42,968 nt of DNA. Source: a virus. Shown here in pieces: positions 1 to 42,968 of the stretch; the first letter of the stretch is position 1; each line of letters starts with the position of its first letter. The DNA lies in the IMG/VR virus record IMGVR_UViG_3300042946_000297, positions 1-42,968 of that record, one strand, 5' to 3'. The notes below the pieces were generated by a model, which saw only the letters and a list, made by a program, of their open reading frames with translations, did not search any database and was not told where the DNA came from. A program made the translations under genes and the position numbers.

Positions 1-125
1 CGTTCAATGACATCTACTAAGGTTAATGGTTCGGTTTTCAATAAATCTTTAAACATCTCTACTGTAAACGTTTGGTCCATACGCAAAGTGTCATCATCAT
101 TGCTAAATATTATTTTTAATTTCAT
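1..125 (-). CDS. Unknown protein, cut by the window edge
   Basis: An open frame starts at an ATG (complement of 123-125) with MKLKIIFSNDDDTLRM and runs off the left edge without a stop, so only 41 N-terminal residues are visible. It overlaps the 3' end of the next minus-strand gene by 23 bases, as is common in this operon. No family is recognised. Confidence 0.55.
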   Translation of the reverse strand, partial: MKLKIIFSNDDDTLRMDQTFTVEMFKDLLKTEPLTLVDVIE

Positions 126-267
126 TTGATTTTTCAATTTTAATATTATCTAAATACAATGGTGATAAAACTACACCAGTTGGGTCAACAGTTACCCTAA
201 CTTCTTTACCATTTCTTTTACAAAGAAATATCCTATTTTTATATTTTATATGAAGTGTGTTATTCAT
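103..267 (-). CDS. Small unknown protein, 54 aa
   Basis: The frame encodes MNNTLHIKYKNRIFLCKRNG followed by a short hydrophobic C-terminus. It starts just inside the 3' end of the preceding gene and ends inside the following one, consistent with translational coupling. The strand alternation suggests a small beta-rich fold, but nothing is recognisable. Confidence 0.55.
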   Translation of the reverse strand: MNNTLHIKYKNRIFLCKRNGKEVRVTVDPTGVVLSPLYLDNIKIEKSNEIKNNI

Positions 268-565
268 TTTTTCTTTTTAATATTATACTTGCAGAATCAT
301 ACTTTATTAAAGGATTCTTTTTGATTTCAACCCATTTTTCTAAAGACCCATTTTCAATAAATTCATATAATCCTATAATTTCAATAGGTGGATGATTGTA
401 AGTTCCCCAAGTTGATTCTAATATTGGGAATCTTAATTTACCCCAATGTTGAATGCGTTGAGGTTTAACTTCACAAAGAGGTCTAAAATGTTTTTGAATT
501 AAATTTGATGTCATATAATCTAACCAAATACTTATTTGTTCCTCTGTGGGGATATTATTCTCCAT
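260..565 (-). CDS. Unknown protein, about 101 aa
   Basis: The start chosen is the ATG of MENNIPTEEQ, which overlaps the stop of the upstream gene by 11 bases. In-frame ATGs at 586 and 604 would give 108 or 114 residues but longer overlaps. The protein is soluble, Trp-rich (IQHWGKLRFPILESTWGTYN) and ends in Lys/Arg. No family recognised; it belongs to the minus-strand run of small unknown genes. Confidence 0.6.
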   Translation of the reverse strand: MENNIPTEEQISIWLDYMTSNLIQKHFRPLCEVKPQRIQHWGKLRFPILESTWGTYNHPPIEIIGLYEFIENGSLEKWVEIKKNPLIKYDSASIILKRKNE

Positions 566-1058
566 CCCACTCTTTTTGTCTTCCATCTTCAACTTTTTTT
601 TCAATATAGTTTCTAAGTTCTTCCATCGTTCTTAAAAACTCTAATCTCAACCGGTGGAACTCCTCATCTTTGATTTCATCCCAATGACTATAACTTTCAA
701 AACAATAATCAAATCCTTCTTCGTCCATTCTATATCTAACAGATTCCCAAAGTTCCAAATCATCTTCCTCTTCTTCCAAAGAAGATAATCCCAAGAAACT
801 TCTTAATTGTTCGTCAGATGGTCTAGCATTCTCGTGTTCATTTGGAATGGTGTATGTTCTTCCGTAACTTGTTGTTAGAGGTTTCCCCCCATTCATAATG
901 TAAATTATACCTTTTGTGTTGGTAAATTCGATTATCTCGTGCCAATCATCCACAATCACATATTCAGATTCATTAATTTTGTAGGCTCTGAATGTATCAC
1001 CCTCAAAATTTAGTAATCCTAAATGGGGTTTTCTGTTTTTATTCTCGTATTTCGCCAT
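555..1058 (-). CDS. Unknown protein, 167 aa
   Basis: The N-terminal part (residues 1-75) is beta-rich (NFEGDTFRAYKINESEYVIV) and the C-terminal part is a strongly acidic helical region rich in Glu/Asp with many aromatics. No catalytic motif or membrane segment is visible. It sits mid-operon, overlapping the gene upstream by 20 bases and the gene downstream by 11. No family recognised. Confidence 0.65.
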   Translation of the reverse strand: MAKYENKNRKPHLGLLNFEGDTFRAYKINESEYVIVDDWHEIIEFTNTKGIIYIMNGGKPLTTSYGRTYTIPNEHENARPSDEQLRSFLGLSSLEEEEDDLELWESVRYRMDEEGFDYCFESYSHWDEIKDEEFHRLRLEFLRTMEELRNYIEKKVEDGRQKEWDGE

Positions 1059-1221
1059 TTGTGTGTTTTATTATTAATCTGTTTATTCTTCCTATTTTAT
1101 TGAAACTATCCGCCCATTCTGCGTGGGTCTTTGGTTCACCAAAAACTTCCAAATAGATTTCTTTGGACAAAGGTAAGGTTTTTGAATATGATTTCCAACT
1201 AATGTCTAATTTTTTATCCAT
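1039..1221 (-). CDS. Small unknown protein, 60 aa
   Basis: The start is set at the ATG that overlaps the upstream stop (ATGGATAA), giving MDKKLDISWKSYSK as N-terminus; an in-frame ATG four codons earlier is possible. It contains HAEWADSFNKIGR, weakly like the Trp-containing C-terminal motif of the two larger proteins next in the operon. Function unknown. Confidence 0.6.
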   Translation of the reverse strand: MDKKLDISWKSYSKTLPLSKEIYLEVFGEPKTHAEWADSFNKIGRINRLIIKHTNGEIRE

Positions 1222-1405
1222 TTGATTCTTCATAAATTTTATAATCAAAATACCAAGGACTTGGGTCACCCTCATTTTCGTTTTTAACAATTTCTTCCGC
1301 AGCATTCTTGGCCTCCTCGTAACTATAATACGATTCCATAAATTGACGATAATCTACATCAATAAATGGTTCCCGGTGACTATTTCTCCAAACTATGATA
1401 TACAT
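1214..1405 (-). CDS. Small unknown protein, 63 aa
   Basis: The protein opens with MYIIVWRNSHREPFIDVDYR and continues with a helix (SYEEAKNAAEEIVKNE). This strand-then-helix layout resembles the 58-aa protein at 16212-16388, so the two may be distant paralogues. It overlaps its neighbours by single codons. No function is assigned. Confidence 0.65.
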   Translation of the reverse strand: MYIIVWRNSHREPFIDVDYRQFMESYYSYEEAKNAAEEIVKNENEGDPSPWYFDYKIYEESNG

Positions 1406-2061
1406 TACTCAACAATATTTTTTCTCATACCACCCCACGTTTTATTAAACTCATCGTCAGTTCTTAACTTCTCAATAAATTCATCTTTGGAGTATTTTTC
1501 AGTCCAAGGATATCCTCCATCAATTCCTGGTATTGATACAACTTTTCCCCACATTTTTTGGGTATCATAATCTTCTTTTGAAAATTCCCCCCAATTCGGT
1601 TTATCGTTAAACTTGGTTTCATACTTATCATACAAATCACCATACACATCAACCTCAACTCCCGGACGAAGCTTAAATAATGGGAAGTCCTCACTCTTGA
1701 TTTTATATTGTTCTCTAACCCACTCCTGTCTTCCATCATCAATCAAGGTTCTATTAACAATCTTTTCAATTTTCTTATCAATTTCCTCTAATAGTTTATC
1801 CGGTCCTTTATGACGGGACATATAGAAAATATCATTCATTTGATAATCCTCAAATTTGACACACAACTTAGCAGAACGAGTATATGTTTCAACAATCTCA
1901 ATTTCCACAGGCATATAAACGTGAGGACCGATTTTACTCATTCTCTTATACCCATACTCTCCGTTTTCCATTGGAGGTGGGGGATTTAATAATACTCTTC
2001 TCGTTTTTGGTAGTTCACTACAAATGAATGCAACATACCTTTCCATTACACTTAATTCCAT
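1405..2061 (-). CDS. Unknown protein, 218 aa, with a shared W-G C-terminal motif
   Basis: The N-terminus is MELSVMERYVAFICSEL; the second Met may be the true start. A helix around residues 85-100 (DKLLEEIDKKIEKIVNRTL) is followed by Trp-rich segments. Near the C-terminus the pattern F-I-E-K-L-x-x-D-D-E-F-x-x-x-W-G appears. The neighbour at 2063-2653 carries F-I-D-K-L-x-x-D-D-D-F-x-x-x-W-G, so the two share a module. Function unknown. Confidence 0.7.
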   Translation of the reverse strand: MELSVMERYVAFICSELPKTRRVLLNPPPPMENGEYGYKRMSKIGPHVYMPVEIEIVETYTRSAKLCVKFEDYQMNDIFYMSRHKGPDKLLEEIDKKIEKIVNRTLIDDGRQEWVREQYKIKSEDFPLFKLRPGVEVDVYGDLYDKYETKFNDKPNWGEFSKEDYDTQKMWGKVVSIPGIDGGYPWTEKYSKDEFIEKLRTDDEFNKTWGGMRKNIVE

Positions 2062-2062
2062 T

Positions 2063-2653
2063 TTATTTTAATTTTCTTTTTGGTGTTGGTTCATAATAAT
2101 CATTTTCAAAATCGGGGACAATTTCCGGGTTATATTCTATACCTGTTTCATAGTTTTTTCCAATCCAAATATTATATCTTTCAATATAAGTTAATTCCTC
2201 ACAACAATTCTCACCCCACTTTTGGTAGAAGTCATCATCAAATAATAACTTATCAATAAACTCAAACTTGTTTGAACATTTTACTAATTGACCGGCTTGT
2301 GAACCCATCAAATCAGCAACAGATTCTGCCTTATAATCAGGGTTCATTAAAAAATTATTATACAACCTATCTATCGTATTCATCGGGATGAAATCCGGGT
2401 TAGGTTCACCACCACGTAATTGATTTATAATCTCTCGGTCAATTTCATTTTGAACTTCCTTGAATATCTCGGAAGTTAATTCGTCGTGTACTTTTTGTTT
2501 TTGAATTTCTCTTTCAAAAGTTTCCGGAGTTAATTGATGCAAAGAATCCATTTTGAAATGTTGGGTTGGTATTGTAAAAACTTCATACCCATCCAATGGA
2601 TTACCTTTAATTGTAATCCCGTTCTTTATATAGTCGTAAATTGCGTTATCCAT
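2063..2653 (-). CDS. Unknown protein, 196 aa, with a shared W-G motif
   Basis: This soluble protein starts MDNAIYDYIKNG and has a charged helical middle (residues 45-80) before the F-I-D-K-L...W-G motif it shares with the gene downstream. The C-terminus is basic (PKRKLK). It lies one base from its downstream neighbour. The shared motif suggests related binding modules, but no known family is recognised. Confidence 0.7.
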   Translation of the reverse strand: MDNAIYDYIKNGITIKGNPLDGYEVFTIPTQHFKMDSLHQLTPETFEREIQKQKVHDELTSEIFKEVQNEIDREIINQLRGGEPNPDFIPMNTIDRLYNNFLMNPDYKAESVADLMGSQAGQLVKCSNKFEFIDKLLFDDDFYQKWGENCCEELTYIERYNIWIGKNYETGIEYNPEIVPDFENDYYEPTPKRKLK

Positions 2654-2656
2654 TTT

Positions 2657-2863
2657 TTATTTTTTTAGTTTTTTACTGAATTTTCGATAAACTGAAAGTT
2701 CATGTATTCTCAATTTACGATTAAGTTCAATATCCTTAAATGTGTTGAAAAAATTGGTTATCAATTTTCTAACATTAACAAAATGAGTGATTGTTTCGCA
2801 GGAATCAATCACTTTTTTAACCCACATAAATGTGTCGTATTTATTTTTCTCTGATTCACTCAT
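2657..2863 (-). CDS. Small helical unknown protein, 68 aa
   Basis: The protein is basic and predicted mostly helical (MSESEKNKYDTFMWVKK at the start, RKFSKKLKK at the end). Its start overlaps the upstream stop by eight bases. Nothing more can be assigned. Confidence 0.6.
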   Translation of the reverse strand: MSESEKNKYDTFMWVKKVIDSCETITHFVNVRKLITNFFNTFKDIELNRKLRIHELSVYRKFSKKLKK

Positions 2864-3068
2864 TGTTAGATTTCAGATTTATATGATTATTATATTCTTC
2901 CAAAAGTACTTCTTTATTATCCGATAGATAATCTTTATTTGATAACCATTTCAACAAATCCATTTTACCCAAATGATAAGAATCCATCATACATTTTATG
3001 ACGGATTCTTTATTCAAGAATGAGTTATGTTGGATATTTTCCTCGTATATTTTTTCAAACTCTTTCAT
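2856..3068 (-). CDS. Small helical unknown protein, 70 aa
   Basis: A short soluble helical protein (MKEFEKIYEENIQHNSFLNK) lies directly downstream of the RNA ligase gene with a one-base overlap at 3068. The tight coupling suggests co-expression with the ligase, but no motif points to a function. Confidence 0.6.
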   Translation of the reverse strand: MKEFEKIYEENIQHNSFLNKESVIKCMMDSYHLGKMDLLKWLSNKDYLSDNKEVLLEEYNNHINLKSNNE

Positions 3069-4144
3069 TATTCATATTCTTTTTGCCAAAATGGTTTGGC
3101 GTAAGTTGGTCTAATTTTTTGCCAAATGTACGAAGAATAATCTTTCTTATCAAACATTTTAAATAAAATCGGTTGAAGAAATTTATCTTGTTTCAAAACC
3201 CATTCAGCAAATTCTTTTCTGTCAGTTACAGGTTCTTTATCATTGTATTTTCCGTACATATAATAATCAAACATTTTTCCCGCTCTCTCACTAATTTGAA
3301 AATAAGAATATCTCAAATCAGACACAACTTTTTTAACCCATTTATCGAATTCATCAGGAACTCTTTCCAAATATTCATTTATGTCTTCACCATTTTTCAA
3401 TACTTCCCAAATGTTGATGTTTGAAAATCCGGTTAAGATTCTATGAAGACGAACATACTCCTCCCCTTTTATTTTCATTCTAAACCCATTTCTAAATCTA
3501 ATGACAAAACCTTCTTGATTGTCTTTAATAATTGATTTAAGGGTCTTGTAATCGTCTATTCCGTCATATCTCTTCACCAATGGCATGCCAGTAGTTTCAC
3601 AAATTTGAATCAAAGAAGAATAATCCAATTCTTTTCCGGTGGCATTACTAATCATAGAAAGAACGACTAGTTTTTCATCATCACCATAATCACAAACAAT
3701 TCTATTTTCAGGATATATAATTTCTACCAAAGTGGTATATCCTTTTGGGATTGGTTGAAAATCATATTTAGATAAAATTTCCTTACCTTTTATCACTTGG
3801 TCTGAAGTAAAAGAACCTTTACTAGTGAAAATCCATTGACCCTCATACCAAAATAGTAATCCTAATGAACCATCCATTTTTTCAAAAACTTCAAAAGATT
3901 CATTCGGTATTTCATCAGGTTGATGTTCTTCCATATTAAAAAATTTGTCGAATCCTTTTGCGATGACATTTCCATTATCATCCAAAACAAGTGCTCGACA
4001 CATTTTGGTAATGTTATCCCATTTACCATCATACTGAACCTCTCTTGAATAATTGTAAATCGCAATTGGAAGAGTTGGATGAGAATTTTTCTCAACCAAA
4101 CCTTTTTCTACATATTCATTTATTATGTTTATATCTACTACCAT
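3068..4144 (-). CDS. RNA ligase (T4 Rnl1-like nucleotidyltransferase)
   Basis: A 358-aa ATP-dependent ligase of the covalent nucleotidyltransferase superfamily. Visible motifs in order are K-M-D-G-S (residues 89-93, with K89 as the expected AMP-accepting lysine), EIIYPENRIV (141-150, motif IIIa), EGFVIR (211-216, motif IV) and MKIKG (223-227, motif V). The MCRALVLD stretch before motif I and a helical C-terminal half fit the T4 RNA ligase 1 family. Such enzymes reseal cleaved tRNA anticodon loops. The two HAD phosphatases and tRNA array elsewhere in the window make an RNA-repair role plausible. Confidence 0.88.
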   Translation of the reverse strand: MVVDINIINEYVEKGLVEKNSHPTLPIAIYNYSREVQYDGKWDNITKMCRALVLDDNGNVIAKGFDKFFNMEEHQPDEIPNESFEVFEKMDGSLGLLFWYEGQWIFTSKGSFTSDQVIKGKEILSKYDFQPIPKGYTTLVEIIYPENRIVCDYGDDEKLVVLSMISNATGKELDYSSLIQICETTGMPLVKRYDGIDDYKTLKSIIKDNQEGFVIRFRNGFRMKIKGEEYVRLHRILTGFSNINIWEVLKNGEDINEYLERVPDEFDKWVKKVVSDLRYSYFQISERAGKMFDYYMYGKYNDKEPVTDRKEFAEWVLKQDKFLQPILFKMFDKKDYSSYIWQKIRPTYAKPFWQKEYE

Positions 4145-4317
4145 TTTTCTTTCTTTAATGTCCCAATGTAATGTCCAAAAATTTTAATTGTTTTTCGGTG
4201 TTTATTCCTAATTGAGAATGGAATCCAATCACTTTTTGTAGGTATACCAAATAAACCTCTCCCGTAAATTCGGAACCACCATAAGTTTTTACCTTTATAA
4301 TAACTAAAAATTTTCAT
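4138..4317 (-). CDS. Small basic unknown protein, 59 aa
   Basis: The start is ATG 4317 (MKIFSYYKGKNLWWF). Upstream in-frame codons overlap the promoter and are unlikely. The protein is basic and aromatic and overlaps the RNA ligase start by seven bases, so it heads the ligase operon. The -7 promoter element ends four bases before this ATG, suggesting a leaderless mRNA. Function unknown. Confidence 0.6.
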   Translation of the reverse strand: MKIFSYYKGKNLWWFRIYGRGLFGIPTKSDWIPFSIRNKHRKTIKIFGHYIGTLKKEKW

Positions 4318-4321
4318 AGTA

Positions 4322-4329
4322 CAAATATA
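4322..4329 (-). promoter_or_regulatory. Bacteroidota-type -7 promoter element (TATATTTG)
   Basis: TATATTTG on the minus strand lies exactly four bases before ATG 4317. It overlaps the T-run of the terminator at 4333-4359, so one operon ends where the next begins. Confidence 0.6.
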
Positions 4330-4330
4330 T

Positions 4331-4359
4331 AAAAAAATCCTCAATAAATGAGGATTTTT
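4331..4359 (-). terminator. Rho-independent terminator
   Basis: An 11-bp stem (AAAAATCCTCA with TGAGGATTTTT) has a five-base loop and is followed by T residues on the minus strand. It would end transcription coming from the SPFH gene. A T-run also follows on the plus strand. Confidence 0.7.
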
Positions 4360-4451
4360 GATTTTTTTTTAATTGTTGTGCTAAGTTCTCCTTTTTCAAT
4401 GTTGTGTTCATTCTTAATGTGTAGTGCAGCAGCCCACTGCAGTTCTCTCAT
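4341..4451 (-). CDS. Possible small ORF, 36 aa
   Basis: An ATG frame between the SPFH gene and the terminator reads MRELQWAAALHIKNEHNIEK and ends inside the terminator loop. The composition is protein-like, but no promoter or ribosome binding site supports it, so it is listed as a weak candidate. Confidence 0.25.
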   Translation of the reverse strand: MRELQWAAALHIKNEHNIEKGELSTTIKKKSKILIY

Positions 4452-4488
4452 CACCCAACCCCAACATACGTCAATCAACAATTTTTTA

Positions 4489-5325
4489 TTATTTTAATCC
4501 ATATAACACTTGAGTGTTTGTTCCCAACTGAGTGGTTGGAACATTACCTCTCCACTTTTCAATCCATTGTTGTTGTAATAACATTGGAGTTAGGGTACTT
4601 TGTCTTAATCTATTGGATTCTGCCTCAGCTTTAGCCAACGCCAACATGGATTCTGCCTCACCATTTGCTTTGGCTATTTTAATTTTCGCCTCCGCCTCGG
4701 CTTGTTTTACCTGATTTTCAGCCATCAAACTTTTTTGTACTGCATTATTCTTAGCATTGATTGCTTTTTTGAATGAATCCGGATATACTAGATTAGACGT
4801 GAATTGGTTAATGACAAACCCTTCTTTAAGTAATTGACTTTCCAATAGTTTTCTAACTTCAATCTCGAACACTTCTCTGTTACCTATCAATCCATCTGCG
4901 GTATATTTATTCGTTGCCAAACGGAATGCGTCATAAACTGCTGTTTTTAAAAATCCTTCCTCAATTTCTTCTAAACTTCTTCTATATTTTGCGAAGATTG
5001 TAGGAACTTTTTCTCTTTGGACTGAATAGTTCATGATTGGAGAAACACTGAACTCTGAACCATCTTTACTATTCACAACAAATGAATTTTCCTCTTTGTA
5101 TTCTTTGTGTTGAATAAACGTTGGAAACTCATAAATCTTTGTTGTGATTGGATTATAAAATACCACCCCTGTACACTCGGTGACATCATTCACCCCTTTA
5201 CCACTTCCGTACATATCAACTTTGACACCTACGTGACCCGCATCGATTCGTTCACAAGAGCTCATCAAGAAAAAACTTGCGAAAATTAACACTACTACTA
5301 TTAAATAAAATTTACCTCTACTCAT
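4489..5325 (-). CDS. SPFH/Band 7 (prohibitin-like) membrane protein
   Basis: A 278-aa protein. Residues 6-24 form a hydrophobic signal/anchor ending in MSSC, which could be a lipoprotein box or an N-terminal membrane anchor. The Band 7 domain follows (about residues 27-190: AGHVGVKVDMYG, FSVSPIMNYSV). It ends in the coiled Ala/Glu repeat typical of the family (QVKQAEAEAKIKIAKANGEA). Family members oligomerise on membranes and scaffold or control proteases. In a phage it may modulate host membrane or FtsH-like proteolysis, which is inference. It has its own promoter and terminator. Confidence 0.85.
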   Translation of the reverse strand: MSRGKFYLIVVVLIFASFFLMSSCERIDAGHVGVKVDMYGSGKGVNDVTECTGVVFYNPITTKIYEFPTFIQHKEYKEENSFVVNSKDGSEFSVSPIMNYSVQREKVPTIFAKYRRSLEEIEEGFLKTAVYDAFRLATNKYTADGLIGNREVFEIEVRKLLESQLLKEGFVINQFTSNLVYPDSFKKAINAKNNAVQKSLMAENQVKQAEAEAKIKIAKANGEAESMLALAKAEAESNRLRQSTLTPMLLQQQWIEKWRGNVPTTQLGTNTQVLYGLK

Positions 5326-5364
5326 TTTTTTTGTTTTTTAAATTATTACTTTTTTAATTGGGTA

Positions 5365-5372
5365 CAAATATA
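5365..5372 (-). promoter_or_regulatory. -7 promoter element (TATATTTG) for the SPFH gene
   Basis: TATATTTG on the minus strand lies 39 bases before ATG 5325 with an AT-rich leader. It matches the TAnnTTTG element seen repeatedly in this window. Confidence 0.6.
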
Positions 5373-5395
5373 TAACCTTTTTTTATACTACCAAA

Positions 5396-5632
5396 TTATT
5401 TTAAATCTTTTTTTTCTTCATCAGTAAAAACACCTTTCATATTCTTCAAGAACATAACTATATTCTCACCAAAATAGAATATTGGACCACACGTTATTAT
5501 CGCCAATATAAAAAAACCAACATAAAATAACATATCGTCAGATTTGTTCATTAAGTTGAATGATAAATCAACCAACTCAATCCAAACAAACAATACCACT
5601 AACACACCTAAAAACTTTAATAAACTTTTCAT
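5396..5632 (-). CDS. Small membrane protein, 78 aa, two TM segments
   Basis: Two hydrophobic segments are visible (about residues 4-22 and 34-58, the latter FYVGFFILAIITCGPIFYFG), followed by an acidic/basic tail ending EEKKDLK. It follows the 73-aa gene with a one-base gap and is probably co-transcribed. No family recognised. Confidence 0.65.
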   Translation of the reverse strand: MKSLLKFLGVLVVLFVWIELVDLSFNLMNKSDDMLFYVGFFILAIITCGPIFYFGENIVMFLKNMKGVFTDEEKKDLK

Positions 5633-5633
5633 A

Positions 5634-5855
5634 TTACTTTTGAATTAACATGTTTGTGTTTGAAATTGGAACCCTCATCACCGGAATTGATGACTTAGAA
5701 TTTTCATCTATTTTTTGCATTACTTCGTAAAACCCAGTATCTTCGTATTTTACAGTAGAAACATTTTCGAATACTTCCAATACTTTTGAGTCCCCTCTTG
5801 AACCTGACAACAACTGGACTCTTCTTGTTGTGGTGTTAAAAATTAATGTTTGCAT
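5634..5855 (-). CDS. Small unknown protein, 73 aa
   Basis: A soluble, probably beta-rich protein (MQTLIFNTTTRRVQLLSGSR). It is the first gene of the pair with the small membrane protein. No motif is recognised. Confidence 0.6.
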   Translation of the reverse strand: MQTLIFNTTTRRVQLLSGSRGDSKVLEVFENVSTVKYEDTGFYEVMQKIDENSKSSIPVMRVPISNTNMLIQK

Positions 5856-5874
5856 ATCTTTCTATTTTTTTTTA

Positions 5875-5928
5875 TTATTTGTGTTTTAACAAAAATTTAT
5901 TTGATATTACCTTGAATATGTTCTCCAT
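5875..5928 (-). CDS. Possible coupled micro-ORF, 17 aa
   Basis: A 17-codon frame (MENIFKVISNKFLLKHK) starts in a TAATG junction with the stop of the upstream gene. The coupling geometry is the only support. Confidence 0.2.
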   Translation of the reverse strand: MENIFKVISNKFLLKHK

Positions 5929-6299
5929 TATACTCTTACCATTTTTTTAGGGTCTTTACCCATTTTTTTCAAAATTTCATTTCTCTCGTATGTGTCTTGG
6001 TCGATGATTGATTTACACAATTTCATCAATTCCATTTTAGACATATCACCACACTCGTTATACACCTCTGCCTGTAGTTTTGAATAATCACTCAAAGCTC
6101 TCTCAGATTCACCCATTAGACCACGGAAGTTAGCCGATTGCATTTTCAACGAACCTAATGAAGAACCAATCCATTTCGCCAACGAACCTTCATCTTTCAA
6201 ATACAGACCATAAGTTCCGTATTTTGTGTAATAGAATGCCAAGATGTTATCCTCTTTTGTCCATTCGTGTAATCCCAAAGTTTTGCTACGTGTTGCCAT
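5928..6299 (-). CDS. Unknown protein, 123 aa
   Basis: The start is ATG 6299 (MATRSKTLGLHEWTKEDN). A longer frame from a TTG at 6350 would begin inside the promoter and is rejected. The sequence HEWTKEDNILAFYYTKYGTYGL followed by helices (SLAKWIGSSLGSLKMQSANFRGL) resembles small helical DNA-binding proteins of the HTH kind, but the match is only by eye. It is a single gene with its own promoter. Confidence 0.6.
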   Translation of the reverse strand: MATRSKTLGLHEWTKEDNILAFYYTKYGTYGLYLKDEGSLAKWIGSSLGSLKMQSANFRGLMGESERALSDYSKLQAEVYNECGDMSKMELMKLCKSIIDQDTYERNEILKKMGKDPKKMVRV

Positions 6300-6347
6300 A
6301 ATTTCTAAATTTGTCAATGTTAATGTATTTGTTTTTATTTTGTTGGA

Positions 6348-6355
6348 CAAAGATA
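6348..6355 (-). promoter_or_regulatory. -7 promoter element (TATCTTTG)
   Basis: TATCTTTG on the minus strand lies 48 bases before ATG 6299 and rules out the longer TTG-start frame. Confidence 0.6.
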
Positions 6356-6374
6356 ATCTATTTTTTGGATATAC

Positions 6375-6409
6375 AAAAAAAAAATAAGGTTTTTTTTACC
6401 TTATTTTCT
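6375..6409 (-). terminator. Terminator overlapping the phosphoesterase stop codon
   Basis: AAATAAGGT and ACCTTATTT flank an A-rich loop, followed by T residues on the minus strand. The TAA stop of the upstream phosphoesterase gene (6401-6403) lies inside the stem. Confidence 0.7.
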
Positions 6410-7063
6410 TTTTTTACCATCTTCAGTCTCAACCTCATCCGTGTGATGGTCAAATAACATATCTGACGCAATCTCACGTTTATCCATCATTTTTATAATA
6501 TCGTCCATATCGTACACTCCAAACGTTGGGTGACCATCAACACCAACATCCATTTTCTTACCTTTACCGAATCTTAAATTAGTTGGTAAGTGAACGTGTC
6601 CGTGAAGGTGAATAACACCTCTGTTTAAGTTTTCCCAAGAAGCGATTGGGTAGTGAAACAATTCAAATGTTTTGGATTTGTAGGTCATAATATCTGAACG
6701 AGAAACACTTGCAAATAATTCTTGACATTCACCTCGGTTGTTTTGAATGTGGTGGTCGTGATTACCTAATATAAGGTGAATCTCTTTACACACAATTCTA
6801 TCTCTGAATTTTTGGATGTTTTCAAATCCACCAAAAGACCAGTCTCCCAAGTGAATTAACACATCATCTTCTCCAACAACACTATTGATTCCACTTATGA
6901 TTGATTCATTCATTTGTTCAATCGTTTCGAAATCTCGTGTTTGGTCTATTGGAATACTACCATCAGGTAATCTCCAAGCCGTTACTCCACGGCAAATGTT
7001 TTTATGTCCGTAATGTGTATCGGACGTAATAAAAACTTTTCTATTTTTATCTATTTTAATCAT
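6401..7063 (-). CDS. Calcineurin-like metallophosphoesterase
   Basis: A 220-aa enzyme with the complete binuclear-metal signature: D-T-H (15-17), GDWSFGG (73-79), GNHDHH (100-105) and HGHVH (154-158). The small size and compact spacing fit phage phosphoesterases acting on phosphodiesters or phosphomonoesters; the substrate is unknown. Its ATG lies four bases after a TAAATTTG element inside the upstream gene, suggesting an internal leaderless promoter in addition to read-through from 7574. Confidence 0.85.
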   Translation of the reverse strand: MIKIDKNRKVFITSDTHYGHKNICRGVTAWRLPDGSIPIDQTRDFETIEQMNESIISGINSVVGEDDVLIHLGDWSFGGFENIQKFRDRIVCKEIHLILGNHDHHIQNNRGECQELFASVSRSDIMTYKSKTFELFHYPIASWENLNRGVIHLHGHVHLPTNLRFGKGKKMDVGVDGHPTFGVYDMDDIIKMMDKREIASDMLFDHHTDEVETEDGKKRK

Positions 7064-7574
7064 ACTGCAAATTTAATTCTTTTTTTTCAAACCAAAAAGG
7101 TTTTTCTCTGTTTTTCCAAGATGCCAAATCAATTTTAGCACCCATATAATAATTTCTGTAAGATTCAACAACGGAATCCACCTTATATTCGTCCGGCATA
7201 GCCATCGCCGGAGTAGTGAAACCAATGTCCGGGATGTTTGGTTTATTAATTATACACCAATTAATCACATCTATTGATTTGTGTCTTTTACCATACCTGT
7301 GGGTATATTCTTTCCCTAACTCCAATCCCAACTCACACAAGTACAAATAATTCGATAAACTCTGACGAGCCCATACTGCACAAGGGTGATTTTTATGTGA
7401 CAACTTGTACGGTACTTGGTCGGTACTTGGTCGGTACTTAGTCGGTTCTTGGTCGGTTACGTGATGAACACCACACAATAATTGAGCGGTTTCCAAAATC
7501 ATTTTTACAACGTGTTTGTCTACGTGATACTGAGCTGATAGTTTGGGATTCTCATCCAAGAAAAATATATTCAT
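7056..7574 (-). CDS. Conserved phage protein (D-x-x-P...Y-H-x-D-K-H-V-V-K type)
   Basis: The start is ATG 7574 (MNIFFLDENPKLSAQYHVDK). The longer frame upstream runs through the promoter. The N-terminal signature LDENPKLSAQYHVDKHVVKM followed by ETAQLL is typical of a family widespread in tailed phages whose function I do not know. Conserved His/Asp/Lys residues suggest a nucleic-acid or metal-binding role. Residues around 60-75 are encoded by an imperfect 11-bp tandem repeat. It overlaps the phosphoesterase by eight bases. Confidence 0.7.
   Translation of the reverse strand: MNIFFLDENPKLSAQYHVDKHVVKMILETAQLLCGVHHVTDQEPTKYRPSTDQVPYKLSHKNHPCAVWARQSLSNYLYLCELGLELGKEYTHRYGKRHKSIDVINWCIINKPNIPDIGFTTPAMAMPDEYKVDSVVESYRNYYMGAKIDLASWKNREKPFWFEKKELNLQYD
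7068..7075 (-). promoter_or_regulatory. -7-like element (TAAATTTG) directly before ATG 7063
   Basis: TAAATTTG followed by four bases and ATG has the same geometry as at 4322, 7579 and 40421. It lies within the 3' coding end of the upstream gene. Confidence 0.4.
7410..7458 (-). repeat. 11-bp tandem repeat inside a coding region
   Basis: Four copies of an 11-bp unit (CGGTACTTGGT and variants, read on the plus strand) plus five bases of a fifth lie inside the 7056-7574 gene. Three units restore the frame, so gain or loss of one copy would shift it. Confidence 0.8.
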
Positions 7575-7578
7575 AGGA

Positions 7579-7586
7579 CAAAAGTA
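7579..7586 (-). promoter_or_regulatory. -7 promoter element (TACTTTTG), leaderless geometry
   Basis: TACTTTTG, four bases, then ATG 7574 on the minus strand. Confidence 0.55.
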
Positions 7587-7627
7587 AGGATGTTTTTTGA
7601 ATTGACAAAAAAAAAATGAAGAAAAAA

Positions 7628-7701
7628 ACAAGTGAGTTCAAATTTCGGCGAAGAGTAAATTACCAAGATACTATCATAAAATTTTTTTGAATCTCACTTG
7701 T
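7628..7701. other. 14-bp imperfect inverted repeat between divergent genes
   Basis: ACAAGTGAG+TTCAA at 7628-7641 pairs with TTGAA+t+CTCACTTGT at 7687-7701, with one bulged base. It lies between divergent transcription units and may be an RNA hairpin or an operator. Confidence 0.5.
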
Positions 7702-7761
7702 ATAATACAAATATATTATTATTTATTATAAATGTCAAACATAAAAACAAAAAAAATGATG

Positions 7762-7768
7762 TATTTAT
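7762..7768 (+). promoter_or_regulatory. Late-type promoter motif (TATTTAT)
   Basis: GTATTTATAATAAAA lies just upstream of ATG 7783. The motif recurs before most genes that encode the shared N-terminal module. Confidence 0.55.
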
Positions 7769-7782
7769 AATAAAACTTAATT

Positions 7783-8721
7783 ATGAGAAATTACGGAATA
7801 GGGCAATTAACGCCATCTGAAAAATCGGATATATTGAACCAACATAAAACAGTTTATGATGGTTATAGAACAATGCAACCGGAAGTCGCTAAGGAACAAC
7901 CATTATATGTATTTGACCCAGCGGGTGATAAAGAAGGTTTGGTGGTTAATAATAAGGGTGAGGTTAAAAAATATACCAACTTTGGTATTAACGAACAAGT
8001 GAAATCTAAAACAACGTGTGAATGTGGTGGAGAGATGTATGAAGGAGAGTGTATGGAATGTGGTAGTACTATGATGGAAGAAACAGGTCATTTGGATGAT
8101 ATCTACAACCAAGAAGATTTAAACCCTGATTCAGGATTTGATTATGTTCAAGGAAGTTCAAACGATGTTGACACTTTTGAAGGTATGCACAAAAATCTTT
8201 ATAAAGAAGATGATGTAATCGATGATGACGGATTTGAAGACGAGGAATTGGAAACCGATGAATTAGATGAACAAGGTGGAAACGCCGATGACATGAATGT
8301 TGATTCTGTTGAACCTGCATATGATTTTGTTTCGGGAGGTCCGGATGATGTTTATCCTGTTAATGAATATGATGACGAGGAAATAACTTATGAACCAATG
8401 GAATCTGCGTGGGCAAATGATGAAATTGATGAGAATGATATTTCAGGAGTCCAAGGAATATATGGTGATATGGACCCAGCATATGATTTTGATAGTGAAG
8501 GACCTGGTAAAGCGGGACCATACCAAAGATTCAGTTATAATGAAGATGAGGATGAAGACGAATTTATGGATTATGATGGTGATGATGCATCTACTTGGCC
8601 CGGTAATAACTTTGATGATGAACCTGAATGGGAAGAAATTGATGACGATTTAATGAAAGATTTCCAATCTCAAAAAAATAAAATCTCAGAGATGTTTAAC
8701 AGAATGAGTCGATATAATTAA
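7783..8721 (+). CDS. Acidic repeat protein with zinc ribbon and N-terminal targeting-like module
   Basis: A 312-aa protein. Residues 1-25 (MRNYGIGQLTPSEKSDILNQ then H-K) carry the EKxxILxxH module shared with 11109, 23686 and 24915. CxCGG...CECGS-like cysteines (about 79-94) look like a zinc ribbon. The rest is extremely acidic, with degenerate repeats around [FY]DF.SxGP (near residues 128, 188 and 236). A TATTTAT motif precedes it and a terminator follows. It may be a packaged or scaffold-like late protein, but this is inference. Confidence 0.7.
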   Translation: MRNYGIGQLTPSEKSDILNQHKTVYDGYRTMQPEVAKEQPLYVFDPAGDKEGLVVNNKGEVKKYTNFGINEQVKSKTTCECGGEMYEGECMECGSTMMEETGHLDDIYNQEDLNPDSGFDYVQGSSNDVDTFEGMHKNLYKEDDVIDDDGFEDEELETDELDEQGGNADDMNVDSVEPAYDFVSGGPDDVYPVNEYDDEEITYEPMESAWANDEIDENDISGVQGIYGDMDPAYDFDSEGPGKAGPYQRFSYNEDEDEDEFMDYDGDDASTWPGNNFDDEPEWEEIDDDLMKDFQSQKNKISEMFNRMSRYN

Positions 8722-8725
8722 AATC

Positions 8726-8757
8726 TAAACCCCTTGAATTCGAGGGGTTTAATTTTT
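8726..8757 (+). terminator. Rho-independent terminator
   Basis: TAAACCCC and GGGGTTTA pair around a TTGAATTCGA loop, followed by a T-rich stretch just after the acidic protein gene. Confidence 0.75.
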
Positions 8758-8816
8758 ATTGATAAAATGTTAGTTTTTCCTATAATTTTAGATATTTGTT
8801 AATAAAACATATTATT

Positions 8817-9122
8817 ATGGAAATAAAAGAAATTATCTCATATTATCTTAATAGCGACACAAACATAATTGAAGTGTCTTTCAGAACAATTGATGATGAA
8901 GAGGATGTGTTAAGAAATGATACAATAAACTACGATATCGTTGAAGAATATGGATTTGATTTGGTCACCGAATCATTTGACTTCTTTCATGATGAAGATG
9001 ACTTTATTGAAGATTTTTATGAAGAAGAAAAAATTGAATTGGATGAAGACGAATTATTGGTGTTCTTAAATGAATATTATATGGTGAATCCATCAAATTT
9101 ACCAAAGAGTGAGTTCTATTAA
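8817..9122 (+). CDS. Very acidic small protein, 101 aa
   Basis: The start is ATG 8817 (MEIKEIISYYLNSDTN). The protein is dominated by Asp/Glu and aromatic residues (FDFFHDEDDFIEDFYEEEK). A TATTTGT variant of the late motif lies upstream. Its TAA stop overlaps the stop of the convergent lipoprotein gene. DNA mimicry is conceivable, but no family is recognised. Confidence 0.65.
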   Translation: MEIKEIISYYLNSDTNIIEVSFRTIDDEEDVLRNDTINYDIVEEYGFDLVTESFDFFHDEDDFIEDFYEEEKIELDEDELLVFLNEYYMVNPSNLPKSEFY

Positions 9123-9655
9123 GGGCCCACTCTTGTTAGAAACATTGTCATAACTTGTTTTTCACCATGTTTTCCGTTGAACCAACCTCCGGAACTTTTT
9201 AGTTGTAAACTTTCAAATCCGTCATGTTCAATGTGAAATGTTATTCTTCGGGTTGAACCATCTTGGGTTACATAATCAAATTGTAAATAACCCAAATCAT
9301 ATGTGTTATTATTTAACACCCTATAAAATATTTCATTTGGAGACGTTCCGTATTGCCATATATCTTGACCATACTGAGTAACACCCAATAATTTCATCCT
9401 AATTGATGAATAATCCAAATGAATGTAAGATTGATTTATTGAGATTGAATTAAATGGGTGAGGCATTGCATCATTTATATAAGTTGTTCCCAACAAATAT
9501 AATGAATCAGGTGTCTGATTCTGGTCAACATTGGTAATCTCTAGTTTTGACACCACATATTTACCACTTAAAGTCAAATCACTTTTCTCTGTTACATACG
9601 CTTCACAGGAAAGTAATAAAAAAACTAACGAGAATAATAGTATAAATCTTTTCAT
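9119..9655 (-). CDS. Predicted lipoprotein, 178 aa
   Basis: The N-terminus MKRFILLFSLVFLLLSC has a signal peptide and a lipobox (LLSC, Cys17), so the mature protein should be lipid-anchored. The mature part is beta-rich and Trp/Tyr-rich (ISINQSYIHLDYSS; ITFHIEHDGFESLQL), compatible with a lipocalin-like or other beta-barrel fold. It is convergent with the acidic gene, with overlapping stop codons. A role in superinfection exclusion or envelope modification is possible but unproven. Confidence 0.7.
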   Translation of the reverse strand: MKRFILLFSLVFLLLSCEAYVTEKSDLTLSGKYVVSKLEITNVDQNQTPDSLYLLGTTYINDAMPHPFNSISINQSYIHLDYSSIRMKLLGVTQYGQDIWQYGTSPNEIFYRVLNNNTYDLGYLQFDYVTQDGSTRRITFHIEHDGFESLQLKSSGGWFNGKHGEKQVMTMFLTRVGP

Positions 9656-9671
9656 ATGGCTAAATTATGAC

Positions 9672-9678
9672 TATTTAT
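9672..9678 (+). promoter_or_regulatory. Late-type motif (TATTTAT) before 9708
   Basis: CTATTTATTG lies 29 bases upstream of ATG 9708 on the plus strand. Confidence 0.4.
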
Positions 9679-9707
9679 TGAAATAACCAAAAAAAAAATA
9701 AAAAAAA

Positions 9708-9962
9708 ATGACGACTGATATCAACACACTTATTGATTTTTTCAAAAAATACGCAATTAGTACCAATTTAAAAGATGAAATAGGAGAACAAGATGCCGCT
9801 CCTGCAGCCGCACCATCACCATCGACAGGTGGAGGTGGAGGAACAATACCTAAATGGTCAGATTTTTATACACCAACACGAGGTAAGGCAAACATGTTGG
9901 GAAAATCAGGTGAAAAATGGCAAACCGGATTAAATCGTGGTGCCGCTAATCAGATTTGGTAA
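9708..9962 (+). CDS. Probable virion protein, 84 aa, with Gly linker
   Basis: A helical N-terminus (TDINTLIDFFKKYAIS) is joined by an Ala/Pro/Ser and penta-Gly linker to a compact C-terminal segment, IPKWSDFYTPTRGKANMLGK, ending in NRGAANQIW. It is followed directly by the probable structural genes with a TATTTAT motif between. Linker architecture and context suggest a small virion or neck/tail component; no family is recognised. Confidence 0.6.
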   Translation: MTTDINTLIDFFKKYAISTNLKDEIGEQDAAPAAAPSPSTGGGGGTIPKWSDFYTPTRGKANMLGKSGEKWQTGLNRGAANQIW

Positions 9963-9970
9963 TAATGATA

Positions 9971-9977
9971 TATTTAT
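9971..9977 (+). promoter_or_regulatory. Late-type motif (TATTTAT) before 9999
   Basis: ATATTTATAAAATAAAA lies 21 bases before ATG 9999. Confidence 0.5.
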
Positions 9978-9998
9978 AAAATAAAATAGTTAAGAGTT

Positions 9999-11105
9999 AT
10001 GGTACAACCTAAATATAGCCCTCAAGAGGCTTTAAACAAGATTAAATTGATGATGAACTATGATTCGTCAAAAACATTAAAAGAAAATGTTTTAGAAGTT
10101 AAATCAATAATTAATGAAGAGTCAATTGATACTGATACCGAAAAATCAGTACAAAAAATGTTATCAGCCTGCTCTAATAGACCTGATGCAGAAGGAACTC
10201 TTGACGCAGCATCTATCGCAAGTGCCTTTAATAGAGCGTTTAATTATCAAACTGCCGGATTTTTAGGTGGGACAGACGATTCACTTTGGAGAGCTCAGAC
10301 AGAAAAAATGAAAAAAGGGAATCTTGATGATTTGTGTAACATTAATAAAGAATTCGAAGAGTTAGGTTATGGTGATTTTGCTCAAAAATTAATTGATGAT
10401 TTAGATGATGAGGAATTGGCAGAATTGATGGAAACTTTTTCAGCAATGAGTTATAGAACTAAAAAAGAAGGTAAATTGTCAGTTGCAAGTACTGAACAAA
10501 AAAATATTAATTGGTTCAAAAAATCATTCCCTTGTATTTTTGATTCAGATGCAAACATTGACCAAAAAGTACTTAAAAACGTAAACAATTATGTATATAT
10601 TTTAATTAAAGGTAATAAAGGTAATTTATATCAAGTATTTTCGGATGGTAGAGTTAAGACTAAAGATGGGAAAATAACAGGAAAGATAATATCTTGTAAT
10701 GGTTCTAAAATTGGGTTTATAGCTGAGGGTGTTGAAAAAAAAAAGTTCGTAAAAGAACAATTTGATGAAGATGAACTTACAGGCGGGGGAGGTACATCAC
10801 CAAAACCATCACCAAAACCATCACCATCTCCAAAACCTAATAAAAACAAATTAGAAGTGGGTGCTGTGACATCACCTGGTGACCCATACCAATATAAGTT
10901 TGAAAATGGAGTATGGAAAACTAAAGGTTTATTACCTCAAGGAATAAAAAAAATACCTAATTGGATTTCTTTGGAAAATAATCAAGATGCTACCAAAGAA
11001 TTAAATCGAAGACATCCTGACTTAATTAAATCAAAGGTTGAAGTTAAACCTAAAGAGGATAATAATATTGAAGATGTTGATGGTGAGGACCCAAACAAAA
11101 TATAA
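9999..11105 (+). CDS. Probable virion-associated protein, 368 aa
   Basis: The N-terminal helix MVQPKYSPQEALNKIKLMM is followed by ENVLEVKSIINEE, which carries an I-N-E site of the type cut by T4-like prohead protease. A Ser/Pro/Lys linker (about residues 265-283) separates the main body from a C-terminal module with VWKTKGLLPQGI, W-I and ELNRRHPDLIKSKVEVK. A similar ending (LTQLYQKHPKFELYKLKVE) occurs in the middle of the next protein, so the two share a module. Gene order with 11109 and 12099 suggests a late operon. Confidence 0.6.
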   Translation: MVQPKYSPQEALNKIKLMMNYDSSKTLKENVLEVKSIINEESIDTDTEKSVQKMLSACSNRPDAEGTLDAASIASAFNRAFNYQTAGFLGGTDDSLWRAQTEKMKKGNLDDLCNINKEFEELGYGDFAQKLIDDLDDEELAELMETFSAMSYRTKKEGKLSVASTEQKNINWFKKSFPCIFDSDANIDQKVLKNVNNYVYILIKGNKGNLYQVFSDGRVKTKDGKITGKIISCNGSKIGFIAEGVEKKKFVKEQFDEDELTGGGGTSPKPSPKPSPSPKPNKNKLEVGAVTSPGDPYQYKFENGVWKTKGLLPQGIKKIPNWISLENNQDATKELNRRHPDLIKSKVEVKPKEDNNIEDVDGEDPNKI

Positions 11106-11108
11106 TTT

Positions 11109-12089
11109 ATGAAAAAGTTTATAATTAACGAAGACGAAAAAATTGATATTTTATCAATGCATAAAAAATTGATGAATGAACAACAAGAAAACTCCCTTAA
11201 TTCTGAAGACCCAAACTTAACAAAATTAAGAAATTCTATTAAAGTTGGTTGTTTATCAAATGGTAAATTAAAAAGGGATACCACAAAAAATATTTATTTC
11301 TATCGTAAACCAAGTGCGACAGGAACTGGAGATGTTGATTTCTTTTCTGATATGACATATAAATTTGTTGACGGAAGTAAATCCGGTAAATGGAAATGTG
11401 AAGGTTTGGTTACTTTAGCATCGACAACCTCCCAACAACAATCAGAGATTGACCAATTAAAAACTCAATTTGGTTGGAAAACAAGGGAAGAATTAAAAAA
11501 TATAGGTCAAGAGGAATTGACACAATTATATCAGAAACATCCAAAATTTGAATTATATAAGTTAAAAGTTGAGTCAGGTAAAGTTGGAGAATATACTGAT
11601 GTACAACAAAAGTTTATAGACCAAGCTAAAGGTATGGGATATAAATTAGAATTAACACCTGAAGAAACAGCCTCAGGTAAATATAAACAATATAAAGTAC
11701 CAAATAGTGAAAATTATTTCCCGGGTGGTTTAACTATGTTCTATTCTTCGGAAACAGCGGTTACATCAGGTACAGACATAGAACAAAGTTTCAAAAAACA
11801 ATCTCAAGGTCAAACTCCAAAAACAAGAAAAGAATGTGCGGATACTATTAAAACATATTATGAGGCGTGGGAAACTAAAAAAGATATACCTCAGAATGTT
11901 TTTGACCCTATGAAACGAAAAGTTCAGGCTTGTGTTAATACCTATGGAAATAAATTTAGTTCTTTAGGAGGATTGTTTAGTAATGTCGATAATTATATCG
12001 AAACATTAAGTGGTGGTTCAGGAGGACCTTTAAGTTATGGTGATGAGGCAAAATGGAGAATAACTCCTCAAAGAAAGATAAATAAATAA
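11109..12089 (+). CDS. Probable virion-associated protein, 326 aa, EKxxILxxH module
   Basis: The N-terminus MKKFIINEDEKIDILSMHKK is the best copy of the short module shared by several late proteins and contains an I-N-E site. The body has a Cys-containing N-terminal domain, a helical segment FGWKTREELKNIGQEELTQL resembling the C-terminal module of 9999-11105, and a C-terminal domain with two Cys around 243 and 277. It lies three bases after its upstream neighbour. Function unknown. Confidence 0.65.
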   Translation: MKKFIINEDEKIDILSMHKKLMNEQQENSLNSEDPNLTKLRNSIKVGCLSNGKLKRDTTKNIYFYRKPSATGTGDVDFFSDMTYKFVDGSKSGKWKCEGLVTLASTTSQQQSEIDQLKTQFGWKTREELKNIGQEELTQLYQKHPKFELYKLKVESGKVGEYTDVQQKFIDQAKGMGYKLELTPEETASGKYKQYKVPNSENYFPGGLTMFYSSETAVTSGTDIEQSFKKQSQGQTPKTRKECADTIKTYYEAWETKKDIPQNVFDPMKRKVQACVNTYGNKFSSLGGLFSNVDNYIETLSGGSGGPLSYGDEAKWRITPQRKINK

Positions 12090-12098
12090 AAAATAGTT

Positions 12099-12758
12099 AT
12101 GTTAGATAAAAAAATTAAGAAAGCTATTTTAGAAACTAAAGATAGAAAAGAAAGATTACTCATTGAAGAAAGTTTAGTTAAAACAAGAATTTTTACAATA
12201 GTTGAATCTCAAGAGATTATTAATAATTTTGAATTTTTACCTGAGGGTAAAAAAATGAAAATTGCGTTAAATTTAATGGAAGAGATTAGATTTTTGGATG
12301 AAAACCAAATTTTAAATGAACAACTAATGGATTATATTGGTAAACTTTTTGGAAATTATGGTATTGGTGGTATCGCTCAAACTATCGTAGAACCTTTGGT
12401 TAATTCATTGTTAAGTGGATTAGGAATGTCAGACGGATTCTTAAAAAATACTTTAATTTCTTTATTTACATCAAATCCCTTAGAATTATCTAAAGCGTTA
12501 AAAAGTTGTGAGGCTCTCACAAAATTAGTTGCAGAGTCAATGGTAGAGGGTTTAGTAATGATGATAAAACAACAACAAGGTCTTGAAGGTAAAGGTTATA
12601 CATTTCTTAGAAATGCTTTAGGAGGAGCAATTAAGGATACTAAATTTGTTCAAAGTTTAGAAGGTCAATTAGAAAGTGTTGTGTGTGAAATATATAGAAA
12701 ATTTAACCAAAACGCATCAGGTGTTTATGATAAATTAAAACCTGAGGTATCAGCATAA
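12099..12758 (+). CDS. Unknown late protein, 219 aa, helical
   Basis: The N-terminus is helical and charged (MLDKKIKKAILETKDRKERL) with L-I-E-E and I-V-E sites. A central stretch (about 75-110) rich in Gly/Ile/Leu (YGIGGIAQTIVEPLVNSLLS) could be membrane-active or a buried helix. It is the third gene of the operon beginning at 9999. No family recognised. Confidence 0.6.
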   Translation: MLDKKIKKAILETKDRKERLLIEESLVKTRIFTIVESQEIINNFEFLPEGKKMKIALNLMEEIRFLDENQILNEQLMDYIGKLFGNYGIGGIAQTIVEPLVNSLLSGLGMSDGFLKNTLISLFTSNPLELSKALKSCEALTKLVAESMVEGLVMMIKQQQGLEGKGYTFLRNALGGAIKDTKFVQSLEGQLESVVCEIYRKFNQNASGVYDKLKPEVSA

Positions 12759-12779
12759 TAGAATTAAAAACTCTATTAT
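12755..12779 (+). terminator. Hairpin at the end of the 9999-12758 operon
   Basis: ATAATAGA (overlapping the stop codon) pairs with TCTATTAT around a nine-base loop. It lacks a clear T-run, so it may be a processing or 3'-stabilising hairpin. Confidence 0.4.
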
Positions 12780-12826
12780 ATAAATTAGATTATAAAACAA
12801 AGGGGGGTGTTTATCTTATCTAAAAA

Positions 12827-12855
12827 AAAAAGAAGGTGTTTATCACCTTCTTTTT
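12827..12855. terminator. Bidirectional terminator between convergent operons
   Basis: GAAGGTG-TTTAT-CACCTTC is flanked by A-run and T-run on opposite sides, so it can terminate both the plus operon ending at 12758 and the minus clpP gene. Confidence 0.8.
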
Positions 12856-12862
12856 GTATATG

Positions 12863-13612
12863 TTAACGATTTCTTTTCAAAATTTCTTTTTCATAATATT
12901 CGTCAAACCCATCCATCATATTTGTCATTGATTTATTCTTATCAATACCAACAATTTTATCAATTAAACCGAATTGTAATGCCTCATCTGAGTTGAACCA
13001 TTTATCGTTCCTTGACGACTCTAACATCTCGTCAAATGTTTTACCACAATTCTCTGCCAAAATTTTGAATAATAAAAAATTATATTTTTCAGCTTCAAGT
13101 TGGTTAATTCTAGTATCTTGAATGTTACCTTGACTTCCATGTGATACCATATGAGTCATTACCTTTGAATAAATCAAAGAAGACCTTTTCCCTTTCGCTC
13201 CTGACGATAACAATACTGAACCCATAGACGCACACATACCCAAATTAGTTGTTGCAACATCTGCGGAAACAAAGTTCATCGTATCACGAATACCCAAACC
13301 ATTTAATACACTTCCACCCGGAGTCTGTAAATAAAGGTTAATATCTTTTTTCTTATCCAAATTATCTAAGAAAATAATTTGTGATTGGATGATATCACCC
13401 ATTCTTTCATTAACAGGACCTGAAGCCCATAATATCCTATCCATCATCAAACGGGAAAAAATATCCATTTGAGTGACTCTCATTTCCCTTTCCTCTAAAA
13501 TGTAAGGGGTCATTGAGTTTTGAATATGATTGTTAAAATTGTGTAAATCCAATGATGGTTTACCTAAATGTTTTGTGTAATAACTCTGAAATTCTTGTCC
13601 TACGTTCATCAT
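12863..13612 (-). CDS. clpP: ClpP-type serine protease
   Basis: A 249-aa ClpP homologue with an N-terminal extension of about 40 residues relative to bacterial ClpP. The nucleophile motif GMCASMGS has Ser129, the MTHMVSHGS segment has catalytic His154, and DKWF (Asp202) matches the usual Asp position. LYLQTPGGSV and ALQFGLIDKIVG are family hallmarks. ClpP forms a barrel that degrades substrates fed by ClpA/C/X. A Clp unfoldase with an IGF docking loop lies at 42020-42968, so the phage may supply both subunits. The gene is monocistronic with its own promoter. Confidence 0.92.
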   Translation of the reverse strand: MMNVGQEFQSYYTKHLGKPSLDLHNFNNHIQNSMTPYILEEREMRVTQMDIFSRLMMDRILWASGPVNERMGDIIQSQIIFLDNLDKKKDINLYLQTPGGSVLNGLGIRDTMNFVSADVATTNLGMCASMGSVLLSSGAKGKRSSLIYSKVMTHMVSHGSQGNIQDTRINQLEAEKYNFLLFKILAENCGKTFDEMLESSRNDKWFNSDEALQFGLIDKIVGIDKNKSMTNMMDGFDEYYEKEILKRNR

Positions 13613-13628
13613 ATGTTTAAATTTTTGA

Positions 13629-13636
13629 CAAAGATA
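13629..13636 (-). promoter_or_regulatory. -7 promoter element (TATCTTTG) for clpP
   Basis: TATCTTTG on the minus strand lies 16 bases before ATG 13612. Confidence 0.6.
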
Positions 13637-13666
13637 AATAAAATATTCTATTCAACAAATAAAAAA

Positions 13667-14002
13667 TTAGTTTTCTTCAATTGGAGTATCGTTTGAAATG
13701 ATTTCAGCATCGTTAACTTCAATATTTGACGGGTCTGTTTCCTCGTCATCATTCATATTAACTGCCGTTCCTTCTTCCAAATCTTGGTCACATTTATATA
13801 TGTGAACTTGGTCGTTGTGTCTAAATACAATAACTTTTTTAATTTCATCCGTTAATTTAATGTCTCCAACGACATCAACAACAATTCCTTCACCTTCACT
13901 AAATATATTCCCTAATGCTCTTGCGAAAATTAATGATGCGTTTAATAAATCTTGTGTGTTTTGCTTTTGCCCCGCATTTTCCGGGTTTGTGTGATTTTCC
14001 AT
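13667..14002 (-). CDS. Unknown acidic protein, 111 aa
   Basis: The N-terminus is low-complexity and Gln/Asn-rich (MENHTNPENAGQKQNTQ). A central beta-rich segment follows (GIVVDVVGDIKLTDEIKKVI, then VHIYKCDQDL), and the tail is very acidic. It lies just upstream of clpP on the same strand. No family recognised. Confidence 0.6.
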   Translation of the reverse strand: MENHTNPENAGQKQNTQDLLNASLIFARALGNIFSEGEGIVVDVVGDIKLTDEIKKVIVFRHNDQVHIYKCDQDLEEGTAVNMNDDEETDPSNIEVNDAEIISNDTPIEEN

Positions 14003-14043
14003 AAATGTGTTTTGTTTTTTTTAAGTTTAAGAAAAATTTTTCA

Positions 14044-14070
14044 ATAAAAAAAGGGGTTTAACACCCCTTT
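14044..14070 (-). terminator. Rho-independent terminator
   Basis: AAAGGGGTG and ACCCCTTT-type arms are followed by seven T residues on the minus strand, placed just after the 27-aa ORF at 14102-14185. Confidence 0.65.
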
Positions 14071-14101
14071 CTAAAATAAACTATTAAAATTTTTTTATGG
14101 T

Positions 14102-14185
14102 TTAAGACTTTCCACATCTATTTACACCATCGTTCATATATCTATATGATTCCAAAAGTCCCAATTTATCATTGGTCATAATCAT
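14102..14185 (-). CDS. Micro-protein, 27 aa, with late motif
   Basis: The frame reads MIMTNDKLGLLESYRYMNDG and ends CGKS. It is framed by a TATTTAT motif exactly four bases before its ATG and by a terminator after its stop, so it looks like a complete minimal transcription unit. Function unknown. Confidence 0.45.
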   Translation of the reverse strand: MIMTNDKLGLLESYRYMNDGVNRCGKS

Positions 14186-14189
14186 ACTT

Positions 14190-14196
14190 ATAAATA
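14190..14196 (-). promoter_or_regulatory. Late-type motif (TATTTAT), leaderless geometry
   Basis: TATTTAT, AAGT, then ATG on the minus strand: four-base spacing identical to 15482, 24203, 33019 and 41316. Confidence 0.5.
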
Positions 14197-14258
14197 TCTT
14201 TAAAGTCCGTTTGAAGTTTAAAAATTATTTTTTTATAATTAGAAAAAACAAAATTATT

Positions 14259-14513
14259 ATGCCGGATTTTAGAACATATGTTGAGATTGAACCAGAGGAA
14301 TTTTTAAGTAATTGTTCAGACTCAGAAATTGAGGAAATTATTAATTATCTTCTTGAGGAGGGTCATTTGGATGGTGAACCTATAACATCAAAGGAACATC
14401 ATAATGATTTGGATGTTGAGTGGAGTGGGTATATTTCCAAGTTAAAAAACTCTCGTTTATTGTTATCAAATGAAGATGAAGAAACTATAAAAAGGATTGC
14501 TAGCAAGTTTTAG
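14259..14513 (+). CDS. Small acidic unknown protein, 84 aa
   Basis: The start is ATG 14259 (MPDFRTYVEIEPEEFLSNCS). The upstream in-frame extension is low-complexity and rejected. The protein is predicted strand then helices (DSEIEEIINYLLEEGHL) and heads the short plus-strand run leading to the lysis gene. Confidence 0.6.
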   Translation: MPDFRTYVEIEPEEFLSNCSDSEIEEIINYLLEEGHLDGEPITSKEHHNDLDVEWSGYISKLKNSRLLLSNEDEETIKRIASKF

Positions 14514-14528
14514 GAGTACTTATAATAT

Positions 14529-14642
14529 ATGGGTCTATTGAATTTTAATCTTTTTTTGATTAGATTTAGTAAACTTGGCAATAACATATTATTGCAACAA
14601 CTTTTTCAAAATCCACTTGTTAAAGTTAAGAGGGAGGAATAA
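14529..14642 (+). CDS. Small protein, 37 aa, amphipathic N-terminus
   Basis: The frame MGLLNFNLFLIRFSKLGNNI... ends KVKREE. A hydrophobic N-terminal helix and basic tail just before the cell-wall hydrolase make a membrane-active (holin-like) role conceivable, but it is short and unproven. Confidence 0.4.
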   Translation: MGLLNFNLFLIRFSKLGNNILLQQLFQNPLVKVKREE

Positions 14643-14672
14643 TCCAAACTCATAAACGATAAAAAAGAGAGT

Positions 14673-15134
14673 ATGAAGTTAAAAACAATTTTATTCACTT
14701 CGTTGGTAACATTAAGTTCATTTACCACGATAAACGACACAGAGTCCGTATCATTAACCCATGAGTTATTATACGAACAGATAATTGAAAAGAATATTAA
14801 ATATCCTGAAGTGGTTTTCGCCCAAGCGGTGTTAGAATCAGGACATTTTAAAGCCCCCCTCTTCATCAGTCAAAACAATTTGTTTGGGATGAAGGTTCCT
14901 AAAAAACGGGAAACAACCGCAATTAACAAAGGAAATAAGGGTTACGCCAAATACCTTAATTGGAGTAGTAGTATTGATGATTACCTATTATGGCAACAAT
15001 TCACCTTAAAAAATAAAAGTGGATTAACTAAATCTCAATATTTGTCTTTATTGGGTAAAATATATGCAAAAGACAAAAATTATGTTTCAACATTAAAAAG
15101 AGTAATGGGTAAACACAAAAAAATATTAGAATAA
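14673..15134 (+). CDS. Secreted glucosaminidase (FlgJ/Bax-type peptidoglycan hydrolase)
   Basis: A 153-aa protein with signal peptide MKLKTILFTSLVTLSS followed by a glucosaminidase domain. AQAVLESGHFKAPLF holds the expected catalytic Glu54, and NNLFGMKVPKKR is the second hallmark. It cleaves beta-1,4 bonds of peptidoglycan and is probably the lysis enzyme, exported by its own signal. Its stop overlaps the start of the next gene. The small size means no separate wall-binding domain is present. Confidence 0.88.
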   Translation: MKLKTILFTSLVTLSSFTTINDTESVSLTHELLYEQIIEKNIKYPEVVFAQAVLESGHFKAPLFISQNNLFGMKVPKKRETTAINKGNKGYAKYLNWSSSIDDYLLWQQFTLKNKSGLTKSQYLSLLGKIYAKDKNYVSTLKRVMGKHKKILE

Positions 15135-15481
15135 TGGCACATCCAAACTTACATGCCAAATCATCGGCAAAAAAATTCGGTGGAAAACCGGAAGATTACA
15201 TTCATTTACATCAATGGATGGACGAAACCAAAGGATGGTATGGAGATTCTTTACATAGAATGTATCGACATCATTCCGAGGGGATTTTTGAAATGGAGAG
15301 TAAATTCGGTACGGAATTTCTTAATAGTGACGGGAAAATTGTTTATACCCGATATGTAGGTGAACAACATGTAAGAGAAGATTGTAATAATTATATTCCA
15401 ACAGCTAAAGAATGGGTTATAAATATTATGGAAAATAAGAGACCTTTGTGGATGATTAAGACACTTAAAATAGAAGACTAA
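15134..15481 (+). CDS. DUF6915-like protein, 115 aa
   Basis: The sequence HPNLHAKSSAKKFGGKPEDY, a Trp-containing DETKGWYGDSLHRMYRHHSE segment and RYVGEQHVREDCNNYIPT match, by memory, the DUF6915 family seen in bacteria and phages. Several conserved His residues suggest metal binding. It overlaps the glucosaminidase stop by one base and is likely co-translated. Function unknown. Confidence 0.7.
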   Translation: MAHPNLHAKSSAKKFGGKPEDYIHLHQWMDETKGWYGDSLHRMYRHHSEGIFEMESKFGTEFLNSDGKIVYTRYVGEQHVREDCNNYIPTAKEWVINIMENKRPLWMIKTLKIED

Positions 15482-15488
15482 TATTTAT
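15482..15488 (+). promoter_or_regulatory. Late-type motif (TATTTAT), leaderless geometry
   Basis: TATTTAT, TAGT, ATG 15493. The motif starts within the stop codon region of the preceding gene. Confidence 0.5.
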
Positions 15489-15492
15489 TAGT

Positions 15493-16200
15493 ATGAAAGA
15501 ATTATTAACAGAAGACGAATTAAAATATTTGAGAATGATTTCTCGATATTTGTTATCCTCGGGGATTAAAACATCATATATTGAAATAGAAATGAATGAA
15601 TGGAACAATCAAACAGAAATTCAAGACATTGATTGGGAATATGTGACCCATTTTGATTGGAATCAACGAGTTGAAATCCCTGCAAGGTTTATTCAAATTT
15701 TACAGAAAATTTTCAACTATATTAATGAGTCAGGTAAATACGAATATCCGGACATTGACGGGTTAAATTGGCATAGATTTTTAATTATAATCGACCCGGA
15801 AAACAATGTTTTAACCATTTCAAATCAATATGGTTATTATAGCGAAGGTGGTGAAGGTGAGATTGAATTTGAAGAACCTGAGTTGATGGAAGAGTGGAAA
15901 GACCAATTAGAAATAAATGGTGTTCAAATACCTGAAGATGGTGTATTATCCGTATATTATAGTGGTGGTGGTGATGAGGGTGCTCTTGACGGGGTTTTCT
16001 CTGAAAATAACCGACCGGTACCGGCAGACATGGAAGATTTTTGTGATATTGAACTATCAAATAATTATGGTGGATGGGGAGATAATGAAGGTGGTCAAGG
16101 AAGATTTGAATTTAACTTTAATAAGGGAACAATCTTCTTATATCATACTGAAAATGTTGAAGTTACCGAAGGTGATACACTTTTTGAAATAAAATATTAA
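15493..16200 (+). CDS. Unknown protein, 235 aa, with YGGWGDNEGGQG motif
   Basis: The N-terminus MKELLTEDELKYLRMISRYL has an L-T-E site. A Trp-rich domain (residues 35-60) and a C-terminal domain with VYYSGGGDEGALDG, then YGGWGDNEGGQGRFEFN and a G-x-I-x-L-x-H ending are visible. This Gly/Asp-rich C-terminal pattern is shared with a family of bacterial proteins of unknown function. Asp/Glu clusters suggest metal binding. It is followed closely by the 58-aa gene. Confidence 0.65.
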   Translation: MKELLTEDELKYLRMISRYLLSSGIKTSYIEIEMNEWNNQTEIQDIDWEYVTHFDWNQRVEIPARFIQILQKIFNYINESGKYEYPDIDGLNWHRFLIIIDPENNVLTISNQYGYYSEGGEGEIEFEEPELMEEWKDQLEINGVQIPEDGVLSVYYSGGGDEGALDGVFSENNRPVPADMEDFCDIELSNNYGGWGDNEGGQGRFEFNFNKGTIFLYHTENVEVTEGDTLFEIKY

Positions 16201-16211
16201 AAAAATAAAAT

Positions 16212-16388
16212 ATGTGGGTTATAGTAAAAATGATTAAAAATCAATCCGGAATAGAATTACCGGTAATATTAGTTGATTCTCACTCTGAAATAATGAGTTT
16301 TGACTCTGAGGATGAAGCAATTAAGATGAAAGACCTTTTTGAAAAAAATTCAGATTCTGGTCACAAATATGTTGTTAAAAAACATTAA
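16212..16388 (+). CDS. Small unknown protein, 58 aa
   Basis: The frame starts MWVIVKMIKNQSGIELPVIL and ends HKYVVKKH. It lies 11 bases after the preceding stop. Its strand-helix layout resembles the 63-aa protein at 1214-1405. Confidence 0.6.
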   Translation: MWVIVKMIKNQSGIELPVILVDSHSEIMSFDSEDEAIKMKDLFEKNSDSGHKYVVKKH

Positions 16389-16411
16389 TTAAAAAAAAAT
16401 AAAAAAAAATA

Positions 16412-16442
16412 TTTGACTTTTACGAAACTTTTACTACCTTTG
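16412..16442 (+). promoter_or_regulatory. Host-type promoter (TTTG, 19 bp, TACCTTTG)
   Basis: TTTG at 16412-16415 and TACCTTTG at 16435-16442 match the Bacteroidota -33/-7 arrangement and lie 47 bases before ATG 16490. Confidence 0.7.
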
Positions 16443-16489
16443 TGATAGTTATAATAAAAACCGGTAGAGATACCACAAAAAAAAGAAAA

Positions 16490-16612
16490 ATGAGAAATAC
16501 TAATAAACATATGAATGTCGTGATTTGGAAACAGCAGTTTAGTAATTGTTCGTATCCGCGTACCTCGCATACAGATTCAGATGTTTTATTGGATGATTTA
16601 ACGACTATATAA
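16490..16612 (+). CDS. Small protein, 40 aa, single-gene unit
   Basis: The frame begins MRNTNKHMNVVIWKQQFSNC and ends DDLTTI. It has its own promoter (16412-16442) and terminator (16638-16672), which argues it is expressed even though it is short. No family recognised. Confidence 0.55.
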   Translation: MRNTNKHMNVVIWKQQFSNCSYPRTSHTDSDVLLDDLTTI

Positions 16613-16637
16613 GAAGTTATACATAACAAATATAATA

Positions 16638-16672
16638 AAATCCTGAATCTAAAAAGTTCAGGATTTTTTTTT
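16638..16672 (+). terminator. Rho-independent terminator
   Basis: AATCCTGAA pairs with TTCAGGATT, followed by eight further T residues. Confidence 0.8.
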
Positions 16673-16691
16673 CACTTTTTTTAAAAAAAAG

Positions 16692-16722
16692 TTTGGAAGT
16701 TTAAAAAAAAGGATTACCTTTG
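16692..16722 (+). promoter_or_regulatory. Promoter of tRNA array 1
   Basis: TTTG (16692-16695), a 19-bp spacer and TACCTTTG (16715-16722). The same arrangement precedes tRNA array 2 at 25702-25733. Confidence 0.75.
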
Positions 16723-16740
16723 TCCCATCAAAATAAAGGA

Positions 16741-16762
16741 ACGTTATTTGACATATTGATAA
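16741..16762 (+). promoter_or_regulatory. boxA-like leader of tRNA array 1
   Basis: GTTATTTGACATATTGAT is repeated identically at 25751-25772 before array 2. It resembles the TTTGACATATTG element of Bacteroidota rRNA leaders, so an antitermination role is likely. Confidence 0.5.
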
Positions 16763-16772
16763 AGAAAAAAAT

Positions 16773-16857
16773 GGAGGTGTGGACAGTTGGTTGTCGAGCG
16801 GTCTTGAAAACCGTCGCCCGTTTACTCGGGTTGCAGGTTCGAATCCTGTCACCTCCG
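16773..16857 (+). tRNA. tRNA-Ser(TGA)
   Basis: Acceptor GGAGGTG/CACCTCC, anticodon loop CTTGAAA, long class II variable arm (CGCCCGTTTACTCGGG region), T-loop TTCGAAT and discriminator G. CCA is not encoded. First gene of array 1. Confidence 0.95.
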
Positions 16858-16861
16858 CGGG

Positions 16862-16951
16862 TTAGTTAAATAGTTTAATCCACGCCCAAAAAAGAATGTC
16901 CGGAGTAAGAGTCCGGGGCGAACGTAATTGTGGTAACCGTTCTTTAACTAA
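16862..16951 (+). ncRNA. Structured spacer RNA closed by TTAGTTAAA/TTTAACTAA
   Basis: A perfect 9-bp closing stem encloses CCAC/GTGG, CGCCC/GGGCG and a CCGGA/TCCGG hairpin in nested order between tRNA-Ser and tRNA-Gln. It is not a tRNA. It may be a small RNA or a processing scaffold. Confidence 0.5.
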
Positions 16952-16960
16952 AAAATATTT

Positions 16961-17032
16961 TGCCCCTTGGTATAACGGCTATTACGTGTGGTTTTGGTCC
17001 ATAAAACGGGAGTTCGATTCTCTCAGGGGTAA
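16961..17032 (+). tRNA. tRNA-Gln(TTG)
   Basis: Acceptor TGCCCCT/AGGGGTA, anticodon loop TTTTGGT, T-loop TTCGATT, discriminator A. Confidence 0.92.
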
Positions 17033-17038
17033 CAAAAT

Positions 17039-17110
17039 GGTGATATGGTCGAGTGGTTTAGGCGCTGGATTGCAAACTCAGCTAGGTGGGTTCGATTCCT
17101 ACTATCACCT
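17039..17110 (+). tRNA. tRNA-Cys(GCA)
   Basis: Acceptor GGTGATA/TATCACC, anticodon loop TTGCAAA, discriminator T as is usual for Cys. The last anticodon-stem pair is an A31-C39 mismatch. Confidence 0.92.
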
Positions 17111-17119
17111 CACGGGTTC

Positions 17120-17158
17120 GGTGGAAACCCAAGAATAGATGATGAATCTATGTCCACC
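17120..17158 (+). ncRNA. Spacer hairpin closed by GGTGGA/TCCACC
   Basis: The outer 6-bp stem encloses an ATAGAT/ATCTAT hairpin. It lies between tRNA-Cys and tRNA-Lys. Confidence 0.4.
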
Positions 17159-17164
17159 AAATTA

Positions 17165-17236
17165 GCCCTCGTAGCAAACCGGTGTAGGCAACTGGCTTTT
17201 AACCAGTGGGGTCAGGTTCAACTCCTGACGGGGGTA
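17165..17236 (+). tRNA. tRNA-Lys(TTT)
   Basis: Acceptor GCCCTCG/CGGGGGT with two G-U pairs, anticodon loop CTTTTAA, T-loop TTCAACT, discriminator A. Confidence 0.92.
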
Positions 17237-17281
17237 CGAGATGGGTTTCACACTTAGACGGTCAAGTAGGAAAGTGTATTT

Positions 17282-17352
17282 ACCTCGATGGCGTAACGGG
17301 AGCGTATTTCTTTTACACGGAAAGGGCGGGGGTTCGATTCCCTCTCGAGGTA
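17282..17352 (+). tRNA. tRNA-Val(TAC)
   Basis: Acceptor ACCTCGA/TCGAGGT, anticodon stem TTTCT/GGAAA with loop TTTACAC, T-loop TTCGATT, discriminator A. Confidence 0.9.
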
Positions 17353-17357
17353 CAAAA

Positions 17358-17441
17358 GGAAAGTAAAAGTCGTTCGGATACGGCAACCTGACTGTAAATC
17401 AGGTCCTCACGGGAGTGGTTCGAGTCCACTACTTTCCACCA
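17358..17441 (+). tRNA. tRNA-Tyr(GTA), CCA encoded
   Basis: Acceptor GGAAAGT/ACTTTCC, anticodon loop CTGTAAA, class II variable arm, discriminator A and an encoded CCA at 17439-17441. The homing endonuclease gene follows directly. Confidence 0.93.
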
Positions 17442-17457
17442 TAAACTTTTTTGTACT

Positions 17458-17498
17458 TTTCAGTTTTCTGAGATATTTATTATTAAAGGAAACTGAAA
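17458..17498 (+). promoter_or_regulatory. Late motif inside a hairpin that hides the endonuclease start
   Basis: TTTCAGTTTTC (17458-17468) can pair with GGAAACTGAAA (17488-17498), covering the AAAGG ribosome-binding region and the A of the ATG. TATTTAT (17474-17480) lies in the loop, so late transcripts starting there lack the 5' arm and would be translatable. Confidence 0.5.
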
Positions 17499-18145
17499 TG
17501 GCGAGAAAAAAATCAAACATACATTACATTTACAAAACAACTTGTAATGTAACGGGAAGATGGTATGTTGGGATGCACTCCACAACTAATATTGAGGATG
17601 GTTATATGGGGAGTGGAACAATGTTAAGACATAGTATTAGGAAATATGGTGTTGAAAACCATACAAAAGAAATACTTGAATATCTACCGAATAGAGAAAA
17701 ATTAATTCTTAGAGAGAAAGAAATAGTAAACAAAGAATTAATTGGAGATGGTAAATGTATGAATCTTAAAGAAGGTGGTAGTGGGGGATTTTCAAATAAA
17801 GAACATATGTTAAAATGTTCAAATGCTGGGAATTTAAGACTAAAAGAATTGAGAAAAACTGATTTATTATTTGTCGAAACTCAACGTAAGAAACAATCAG
17901 AAAATCAAATATTAAGATTAAAAACAAATCCTGAAAAATATAAAAATTTTAAGTCGGATTGGAACGGTAAAAAACATAAAGAAAGTAGTAAAAAACTAAT
18001 AGGTAAAAAGAATTCAATAAAACAAAAAGGTAAAAATAATTCTCAATACGGTACTTGTTGGATTACTAATGATGTTGAGAATAAAAAAATATCTAAAGAT
18101 GATAAAATACCTAACGGTTGGAGATTAGGTAGAAAAATAAAATGA
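17498..18145 (+). CDS. GIY-YIG homing-type endonuclease with NUMOD3-like tail
   Basis: A 215-aa protein. The N-terminal GIY-YIG core shows Y-I-Y (10-12), WYVG (22-25), the conserved Arg44 region (GTMLRHSIRKYG) and the catalytic Glu region (REKEIVNKE, about 73-81). The C-terminal half has short NUMOD3-type DNA-binding repeats (KKLIGKKNS, QKGKNNSQYG) and a terminal W-I-T-N motif. It resembles free-standing Seg-type homing endonucleases that invade phage tRNA regions. It interrupts array 1 between tRNA-Tyr and a structured RNA whose closing stem overlaps its stop codon. Confidence 0.88.
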   Translation: MARKKSNIHYIYKTTCNVTGRWYVGMHSTTNIEDGYMGSGTMLRHSIRKYGVENHTKEILEYLPNREKLILREKEIVNKELIGDGKCMNLKEGGSGGFSNKEHMLKCSNAGNLRLKELRKTDLLFVETQRKKQSENQILRLKTNPEKYKNFKSDWNGKKHKESSKKLIGKKNSIKQKGKNNSQYGTCWITNDVENKKISKDDKIPNGWRLGRKIK

Positions 18146-18279
18146 TAATGACATTCTCCAAGGGTAAAGGAGTCGACACCTTCCTTGGGTTAAAGAATTT
18201 TTCACCCCCTGCCGGTGCACTGTAAAACTTATTAAAGCAGTTAAGATTGGAGCGAGATGGGTACTCCAACATTATCATT
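18141..18279 (+). ncRNA. Structured spacer RNA closed by AATGATAATG/CATTATCATT
   Basis: A perfect 10-bp closing stem, whose 5' arm contains the endonuclease stop, encloses CCAAGG/CCTTGG with an inner AAGG/CCTT hairpin, and a TTGGAG/CTCCAA hairpin. About 139 nt. Confidence 0.5.
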
Positions 18280-18283
18280 ACTT

Positions 18284-18356
18284 GGTTCTCTGGCGTAAGT
18301 GGTCTGCGCGTATCTCTGAAGAAGATAAGGATAGGGTTCGATTCCCTGGGGAACCA
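18284..18356 (+). tRNA. tRNA-Phe(GAA)
   Basis: Acceptor GGTTCTC/GGGAACC, anticodon stem TATCT/AGATA with loop CTGAAGA, discriminator A. Confidence 0.93.
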
Positions 18357-18359
18357 CAA

Positions 18360-18451
18360 AATATCCGCCCCTTGTTATTAAATATAACGAAGCGTATGAG
18401 GCTAGTGCGTGATTTCAAAAGTTAACTAATTGAATAAAGGGGGCGAATATT
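18360..18451 (+). ncRNA. Structured spacer RNA with a long imperfect closing stem
   Basis: AATATCCGCCCC at the left pairs with GGGGGCGAATATT at the right, extended by TTATT/AATAA. Inside is a GTTAT/ATAAC hairpin. There is no T-arm, so it is not a tRNA. Confidence 0.5.
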
Positions 18452-18540
18452 AAAAAGAAACAAGGTGACGCTACGGTCGTAAGATTCCGGAATCGAGAAG
18501 ACAAAAAGCCTAAGTGTAAAGATGAGCTCCTACAGCCTTG

Positions 18541-18580
18541 GACTACAACAAGCCATTTTGCGGTGAAAATCGTTGTAGTC
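18541..18580 (+). ncRNA. Spacer hairpin GACTACAAC/GTTGTAGTC
   Basis: A perfect 9-bp stem contains an inner ATTTT/AAAAT stem. The 18452-18540 stretch before it holds only a GATTCCGGAATC palindrome and no gene. Confidence 0.45.
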
Positions 18581-18586
18581 AAAAAT

Positions 18587-18658
18587 TCTTCTGTCGTATA
18601 AAGGTTATTACGGTTGACTGTTAATCAATTTATGGTGGTTCGAGTCCACCCGGAAGAG
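18587..18658 (+). tRNA. tRNA-Asn(GTT)
   Basis: Acceptor TCTTCTG/CGGAAGA, anticodon loop CTGTTAA, T-loop TTCGAGT, discriminator G. Confidence 0.92.
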
Positions 18659-18682
18659 CGGAGTCCTGAAACAACAGGAAAC

Positions 18683-18728
18683 CCCCACTCCCATATGGCA
18701 GCCGGTCCGTTAATCCGGTGAAGTGGGG
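18683..18728 (+). ncRNA. Spacer hairpin CCCCACT/AGTGGGG
   Basis: A 7-bp closing stem with an inner CCGG-TCCGTTAAT-CCGG hairpin. The loop resembles a GTT anticodon loop but there are no D or T arms. Confidence 0.4.
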
Positions 18729-18735
18729 TAAAATT

Positions 18736-18810
18736 GCTCTCGTAGTAGAATGGTTAGCACACATTCCTGATAAGAATGAAAAGAAGGTTCAATTCCTTCC
18801 GAGAGTACCA
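18736..18810 (+). tRNA. tRNA-Ile(GAT), CCA encoded
   Basis: Acceptor GCTCTCG/CGAGAGT, anticodon stem CATTC/GAATG with loop CTGATAA, T-loop TTCAATT, discriminator A and encoded CCA. Confidence 0.93.
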
Positions 18811-18812
18811 AG

Positions 18813-18907
18813 ACCTTAAATGTGGTATCCGATACTGACAGCTCTTTAGGAGTGATGGGTGTGAAAGCGGGTTGAAAAGGGTACATCTCAAACCCACATT
18901 GAAAGGT
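18813..18907 (+). ncRNA. Structured spacer RNA closed by ACCTT-AATGTGG/CCACATT-AAGGT
   Basis: A two-part closing stem (7+5 bp) encloses GTATC/GATAC, CTC/GAG and GGGTT/AACCC hairpins between tRNA-Ile and tRNA-His. Confidence 0.55.
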
Positions 18908-18915
18908 TGATATAT

Positions 18916-18989
18916 GGTGTGTATAGTGTTAGTGGTTAGCACATAAGATTGTGGTTCTTAAAGGTTGAGTTCGAATCTCAATACACACC
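18916..18989 (+). tRNA. tRNA-His(GTG)
   Basis: Acceptor GTGTGTA/TACACAC with the extra G-1 facing discriminator C, the His-specific feature. Anticodon loop TTGTGGT. Confidence 0.93.
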
Positions 18990-19007
18990 CAAAAAAAATA
19001 AGGTTAT

Positions 19008-19104
19008 AGTATTCACGGGGGTTTGTCGTCCGTGTTAGTTAAAGGAACGATTGGGCATTATCATCAGTAAAACTCCCATAAAACTAACACCTTGTGTGAA
19101 TACT
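19008..19104 (+). ncRNA. Structured spacer RNA closed by AGTATTCAC/GTGAATACT
   Basis: A perfect 9-bp outer stem encloses a perfect GTGTTAGT/ACTAACAC stem and a TGGG/CCCA hairpin. A competing CACGG/CCGTG pairing is also possible. Confidence 0.55.
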
Positions 19105-19117
19105 CAAAATTAAAATG

Positions 19118-19205
19118 TGTTGTTCCCTTGAGAAAGGAATTATGGGGTAAGAGGATGTTTAACATAGAAAATCATCACAATACAGAGGAGTTCTTAACCT
19201 CAAAT
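19118..19205 (+). ncRNA. Repeated ncRNA, copy A
   Basis: It starts TGTTGTTCCC and ends CAGAGGAGTTCTTAACCTC. It has a TTCC/GGAA 5' hairpin, a GATG/CATC middle hairpin and a GAGG/CCTC 3' hairpin. Copy B follows 91 bases later. Confidence 0.5.
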
Positions 19206-19208
19206 CAG

Positions 19209-19304
19209 TGTTGTTCCCGGTGAGAAAGGGAATACTATACGGGGCGAAAAGAAGAATGACCCGTACACAGTTCTTACAACACAGAGGAGTTCTCAACCTC
19301 AAAT
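19209..19304 (+). ncRNA. Repeated ncRNA, copy B
   Basis: Same 5' and 3' blocks as copy A, but with TTCCC/GGGAA and ACGGG/CCCGT stems. The middle sequence differs while pairing is retained, which supports a real RNA structure. Confidence 0.5.
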
Positions 19305-19305
19305 T

Positions 19306-19378
19306 GTCTCCATCGTTCAACTGGATAGGACTTATCTTTACGACAGATAGAATAGGGGTTCGAATCCTCTTGGGGATA
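19306..19378 (+). tRNA. tRNA-Arg(ACG)
   Basis: Acceptor GTCTCCA/TGGGGAT, anticodon stem TATCT/AGATA with loop TTACGAC, T-loop TTCGAAT, discriminator A. Confidence 0.93.
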
Positions 19379-19404
19379 CAAAAAAATCGTCCCATTAGGG
19401 TTAA

Positions 19405-19446
19405 GTGACAGGGTGCCCGTCACGATAGGTTAAGCGATGTCCTATC
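19405..19446 (+). ncRNA. Two adjacent spacer hairpins
   Basis: GTGAC/GTCAC (with inner GGG/CCC) is followed immediately by GATAGG/CCTATC. Confidence 0.4.
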
Positions 19447-19453
19447 AATTTAT

Positions 19454-19524
19454 GCATCGTTGGTGAAATGGTATCATTTTGAGTTCCAACCTCAAAGTTC
19501 AGGGTTCGAGTCCTTGGCGTTGCG
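19454..19524 (+). tRNA. tRNA-Trp(CCA)
   Basis: Anticodon stem TTGAG/CTCAA with loop TTCCAAC, discriminator G as usual for Trp. The acceptor GCATCGT/GCGTTGC has one T-T mismatch. Confidence 0.9.
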
Positions 19525-19531
19525 CAAATAC

Positions 19532-19617
19532 GGAGAGTGAACTATGACGGTGATTAGTTCCGCCTGCTAAGCGAGAAATCCATTTTCTTGGATGGGGTTC
19601 AATTCCTCCTCTCTCCG
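19532..19617 (+). tRNA. tRNA-Ser(GCT)
   Basis: Anticodon loop CTGCTAA, class II variable arm, discriminator G. The acceptor GGAGAGT/TCTCTCC pairs at six of seven positions. Confidence 0.88.
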
Positions 19618-19625
19618 CAAAAATA

Positions 19626-19695
19626 CCCGAGTTTTTCCGGTGAATCGGCATCTCTCATAAGGATGTTGTGATTGGTTCAACTCCAATGCTCGGGA
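19626..19695 (+). tRNA. tRNA-Met(CAT) (or Ile-lysidine)
   Basis: Acceptor CCCGAGT/GCTCGGG, anticodon stem CATCT/GGATG with loop CTCATAA, discriminator A. It lacks initiator features. An Ile(CAT) identity cannot be excluded. Confidence 0.88.
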
Positions 19696-19704
19696 CTTTA
19701 AATA

Positions 19705-19780
19705 CGGGTAGTAGACTAATTGGCAGGTCGCCTCATTTGGGATGAGGACATTTTTGCAGGTTCGAGTCCTGTCTACCCGA
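19705..19780 (+). tRNA. tRNA-Pro(TGG)
   Basis: Acceptor CGGGTAG/CTACCCG, anticodon stem CCTCA/TGAGG with loop TTTGGGA, discriminator A. Confidence 0.93.
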
Positions 19781-19786
19781 CAATCA

Positions 19787-19859
19787 CTAGGTGTGGGAAA
19801 GTTGGTAATCCGGTACAATTGGAATGTACAGAACGCTGGTTCGAGTCCAGTCACTTAGA
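19787..19859 (+). tRNA. tRNA, anticodon read as TGG (second Pro?)
   Basis: Acceptor CTAGGTG/CACTTAG, anticodon stem GTACA/TGTAC with loop ATTGGAA, T-loop TTCGAGT, discriminator A. The body differs from the Pro tRNA next to it, so the amino acid identity is uncertain. Confidence 0.75.
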
Positions 19860-19904
19860 CAAAATTTTCTTCATCAATATTTTTTTTATTCCAAAAACTA
19901 TTCA

Positions 19905-19912
19905 TACCTTTG
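19905..19912 (+). promoter_or_regulatory. -7 promoter element (TACCTTTG)
   Basis: TACCTTTG lies 21 bases before ATG 19934, just after the last tRNA of the first block. Confidence 0.65.
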
Positions 19913-19933
19913 TCAAAATTAAAACGGAAAGAT

Positions 19934-20776
19934 ATGAATAAATTAAAAGTTATGTTTCAGGAGAATTGGAAATCGATTATGTTTTCTTATTCTTTATTTG
20001 CGGTCAATTCAATATTGATGGTTATGTATCCAAAAGTTTTGGGTGATACAATCGACCATTTAATCTCCAAAGATTATTCATATATGTGGTATTTAATTTC
20101 AACGTTTGTTGCGATTATGTTCTTTGGTTATATTAGTAGAATTTATGATACCAAGGTATTCTCCGGAATATATAGACGATTCGCATCTATTGAAACGAGT
20201 AAACAAATTGATGGGGATGTTGAAACGACAAAAATTAACGGACGATTGACATTAATGCACTACATCGTTCAATTTTTTGAGAGAGATATGTTGGTTGTAA
20301 TGCAGACAATTATTGGATTGATAGGTGCCATTTATTTCTTATCTTTGGTGAGTTGGACCATTGTTGGATTCTTAATTATTACATCGATTTTAATCTTGGG
20401 AGCGACATTTTATTATTCTCCAAAGATTGCGAATATAACAAGACAATATAATGATTTATCGGAGGAACAAACGGATGTTATAGGAACTCGAAACATTTCA
20501 ACAATCAATAATTTATTAAGAAAAGGACAACATTTGTCTCTTAAATTATCCGGTATTGATGCCAAGTTTTCGATTTGGATTCAAGGGATTGTTTATGGTA
20601 GCGTTGCGGGATTATTGACTTATTATGTGATGTATAATAATGTGAGCGTGGGAAGTGTATTCTCAACATATCGATATATGTTTGATTTTTGTAATGCTCT
20701 TCTTGGGGTTCCAACAATTATCACATCGTACATCAATATCAAAGATGTTATTAAAAGATTAGAAACAGAAAATTAA
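19934..20776 (+). CDS. Stand-alone ABC-transporter-type transmembrane domain
   Basis: A 280-aa membrane protein, starting at ATG 19934 (MNKLKVMFQENWKSIMFSYS); the longer TTG frame starts within the promoter. Six hydrophobic segments are visible (about 16-36, 52-72, 118-140, 143-165, 225-243, 255-272). The layout resembles the exporter-type transmembrane region of ABC transporters (ABC_membrane_3-like), with a coupling-helix-like QYNDLSEEQTDVIGTRNIST segment. No nucleotide-binding domain follows in the gene or nearby, so it may hijack a host ATPase or serve another membrane role. Confidence 0.75.
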   Translation: MNKLKVMFQENWKSIMFSYSLFAVNSILMVMYPKVLGDTIDHLISKDYSYMWYLISTFVAIMFFGYISRIYDTKVFSGIYRRFASIETSKQIDGDVETTKINGRLTLMHYIVQFFERDMLVVMQTIIGLIGAIYFLSLVSWTIVGFLIITSILILGATFYYSPKIANITRQYNDLSEEQTDVIGTRNISTINNLLRKGQHLSLKLSGIDAKFSIWIQGIVYGSVAGLLTYYVMYNNVSVGSVFSTYRYMFDFCNALLGVPTIITSYINIKDVIKRLETEN

Positions 20777-20806
20777 AAAATATTTTGTGTATTACAAAAT
20801 AAGTAT

Positions 20807-20814
20807 TATCTTTG
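20807..20814 (+). promoter_or_regulatory. -7 promoter element (TATCTTTG)
   Basis: TATCTTTG with a TTTG about 20 bases upstream drives the unit that starts with the 20840 tRNA-like gene. Confidence 0.65.
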
Positions 20815-20839
20815 ACAAAAATTAAAGATAATTAAAGAT

Positions 20840-20929
20840 TATCACTTGGTGTAAGTGGGAATGAATACCACCTTGGGTAGCACCGTGGAATATGTTCACG
20901 AGATACGGGTTCGAATCCCGTAGTGATAA
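20840..20929 (+). tRNA. Oversized tRNA-like gene, anticodon uncertain
   Basis: Acceptor TATCACT/AGTGATA (extended to about 10 bp in the precursor) and T-arm ACGGG-TTCGAAT-CCCGT are canonical. The D-loop appears expanded by about 17 nt. The anticodon arm would be CGTGG/TCACG with loop AATATGT, lacking the universal U33. It may instead be a class II tRNA with that hairpin as variable arm. Confidence 0.55.
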
Positions 20930-20948
20930 TCTTAAAAAAATATAAGAT

Positions 20949-21197
20949 ATGATACCAAAAAATGAAATGAAACAGGGTTGGTATAAGGGTTTCTGTAGAA
21001 ACAATTATATGGCTTATTGGGATGAGAAAGAACAAATTTTTTATTATCTTACTTTCGCATTCACATATCATAAAGATACAATTGAACATTTTGAGGATGT
21101 TAAAGATAAAGGGGTTGATGGGTTTGTTCCGGTTGAGAGAATTGAAAGAATTACCCCGGAGGAACAATGGAGAGTTAAAGACGAAATAGGATATTAA
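20949..21197 (+). CDS. Unknown protein, 82 aa
   Basis: A soluble Trp/Tyr-rich protein (MIPKNEMKQGWYKGFCRNNY) with an acidic C-terminal half (VERIERITPEEQW). First gene of a three-gene unit behind the tRNA-like gene. No family recognised. Confidence 0.65.
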   Translation: MIPKNEMKQGWYKGFCRNNYMAYWDEKEQIFYYLTFAFTYHKDTIEHFEDVKDKGVDGFVPVERIERITPEEQWRVKDEIGY

Positions 21198-21201
21198 AAA
21201 T

Positions 21202-21459
21202 ATGAAATTAAGTAAGACACAACAAAAAATGTTAGATGTGTTAATCGCTAACCCAACCGCAAAAATATATAAAACAAGTGGTTCTATGTTTAGTAAACAA
21301 TCGATTAAAATTAATGTAGTAGACCCTGATACCGGTGGTGTATATGGTATGACCTTATCAACATTTGGTAAACTTGTGGAAAACAATTTAATTAAAAGAG
21401 AAAATGAGGAATCTGATTTCTGTTGGATATTAAATGATGAGGAATTAAAGATAAAATAG
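21202..21459 (+). CDS. Small winged-helix-like protein, 85 aa
   Basis: MKLSKTQQKMLDVLIANPTA, a beta segment and TLSTFGKLVENNLIKRE follow the helix-helix-wing order of small winged-helix or HTH proteins. This is pattern recognition only. It lies four bases after the previous stop. Confidence 0.6.
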   Translation: MKLSKTQQKMLDVLIANPTAKIYKTSGSMFSKQSIKINVVDPDTGGVYGMTLSTFGKLVENNLIKRENEESDFCWILNDEELKIK

Positions 21460-21468
21460 GATATTAAG

Positions 21469-22068
21469 ATGATAGATAACATAAAAGAAATTAAAGAATT
21501 ACTGAATTTCTCGGACAAAAACGATTTCTATATGTTATACGTTTTCAAGAGAAAGAAAGACCAACCTGAAGGTGAGAGAGATAATCACCAATCGGTTAGA
21601 ACAATCAAAACATATTGTATTGATAGTATTGAACATCTTGATAAAAGATACGATGAAATCAAACAACTATGTGAGATGTTCAAGGCAAGAGCTTACATCC
21701 ACGTTCAGAAACAAAATCATAATGATGTTTCTTTGGATATGTTAGCACTTCTTGCCGAGAGAATAAAAAATGGTGTTAAAAACCAAAAAGGTTTGTTTGA
21801 TTCAGTTGTGGGTCAAATTAAGACACAAGAAAAAAGATGGATTGTTGATGTTGATACGAAGGATAAAAAATTCTTGAGAGACATTACAATGGATTTAATG
21901 GAAATCCAACCGGTGGGTAATAAGATTGAGAAAGTAATTAAAACCAAAAATGGTTTTCACTTAATCACCGGTAAGTTTAATGTAATGGAGTTTAAGAAAC
22001 TTTACCCGGAGGTAGATGTACAACGTAAAAATCCAACATTACTTTATTTACCAAGTAGTTTAGATTAA
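21469..22068 (+). CDS. Putative primase-like (AEP-like) protein, 199 aa
   Basis: It contains RWIVDVDTKD (about residues 123-132), matching an hhhDhD metal-binding motif, and TKNGFHLITG (about 163-172), resembling the G-x-H motif of archaeo-eukaryotic primases. A helical region with ARAYIHVQKQNHNDVSLDML precedes them. The third metal ligand is not obvious. The usual larger domains are missing, so this is a tentative nucleotidyltransferase call. Confidence 0.5.
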   Translation: MIDNIKEIKELLNFSDKNDFYMLYVFKRKKDQPEGERDNHQSVRTIKTYCIDSIEHLDKRYDEIKQLCEMFKARAYIHVQKQNHNDVSLDMLALLAERIKNGVKNQKGLFDSVVGQIKTQEKRWIVDVDTKDKKFLRDITMDLMEIQPVGNKIEKVIKTKNGFHLITGKFNVMEFKKLYPEVDVQRKNPTLLYLPSSLD

Positions 22069-22143
22069 AACCCTCGCTACGTAACGGCACGTGAAATTAA
22101 TACCGACACGTACTATCTGGCAGGTCAGGTCGGGGGTTTTTAA
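22065..22143 (+). ncRNA. Structured RNA/terminator-like element closed by TTAAAACCC/GGGTTTTTAA
   Basis: The closing stem overlaps the stop codon of the preceding gene. Inner ACGT/CGTG and CACGTAC pairings are present. It may combine a terminator-like stem with a tRNA-array spacer. Confidence 0.45.
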
Positions 22144-22144
22144 T

Positions 22145-22237
22145 GGTCAGGTTGGATACAAGGTCGGTTCGAGTCCGATGGAAGGTCACGGATGACGGGT
22201 AGCACCCTGTAGAGAGGTTCGATTCCTCTCCTGACTA
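22145..22237 (+). tRNA. Rearranged tRNA-like gene
   Basis: Acceptor GGTCAGG/CCTGACT and a normal terminal T-arm (AGAGG-TTCGATT-CCTCT) are present. In between lie a second T-arm-like hairpin (TCGG-TTCGAGT-CCGA), a variable-loop-like AGGTCACGG and a D-loop-like GGGTAGCACC, i.e. arms in the wrong order. No clear anticodon arm. Confidence 0.45.
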
Positions 22238-22254
22238 CAAATGACATAATTCTT

Positions 22255-22393
22255 ATAAACCACGAAAATGGGCTTGAACTACCGAACGGAAAACGCGTTT
22301 CCTAATAGGGGTAATATAGAAAATTAGATTCGGAGGCATCCGGGTTGTGTGAAAAAGTAGGGGGTCACCCGGCAGGGGACCAATAAGGTTTAT
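22255..22393 (+). ncRNA. Structured spacer RNA closed by ATAAACC/GGTTTAT
   Basis: Inside are a GGAAA-ACGCG-TTTCC hairpin and a CCGGGT/ACCCGG stem. About 139 nt, no ORF. Confidence 0.45.
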
Positions 22394-22400
22394 GTTATAT

Positions 22401-22500
22401 TGTTAGGTGGTGGAATTGGTAAACACCTACACTACACTTGAGGTAGAAACAGGCTAAGGATGGAAGAAACTTAGTACGGGTTCGAGTCCCGTCCTAACCA
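22401..22500 (+). tRNA. tRNA-Leu-like gene, anticodon probably GAG, unusual loop
   Basis: The D-arm GGTGGAATTGGTAAACACC, class II variable arm (CTAAG/CTTAG) and T-arm ACGGG-TTCGAGT-CCCGT are Leu-like. The anticodon region CTACACTACACTTGAGGTAG matches bacterial Leu(GAG) sequence, but the stem is four pairs and the loop is of abnormal length. The 1-72 pair is a mismatch. Confidence 0.6.
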
Positions 22501-22508
22501 CGGATGAC

Positions 22509-22560
22509 GGAGAGTGAGCCAAGGGTAATTCCGTTATGGTTATCCCTTGGGGGTCTCTCC
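22509..22560 (+). ncRNA. Long spacer hairpin GGAGAG/CTCTCC
   Basis: The outer stem is extended by CCAAGGG/CCCTTGG and TAA/TTA, making a rod-like 52-nt hairpin between two tRNA-like genes. Confidence 0.5.
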
Positions 22561-22570
22561 TGAAGAAATT

Positions 22571-22641
22571 GGGATAAAAGCACATAAGGATGTGCAAGCG
22601 TCAGACGACGCGAGGCTTGGGTTCGAATCCCAAATATTCCA
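22571..22641 (+). tRNA. tRNA-like gene with a tetraloop in place of the anticodon loop
   Basis: Acceptor GGGATAA/ATATTCC, D-arm GCAC/GTGC and T-arm TTGGG-TTCGAAT-CCCAA form a cloverleaf of normal length. The anticodon arm pairs best as GCGTC-AGAC-GACGC, leaving only four loop bases. Decoding function is doubtful. Confidence 0.5.
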
Positions 22642-22655
22642 CAAAACTATTAATT

Positions 22656-22706
22656 ATGAAAAAAGAATTATACGCTCATTAGGTTTAATAAACCTAAAAT
22701 TTGAGC
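22656..22706 (+). promoter_or_regulatory. Leader peptide plus hairpin before 22710
   Basis: An 8-codon ORF (MKKELYAH, 22656-22682) runs into a hairpin with GCTCA/TGAGC and TTAGGTTT/AAACCTAA stems that ends four bases before ATG 22710. The geometry suggests translation-coupled control. Confidence 0.35.
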
Positions 22707-22709
22707 AAA

Positions 22710-22889
22710 ATGAGAATTAAAAATTATACTAACAAAGAGTATAAAAAAGAAAAAAGAAAAGAGTATAAAGAGTGGGACACTTGGTTTGAAGACTATTGGA
22801 GTAAAAAATCCGGAATATGGGCTTTCAAATACAGAGAATTTCGTTCTTGGAAACACAATAGAAAAACACAATATAAACAAAATGAGTAA
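22710..22889 (+). CDS. Small basic aromatic protein, 59 aa
   Basis: The start is ATG 22710 (MRIKNYTNKEYKKEKRKEYK). Very rich in Lys, Trp and Tyr (EWDTWFEDYWSKKSGIW). It overlaps the HNH gene start (ATGAGTAA) and is probably co-translated with it; an RNA- or DNA-binding accessory role is conceivable. Confidence 0.55.
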   Translation: MRIKNYTNKEYKKEKRKEYKEWDTWFEDYWSKKSGIWAFKYREFRSWKHNRKTQYKQNE

Positions 22890-23388
22890 TTATAATAAAT
22901 GTTTGGTTTTGGATTCAAGTTATATTCCTCGGAGTATAATTTCCGCCGAAAGGGCGTTCGTCATTTCTTATAAAGGAAATGCGGATGTTGTATATGAACA
23001 CCCGGAATCATTTAAGTTGATAAATCCGGAACTTGATATTAAAAAACCATCCATTATTAGAGTTTATAAATATGTTAATCAACAGATACATAAGGTTCCG
23101 TTAAATCGTGAAAATGTGTTTAAGAGAGATAACTATTGTTGTGTGTATTGTGGTGATGATAATCGAAAAACATTAACATTAGACCACGTAATTCCACAAT
23201 CTAAGGGTGGTAAAGATGCGTGGGACAACTTGGTAACTGCTTGTAGAAAATGTAATAGTGAAAAGTCGAATTTAACGTTGGAAGAATATGGGAAAGAAAT
23301 TCCTCAACCAAGACGACCTCACTATTTAATGTTAATGAAACAAATGTCTCATATTCCAAAAGAATGGGATGATTATCTTTTCTATTAA
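22882..23388 (+). CDS. HNH endonuclease
   Basis: A 168-aa protein from ATG 22882 (MSNYNKCLVLDSSYIPRSII). The C-terminal HNH zinc finger is complete: C87-x2-C90, DH (101-102), N116, C121-x2-C124-N125. The N-terminal half (SYIPRSIISAERAFVISYKG) matches the common bacterial HNH family rather than intron-encoded ones. It may be a mobile or genome-processing nuclease. It sits inside the tRNA/ncRNA region after a hairpin leader. Confidence 0.85.
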   Translation: MSNYNKCLVLDSSYIPRSIISAERAFVISYKGNADVVYEHPESFKLINPELDIKKPSIIRVYKYVNQQIHKVPLNRENVFKRDNYCCVYCGDDNRKTLTLDHVIPQSKGGKDAWDNLVTACRKCNSEKSNLTLEEYGKEIPQPRRPHYLMLMKQMSHIPKEWDDYLFY

Positions 23389-23394
23389 CAAATT

Positions 23395-23447
23395 ATTTAC
23401 CTTATGTGATTTATGTCGGCGATAATCGCCGTGTAAATAAGGTAAAT
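23395..23447 (+). ncRNA. Hairpin closed by ATTTACCTTAT/ATAAGGTAAAT
   Basis: A perfect 11-bp stem encloses the near-perfect CGGCGATAATCGCCG hairpin. It lies seven bases after the HNH stop. Confidence 0.55.
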
Positions 23448-23455
23448 GTAAATTA

Positions 23456-23650
23456 AAAAGTTTAACAACCAGAGTGTCCATACTCTAAAAAACTAATGGA
23501 CTAGGTGTGTTGATAGGGGTAGCCACCCAATAGTAGCTGATTAAATTCAAGGTAGATACGGACTAGTACAGTGGTGACCAACACACGGAATTCCACTAAT
23601 CCCTTTGTTGCCCGCTACGACCCGAGGGCGGGGTTGTTAAACTTTTTTTA
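23456..23650 (+). ncRNA. Candidate structured ncRNA, about 191 nt, with 15-bp closing stem
   Basis: AAAAGTTTAACAACC pairs perfectly with GGTTGTTAAACTTTT and is followed by a T-run. Inside are AGAGT/ACTCT, a perfect GTGTGTTG/CAACACAC stem, GTGG/CCAC and CCCGC/GCGGG hairpins. No ORF and no tRNA arms. It ends the RNA array before the late genes. Confidence 0.6.
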
Positions 23651-23662
23651 TTAATATCAACG

Positions 23663-23669
23663 TATTTAT
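23663..23669 (+). promoter_or_regulatory. Late-type motif (TATTTAT)
   Basis: CGTATTTATCATTAAAA lies 16 bases before ATG 23686. Confidence 0.5.
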
Positions 23670-23685
23670 CATTAAAATATAACAT

Positions 23686-24186
23686 ATGAAAAATTTATTT
23701 AATGACATTTCTCAAGACGAGAAAATTAAAATCCTTGAGATGCACTTAGGTAAAAAAAATGTAATTTCTGAAGAACATAAAGAGATAAAAACATCCCATT
23801 ATTCTGATGATGATTATGATTGGTTTGAGAATGTTTTACCTCTTGGAATGGATAGAAAACGACTATCATCTTTAGATGGTTTATACACAACACATTACAA
23901 TAATGATGGGAAACTTATTTTTAAGATAACCGGAGAAAATTGTCATTTAAATGCGATTGGTGTTGTAAATGATAAACGTAAAACCGGTGTTGCTAAAAAA
24001 TTAATGAATGATGCAATAAACTTTTGTAAATCAAAAGGGGTTACCAAAATAACCGCCAATATTTCTGAAAATAACACACCATCACTATCGTTAATTAAAT
24101 CTTTAGGTATTTTTAAAGAAAATAAAAATGTTGATAGGTATTATGATGATGGTAGTAGAAAACTAGCCTTTTACACAGAAATTTAA
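23686..24186 (+). CDS. GNAT-family acetyltransferase with N-terminal targeting-like module
   Basis: A 166-aa protein. Residues 1-32 carry the shared late-protein module (ISQDEKIKILEMH, then V-I-S-E-E). The C-terminal GNAT fold is recognised by LNAIGVVNDKRKTGVAKKLM (the acetyl-CoA-binding Q/RxxGxG/A region in degenerate form) and ITANISENNTPSLSLIKSLG. Such enzymes acetylate amines on proteins or small molecules. The targeting module and late promoter motif suggest it is carried in the virion and delivered on infection, which is inference. Confidence 0.75.
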   Translation: MKNLFNDISQDEKIKILEMHLGKKNVISEEHKEIKTSHYSDDDYDWFENVLPLGMDRKRLSSLDGLYTTHYNNDGKLIFKITGENCHLNAIGVVNDKRKTGVAKKLMNDAINFCKSKGVTKITANISENNTPSLSLIKSLGIFKENKNVDRYYDDGSRKLAFYTEI

Positions 24187-24202
24187 TTTTTTTTTAACAT
24201 CA

Positions 24203-24209
24203 TATTTAT
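24203..24209 (+). promoter_or_regulatory. Late-type motif (TATTTAT), leaderless geometry
   Basis: TATTTAT, CGTT, ATG 24214. Confidence 0.55.
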
Positions 24210-24213
24210 CGTT

Positions 24214-24540
24214 ATGAGATACATTATAACTGAAAGTCAAAAAGATAGTGCAATCATTAGATGGTTAAACTCTGAGTATGGTGATTTAACACCAATTGAA
24301 ATGGAAGAATATTCAAATTACATTATATTTATGAAAGATGATAAAGTAATCTTTGAATACAATAAAAGAAGTGGGGTTGTCTCTATCTCAAATGACAATA
24401 TTTGGTCAATTTTATCAAACTTTTTTGGGTTAGAAGATAAGGAAATAGAAAACATCACAAAAGAATGGGTTGAGAGTCGTTATAAAATATGGGTTACAAA
24501 AACTTATAAATTCCGTAAAGGTGGGAATCTATTGGGTTAG
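24214..24540 (+). CDS. Late protein, 108 aa, paralogue of the next gene
   Basis: The N-terminus MRYIITESQKDSAIIRWLNS has an I-T-E site. The body (EYGDLTPIEMEEYSNYIIFM, then K-D-D-K-V-I-F-E-Y) aligns along its length with 24565-24918, so the pair arose by duplication. No family recognised; probably virion-associated. Confidence 0.65.
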   Translation: MRYIITESQKDSAIIRWLNSEYGDLTPIEMEEYSNYIIFMKDDKVIFEYNKRSGVVSISNDNIWSILSNFFGLEDKEIENITKEWVESRYKIWVTKTYKFRKGGNLLG

Positions 24541-24564
24541 GGCGACATTATAAATTAAAATTTT

Positions 24565-24918
24565 ATGAAATACATTATAAACGAATCGAAACTATATGAT
24601 TTTGTGAATAGACATCTAAATTCCAACTTTGGAGATTTGGAAGTTTATGAAGATGAGGAATACCCTGAACAACTTTTTTTTATGAAAGATGGTGAAGTGG
24701 TATTTGATTATAATGATGACAATGGAACATCATCATTCTCAAAAAATAAAATAATATCGTTTTTGAAAGATTTTATGGGTTTAGAAGGTAGTGAAATAAA
24801 AAACATTCTAAAACGATGGGTTTTTGAGAATTATGGTTTAAATGTTCGTGATTTATCGACCATCCCCGATGACCTTAGTTTAAAGTGGAAAAGAATTAAA
24901 CATAAAAAATCATTATGA
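24565..24918 (+). CDS. Late protein, 117 aa, paralogue of 24214-24540
   Basis: The N-terminus MKYIINESKLYDFVNRHLNS carries I-N-E. The shared core is F-G-D-L, then FFMKDGEVVFDY, a helix and FMGLEGSEIKNILKRWV. Its end overlaps the next gene by four bases (ATGA). Probably co-expressed late genes. Confidence 0.65.
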   Translation: MKYIINESKLYDFVNRHLNSNFGDLEVYEDEEYPEQLFFMKDGEVVFDYNDDNGTSSFSKNKIISFLKDFMGLEGSEIKNILKRWVFENYGLNVRDLSTIPDDLSLKWKRIKHKKSL

Positions 24919-25310
24919 AAAAATTTATAATTTCTGAACAAGAAAAAGAAGATATATTGGGACAACATAAGGATATAATGTCAAAACCGGAATTTCCTGA
25001 GGAAAGAAGAACATTGGATACCAATTTGAAATCGTTTGATTTTACACGTTTGAAGTCTCAAGGTTTAACACCATACTTTGTTGATACCAAACCGGGTAAT
25101 AAGGTTGAACTGGTTGAGTTACCAAAACCAATTTCACAAGATTGGAGAACAAAACCAAGAGAAGTTTATTTATTAACTCCGGACGAGTATAATAAAATGA
25201 AAAAACTAACGGACAACATAAACGAAATGATTGAACTCAAAATGAAACAAATTGAGTTATATAAACAATATATTCCGTCAGTTGCCGATGAGATTATAAA
25301 GAAAAAATAA
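24915..25310 (+). CDS. Late protein, 131 aa, EKxxILxxH module
   Basis: The N-terminus MKKFIISEQEKEDILGQHKD is nearly the same as that of the 326-aa protein at 11109, although the bodies are unrelated. The rest is soluble with a C-terminal helix (DNINEMIELKMKQIELYKQY). Fourth gene of the late block that starts with the acetyltransferase. Confidence 0.65.
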   Translation: MKKFIISEQEKEDILGQHKDIMSKPEFPEERRTLDTNLKSFDFTRLKSQGLTPYFVDTKPGNKVELVELPKPISQDWRTKPREVYLLTPDEYNKMKKLTDNINEMIELKMKQIELYKQYIPSVADEIIKKK

Positions 25311-25381
25311 AAAAATAAAAAAAAAACTTGACACTTTTTAAAAAAGGTGTATATTTATTAGAAATTACAATAACACAGAAA

Positions 25382-25456
25382 ATGCAAACTTTAAATACAT
25401 TATTACTTACGATAGGAGCCGAGGGTAGAGATACAACTTGGACGGAGATGGTATGA
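25382..25456 (+). CDS. Possible micro-protein, 24 aa
   Basis: The frame MQTLNTLLLTIGAEGRDTTW(TEMV) has a TTGACA-like and TATATTTATT element upstream and a terminator downstream (25484-25518). It could equally be a small RNA. Confidence 0.35.
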   Translation: MQTLNTLLLTIGAEGRDTTWTEMV

Positions 25457-25483
25457 TGTATATTTAAGTAAAAAATAATATAG

Positions 25484-25518
25484 TAAAATCCATCTCCAAA
25501 AGAGGTGGATTTTTTTTT
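25484..25518 (+). terminator. Rho-independent terminator
   Basis: AAATCCATCTC pairs with GAGGTGGATTT and is followed by a T-run. Confidence 0.75.
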
Positions 25519-25527
25519 GAAATATAT

Positions 25528-25559
25528 TTGGAATATTAAAAATAATATTCGTACCTTTG
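25528..25559 (+). promoter_or_regulatory. Host-type promoter before the 38-aa gene
   Basis: TTTG at about 25527-25530 and TACCTTTG at 25552-25559, 18 bases before ATG 25578. Confidence 0.65.
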
Positions 25560-25577
25560 TCGAAACAAAATTAAAAG

Positions 25578-25694
25578 ATGGAAGGACAAGAAAAAAACGA
25601 TACAAAGTATCAAGAATTAGAAATGGTTTATTCACCAATCTTAGGAGTAGAATACATTTTAGTTGATGTAGAAGAAACTGAAGAAAAAAAATAA
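25578..25694 (+). CDS. Small acidic protein, 38 aa
   Basis: MEGQEKNDTKYQELEMVYSP... ends EETEEKK. A clear promoter precedes it and the tRNA array 2 promoter follows. Function unknown. Confidence 0.5.
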   Translation: MEGQEKNDTKYQELEMVYSPILGVEYILVDVEETEEKK

Positions 25695-25701
25695 AAAAAA
25701 G

Positions 25702-25733
25702 TTTGGCAGATTAAAAAAGGTTTTATACCTTTG
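25702..25733 (+). promoter_or_regulatory. Promoter of tRNA array 2
   Basis: TTTG (25702-25705), a 20-bp spacer and TACCTTTG (25726-25733). The flanks GTTTGG and TTTGTCCC match the array 1 promoter. Confidence 0.75.
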
Positions 25734-25750
25734 TCCCAACAAATTAAAAC

Positions 25751-25772
25751 ACGTTATTTGACATATTGATAA
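25751..25772 (+). promoter_or_regulatory. boxA-like leader of tRNA array 2
   Basis: An exact copy of the array 1 leader element (GTTATTTGACATATTGAT core), seven bases before the first tRNA. Confidence 0.5.
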
Positions 25773-25779
25773 TATAAAC

Positions 25780-25851
25780 GCTGCGTTAGTGAAGAGGTTA
25801 ACACGTATCACTTTCTATGATGAGGCACGGGTTCGATTCCCGTACGCAGTA
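25780..25851 (+). tRNA. tRNA-Glu(TTC), copy 1
   Basis: Acceptor GCTGCGT/ACGCAGT, anticodon loop CTTTCTA, T-arm ACGGG-TTCGATT-CCCGT, discriminator A. Confidence 0.93.
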
Positions 25852-25853
25852 CA

Positions 25854-25981
25854 AAGTTATTTAAACACCTATGATATAGGCAAGCTGGATTGGGTTGCTA
25901 GCATTCCCGTTCGAGTCGGGCACGAAGACAAGTCTTCAAGTGGGCCAGCTAGGAGAGACGAAGACCTGTTTAAAATAACTT
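25854..25981 (+). ncRNA. Structured spacer RNA closed by AAGTTATTTAAACA/TGTTTAAAATAACTT
   Basis: A 14-bp stem with one bulge encloses CCTAT/ATAGG, AGCTGG/CCAGCT, GAAGAC/GTCTTC and a T-arm-like CCCG-TTCGAGT-CGGG hairpin. It has some tRNA pieces but is not a cloverleaf. Confidence 0.55.
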
Positions 25982-25987
25982 ATTTTT

Positions 25988-26059
25988 GGCCCTATCGTCT
26001 ATCGGTTAGGACATTTGGTTTTCGACCAAAGAAGTCGGGTTCGACTCCCGGTGGGGCTA
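25988..26059 (+). tRNA. tRNA-Glu(TTC), copy 2
   Basis: Acceptor GGCCCTA/TGGGGCT, anticodon stem TTTGG/CCAAA with loop TTTTCGA, discriminator A. Its body differs from copy 1. Confidence 0.93.
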
Positions 26060-26123
26060 CAAGGGTTATGAGCAACGTGTCCCCTAATTACACAATGTTG
26101 ACGATTCGGAAAGACGAATAAAC

Positions 26124-26194
26124 GGGCCAGATGACAACGGCAGTCCAACTGATTTGCAATCAGATTGTTTTGGGTTCGATTCCCACTGTGTCCA
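26124..26194 (+). tRNA. tRNA-Ala(TGC)
   Basis: Anticodon loop TTTGCAA with stem CTGA/TCAG, T-arm GGG-TTCGATT-CCC, discriminator A. The acceptor GGGCCAG/TGTGTCC pairs poorly unless a T bulges out. Confidence 0.8.
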
Positions 26195-26202
26195 CGATTG
26201 TT

Positions 26203-26329
26203 AACACATTCGCTTTGTGTTGAAATTGTCAGATAACGTGCGACGATAGTTTAAAGACTGAAGGAAAAGAAACACTGACTGAAAGGAAAGTTCGCAACTA
26301 AACCTACTTAGACTTTGTAAGGTAAAGTC
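26203..26329 (+). ncRNA. Spacer with two hairpins
   Basis: AACACA/TGTGTT (26203-26221) and GACTTT/AAAGTC (26311-26329). No ORF between. Confidence 0.35.
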
Positions 26330-26335
26330 AATTTT

Positions 26336-26410
26336 GGTCTATTCGTTCAACGGCTAGGATGCTACCCCGTCACGGTAGAGATGAGAGTTCGATTCTCTCA
26401 TAGACCGCCA
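26336..26410 (+). tRNA. tRNA-Asp(GTC), CCA encoded, C33
   Basis: Acceptor GGTCTAT/ATAGACC, anticodon stem CTACC/GGTAG with loop CCGTCAC, discriminator G, encoded CCA. Position 33, normally U, reads C. Confidence 0.88.
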
Positions 26411-26416
26411 AACATT

Positions 26417-26520
26417 ACAAGAGTCGTAAGCTATAATGACCCGGGCGGTTGTATCCGGATAATCAAAATAGACAGATATCTTGTGGTGGGGATAATAACC
26501 TACAACCGGCTCTGTTATCC
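26417..26520 (+). ncRNA. Spacer RNA with three interleaved stems
   Basis: ACAAGA/TCTTGT, GGTTGTA/TACAACC and GGATAA/TTATCC occur in the order 1-2-3-1'-2'-3', so they cross one another (pseudoknot-like or alternative structures). Confidence 0.4.
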
Positions 26521-26530
26521 TAAAAATAAA

Positions 26531-26574
26531 TCATAGGAGTAATTAACCTATGACTGTCAGGTTCTAGAACTGAC
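26531..26574 (+). ncRNA. Two adjacent spacer hairpins
   Basis: TCATAGG/CCTATGA then GTCAG/CTGAC, directly before the tRNA-like gene at 26577. Confidence 0.4.
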
Positions 26575-26576
26575 GA

Positions 26577-26680
26577 TTGATTATAGTGTAAAGGTGCACG
26601 GAGGAACGGAGTAACGGCAGGTGCTATAGCAACCGGTGAAAGGGGACTCAGGAGTAAGGTTCGAATCCTTATTAGTCAGC
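26577..26680 (+). tRNA. Oversized tRNA-like gene, anticodon uncertain
   Basis: Acceptor TTGATTA/TAGTCAG, D-arm GTGTAAAGGTGCAC and T-arm TAAGG-TTCGAAT-CCTTA are recognisable. The central part is about 60 nt and folds as GGAGT/ACTC around an inner hairpin, not as a normal anticodon arm. Confidence 0.45.
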
Positions 26681-26697
26681 AAAATAAATAATACACA

Positions 26698-26768
26698 GCA
26701 GTCGGGAGGTAAGGCATCTCATCGGTCTCATAAGCCGACTTAATCAGGTTCAATTCCTGAGATTTGCA
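26698..26768 (+). tRNA. tRNA-Met(CAT) (or Ile-lysidine)
   Basis: Anticodon stem TCGGT/GCCGA with loop CTCATAA, T-loop TTCAATT. The acceptor GCAGTCG/GATTTGC has mismatches at positions 5-7. Confidence 0.8.
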
Positions 26769-26774
26769 ACAAAT

Positions 26775-26846
<72 letters not shown>

Positions 26847-26890
26847 CGAATGTGTCTCAGTTCCCTGAAGTGATTCAAAATTGAGGTCTC

Positions 26891-26917
26891 GGTAGACAGT
26901 ACTAGTCTGAATCTACC
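26891..26917 (+). ncRNA. Spacer hairpin GGTAGA/TCTACC
   Basis: A perfect 6-bp stem preceded by a CTCA/TGAG pairing, before tRNA-Gly. Confidence 0.35.
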
Positions 26918-26924
26918 AAAATAT

Positions 26925-26999
26925 GCGGGTATCGTATAGTGATTATTATGGGACGCTTCCAACGTTCAGACGACAGTTTGATTCTGTCTATCCGCTCCA
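26925..26999 (+). tRNA. tRNA-Gly(TCC), CCA encoded
   Basis: Acceptor GCGGGTA/TATCCGC, anticodon stem GGACG/CGTTC with loop CTTCCAA, T-loop TTTGATT, discriminator T then CCA. Confidence 0.92.
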
Positions 27000-27003
27000 T
27001 ATT

Positions 27004-27076
27004 GCCTCCATAGCATAAATGGAAATGTAACATTCTTCTAAAATGTCCTATACACGTTCGAATCGTGTTGGAGGTA
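27004..27076 (+). tRNA. tRNA-Arg(TCT)
   Basis: Acceptor GCCTCCA/TGGAGGT, anticodon stem ACATT/AATGT with loop CTTCTAA, discriminator A. Confidence 0.93.
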
Positions 27077-27081
27077 CAAAT

Positions 27082-27203
27082 GGTGTAAAAGGGTTGAGTG
27101 ATGGTGATTTGTAGGTAACACTCCTTAATACTAGGATTGGAGCAAAAGGTTGGTGCATTTCACAAGTAATTCATCGAGGTAGGTTCGATTCCTATCTACA
27201 CTA
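27082..27203 (+). tRNA. Oversized tRNA-like gene, about 122 nt
   Basis: Acceptor GGTGTAA/CTACACT (six of seven paired) and T-arm AGG-TTCGATT-CCT are present. The middle has GAGTG/CACTC and TCCT-TAATACT-AGGA hairpins. A U33-type anticodon loop is not found. Confidence 0.4.
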
Positions 27204-27211
27204 CAACAATT

Positions 27212-27286
27212 ACCCTCGTGGGCAAACGGAAAAGCCGTCTGATTTAGGCTCAGAAGATTTTGTGAGTTCGACTCTCACCGGGGGTA
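27212..27286 (+). tRNA. tRNA-Leu(TAG) with a short variable loop
   Basis: Acceptor ACCCTCG/CGGGGGT, D-arm GGC/GCC, anticodon stem TCTGA/TCAGA with loop TTTAGGC, discriminator A. The variable region is only about seven bases, whereas bacterial Leu tRNAs are class II. Confidence 0.85.
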
Positions 27287-27770
27287 CAAATACTTTCATC
27301 CAAGCAGGTGAGGATAGGATACTAATTGGAATCGTCACCCAATTAACGTAATCACTCAATTTGGTGACACCATAAAAGGGTTGCAACCTTTTGGAAGTAC
27401 AAAATTTACACATAGAAAAACAAACAAGTAACAATGGTGGATGGACCACTGAAGGCGAAAAATTTAGTTACGACATTACAAGAAGTGTTATGTTTGTTGA
27501 GTAAGATAAAAATAAGTTACAATAAGACAGGTAGTCGGCACCTTCCGATACTGTGTAGATGATTTATCCCCAATCTTGAGGGATGTGTAAAAGTATACAG
27601 AAAAATTGAAGATACCGGAATTATTGTATGACCGGCCTTAAAGAAGTAATTTTTCTGTTACAACATACATTATCATAACTCGGTGTGATACACCGCCAAC
27701 TACCTCCTTAAACAACGTGGGAACTGCGGTTCTCCCAATGTGGCCGAAGTGATGATGTTAAAAAAAAATG
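27287..27770 (+). ncRNA. 484-nt non-coding stretch with at least three structured modules
   Basis: No ORF or tRNA was found. Visible stems: TACTTTC/GGAAGTA (27291/27393) enclosing an 11-bp GTCACCcAATT/AATTtGGTGAC hairpin; AACAAACA/TGTTTGTT (27419/27491) enclosing GTAAC/GTTAC and GTGG/CCAC; CAGAAAAATT/AATTTTTCTG (27598/27648) enclosing a CCGG/CCGG hairpin; and CGGTGT/ACACCG near 27680. Confidence 0.5.
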
Positions 27771-27885
27771 ATAACTATGGCGGATGGGTAGACGCAGAGG
27801 TGAGGGGATATAGTAACACTCGGAAAGTAGCATTCTCGTTACGTCCTACGGTGAAATCGAACAGGTTCGAGTCCTGTTGGTTATC
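27771..27885 (+). tRNA. Oversized Leu/Ser-like tRNA gene, about 115 nt
   Basis: Acceptor ATAACTA/TGGTTAT, D-arm GCGGATGGGTAGACGC, variable arm CGGT/ATCG and T-arm ACAGG-TTCGAGT-CCTGT are class II. The anticodon region is about 50 nt with a GTAAC/GTTAC inner stem, as if a short insert sits in the anticodon arm. Confidence 0.5.
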
Positions 27886-27932
27886 AGTAGTTTAAGAGAC
27901 AGAGTTGACTTCTACTTAAAAAAAATACTCTG
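27886..27932 (+). ncRNA. Candidate H-type pseudoknot
   Basis: AGTAG (27886-27890) pairs with CTACT (27912-27916) and CAGAGT (27900-27905) with ACTCTG (27927-27932), in crossing order, with an A-rich third loop. Confidence 0.5.
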
Positions 27933-27938
27933 CCACAG

Positions 27939-28021
27939 GCTTCCGTCGCATAGAGGTTGATTGCACCTGATTTGTAATCAGGAACCGAAAGGTCACGTTG
28001 GTTCGAATCCAATCGGAAGCT
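27939..28021 (+). tRNA. tRNA-Thr(TGT) with a long variable arm
   Basis: Acceptor GCTTCCG/CGGAAGC, anticodon stem CCTGA/TCAGG with loop TTTGTAA, T-loop TTCGAAT, discriminator T. The variable region is 14 nt with an ACC-GAAA-GGT hairpin, unusual for Thr. Confidence 0.85.
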
Positions 28022-28130
28022 CGAGTCGTTTTTTGGGGGTTCAGTTTGTGAGTCTGTTTTTTGTAGTTAAGAAAAATCAGTGGCGACAAATAGGTAGTTA
28101 GAAGTTTCTTAGCCTTAAAAGAAAGTATGG

Positions 28131-28216
28131 TTCGGTTTAGGACGAGATTGACAACACTTATTGGGGAAATCTCTCAAAAAAAAATGGAAGAATGGTCAAG
28201 GTTAACTCAAACCGAA
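28131..28216 (+). ncRNA. Structured spacer RNA closed by TTCGGTTT/AAACCGAA
   Basis: A perfect 8-bp stem encloses a GAGATT/AATCTC hairpin. The surrounding 28022-28248 stretch has no gene. Confidence 0.45.
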
Positions 28217-28248
28217 GATGAATAACGTGTTCATCAGTTTTTCCGGTA

Positions 28249-28324
28249 GGTCAGGTGGAAGAGTTGGTACTTCGTTCGGTGGGAAACTGCCGAAAGGTCA
28301 CGGGTTCGAGTCCCGTCCTGACTT
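28249..28324 (+). tRNA. tRNA-like gene with a 10-nt anticodon loop
   Basis: Acceptor GGTCAGG/CCTGACT, D-arm GAAG/CTTC, stem TTCGG/CCGAA, five-base variable loop and T-arm ACGGG-TTCGAGT-CCCGT. The loop TGGGAAACTG is three bases too long, so the anticodon (GGG or GAA) is ambiguous. Confidence 0.55.
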
Positions 28325-28452
28325 CAGGTCATCCACTTTCGTTCTCTCCGTATGAGGGTATGGGTTCTTGGATGTAAAATGTAGAACTCGGACGGTTGAA
28401 ATAGACCAAACAATAATACGGTCTTTTTACAAATTTTTGTGGGACAAAAAAT

Positions 28453-28538
28453 ACGGGTTCTTCGGTGGGTACCGGGTTATTTCTCTTAAAATAACACAAC
28501 TACAAAAGTATGGACACATATGGGGAAACCGAACCCGT
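28453..28538 (+). ncRNA. Structured spacer RNA closed by ACGGGTTC/GAACCCGT
   Basis: A perfect 8-bp stem encloses CGGT-GGGT-ACCG and GTTATTT/AAATAAC hairpins. The flanking CCACTTTCG (28333-28341) is complementary to CGAAAGTGG inside the next tRNA-like gene. Confidence 0.5.
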
Positions 28539-28547
28539 GTCCTATAT

Positions 28548-28637
28548 AGTCAGATGATATAGTGGTAGTATTTGGTCGTCGATTCACGAAAGTGGGGTAT
28601 CTTCGGCAGAGCACAGGTTCGATTCCTGTTCTGACTA
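28548..28637 (+). tRNA. Oversized tRNA-like gene, anticodon uncertain
   Basis: Acceptor AGTCAGA/TCTGACT, D-arm ATA/TAT and T-arm ACAGG-TTCGATT-CCTGT are clear. The middle folds as TCGT/ACGA with a six-base loop. CGAAAGTGG in it can pair with upstream 28333-28341. Confidence 0.45.
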
Positions 28638-28668
28638 CAAAAAAATCTTGGGTCCTGTACGAAATCAG

Positions 28669-28701
28669 GTGATGAATGTGTGGTTGTCGACTACATATCA
28701 C
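28669..28701 (+). ncRNA. Spacer hairpin GTGAT/ATCAC
   Basis: The outer stem encloses GTGGT/ACTAC. A CCTG/CAGG hairpin precedes it. Confidence 0.3.
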
Positions 28702-28710
28702 TCAAACCAT

Positions 28711-28809
28711 AGTCAGGTGGCGGAGAGGAAACGCTAACTATGAATAGTCTGAGGAGTGGAACACAGTCCTATACTCCAATGACTGCAGGTTCGAATCCTG
28801 TCCTGACTA
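28711..28809 (+). tRNA. Oversized tRNA-like gene, anticodon uncertain
   Basis: Acceptor AGTCAGG/CCTGACT, D-arm GCG/CGC and T-arm GCAGG-TTCGAAT-CCTGT. A TAGTC/GACTG stem encloses a 31-nt loop with its own GGAGT/ACTCC hairpin, as if a short insert split the anticodon loop. Confidence 0.45.
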
Positions 28810-29016
28810 CAATTGAGATAGAGATACTCAACAGATTTGGCATCGTTTCTTAAACAAAGATGTAGCTGACGCCTCAAACGGTTTTACAGAGGGGGTCTTA
28901 GGGTTAATAGGGAGAGTACCAACTCACCTCCTAGTAATGGTTGACTTTTAAGCGGTAAGACGCGATGGGTTTTGAATAGGAAAACTGTGGACATCTACTC
29001 CAAAATAATCTCATTG
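28810..29016 (+). ncRNA. Structured spacer RNA, about 207 nt, closed by CAAT(t)GAGAT/ATCTCATTG
   Basis: A 9-bp closing stem with one bulge. Inside are CATC/GATG, GAGT/ACTC and GTTTT/AAAAC hairpins. No ORF. Confidence 0.45.
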
Positions 29017-29026
29017 GGGGAAACAC

Positions 29027-29106
29027 ATCCCCGTGGTGAAACTGGCAAACACAACAGGCTTAAAACTTGTCGCTTCGGCTTGTGGGTTCGACTCCCACCG
29101 GGGATA
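29027..29106 (+). tRNA. tRNA-Leu(TAA)
   Basis: Acceptor ATCCCCG/CGGGGAT, anticodon stem ACAGG/CTTGT with loop CTTAAAA, class II variable arm (CGCTTCGGCTT), discriminator A. Confidence 0.93.
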
Positions 29107-29113
29107 CTAAATT

Positions 29114-29210
29114 ATCAAACATTAAAGCGACAGTAACGCATAGACCACGTGGGGCACACATAAAATTGTATCAGTCGAAAGTTGAGGTGATAGACCACCA
29201 TATGTTTGAT
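29114..29210 (+). ncRNA. Structured spacer RNA closed by ATCAAACAT/ATGTTTGAT
   Basis: A perfect 9-bp stem encloses a CCACGTGG palindrome and a GGT/ACC hairpin, between tRNA-Leu and the 176-aa gene. Confidence 0.5.
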
Positions 29211-29240
29211 ATTTGTTATTAAATTGATTATATTATTGAT

Positions 29241-29771
29241 ATGAGGAATTATACGAAAGAGATTAAAACTAGATATGGTACTCGAAAAGTCCTAAACAAA
29301 GGACTTAAAAAAGTAAATATCGGAGATGATGTTTGGTTATACGGAAGACAAAATTACGTAACCGGAAAAGGGTTACATATGGTAATCTACGGACCAAATA
29401 GAAAAGAATATCACGTTTGGGGTAAGGATGTTACTGACCTTTGTAAAGATGAATCTTCAGACCACTATGACTATTGGGGTTCTTGCAATCGAAATGGTAA
29501 TCGAGCAATTCAATCAAAAGTTAAAATTTACATTTTAACAAACATTCTTGATAAAAAAGAGAATTGGTGTTTTGACCTGAATAAGATTCCGGAATCAGGA
29601 TATCTCAAAGTAATGTGTGAAAACGGAACGGTTAAGAATATTGATTTTAATGGTGTGTTTTACCCACAAGAATTGGTCTCTAAAAGACAAACGTGGAAAC
29701 ACGGTCAATTATGGAATCAACCGGCACATTCAACACAAACATTTATTAACGTAATAGGATATAGAAAATAA
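29241..29771 (+). CDS. Unknown protein, 176 aa
   Basis: Starts MRNYTKEIKTRYGTRKVLNK. Contains a beta-rich segment (VWLYGRQNYVTGKGLHMVIY, then VWGKDVTDL) and several Trp and Cys residues (HYDYWGSCNRNGN). A TATTTGT variant of the late motif is upstream. No known family is recognised. Confidence 0.65.
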   Translation: MRNYTKEIKTRYGTRKVLNKGLKKVNIGDDVWLYGRQNYVTGKGLHMVIYGPNRKEYHVWGKDVTDLCKDESSDHYDYWGSCNRNGNRAIQSKVKIYILTNILDKKENWCFDLNKIPESGYLKVMCENGTVKNIDFNGVFYPQELVSKRQTWKHGQLWNQPAHSTQTFINVIGYRK

Positions 29772-29775
29772 AATT

Positions 29776-29821
29776 ATGAAAAACCAAAACCCCAACTCCA
29801 CATAGTGCTTGACTAGTTCAA
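29776..29821 (+). promoter_or_regulatory. Leader peptide and hairpin before 29827
   Basis: A nine-codon ORF (MKNQNPNST, 29776-29805) is followed by a CTTGA/TCAAG hairpin ending just before ATG 29827. Confidence 0.3.
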
Positions 29822-29826
29822 GTATT

Positions 29827-30057
29827 ATGACTCAGAAATTGAGAATTTGGAGAGTAGTTCCCGTTTATAACGGTGTTCAGGCTCCCACTTTTTTCGTAGA
29901 AACTACGGAAGAAGGACGTGAGAAGGCAGAAGAATCTGCAATTAAACAAGCAAGGTTAAAAACAGGCTTGGGTAAATTTAAGGAATGGAAATTCCGATTG
30001 GAGAAACTCTCTGTGAGGGTGGATAAATTTGGTAGGTACGTTAAACACCACCAATAA
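29827..30057 (+). CDS. Unknown protein, 76 aa
   Basis: The start is ATG 29827 (MTQKLRIWRVVPVYNGVQAP). The beta-strand then helix layout (FFVETTEEGREKAEESAIKQ) resembles small alpha/beta phage proteins. A TTG 18 bases upstream is a less likely start. Followed by spacer hairpins and the last tRNA. Confidence 0.55.
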   Translation: MTQKLRIWRVVPVYNGVQAPTFFVETTEEGREKAEESAIKQARLKTGLGKFKEWKFRLEKLSVRVDKFGRYVKHHQ

Positions 30058-30067
30058 GGTTCAGTAA

Positions 30068-30147
30068 AAACCGCTGGGGGTTTTAAATTACTCAGTGTAC
30101 TTTTTAGGTTAAAGTCATGTAGGGTGTTTACACCAAAACCTAATTTT
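30068..30147 (+). ncRNA. Spacer hairpins before the last tRNA
   Basis: AAAACC/GGTTTT (30068-30087) and TTAGGTT/AACCTAA enclosing GGTGT/ACACC. Confidence 0.4.
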
Positions 30148-30220
30148 GGTCTCGTAACTCAGAGGTAAGAGTGCTACACTCATAATGTAGAAGTCGGGAT
30201 ATCGTAATTCTCCGGGACCA
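30148..30220 (+). tRNA. tRNA-Met/Ile(CAT) with an unusual T-loop
   Basis: Acceptor GGTCTCG/CGGGACC, D-arm ACTC/GAGT, anticodon stem CTACA/TGTAG with loop CTCATAA, discriminator A. The T-loop reads ATCGTAA, lacking the TTC signature. Confidence 0.8.
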
Positions 30221-30223
30221 CAA

Positions 30224-30255
30224 CAAACTTCAGGGAAACTTGGAGTTTTTTTTTT
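30224..30255 (+). terminator. Terminator of tRNA array 2
   Basis: AACTTCA pairs with TGGAGTT and is followed by about ten T residues. Confidence 0.75.
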
Positions 30256-30261
30256 ATTTTA

Positions 30262-30292
30262 TTTGGTAGAACGAAAAAAAGTATTACCTTTG
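30262..30292 (+). promoter_or_regulatory. Host-type promoter before 30310
   Basis: TTTG (30262-30265), a 19-bp spacer and TACCTTTG (30285-30292). Confidence 0.7.
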
Positions 30293-30309
30293 TAAAAAAA
30301 TATAAAGAT

Positions 30310-30642
30310 ATGATGACAGTTTTATTAGTTGTTGGGTTAGTAGCGTTATTAGTTACTTTGTTTGCTAGAGACATTGCAGGAGTTTCAACCTGTGGATGGG
30401 CCAAAAGTGATGAGGTCTATTTGGACATCATCAAAAAAATGAAAGAAAAGGGTATTCAGTATGTTGGTGATTATGGTGGTGAAGGATTCATCACAACAAG
30501 CAAATTGGATTTACCGTATATTTCAAGAAGTATTACCGGATTAACATTCAAATATTATGTTAGTGGATATGGTGTGGTTCCAAGATGGTATAAATCACAC
30601 AAAGAGATTACTGAAATTTTTAACCAATTAGAGAATAAATAA
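30310..30642 (+). CDS. Membrane-anchored protein, 110 aa
   Basis: An N-terminal hydrophobic helix (MMTVLLVVGLVALLVTLFAR) anchors a soluble domain with KMKEKGIQYVGDYGGEG and SGYGVVPRWYKSH. First gene of a three-gene membrane operon. No family recognised. Confidence 0.65.
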   Translation: MMTVLLVVGLVALLVTLFARDIAGVSTCGWAKSDEVYLDIIKKMKEKGIQYVGDYGGEGFITTSKLDLPYISRSITGLTFKYYVSGYGVVPRWYKSHKEITEIFNQLENK

Positions 30643-30643
30643 T

Positions 30644-31186
30644 ATGAAATTAAATTCAAATTCAATCAGTTCAAAACTGTACAGATGGTTCTACGGAACA
30701 AAAGAATTACCAAACAACTTATGTCCATATTTTTGGAAATTGGTATTGGCTTGGTTAGTACTAATCCCTTATTCATTGGTATGTATTCCAGTGATTTTAC
30801 ACGAATTATTCGATAAAACTTACCAAGTTACCAATAATTCAACAGGAAAAAGAATCGGATATAGTTTTTTTATTTATGCTATATTGTTCTTCATCTTTAG
30901 TATGTTGTCAACTATTGGTTGGTTTTTTGTCCTACCTGAGCCAGATAGTTTATATAGTTTTATGGGAACAATAGGTGTTCTTTTATGGGTAATTTCAATT
31001 GTGATAGGTGTTATTGAAGGTTATAAAGCATATAAAGAATGGAACTATAGACGTAAAATAAAATACGACGAGAATGGTTATAGAATTTATGATGAACCAA
31101 AAGAAAAGACTTATTTGATTGTGGAATTCACCAAAGCAAAATATAACAAATACTGTCCAAAAATAGATTGGGTGGATAAAAAATAA
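30644..31186 (+). CDS. Membrane protein, 180 aa, about three TM segments
   Basis: Hydrophobic segments at about residues 28-52, 74-96 and 103-123 are followed by a charged cytoplasmic tail with two Tyr-rich stretches. LYRWFYGTKELPNNLCPYFW precedes the first segment. The gene starts two bases after the previous stop. Function unknown. Confidence 0.65.
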   Translation: MKLNSNSISSKLYRWFYGTKELPNNLCPYFWKLVLAWLVLIPYSLVCIPVILHELFDKTYQVTNNSTGKRIGYSFFIYAILFFIFSMLSTIGWFFVLPEPDSLYSFMGTIGVLLWVISIVIGVIEGYKAYKEWNYRRKIKYDENGYRIYDEPKEKTYLIVEFTKAKYNKYCPKIDWVDKK

Positions 31187-31531
31187 ATGTGTGGAAAAAA
31201 AAAAGAACTAAATTACTTCAAACAAAAAAAGACGAAGATTCGTAAAATAGTTAAGGAGTATAAAAACGCAACCTCGAAAGAAATTTTTGAGGGTGTAAGG
31301 GATAATTTTACCTTCGGGTTTATTGGAGCAACCTTGGTTGTGTTCATTGCGACAAGGACGGATATTGCGGTTTTATTAGGTTATTTAACATATTATTTCT
31401 TCATGGGGAAAATTGTTAATCGACCTAAATATGTTACGGATTTAGGTAAATTAATCGTCTTTCCGGTTCCATCCGCCTTGGGAGCATTTGCGGGATATAA
31501 ATTAGCATATTATTTATTACAAATAATATAA
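31187..31531 (+). CDS. Membrane protein, 114 aa, two to three TM segments
   Basis: A basic N-terminus (MCGKKKELNYFKQKKTKIRK) is followed by FGFIGATLVVFIATRT, LLGYLTYYFFMG and a C-terminal VPSALGAFAGYKLAYYLL segment. It abuts the stop of the previous gene. No family recognised. Confidence 0.65.
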   Translation: MCGKKKELNYFKQKKTKIRKIVKEYKNATSKEIFEGVRDNFTFGFIGATLVVFIATRTDIAVLLGYLTYYFFMGKIVNRPKYVTDLGKLIVFPVPSALGAFAGYKLAYYLLQII

Positions 31532-31613
31532 TTTATTTGACTATTTAGATTTTTTCACATATATTTATGGTCTAACAAGTTTATTACATTAACAAATTAA
31601 AAAAAAAACAAAA

Positions 31614-31790
31614 ATGAAAAAAGTGATTTTGACTTTAGCTATTTTGGCTACAATCGCAGTAAGTTGCAAAGAAGTAGAAACTACATCAACAGAAGTAACA
31701 ACAGATTCAACAGAAGTAGTTGTGGATTCGGTATCAGTAGATTCAACAACAATTGATTCTGTGAAAGTAGATTCAGTTAAAGTGAAGTAA
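31614..31790 (+). CDS. Small Thr/Ser/Val-repeat lipoprotein, 58 aa
   Basis: The signal peptide MKKVILTLAILATIAVSC has a lipobox at Cys18. The mature part is a degenerate repeat of D-S-x-x-V and S-T-E-V units (VDSVSVDSTT). Such low-complexity surface lipoproteins may coat the envelope. A TATTTAT motif lies 45 bases upstream and a terminator follows. Confidence 0.6.
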   Translation: MKKVILTLAILATIAVSCKEVETTSTEVTTDSTEVVVDSVSVDSTTIDSVKVDSVKVK

Positions 31791-31818
31791 TTGAAAAAAA
31801 AAAGTTTATGAAAAATAA

Positions 31819-31846
31819 AAAACCCATCATACGATGGGTTTTTTTT
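31819..31846. terminator. Terminator between convergent genes
   Basis: AAAACCCATC-ATAC-GATGGGTTTT with a T-run on the plus side and an A-run on the other, serving the lipoprotein and the convergent hydrolase gene. Confidence 0.75.
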
Positions 31847-33014
31847 ATAATAATTTTTTAATTCTTTCGACGTTTTCATTAACCTTTTTTTGGAAGGGTT
31901 TTTTAACCATATTCAAAATCCAAGGGTCGACGGGTCTTTTATCTGTTGCAAGTCCAATTCTTTTTTCTTTCATATTACCAGTATTATCATATTGATTTTC
32001 AAATGGTTTGAAAGGTAGTTGTGCTAAAGATGCCAATACAGGGTCTTTATATCTTCTAGTTGTAGTATCTTTTTTTGATTTGTCGGTGTAGTCTGAATTT
32101 TTTGATTTTTTATTAAATGTTGTGTGTTTCCCTAAGGAAATTCTTTTAAATGACGAATTAAATAAGGTTACTTCAACATCGTCTTTTGTTTGACCTAAAA
32201 TTTGACCTTCAGAAATTGTATCACCATCTTGAACATTTGGGTTAGTGATTCCACAAAATTCTAAAAATTTTGGTTCATTATCGTTAGTTTTAATTGTGAT
32301 TTGGTTCTTACAACCGGATGAATATCTTGTATTATCTACGACTCCTGAAACAGGGCTTTTAATTTTACTATTAGATTCTTTTGGTATGATAACACCACCG
32401 TATTGTGTCTTAATGTTTCTTCCAAAAGAGATTGATTCCGTCATTTTATTTGGAAATAACACTTTTCCTAAGTTTTGACCAATTTGATATAATAACGGGT
32501 CTTTAATTTCATCATTGGTCGAGGACGACGAAGTTTTTGTTGAGATTCCTGTTGAGGATACTCCTGCATAATTTTGGTCAATCCATTTGATTAATTCCGT
32601 AATTTTATTTGAATCACCACTTATATCAACGGCCTTTCCGACTAATGGGGTACCGGGGAAATTTTGGTAATGTAAACTACCACCTGTATGCACATTATCG
32701 ACTTTACCATTAGGGTCTTTTTTGGCGTAAGGATTTTCAGTTGTTTTTAATCCCATGGAATGTGCTTTATCTATAATTGACATTGCAACCTTTTTATCTG
32801 TAAATCCAATATGTAAATGATTTTTATGTCCTGACCATTCTAAATTATCTTTTCTTACACCATTATCATACCCATATCCAATTGAACCACCTTTCCCTGT
32901 TACAGGGTTATAAACTAATTCATCGACACCTTGGATATCAGATTCAGATATTCTCGATTTAGTCGATAAAATATTTTCGTATAAATTTAATATGTTTTCA
33001 AGTTTTTTATCCAT
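31845..33014 (-). CDS. Peptidoglycan hydrolase-like protein (M15/M23-type modules), 389 aa
   Basis: The N-terminus (MDKKLENILNLYENILSTKS, then R-I-S-E-S) has the I-x-E site type of other late proteins. HKNHLHIGF (about 63-71) and LHYQNFPGTPLVGKAVDISG (about 114-133) look like zinc-ligand motifs of M15-type peptidases. A later region (IKSPVSGVV, ITIKTND, VQDGDTISEGQILGQ) is like the beta-sandwich of M23 or lipoyl-like folds. It is probably a virion or tail-associated wall-cutting enzyme. Confidence 0.65.
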   Translation of the reverse strand: MDKKLENILNLYENILSTKSRISESDIQGVDELVYNPVTGKGGSIGYGYDNGVRKDNLEWSGHKNHLHIGFTDKKVAMSIIDKAHSMGLKTTENPYAKKDPNGKVDNVHTGGSLHYQNFPGTPLVGKAVDISGDSNKITELIKWIDQNYAGVSSTGISTKTSSSSTNDEIKDPLLYQIGQNLGKVLFPNKMTESISFGRNIKTQYGGVIIPKESNSKIKSPVSGVVDNTRYSSGCKNQITIKTNDNEPKFLEFCGITNPNVQDGDTISEGQILGQTKDDVEVTLFNSSFKRISLGKHTTFNKKSKNSDYTDKSKKDTTTRRYKDPVLASLAQLPFKPFENQYDNTGNMKEKRIGLATDKRPVDPWILNMVKKPFQKKVNENVERIKKLL

Positions 33015-33018
33015 ATCT

Positions 33019-33025
33019 ATAAATA
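33019..33025 (-). promoter_or_regulatory. Late-type motif (TATTTAT), leaderless geometry
   Basis: TATTTAT, AGAT, ATG 33014 on the minus strand. Confidence 0.55.
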
Positions 33026-33042
33026 CTTCGATATCGAATAAA

Positions 33043-33070
33043 AAAAAATCCGACTATTTGCCGGATTTTT
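33043..33070 (-). terminator. Rho-independent terminator
   Basis: AAATCCG and CGGATTT pair around a nine-base loop with T-runs on both strands. It ends the DUF2061 operon. Confidence 0.7.
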
Positions 33071-33434
33071 TATAATACTTCCATTTTTTAATTGGTTGTT
33101 CTCCTTCCTTAAGAATTTTTGGTTCTTGTGATGGAGGTATTGTCGGTATTTCTTTTGAAATCATATCCTGAAGATGGTCATTAATTTTTCGAAAAGGTGT
33201 TTCATTTTTTATTTGTGTTTCAATCAAACCAAATTTAATCCATCGATACCAAACTCTTTCATGTATGTAATATTGGATTGGTTTGTATAATAATTCGGCA
33301 ACACCAAAAGCGGCACCAAATTCCACACTTCCGGTTGCCCACCACATTATTAAAAATCCAACCATTGTACTAATTATTCGATAACTAATTGTTTTTGCAA
33401 TGTGTCTTTTTTCAGATACTTTAAATTGAGTCAT
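33054..33434 (-). CDS. DUF2061 membrane protein, 126 aa
   Basis: KRHIAKTISYRIISTMVGFL, then W-W-A-T-G and AAFGVAELLYKPIQYYIHER are hallmarks of the DUF2061 family of small bacterial membrane proteins. Two TM helices are predicted, followed by a charged tail with a Pro-rich stretch. Family function is unknown. It is the last gene of an operon that also encodes PspC-like and HAD proteins. Confidence 0.82.
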   Translation of the reverse strand: MTQFKVSEKRHIAKTISYRIISTMVGFLIMWWATGSVEFGAAFGVAELLYKPIQYYIHERVWYRWIKFGLIETQIKNETPFRKINDHLQDMISKEIPTIPPSQEPKILKEGEQPIKKWKYYKKSGK

Positions 33435-33440
33435 ATTTTT

Positions 33441-33644
33441 CTAATATTTTGGTTCTTTTGGCATGAATATCCATAATATAATATAAGTCCAAAAGATAGG
33501 AAATGGTGTGAATAATAAAATAAAAAATATTATTTGTACTAATCCTGCATCCATATTAAAATAATCTGCAAGTCCACTACAAACACCTGCAATATTGCTA
33601 TTACGTTTCCTTTCTAATTTTTTTTGAGTATTATTCATTTTCAA
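33441..33644 (-). CDS. PspC-domain membrane protein, 67 aa
   Basis: KLERKRNSNIAGVCSGLADY (the PspC signature), FNMDAGLVQIIF and a hydrophobic ILLFTPFPIFWTYIILWIFM segment. PspC proteins sense or buffer envelope stress. A phage copy could help keep the membrane intact during infection. It overlaps the 63-aa gene upstream. Confidence 0.85.
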   Translation of the reverse strand: MKMNNTQKKLERKRNSNIAGVCSGLADYFNMDAGLVQIIFFILLFTPFPIFWTYIILWIFMPKEPKY

Positions 33645-33822
33645 AATTTTTTTTATTCATTTCCTTGATGGTTATTTCTTTATTTTTCCAAGATTTCCAA
33701 ATGTCAAAATCTAGTAAATCCTCTAATGTTTTTTCGTGAACTAAAATAAAACCTTCGGGTGCATTCCCTTCTAGTTTTCTAACTTGTCCTTCTTCTTCTA
33801 AAATTTTTTTTACGTCTATCAT
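33631..33822 (-). CDS. Small acidic unknown protein, 63 aa
   Basis: MIDVKKILEEEGQVRKLEGN, then FILVHEKTLEDLLDFDIWKS. Predicted mixed strand and helix. It overlaps both neighbours by 4-14 bases. No family recognised. Confidence 0.6.
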   Translation of the reverse strand: MIDVKKILEEEGQVRKLEGNAPEGFILVHEKTLEDLLDFDIWKSWKNKEITIKEMNKKNFENE

Positions 33823-34388
33823 TTTAACAATTCAATAATTTTTTCTTTAACACCGGATTGTTTGATTCCTTCATTTCCTCTTGGTGTGTGAACGAAGCTG
33901 GATAATCCCCACTTTTGTTCTCTTCCTTGAGTATCCTTTTCACCTAATTCCAAATCGTCGATACAAACCCAATGTGTGATTTCCGGATGGTCGGTTAGAT
34001 ATTGTCTAACTTCGATACATCTTTGTTGTTCGTACATCGTTCTTCTTACCCATTCAAACTCATCCGGTTTATCACAACCGATATATCGTTTGGTAACACC
34101 TATTGGTTTTTTGGTGATTCCTTCTGAAAGGTAATAATCACCAAGTTCTTCTAATGTTGCATATAATCTCCAATCAGAAGAAACAACGATTTCTGCACCG
34201 GTTTCTTCCAACACCTGATTTAAGACCTTGATTGCCTTTTTGTCAAAATAATCAAAACGATATTTTGCCTCAACATCCGGGTCATTCATCACCAAAGATA
34301 TTTTGTCTTTTTTTCGTTTGTTTACACGACTTCCCCAATTATTTGCTAAACAGATAACACCATCGTTATCTAGGAATATTACTTTCAT
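33819..34388 (-). CDS. HAD-superfamily phosphatase (RNA-repair HAD type)
   Basis: A 189-aa HAD protein: DNDGV (7-11) as motif I with nucleophile Asp7, VVSSDWR (68-74) as motif II and CIDDLEL (about 142-148) as motif IV. The SSDWR signature and small cap-less layout resemble the HAD domains linked with RNA repair and polynucleotide 3'/5'-phosphatases. Together with the RNA ligase it could process cleaved RNA ends. It overlaps the next gene by four bases. Confidence 0.82.
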   Translation of the reverse strand: MKVIFLDNDGVICLANNWGSRVNKRKKDKISLVMNDPDVEAKYRFDYFDKKAIKVLNQVLEETGAEIVVSSDWRLYATLEELGDYYLSEGITKKPIGVTKRYIGCDKPDEFEWVRRTMYEQQRCIEVRQYLTDHPEITHWVCIDDLELGEKDTQGREQKWGLSSFVHTPRGNEGIKQSGVKEKIIELLK

Positions 34389-34761
34389 CTTGTTCTCTTT
34401 TATTTATATAATCTCTGTATTGGCGAATTATTCTTATTTCGTAAGGGACTCTTAACAAAGCCAATTTAATATTTGCCAAATGATTAAGATACCCTTTCAA
34501 ACCATCTTTTGACAAAGGTATTGATTTTTCTCGACATAACATAATATAACCTAACTTTTCACTCTCAATATAGAGAAATTTTCGTCTTTCGATTAAATCC
34601 CATAACATCTCCGGGGTTAAAAGTTTTAGTTTTTCTAATGTAAGTATTGTTTTGTACGTATCATCATTTAATTTAACGATATTTTTCCTTTTACCTTTAG
34701 CACGTTTATAACTCAATTTTTTTAATGAGTCAAAGTTTCTTGTTTTGATAACACCTTCCAT
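34366..34761 (-). CDS. Unknown basic protein, 131 aa
   Basis: Lys-rich N-terminus (LSYKRAKGKRKNIVKLNDDT), helical remainder (LEKLKLLTPEMLWDLIERRK). The basic head suggests nucleic-acid binding. It overlaps the HAD gene by 23 bases and starts at a TAATG junction. Confidence 0.65.
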   Translation of the reverse strand: MEGVIKTRNFDSLKKLSYKRAKGKRKNIVKLNDDTYKTILTLEKLKLLTPEMLWDLIERRKFLYIESEKLGYIMLCREKSIPLSKDGLKGYLNHLANIKLALLRVPYEIRIIRQYRDYINKREQDESNIPR

Positions 34762-35051
34762 TATTCTTTATAATTATATTTACTTATTTCGTCCCAAATT
34801 TCCTGTGATGTAGATACTTCACCCATTTCCATAGTAAAACTCTTTAAACCTCTTCTATAATCATTACTAAACCATTTACCCTCACCATTTAATCTGACAT
34901 AGGTTCTGAAACCATTTAAGTTCCAATGTGGTTTAATTTCACTATTTGGGTCATGAGCACAATCACCATACCAAACATCAATACATCCTTCCACACAAGG
35001 TATTCGTGAGAATTTAACCCACCCTTCTTGTATTATTTCAGGTGTTTTCAT
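34761..35051 (-). CDS. Unknown protein, 96 aa
   Basis: A Trp-rich soluble protein (IIQEGWVKFSRIPCVEGCID, then VWYGDCAHDPN) with three Cys and a His that could bind metal. TAATG couplings at both ends. No family recognised. Confidence 0.65.
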   Translation of the reverse strand: MKTPEIIQEGWVKFSRIPCVEGCIDVWYGDCAHDPNSEIKPHWNLNGFRTYVRLNGEGKWFSNDYRRGLKSFTMEMGEVSTSQEIWDEISKYNYKE

Positions 35052-35227
35052 TATTGATACATTTCTCTAATTTCATCATGACTTAAACTATCCCAATCAG
35101 TATCATCTTCTTCAGGTTCGTTTGCTTGGATTATGTTTTCTTCTTTTAAGTTGTAAAGAATGTCTCCTATACTATCTTGTGATAAGATGTATTTTCTAAT
35201 TTCTTCAATTGTAAATGTTCTACTCAT
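35051..35227 (-). CDS. Small helical acidic protein, 58 aa
   Basis: Encodes MSRTFTIEEIRKYILSQDSI followed by an acidic stretch and SLSHDEIREMYQ. The stop codon overlaps the next ATG (TAATG). The helical charged sequence suggests a small regulator. Confidence 0.6.
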   Translation of the reverse strand: MSRTFTIEEIRKYILSQDSIGDILYNLKEENIIQANEPEEDDTDWDSLSHDEIREMYQ

Positions 35228-35233
35228 AATTTT

Positions 35234-35578
35234 TTAATATAAATCTTCGGAATATAAGGTTTTACTTGAACCTCTAACTCTATCGTTTATTTGTTCTGCT
35301 TTTTCGGCGATTTCCCATCCTTCGGTTCTATCAACAAATCTGTTTTTATTTGTTAAAAATCCTTGAATAGATTCACCAACTTCTGCGGGTATATCTCTCT
35401 TTCCTGTAATTGCCACCATTTGATAGATACAATTTCCATGTCTCCATCCTGAGATAACTATACCTCGGTCAACATTATATGGACGGAATCCTCTTGGTTC
35501 CAATATTTCAGGTTTAACTAATGTTAAATCTTTATACCATATCGCAGCACATAAAATGTATTCTTCGTTATTTTTCAT
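35234..35578 (-). CDS. Conserved phage protein, 114 aa (YILCAAIWYKD type)
   Basis: The start is ATG 35578 (MKNNEEYILCAAIWYKDLTL). Signatures EYILCAAIWYKD, VISGWRHGNCIYQM and GFLTNKNRFVDRTEGWEIAE are typical of a family found in many phages whose function is unknown. A 13-bp inverted repeat with an in-loop micro-ORF directly precedes the start codon, suggesting translational control. Confidence 0.72.
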   Translation of the reverse strand: MKNNEEYILCAAIWYKDLTLVKPEILEPRGFRPYNVDRGIVISGWRHGNCIYQMVAITGKRDIPAEVGESIQGFLTNKNRFVDRTEGWEIAEKAEQINDRVRGSSKTLYSEDLY

Positions 35579-35634
35579 AATGCTCGTTATTTTAATCAAA
35601 TATTAGTTTTTTGTTCATAATAACGAGCATTTAT
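35579..35634 (-). promoter_or_regulatory. 13-bp inverted repeat with leader peptide before ATG 35578
   Basis: AATGCTCGTTATT pairs with AATAACGAGCATT. The loop holds an 8-codon ORF (MNKKLIFD) and the stem ends at the start codon of the next gene. Confidence 0.5.
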
Positions 35635-35888
35635 ATAAAAACATTCACTTTATACGCTTCATAATCATATAGATTTGCTGAGTAATGTGAATATTTTGGG
35701 TCAACCAAATAATCAATTACCTTATCGGTATTCACATTTCTACTTTTCCATTCGTATTGACCGGATTCATTTAATGTTGGTAAAGTTATCACTTCACATT
35801 TAAGACCTACACCATATTCATATTCATAATGAATATCACCTACTTTAATCTCCTCAACAATTATGTTTCCTTTTGTGTATGTTTTCAT
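35631..35888 (-). CDS. Unknown protein, 85 aa
   Basis: A beta-rich, Tyr-rich protein (MKTYTKGNIIVEEIKVGDIH, YEYEYGVGLKCEVITLPTLN). The start overlaps the upstream stop (ATGA) and its stop overlaps the inverted repeat arm. No family recognised. Confidence 0.6.
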   Translation of the reverse strand: MKTYTKGNIIVEEIKVGDIHYEYEYGVGLKCEVITLPTLNESGQYEWKSRNVNTDKVIDYLVDPKYSHYSANLYDYEAYKVNVFI

Positions 35889-36031
35889 TTTTTTACTTTT
35901 TTTAGGTATCTAGCAAATGCTATTATCTGTTTTTCCGTTAATTGGTAATGAGGTTCCTCCGTGAACCAAAGTGGAGTTCCACAGATGTTATTTTTCCTAC
36001 ACCATTTTTCAAATATTTCCGAATCTGTCAT
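35885..36031 (-). CDS. Small protein, 48 aa
   Basis: Encodes MTDSEIFEKWCRKNNICGTP, then LWFTEEPHYQ and a basic tail ending KKVKK. ATGA overlap with the next gene and a three-base gap to the previous one support it. Confidence 0.55.
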   Translation of the reverse strand: MTDSEIFEKWCRKNNICGTPLWFTEEPHYQLTEKQIIAFARYLKKVKK

Positions 36032-36034
36032 CAC

Positions 36035-36217
36035 TTAATTCTTTACAACTATTATATACAAAGTATTTGTGTCAAAATCAAATTCAACCCAATCAACCAT
36101 ATAACTTTCTTCTTTCCACACAATATGGTCATCTTTTCTTGGTGTCATATTATATGGATTTGGAATATCAAAATATTCACTACCCTCACGACTTATTACC
36201 CTTAATTTTGTTTTCAT
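36035..36217 (-). CDS. Small unknown protein, 60 aa
   Basis: MKTKLRVISREGSEYFDIPN and WVEFDFDTNTLYIIVVKN: short, beta-rich. It lies in the methyltransferase-downstream operon. No family recognised. Confidence 0.6.
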   Translation of the reverse strand: MKTKLRVISREGSEYFDIPNPYNMTPRKDDHIVWKEESYMVDWVEFDFDTNTLYIIVVKN

Positions 36218-36356
36218 ATTCTATACAATGTTTACAATTATTTTTTTCTTTTTCTGATTGGTGGATTATCTTGTTGTTAGTGCAATACCACTTTTTTTCG
36301 TATGGAATAAATTTATTCCATTTATCATAATACCCCGGATTCCACACTTTTTCCAT
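36186..36356 (-). CDS. Small Cys-containing protein, 56 aa
   Basis: MEKVWNPGYYDKWNKFIPYE, KKWYCTNNKI and NNCKHCIEYENK. Three Cys and two His make a small zinc site plausible. It overlaps the next gene by 32 bases and begins six bases after the methyltransferase stop. Confidence 0.55.
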   Translation of the reverse strand: MEKVWNPGYYDKWNKFIPYEKKWYCTNNKIIHQSEKEKNNCKHCIEYENKIKGNKS

Positions 36357-36362
36357 AATTCT

Positions 36363-37127
36363 TTACAAAGATACTAATTTTTTTTGTAACTCAATTCTTT
36401 TTAATGATAATTCATAATAAGTCTCATCATTTTCCATCATAATCCAATTACGGTTAGTGTTGATACAAGCAATTGCCGTTGAACTACTACCAGCCGCATT
36501 ATCTAAAACAATATCACCTTCATTAGTGTATGTCTTAATCAAATACTCCAATAATCCCACCGGTTTTTGTGTCGGATGAATAAAACCACTTGATTTTGTT
36601 TTTTGTTTATCAGAACTGAATATTTGGACACTCCTTGGGTATCTGTCGGTATCACCACCACCTTTAATCACCCTATTCATCTCACCATACAAAGTTGTTT
36701 TATTTTGAACCTCAGGTTTTTTAGTGTAAGAATTCATAGGATTGTGACCCGTAGTTTTTTGGGGATTATAAGTCGGGGGGTTTTTATAAAATACTAAAAT
36801 ATTTTCGTGAGCCTTCATCGGCATTTTTTTAGCATTTAGAAAACCGGTTGCCTGTGTCTTCTCCCAAATCCATTCATACTTTAACCATTCTAAATTAGAG
36901 TATCCCAAAACTTTGTCAAATGGTGTTTGACCAAATAACAATATAACACCATTATCCTTAATAATTCTCTTGTATTGTTCCCATAATTTATCTAATGGGA
37001 TAATTACATCCCATTTACATTTTGTGGTACCATACGGGAGGTCACACAATACCATATCAATAGATTTGTCAGGAATTTCTATCATTAATTCCAAGCAATC
37101 ACCTAAATAAATGTTATTTAATTCCAT
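36363..37127 (-). CDS. DNA methyltransferase (DLPYG type, beta-class order)
   Basis: A 254-aa SAM-dependent amino-methyltransferase. DLPYG (29-33) is catalytic motif IV; HPTQKP (184-189) and VLDNAAGSSSTAIA (207-220, motif I, SAM binding) follow. Motif IV before motif I indicates the beta class (N4-cytosine or N6-adenine). DNAAGSSS replaces the more usual DPFxGxGT, a common variant in phage enzymes. There is no adjacent restriction gene, so it is probably an orphan protecting phage DNA. Confidence 0.88.
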   Translation of the reverse strand: MELNNIYLGDCLELMIEIPDKSIDMVLCDLPYGTTKCKWDVIIPLDKLWEQYKRIIKDNGVILLFGQTPFDKVLGYSNLEWLKYEWIWEKTQATGFLNAKKMPMKAHENILVFYKNPPTYNPQKTTGHNPMNSYTKKPEVQNKTTLYGEMNRVIKGGGDTDRYPRSVQIFSSDKQKTKSSGFIHPTQKPVGLLEYLIKTYTNEGDIVLDNAAGSSSTAIACINTNRNWIMMENDETYYELSLKRIELQKKLVSL

Positions 37128-37139
37128 TTTTTTTTAATA

Positions 37140-37292
37140 TTATTTTTTCTTTTGAACTTTTGGTGTTAATTCACTTAATAATTTACCACATTTGGTACAT
37201 TTTGGGTCTTTATCGGTATCCCAAACTTCATCCATTTTGAATGAATGATTACATTTAATGTTTGAGAATTTTTTAAAAATTTTATTTATCAT
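37140..37292 (-). CDS. Small zinc-ribbon-like protein, 50 aa
   Basis: MINKIFKKFSNIKCNHSFKM followed by DPKCTKCGKLL gives a C-x-H...C-x-x-C set typical of a small zinc ribbon. Its ATG overlaps the HAD gene stop (TAATG). Confidence 0.6.
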   Translation of the reverse strand: MINKIFKKFSNIKCNHSFKMDEVWDTDKDPKCTKCGKLLSELTPKVQKKK

Positions 37293-37792
37293 TATCCGTT
37301 TAATATTCTAATTGCTCTGTTAGCACATTCATTTGTTAACCCATATCCAATATCCAACGCATCCGGATGGTTTATGTTATTTCCCGTTCTCACAAAATTA
37401 TTTCTTTGATGAGGTAAGAAGTCGTTATCATCATCAAAAATAACATATCTCTCAACTTCAGGGTGTTCGTCCAACCAATATTCAACTTCGTGACCTCTTT
37501 CAATTTGGTCCAACCACTCAAATGAACCTTCGTTGAATAGGTCATTACAATCCGGTGTAATATCAATCACCTCACCAGGTAAGTTTCTCTTTTCCCACAT
37601 TTCTTTCATTCTTTCTAATCCGGCGTATCTCCAAGTTGAGGATATTACAATCTTGGCTCCGGTTTGTTCAATAACACGTCTCAGGTTATCAACAAATTGT
37701 GGCATAAACTGACTCCCGAACTCATCGTGGTCGTGGGAGTACACATTAAGTACCCCATCTATGTCCAAAAATATAATCTTAATCTTTTTCAT
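37292..37792 (-). CDS. HAD-superfamily phosphatase, second copy
   Basis: A 166-aa HAD protein with DIDGVLN (10-16), VISSTWR (49-55) and IFDDDNDF (118-125). It shares the S-S-x-W-R signature and layout with the HAD at 33819-34388 but is only distantly similar, so the phage has two separate enzymes of this type. Likely a nucleotide or RNA-end phosphatase. It overlaps the 75-aa gene by 14 bases. Confidence 0.82.
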   Translation of the reverse strand: MKKIKIIFLDIDGVLNVYSHDHDEFGSQFMPQFVDNLRRVIEQTGAKIVISSTWRYAGLERMKEMWEKRNLPGEVIDITPDCNDLFNEGSFEWLDQIERGHEVEYWLDEHPEVERYVIFDDDNDFLPHQRNNFVRTGNNINHPDALDIGYGLTNECANRAIRILNG

Positions 37793-38006
37793 CTTTTTTC
37801 TTTTTTAACATCATATCATCCACATCACCAAACTTACTTAAAAATTCTTGAGTAAAACATTTAGGGTCTGGTATTAAATCCAACCTTGATGCTGCTTTTG
37901 CGGTGTAATCTCGTTGTGTTGTTACCACAAACTCTTCAGTATTGTAAAACTTAAACCATTGAGGTTCTTTTACTTTTGCCGGTATGTAATTGTAAATTAT
38001 GTTCAC
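37779..38006 (-). CDS. Unknown protein, 75 aa
   Basis: MNIIYNYIPAKVKEPQWFKF, then VVTTQRDYTAKAASRLDL and an acidic/Lys tail. A soluble small protein between a 215-aa unknown and the HAD gene. No family recognised. Confidence 0.6.
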   Translation of the reverse strand: MNIIYNYIPAKVKEPQWFKFYNTEEFVVTTQRDYTAKAASRLDLIPDPKCFTQEFLSKFGDVDDMMLKKKKDEKD

Positions 38007-38007
38007 A

Positions 38008-38655
38008 CTATTCTTTATTTAATTGTTCAATAATATATTGAATACCTTTTTCCGTTAATTTATAACCATCCGGAAATTCTCCGTGACCATTACTTGTCAT
38101 TTGTAAATGGGCGGGATTAACTAAACTTAAACCTTGTAAAACTTTGTATTGTTGAATAACTTTTTTAATGCCCTCTATTTTCTCGTCATTGAAAATATCT
38201 TCAGGTTTAATCTCACTGGATTCATTGTATTTTTTATTTAATGTTTTTTTGAAACTATCTAATGCAGAGTCAAAGTTATCATTATACAAACCCAATTCTT
38301 CGTCACCCTTCATTATATCGACGATGTGTTGTTTTTGTTCTTCTTTATCTTCAATCTCCTCATCATAAGTTAGTTCCGCATACCACACACACCCTGAATG
38401 ATTTTGACCTAAATTATTTGGGTCAACTTCTCTACCCATAGGATTAATTAACACTTCCTTAAAATCTACACGAGTATCCTTATCAACGTATAAAAAACAA
38501 TTCATATACTCCTGATTTTTTGGGAGTAAAGGTAATGTTTTTCTCTTCATACTTCTAGTGTATCCACCTAACACACCTTTTTTACCTCCTTTGGTAATCC
38601 ATTCAGAGTATTCAACAACCCATTTATCATCTATTTTATTTAACTTACCTTTCAT
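38008..38655 (-). CDS. Unknown protein, 215 aa
   Basis: The N-terminal beta-rich part (MKGKLNKIDDKWVVEYSEWI; RKTLPLLPKNQEYMNCFLYV) resembles conserved T4-like phage proteins of Bacteroidota seen by memory, of unknown function. The C-terminal part is helical and charged. It heads the operon that includes a HAD phosphatase and the methyltransferase and has a TATATTTG promoter. Confidence 0.6.
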   Translation of the reverse strand: MKGKLNKIDDKWVVEYSEWITKGGKKGVLGGYTRSMKRKTLPLLPKNQEYMNCFLYVDKDTRVDFKEVLINPMGREVDPNNLGQNHSGCVWYAELTYDEEIEDKEEQKQHIVDIMKGDEELGLYNDNFDSALDSFKKTLNKKYNESSEIKPEDIFNDEKIEGIKKVIQQYKVLQGLSLVNPAHLQMTSNGHGEFPDGYKLTEKGIQYIIEQLNKE

Positions 38656-38675
38656 CTAATTTATTTTTTCCTCAG

Positions 38676-38683
38676 CAAATATA
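38676..38683 (-). promoter_or_regulatory. -7 promoter element (TATATTTG)
   Basis: TATATTTG on the minus strand lies 20 bases before ATG 38655. Confidence 0.6.
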
Positions 38684-38782
38684 ATAAAAAGAAATGAATA
38701 ATTATGAGTTTTAATTATTTTTTTTTTTATGTTTTGTAGTTGTATTGTGAGTTCAAACCTGACTACATTGATATGAAACATA

Positions 38783-38807
38783 AAAAAAACCCATCAAATG
38801 ATGGGTT
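38783..38807 (-). terminator. Terminator of the tmRNA gene
   Basis: AACCCATC-ATTT-GATGGGTT followed by T residues on the minus strand, a few bases after the tmRNA 3' end. Confidence 0.75.
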
Positions 38808-38812
38808 CTCAG

Positions 38813-39201
38813 TGGAAGTGCGGAGACTCGAACTCCGGTGTTACTTGTATTACCTATTAAGGTCTACACGTTTATTCAATTTTTCGAAACTGACAAAATT
38901 CACAATTCCCTTATTTTTTAAGTGGTTCGGTTTACTGAGAACTAATCCTCCACTTGTACCTTTTCGGATAGGTACCACACCTTTGTAAAGACTTCTGTTG
39001 CAAGGTTATATGTCCATCGACCCCGTGTTGTGTTTCCGATTAGGCTACAGCAACTTCCTCAGTGCGGATAAATCCAACAACTGAAAGTTTGTCTAAAACG
39101 TTTCCGTCTAAAAGTTTGTCATCCATAGATTTAAGTGATAGGAAACTTCTCACTACGTGCCCCGAATAACTATTACGAATAGTCAATTCCATGTCACTCC
39201 C
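38813..39201 (-). ncRNA. ssrA: tmRNA (SsrA)
   Basis: The RNA reads from 39201 to 38813. The 5' acceptor arm GGGAGTG pairs with 3' CACTTCC, with discriminator A. The 5' GGAATTGAC matches the conserved tmRNA GGATTCGAC block. The 3' T-arm is CGGAG-TTCGAGT-CTCCG. The internal tag frame ends TEEVAVA-stop (stop at 39040-39042). A pseudoknot is visible downstream: GTACC/GGTAC crossing ATCC/GGAT (38944-38981). Length 389 nt is typical. CCA is not encoded. It has its own promoter and terminator. tmRNA frees stalled ribosomes and tags the nascent peptide. Confidence 0.88.
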
Positions 39202-39215
39202 TTATTATTATGGTA

Positions 39216-39223
39216 CAAAGATA
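39216..39223 (-). promoter_or_regulatory. -7 promoter element (TATCTTTG) of the tmRNA
   Basis: TATCTTTG on the minus strand lies 14 bases before the tmRNA 5' G. Confidence 0.65.
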
Positions 39224-39255
39224 AACATAAATATTGAAATTCCAAACAAAAAAAG

Positions 39256-39262
39256 TATTTAT
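39256..39262 (+). promoter_or_regulatory. Late-type motif (TATTTAT)
   Basis: GTATTTATTATAAAAA lies 16 bases before ATG 39279. Confidence 0.5.
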
Positions 39263-39278
39263 TATAAAAATAGTTAAA

Positions 39279-40415
39279 ATGAAAGTTATAAAACTAACAG
39301 AATCAGACCTTAAACATATTATTAGAAGAGTTATTCAAACTGAGCAAGAGGATGAAACTCAACAAGAAGACACCAATACTTTAATGGCGTTACGCGATTT
39401 TGTTAGAGGTAAAATAACAAAAGATGATTTATATGATATTGATGATACTATTGAAGATATTAGTGTAAGAAATCCTTTGGGTCAAACTATTTTAACAATT
39501 AAATTTGACGATTCCGATGAGGTTGGTGATATGTTAGGTTTAGCAGATGATGATTTATGGTTTTATAAAATTCTTTTTTCTTATGATGGATATGATTTTA
39601 TGGATTCATATCAGGTAAAAGATGATTTTTTACAGGGATATGGTGTTTGGGATGATATTAATGACGAAAATAGAGAAAAACTAAAAGAAATTGGGGAAGT
39701 CGTAGTCCCTGATAAACCATTTCAATTGGATTCCGACGAATATAGAATACAACTTAATGAGTTATTGTTGGAACTATTCAATAGTGAGATGGATTGGATT
39801 TTAGGTGATTATCAGACCGAAAAGGATTATGAAATGAACAAAACAGCAAAAGAACATATTACAAAAGAATTTAATGATGTTTTGGAATCCTTTGGGATTG
39901 AAATTGTTGATGATTATGATATGGATGAATTTGAAATAAGTATTGCTGATTTATATTCAAATGCGTTACAATCCAATCTTTTTAATGAAAATGCTAAAGA
40001 AATGTTAGCGAATCTTATTAAGAAACGTTCACCGGACATGGGTGGCTGGTATGAAAATCATTATGAATATCTAGACATGGATAATTTTGATTCAAAATCT
40101 TATAATCAAACCGTAGAAAGACAATTAGATAAAATAATTGAAAAATTGGGTGAAGGAAGTGTTACTGATGTCAACAAATATATTGATTTAAGAAATACTA
40201 TACTTAAAAGATATAAACAGGGTGTATGGTATAATTTACCGAGAGACCCTGAAACAAAGTTCAGAGTTTATTCTTTTGACTCTGAAGAATTAAAAGTTAT
40301 TGTTCAAGTTATACCTAACGGTAAGACTCCTATAAAAACAATAAAATTAAGTGAAGAAAATTTTAACAATTTTTTACATCAAAATTCTCTTTTTGACTTT
40401 GAAGATACGTATTAA
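39279..40415 (+). CDS. Late protein, 378 aa, KLTESDL-type N-terminal module
   Basis: The start is ATG 39279 (MKVIKLTESDLKHIIRRVIQ). This N-terminus matches, by memory, a module seen at the front of many unrelated proteins of large phages, with an L-T-E site. The body is acidic, with repeated [YF]D-rich segments and long helices. The upstream in-frame extension overlaps the late motif and is rejected. Probably virion-associated; function unknown. Confidence 0.65.
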   Translation: MKVIKLTESDLKHIIRRVIQTEQEDETQQEDTNTLMALRDFVRGKITKDDLYDIDDTIEDISVRNPLGQTILTIKFDDSDEVGDMLGLADDDLWFYKILFSYDGYDFMDSYQVKDDFLQGYGVWDDINDENREKLKEIGEVVVPDKPFQLDSDEYRIQLNELLLELFNSEMDWILGDYQTEKDYEMNKTAKEHITKEFNDVLESFGIEIVDDYDMDEFEISIADLYSNALQSNLFNENAKEMLANLIKKRSPDMGGWYENHYEYLDMDNFDSKSYNQTVERQLDKIIEKLGEGSVTDVNKYIDLRNTILKRYKQGVWYNLPRDPETKFRVYSFDSEELKVIVQVIPNGKTPIKTIKLSEENFNNFLHQNSLFDFEDTY

Positions 40416-40420
40416 TTTAT

Positions 40421-40428
40421 TATCTTTG
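40421..40428 (+). promoter_or_regulatory. -7 promoter element (TATCTTTG), leaderless geometry
   Basis: TATCTTTG, TCCC, ATG 40433. Confidence 0.6.
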
Positions 40429-40432
40429 TCCC

Positions 40433-41275
40433 ATGACAAACGATATATTATTACTTAAAGAAGTTCTGAGTGTTCCAACGGTGACTTATCAAGAAGACCT
40501 TATGGTTGAATTTTTGAAAAACTGGTTGACGGAAAACAATATTGAACATTATGTTGATGAACATAAGAATGTTTATGCGACCAAACAAGAATTTGAAACA
40601 CTTCCGGAAGATTTTTATTTTCCTTGTGTTATTGCTCACACGGATACCGTTCATAGATTAGATACAATTATAGTTCATGATGAACAACTCCCGAATGCTC
40701 AAGGTCAAATAAAAGATGCGTTAAAGGCTTATAATTTGGAAGGAAGACCAACAGGTATCGGTGGTGATGACAAATGTGGTGTATTTGCTTGTTTGAAATT
40801 ACTTCAAGAATTACCAAATCTTAAAGCAGCATTTTTCGTGTCGGAAGAAACCGGATGTCATGGTTCCAAGAAAGCAGACCCTGAATTTTTCACAAATGTT
40901 GGTTATGGTATCCAATTTGACGCCCCAGAGAACTGGATGATAACAGAAAAATGTTATAGTCAAGATTTATTCGATAGAGATTCCGAGTTCTTTACGGTTT
41001 GTGACCAAGTGTTAACTGAAGGGATGGACATTGGTAGTATGAAATATATGGTTCACCCATATACCGATGTTTATGCGTTGAGAAGTAAATTTAGTTTTTC
41101 TTGTATCAATTTCTCAATTGGGTATTACAACTATCACACACCAAATGAATATGTCGTAATTGAAGATGTTTTCAAAGGAATTGAGATGGGAAAACAAATG
41201 ATTGAAAAACTTGGATATAAATTACACTTCAAAGAAGTAGTTGAGATTCCAAGATATAATCACAGATTTTTTTAA
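40433..41275 (+). CDS. M20-type metallopeptidase (PepT-like)
   Basis: A 280-aa zinc peptidase. AHTDTVH (68-74) supplies His69 and Asp71, GIGGDDKCG (108-116) the bridging Asp, SEETGCHG (137-144) the catalytic Glu and metal Glu, FDAPE (162-166) an Asp and YHTPNEY (234-240) the final His. This is the full M20 metal set in a shortened protein without an obvious dimerisation domain. It would trim peptides to amino acids. A leaderless host-type promoter precedes it and a terminator follows. Confidence 0.85.
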   Translation: MTNDILLLKEVLSVPTVTYQEDLMVEFLKNWLTENNIEHYVDEHKNVYATKQEFETLPEDFYFPCVIAHTDTVHRLDTIIVHDEQLPNAQGQIKDALKAYNLEGRPTGIGGDDKCGVFACLKLLQELPNLKAAFFVSEETGCHGSKKADPEFFTNVGYGIQFDAPENWMITEKCYSQDLFDRDSEFFTVCDQVLTEGMDIGSMKYMVHPYTDVYALRSKFSFSCINFSIGYYNYHTPNEYVVIEDVFKGIEMGKQMIEKLGYKLHFKEVVEIPRYNHRFF

Positions 41276-41280
41276 AACAG

Positions 41281-41308
41281 AAAAGAGACCATTTGGTCTC
41301 TTTTTTGT
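41281..41308 (+). terminator. Rho-independent terminator
   Basis: AAAGAGACC-ATTT-GGTCTCTTT with a T-run, just after the peptidase stop. Confidence 0.78.
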
Positions 41309-41315
41309 TTTGTGG

Positions 41316-41322
41316 TATTTAT
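41316..41322 (+). promoter_or_regulatory. Late-type motif (TATTTAT), leaderless geometry
   Basis: TATTTAT, ATTT, ATG 41327. Confidence 0.55.
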
Positions 41323-41326
41323 ATTT

Positions 41327-41989
41327 ATGGAACACATTATAAAAAAAATATTAAGAGAACAAATCCAAGAAATCGAAAAACAATCAAATTTTTCAAGATT
41401 GTTAGATAAATTCAAAGAAACGTTTCCCGAAGAATTAAAACCAAAGTTTGAAACCATTAAAAACTACGTTGAAAGTTATATTAAAGACCACGGATTTAAT
41501 GTAAAATTTTTGAATTCTTGTTCTACAGGTTTTGCGGGTGTAAGGACAAAAAATCAAATTATAATTTGTTCACCAAACAATATGACCACTTTTGGGGATT
41601 TTTTATATACTATTTTTCACGAAATTAGACATGAAGAACAAATGGGTAAGATGAAATTGTTGAACCCACTAACTGATTTTGATTTGGAGGATTTTGAAAG
41701 TTTATATAAACACTATTGGGATATGGAAATGGATGCCGATAAATTTGGTAAAGAAATGGTTGCCAAACTAGTTGTTAAATTAAACATTCCAATTGAAATT
41801 GCCAAACCATTATTTTCATTATCACCATACATCCAACAATATCCGTTCTTAAGTAAACAAATAGAACAATCAGTTAGAATGTTAGTGACTCAAATAAAAC
41901 AGATGAAAGCGTCAGGAGAAGAATACGAAGACATTCAAGACCATCCGATTGTGAAAAGACATTTGGATAAACTTGAGGAGTTTATATAA
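41327..41989 (+). CDS. HEXXH zinc metalloprotease with N-terminal targeting-like helix
   Basis: A 220-aa protein from ATG 41327 (MEHIIKKILREQIQEIEKQS). TIFHEIRHEEQ gives H98-E-I-R-H102. WDMEMDADKFG around Glu134 matches the gluzincin third ligand (E-x-x-x-D). The N-terminal amphipathic helix resembles other late proteins. The late motif lies four bases before the ATG. The enzyme may act in the head or be injected; the substrate is unknown. Confidence 0.78.
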   Translation: MEHIIKKILREQIQEIEKQSNFSRLLDKFKETFPEELKPKFETIKNYVESYIKDHGFNVKFLNSCSTGFAGVRTKNQIIICSPNNMTTFGDFLYTIFHEIRHEEQMGKMKLLNPLTDFDLEDFESLYKHYWDMEMDADKFGKEMVAKLVVKLNIPIEIAKPLFSLSPYIQQYPFLSKQIEQSVRMLVTQIKQMKASGEEYEDIQDHPIVKRHLDKLEEFI

Positions 41990-42016
41990 AAAAAGAGGAC
42001 ATTTAGTCCTCTTTTT
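41986..42016. terminator. Bidirectional terminator
   Basis: AAAGAGGAC-ATTTA-GTCCTCTTT with T-runs on both strands, between the metalloprotease and the convergent Clp gene. Confidence 0.8.
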
Positions 42017-42019
42017 TTT

Positions 42020-42968
42020 TTATCTCCCTTTCTTTTGAATTTTGATTTCCTCACCATCCATTTTAATTTGGTAGGATTTACCCTCAACCATTTTTCCGGT
42101 CAATACTTCTTCCGATAATAAATCCTCAATTTTATCTTGGATTGCTCTTTTCAATGGTCTTGCACCATACACTTCATCATACCCAATTTTAGATAAGTAT
42201 TTAACTACCTCATCATCGTAAGTTACGGTATATTTCATCTCACTAAGACGAACCATTAATTTCTTTAACTCAATATCGGTAATCTTATCAATATCTTCAG
42301 GAGATAGTGAGTTGAAAACAATTGTGTCATCAATACGATTGATAAACTCTGGTGAGAAGAAATTTTTCATTTCTTTCATCAAGATTTCTTTTTTAGCCTC
42401 TTCATCGGCATATGAGTTATTTGAGAACCCAATACCTGTACCAAAATCTTGTAATTTTTTAACACCCAAGTTAGAGGTTAAAATGATTAAGGTATTTTTG
42501 AAGTTAATCTTTCTACCTAAACTATCAGTTACGTGACCATCATCTAAGATTTGAAGTAAAACCGTAAAGACATCTTTATGGGCTTTCTCAACCTCATCAA
42601 ACAAGATTACAGAATATGGTTTGTTTTTAACTTTTTCAGTTAATAAACCACCTTCTTCATAACCAACGTACCCCGGAGGTGCTCCAACCAATTTAGATAT
42701 TGTATGTTTTTCTTGGTATTCTGACATATCCACACGAATTAGAGAATCTTCAGTGCCAAACATTTCTTTAGCCAATTGTTTTGCCAAGTGAGTTTTACCC
42801 ACTCCCGTTGAACCTAAGAAGATAAATGAACCGATAGGTCTGTTAGGGTCTTTAATACCCAAACGATTTCTCTTGATAGATTTTGCGATTTTAACGACCG
42901 CAGCGTCTTGACCAATCACTTTACCCATAATTGACTTATCCAAGTTCATTAATGCTTTTGAATCATCA
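42020..42968 (-). CDS. ClpA/ClpC-type AAA+ unfoldase, C-terminal module (cut by the window edge)
   Basis: The frame stays open to the window end, so the 5' part is missing; about 316 residues of the second AAA+ domain are visible. Counting from the Met at 42949: Walker A GSTGVGKT (46-53), Walker B VILFDE (114-119), sensor LTSN (157-160), arginine finger region NRID and sensor 2 GARPLKRA. GYVGYEEGG is the pore loop. TGIGF (171-175) contains the I-G-F ClpP-docking tripeptide, so it is built to pair with ClpP. ClpP is encoded at 12863-13612. Confidence 0.93.
   Translation of the reverse strand, partial: DDSKALMNLDKSIMGKVIGQDAAVVKIAKSIKRNRLGIKDPNRPIGSFIFLGSTGVGKTHLAKQLAKEMFGTEDSLIRVDMSEYQEKHTISKLVGAPPGYVGYEEGGLLTEKVKNKPYSVILFDEVEKAHKDVFTVLLQILDDGHVTDSLGRKINFKNTLIILTSNLGVKKLQDFGTGIGFSNNSYADEEAKKEILMKEMKNFFSPEFINRIDDTIVFNSLSPEDIDKITDIELKKLMVRLSEMKYTVTYDDEVVKYLSKIGYDEVYGARPLKRAIQDKIEDLLSEEVLTGKMVEGKSYQIKMDGEEIKIQKKGR

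Follow-up and report, generated by a model that had tools for sequence, protein, structure and literature searches.

Our analysis suggests that a family of giant Bacteroidota viruses operates a protein-tagging and disposal pathway of its own while infecting the host. Central to it is a gene island composed of a Clp unfoldase gene, a gene for an M20-type peptidase, a conserved protein gene and a tmRNA, which we read, with about even confidence, as a phage-borne form of trans-translation that is coupled to proteolysis. The parts, their linkage, the conserved active residues and the constraint on the tag can be read from the sequences themselves.

Results

The DNA stretch analysed (hereafter 'the window') comprises 42,968 bases at 33% GC, corresponds to an IMG/VR virus record and is a piece of a T4-like phage genome of ~300 kb. 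Its closest relative in a scan of viral contigs is the 309-kb contig G001, which holds the locus L002. ARAGORN reported 28 tRNA genes in the window, forming a dense array at positions 16773-30220; an extra tRNA at 30148-30220 was reported by Rfam only. The features considered here are:

12863..13612, minus strand: ClpP (S14), 28.5 kb from Clp, with intact triad and remodelled loop-binding groove
38810..39201, minus strand: one-piece tmRNA (Rfam RF00023) with the 21-residue tag GNVLDKLSVVGFIRTEEVAVA
39234..40415 (likely start 39279), plus strand: conserved protein of no assigned family, between the M20 gene and the tmRNA
40433..41275, plus strand: M20-type metallopeptidase (PF01546, 25.9 bits at a cut-off of 24.6; phrog_4191 peptidase, 6e-33)
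41312..41989, plus strand: predicted zinc metallopeptidase (HEIRHE ... EMDAD; low-confidence fold matches)
42020..42967, minus strand: D2 half of a ClpC-class unfoldase with GIGF loop; the ORF is open at the window end

The original prediction had listed a tmRNA, an AAA+ module with an IGF docking loop, a ClpP with full triad and an M20-type peptidase, and all four were confirmed as real and well beyond chance. The tmRNA matches RF00023 over the full model (1-374) with 65.6 bits against a gathering threshold of 47 bits, although ARAGORN, run on the window, did not report a tmRNA at 38810-39201. Profile searches assigned the Clp ORF to PF07724 (1e-66) and PF10431 (2e-24), and its sequence includes ...DFGTGIGFSNN...; the window ClpP matches PF00574 (4e-48, model positions 5-179 of 182) and contains the residues S-H-D. 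For the M20-type enzyme, the two matches given above are accompanied by metal ligands (HxD, D, EE, D, H) that are invariant in 25 sequences. The host of the phage is probably a member of the Bacteroidota, an inference drawn because the 80 best bacterial relatives of its Clp (identity about 56-61%) are Bacteroidota except for one unclassified uncultured bin.

The G3-U70 alanine identity pair is present in 35 of 35 tmRNAs, that of the window included, and the consensus fold of 23 tmRNA sequences contains 40 predicted pairs, 29 of which show compensatory changes. The tag reading frame of these tmRNAs ends in a stop. Twenty distinct phage tags with a length of 21-22 residues could be aligned, while no tag was recovered from G019 by the tag-reading procedure. 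Codon positions 1, 2 and 3 differ by 0.396, 0.255 and 0.544, respectively, and tag identity is 0.524 in frame compared to 0.382 and 0.313 for the two alternative frames; as judged from these alignments, the tag reading frame is under coding constraint. Because of the invariant identity pair, the compensatory changes and this constraint, the phage tmRNA looks functional. G040 and G041 have similar tags and therefore probably represent a single lineage.

Application of the same procedure to Bacteroidota tmRNAs, 9 of 12 of which were readable, yielded the tags GENNYALAA, GEDNYALAA, GETRYAMAA and GEYNYAMAA at about the same start position. The phage tag differs from this nine-residue GENNYALAA type: it has double the length and lacks the YALAA/YAMAA end. 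For tags encoded by ssrA, the classical reader is ClpX or ClpA, and ssrA variants with degradation-prone ends, e.g. LVA, exist. The departure from the host type could mean that host proteases recognise the phage tag poorly and that rescued phage proteins thereby survive. We consider such a protective exchange of tags very unlikely, as most phage tags end in VA, AA or TA, resembling the degradation-prone ends, and an unfoldase and peptidases adjoin the tmRNA.

The linkage of the genes was surveyed in 44 large records, several of which are near-duplicates and most of which are fragments, such that the counts do not represent independent events. A tmRNA above the cut-off was found in 34 of these records, Clp in 39, M20 in 38 and ClpP in 29. 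Clp, M20 and tmRNA cluster within about 6 kb in 33 records, with gaps of 56-3923 bp between Clp and M20 (median 669 bp), 1131-3641 bp between M20 and tmRNA (median 1488 bp) and 2038-6190 bp between Clp and tmRNA. The co-occurrence in relatives that the original prediction had asked for was thus seen, with clpP located outside the island. SmpB was looked for beyond the window and was found in close relatives: absent from the window fragment itself, it is present in G001 and others, in total in 15 of the 28 records searched. Its distance from the tmRNA is 453-866 bp in G024, G030, G035 and G036, 7.3 kb in G004 and 194 kb in G001; no SmpB was detectable in G002 or G003, both over 300 kb in size.

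General synteny could account for much of the linkage within the main clade. This bears on the view that tmRNA and SmpB merely keep ribosomes working while host proteases degrade the products, with Clp and the peptidases being unrelated but syntenic. Bacteroidota hosts own a tmRNA and ClpC, the position of SmpB varies and the protein is missing in some records, all of which would fit. The same applies to the Lak phages and two other huge phages (W03-W06), in which the profiles used recognised no protease neighbour of the tmRNA; a universal linkage between tmRNA and protease genes was therefore rejected. On the other hand, tmRNAs beside M20-like or ClpP genes recur in distant phages with other surroundings: an M20-like gene lies 80 bp from the tmRNA in G040 (597 kb) and 665 bp from it in G041 (228 kb), and the ClpP gene of G039 is located about 20 bp from the tmRNA. 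Together with the departure of the phage tag from the host type, this makes an exclusive function in ribosome rescue somewhat unlikely in our view. LR745206 contains only a weak, 92-nt tmRNA-like match (L236 7479-7570, 22.8 bits), perhaps just a tRNA-like domain or an unusual tRNA, and M20 was not found near its Clp.

Between the D and H ligands of the M20-type enzyme lie about 72 residues. The usual M20 dimerisation lid is too long for such a spacing, and the sequence indicates an M20-type peptidase without a lid-sized insertion. The zinc peptidase candidate adjoins Clp in 34 of 81 loci, and most members show motifs of the type HE(I/M)RHE and E-x-(D/E)AD. Its model is of moderate quality (pLDDT 78.5), and the fold search gave no match at E <= 0.001; among the insignificant matches, some were to metallopeptidases. 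For the conserved protein at 39234..40415, a confident model was obtained (pLDDT 90.7), and a fold search against the PDB was without match at E <= 0.001.

Since the window covers only D2, the C-terminal half of Clp, the remainder was read from relatives. The Clp of L002, 98% identical to that of the window over the shared part, is encoded by an ORF of 682 residues comprising D1, M-domain and D2. Among solved structures, S. aureus ClpC matches it best, with an alignment that covers residues 144-800 of 818; as the alignment starts at residue 144, the N-domain appears to be missing. Phage Clp proteins start about 45 residues ahead of D1 and have about 10-65 residues before a shared motif, compared to about 190-250 in 80 bacterial ClpC frames. 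Judged by ORF length and alignment, the main-clade relatives read through leave no room for an N-terminal Clp_N domain. Hence, of the N-terminal half that the original prediction had sought outside the window, an intact D1 upstream of D2 was recovered in a relative, but the N-domain is absent. We read the phage Clp as a ClpC-class protein that has probably lost its N-domain. Conservation among 82 phage Clp proteins extends to the Walker, pore, arginine-finger and M-domain motifs, and the (I/V)GF loop, a form also present in Bacteroidota ClpC, is kept in 80 of them. A second, partial Clp copy with an adjoining M20 fragment (L269 10178-10639; G036 and G037) suggests a partial duplication. In several relatives, a GOLLD RNA is located a few kb from Clp:

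L078 13794-14208: GOLLD RNA
L079 16089-16497: GOLLD RNA
L236 8518-8923: GOLLD RNA
L237 5005-5411: GOLLD RNA

The Ser-His-Asp triad is intact in 31 of 31 phage ClpPs. At the groove positions that we take, from general knowledge of ClpP, to bind the unfoldase loop, the window ClpP has NYFTLSLV and most relatives have THYVTSLV, compared to YYFIMFLM or GYFIIFLL in two solved bacterial ClpPs, neither of which is from Bacteroidota. The distance between clpP and Clp ranges from 11.5 to 244 kb across records, and ClpP was not found in G003, despite its size of over 300 kb. Because clpP lies outside the island and the loop-binding groove of its product is partly replaced, docking of the phage Clp on the phage ClpP is uncertain, with host ClpP as the alternative partner. 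The phage Clp might thus seize host ClpP by its (I/V)GF loop and direct it towards phage-tagged or host proteins, with the phage ClpP acting alone, with another partner or in a mixed ring. The near-invariant loop and its shared form with Bacteroidota ClpC, as well as the altered groove and the position of clpP, are in line with such a capture. However, the equivalents of Y62, F82 and L114 are retained in the window ClpP, which makes docking possible, and clpP occurs in 29 of the 44 records, including most of the longest ones; we regard the capture of host ClpP as doubtful.

Among PHROGs, ClpP is best matched by phrog_94 (head maturation protease), and terminase and portal genes are located near Clp, which could hint at a function of ClpP, together with Clp, in head maturation. 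This is highly improbable: in G001, a dedicated S77 gp21-type prohead protease adjoins the gp23-type capsid gene and ClpP is therefore not needed for this purpose. Moreover, ClpP is encoded far from the head genes and matches cellular ClpP well. As separate observations, the portal gene of G001 (L275 12755-15568) carries an HNH endonuclease-like insertion, and several proteins, one of them a GNAT acetyltransferase, have in common an N-terminal motif similar to EEKxRILxxHxxxxxxLxEQ with a nearby LxE, which is reminiscent of the T4 capsid-targeting sequences cut by gp21. The motif was found in:

Window 11109-12089 and 23686-24186
L274 10704-11624
L275 2140-3270 and 3968-5095
L271 5190-5693

Discussion

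If the island acts in trans-translation coupled to proteolysis, the phage tmRNA, with phage SmpB where present, would during infection enter ribosomes that have stalled on broken mRNA, appending the phage-specific tag of 21-22 residues. A hexamer of the N-domain-less ClpC-class protein would then unfold the tagged proteins and feed them to ClpP of phage, host or mixed origin, and the M20-type peptidase, in some members along with the putative zinc peptidase, would trim the resulting peptides to amino acids. Reading of the tag by the phage Clp, its docking on ClpP, the trimming of peptides and a benefit for the phage are steps that we infer, and so are amino-acid recycling and redirected host proteolysis, both anticipated by the original prediction. 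A more specific version, in our view unlikely, would be an orthogonal channel, in which a phage-specific degron is poorly read by host proteases but read directly by the N-domain-less ClpC, with the remodelled ClpP and dedicated peptidases finishing the degradation.

The island provides a concrete setting for the question why phages carry tmRNA. Should the coupled reading be true, a virus would possess a complete pathway from tag to amino acid and its own degron, and the phage tag could be employed as a tool to degrade proteins orthogonally. In addition, the linkage marks the conserved protein at 39234..40415 and the putative zinc peptidase as candidate parts of the pathway.

That huge phages can carry tmRNA and SmpB has already been published (Al-Shayeb et al. 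2020, PMC7162821), as has tmRNA in other phages. These two components are in common with our set, while the main text of that study is silent on Clp, a protease or their linkage. In the open-access literature searched, supplements aside, we found neither the linked island nor the phage-specific tag nor a phage Clp without N-domain, and the island with its tag appears to be new within that literature. Phage control of a ClpC system is shared with an adaptor of phage SPO1 reported to retune host ClpCP (PMC6873191); in the present case, the phage encodes the unfoldase itself. The phage Clp has D1, M-domain, D2, pore loops and the (I/V)GF loop in common with S. aureus ClpC (6em8) and with Bacteroidota ClpC, to which it is about 60% identical, but lacks the N-domain. 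With bacterial trans-translation, the phage set shares a tmRNA with alanine identity pair, a tag frame with stop, a Clp unfoldase, ClpP and, in the records that encode it, SmpB. It differs in that all components are phage-encoded, the tag of 21-22 residues has another sequence, the genes are linked to peptidases and the unfoldase is a ClpC-type protein without N-domain.
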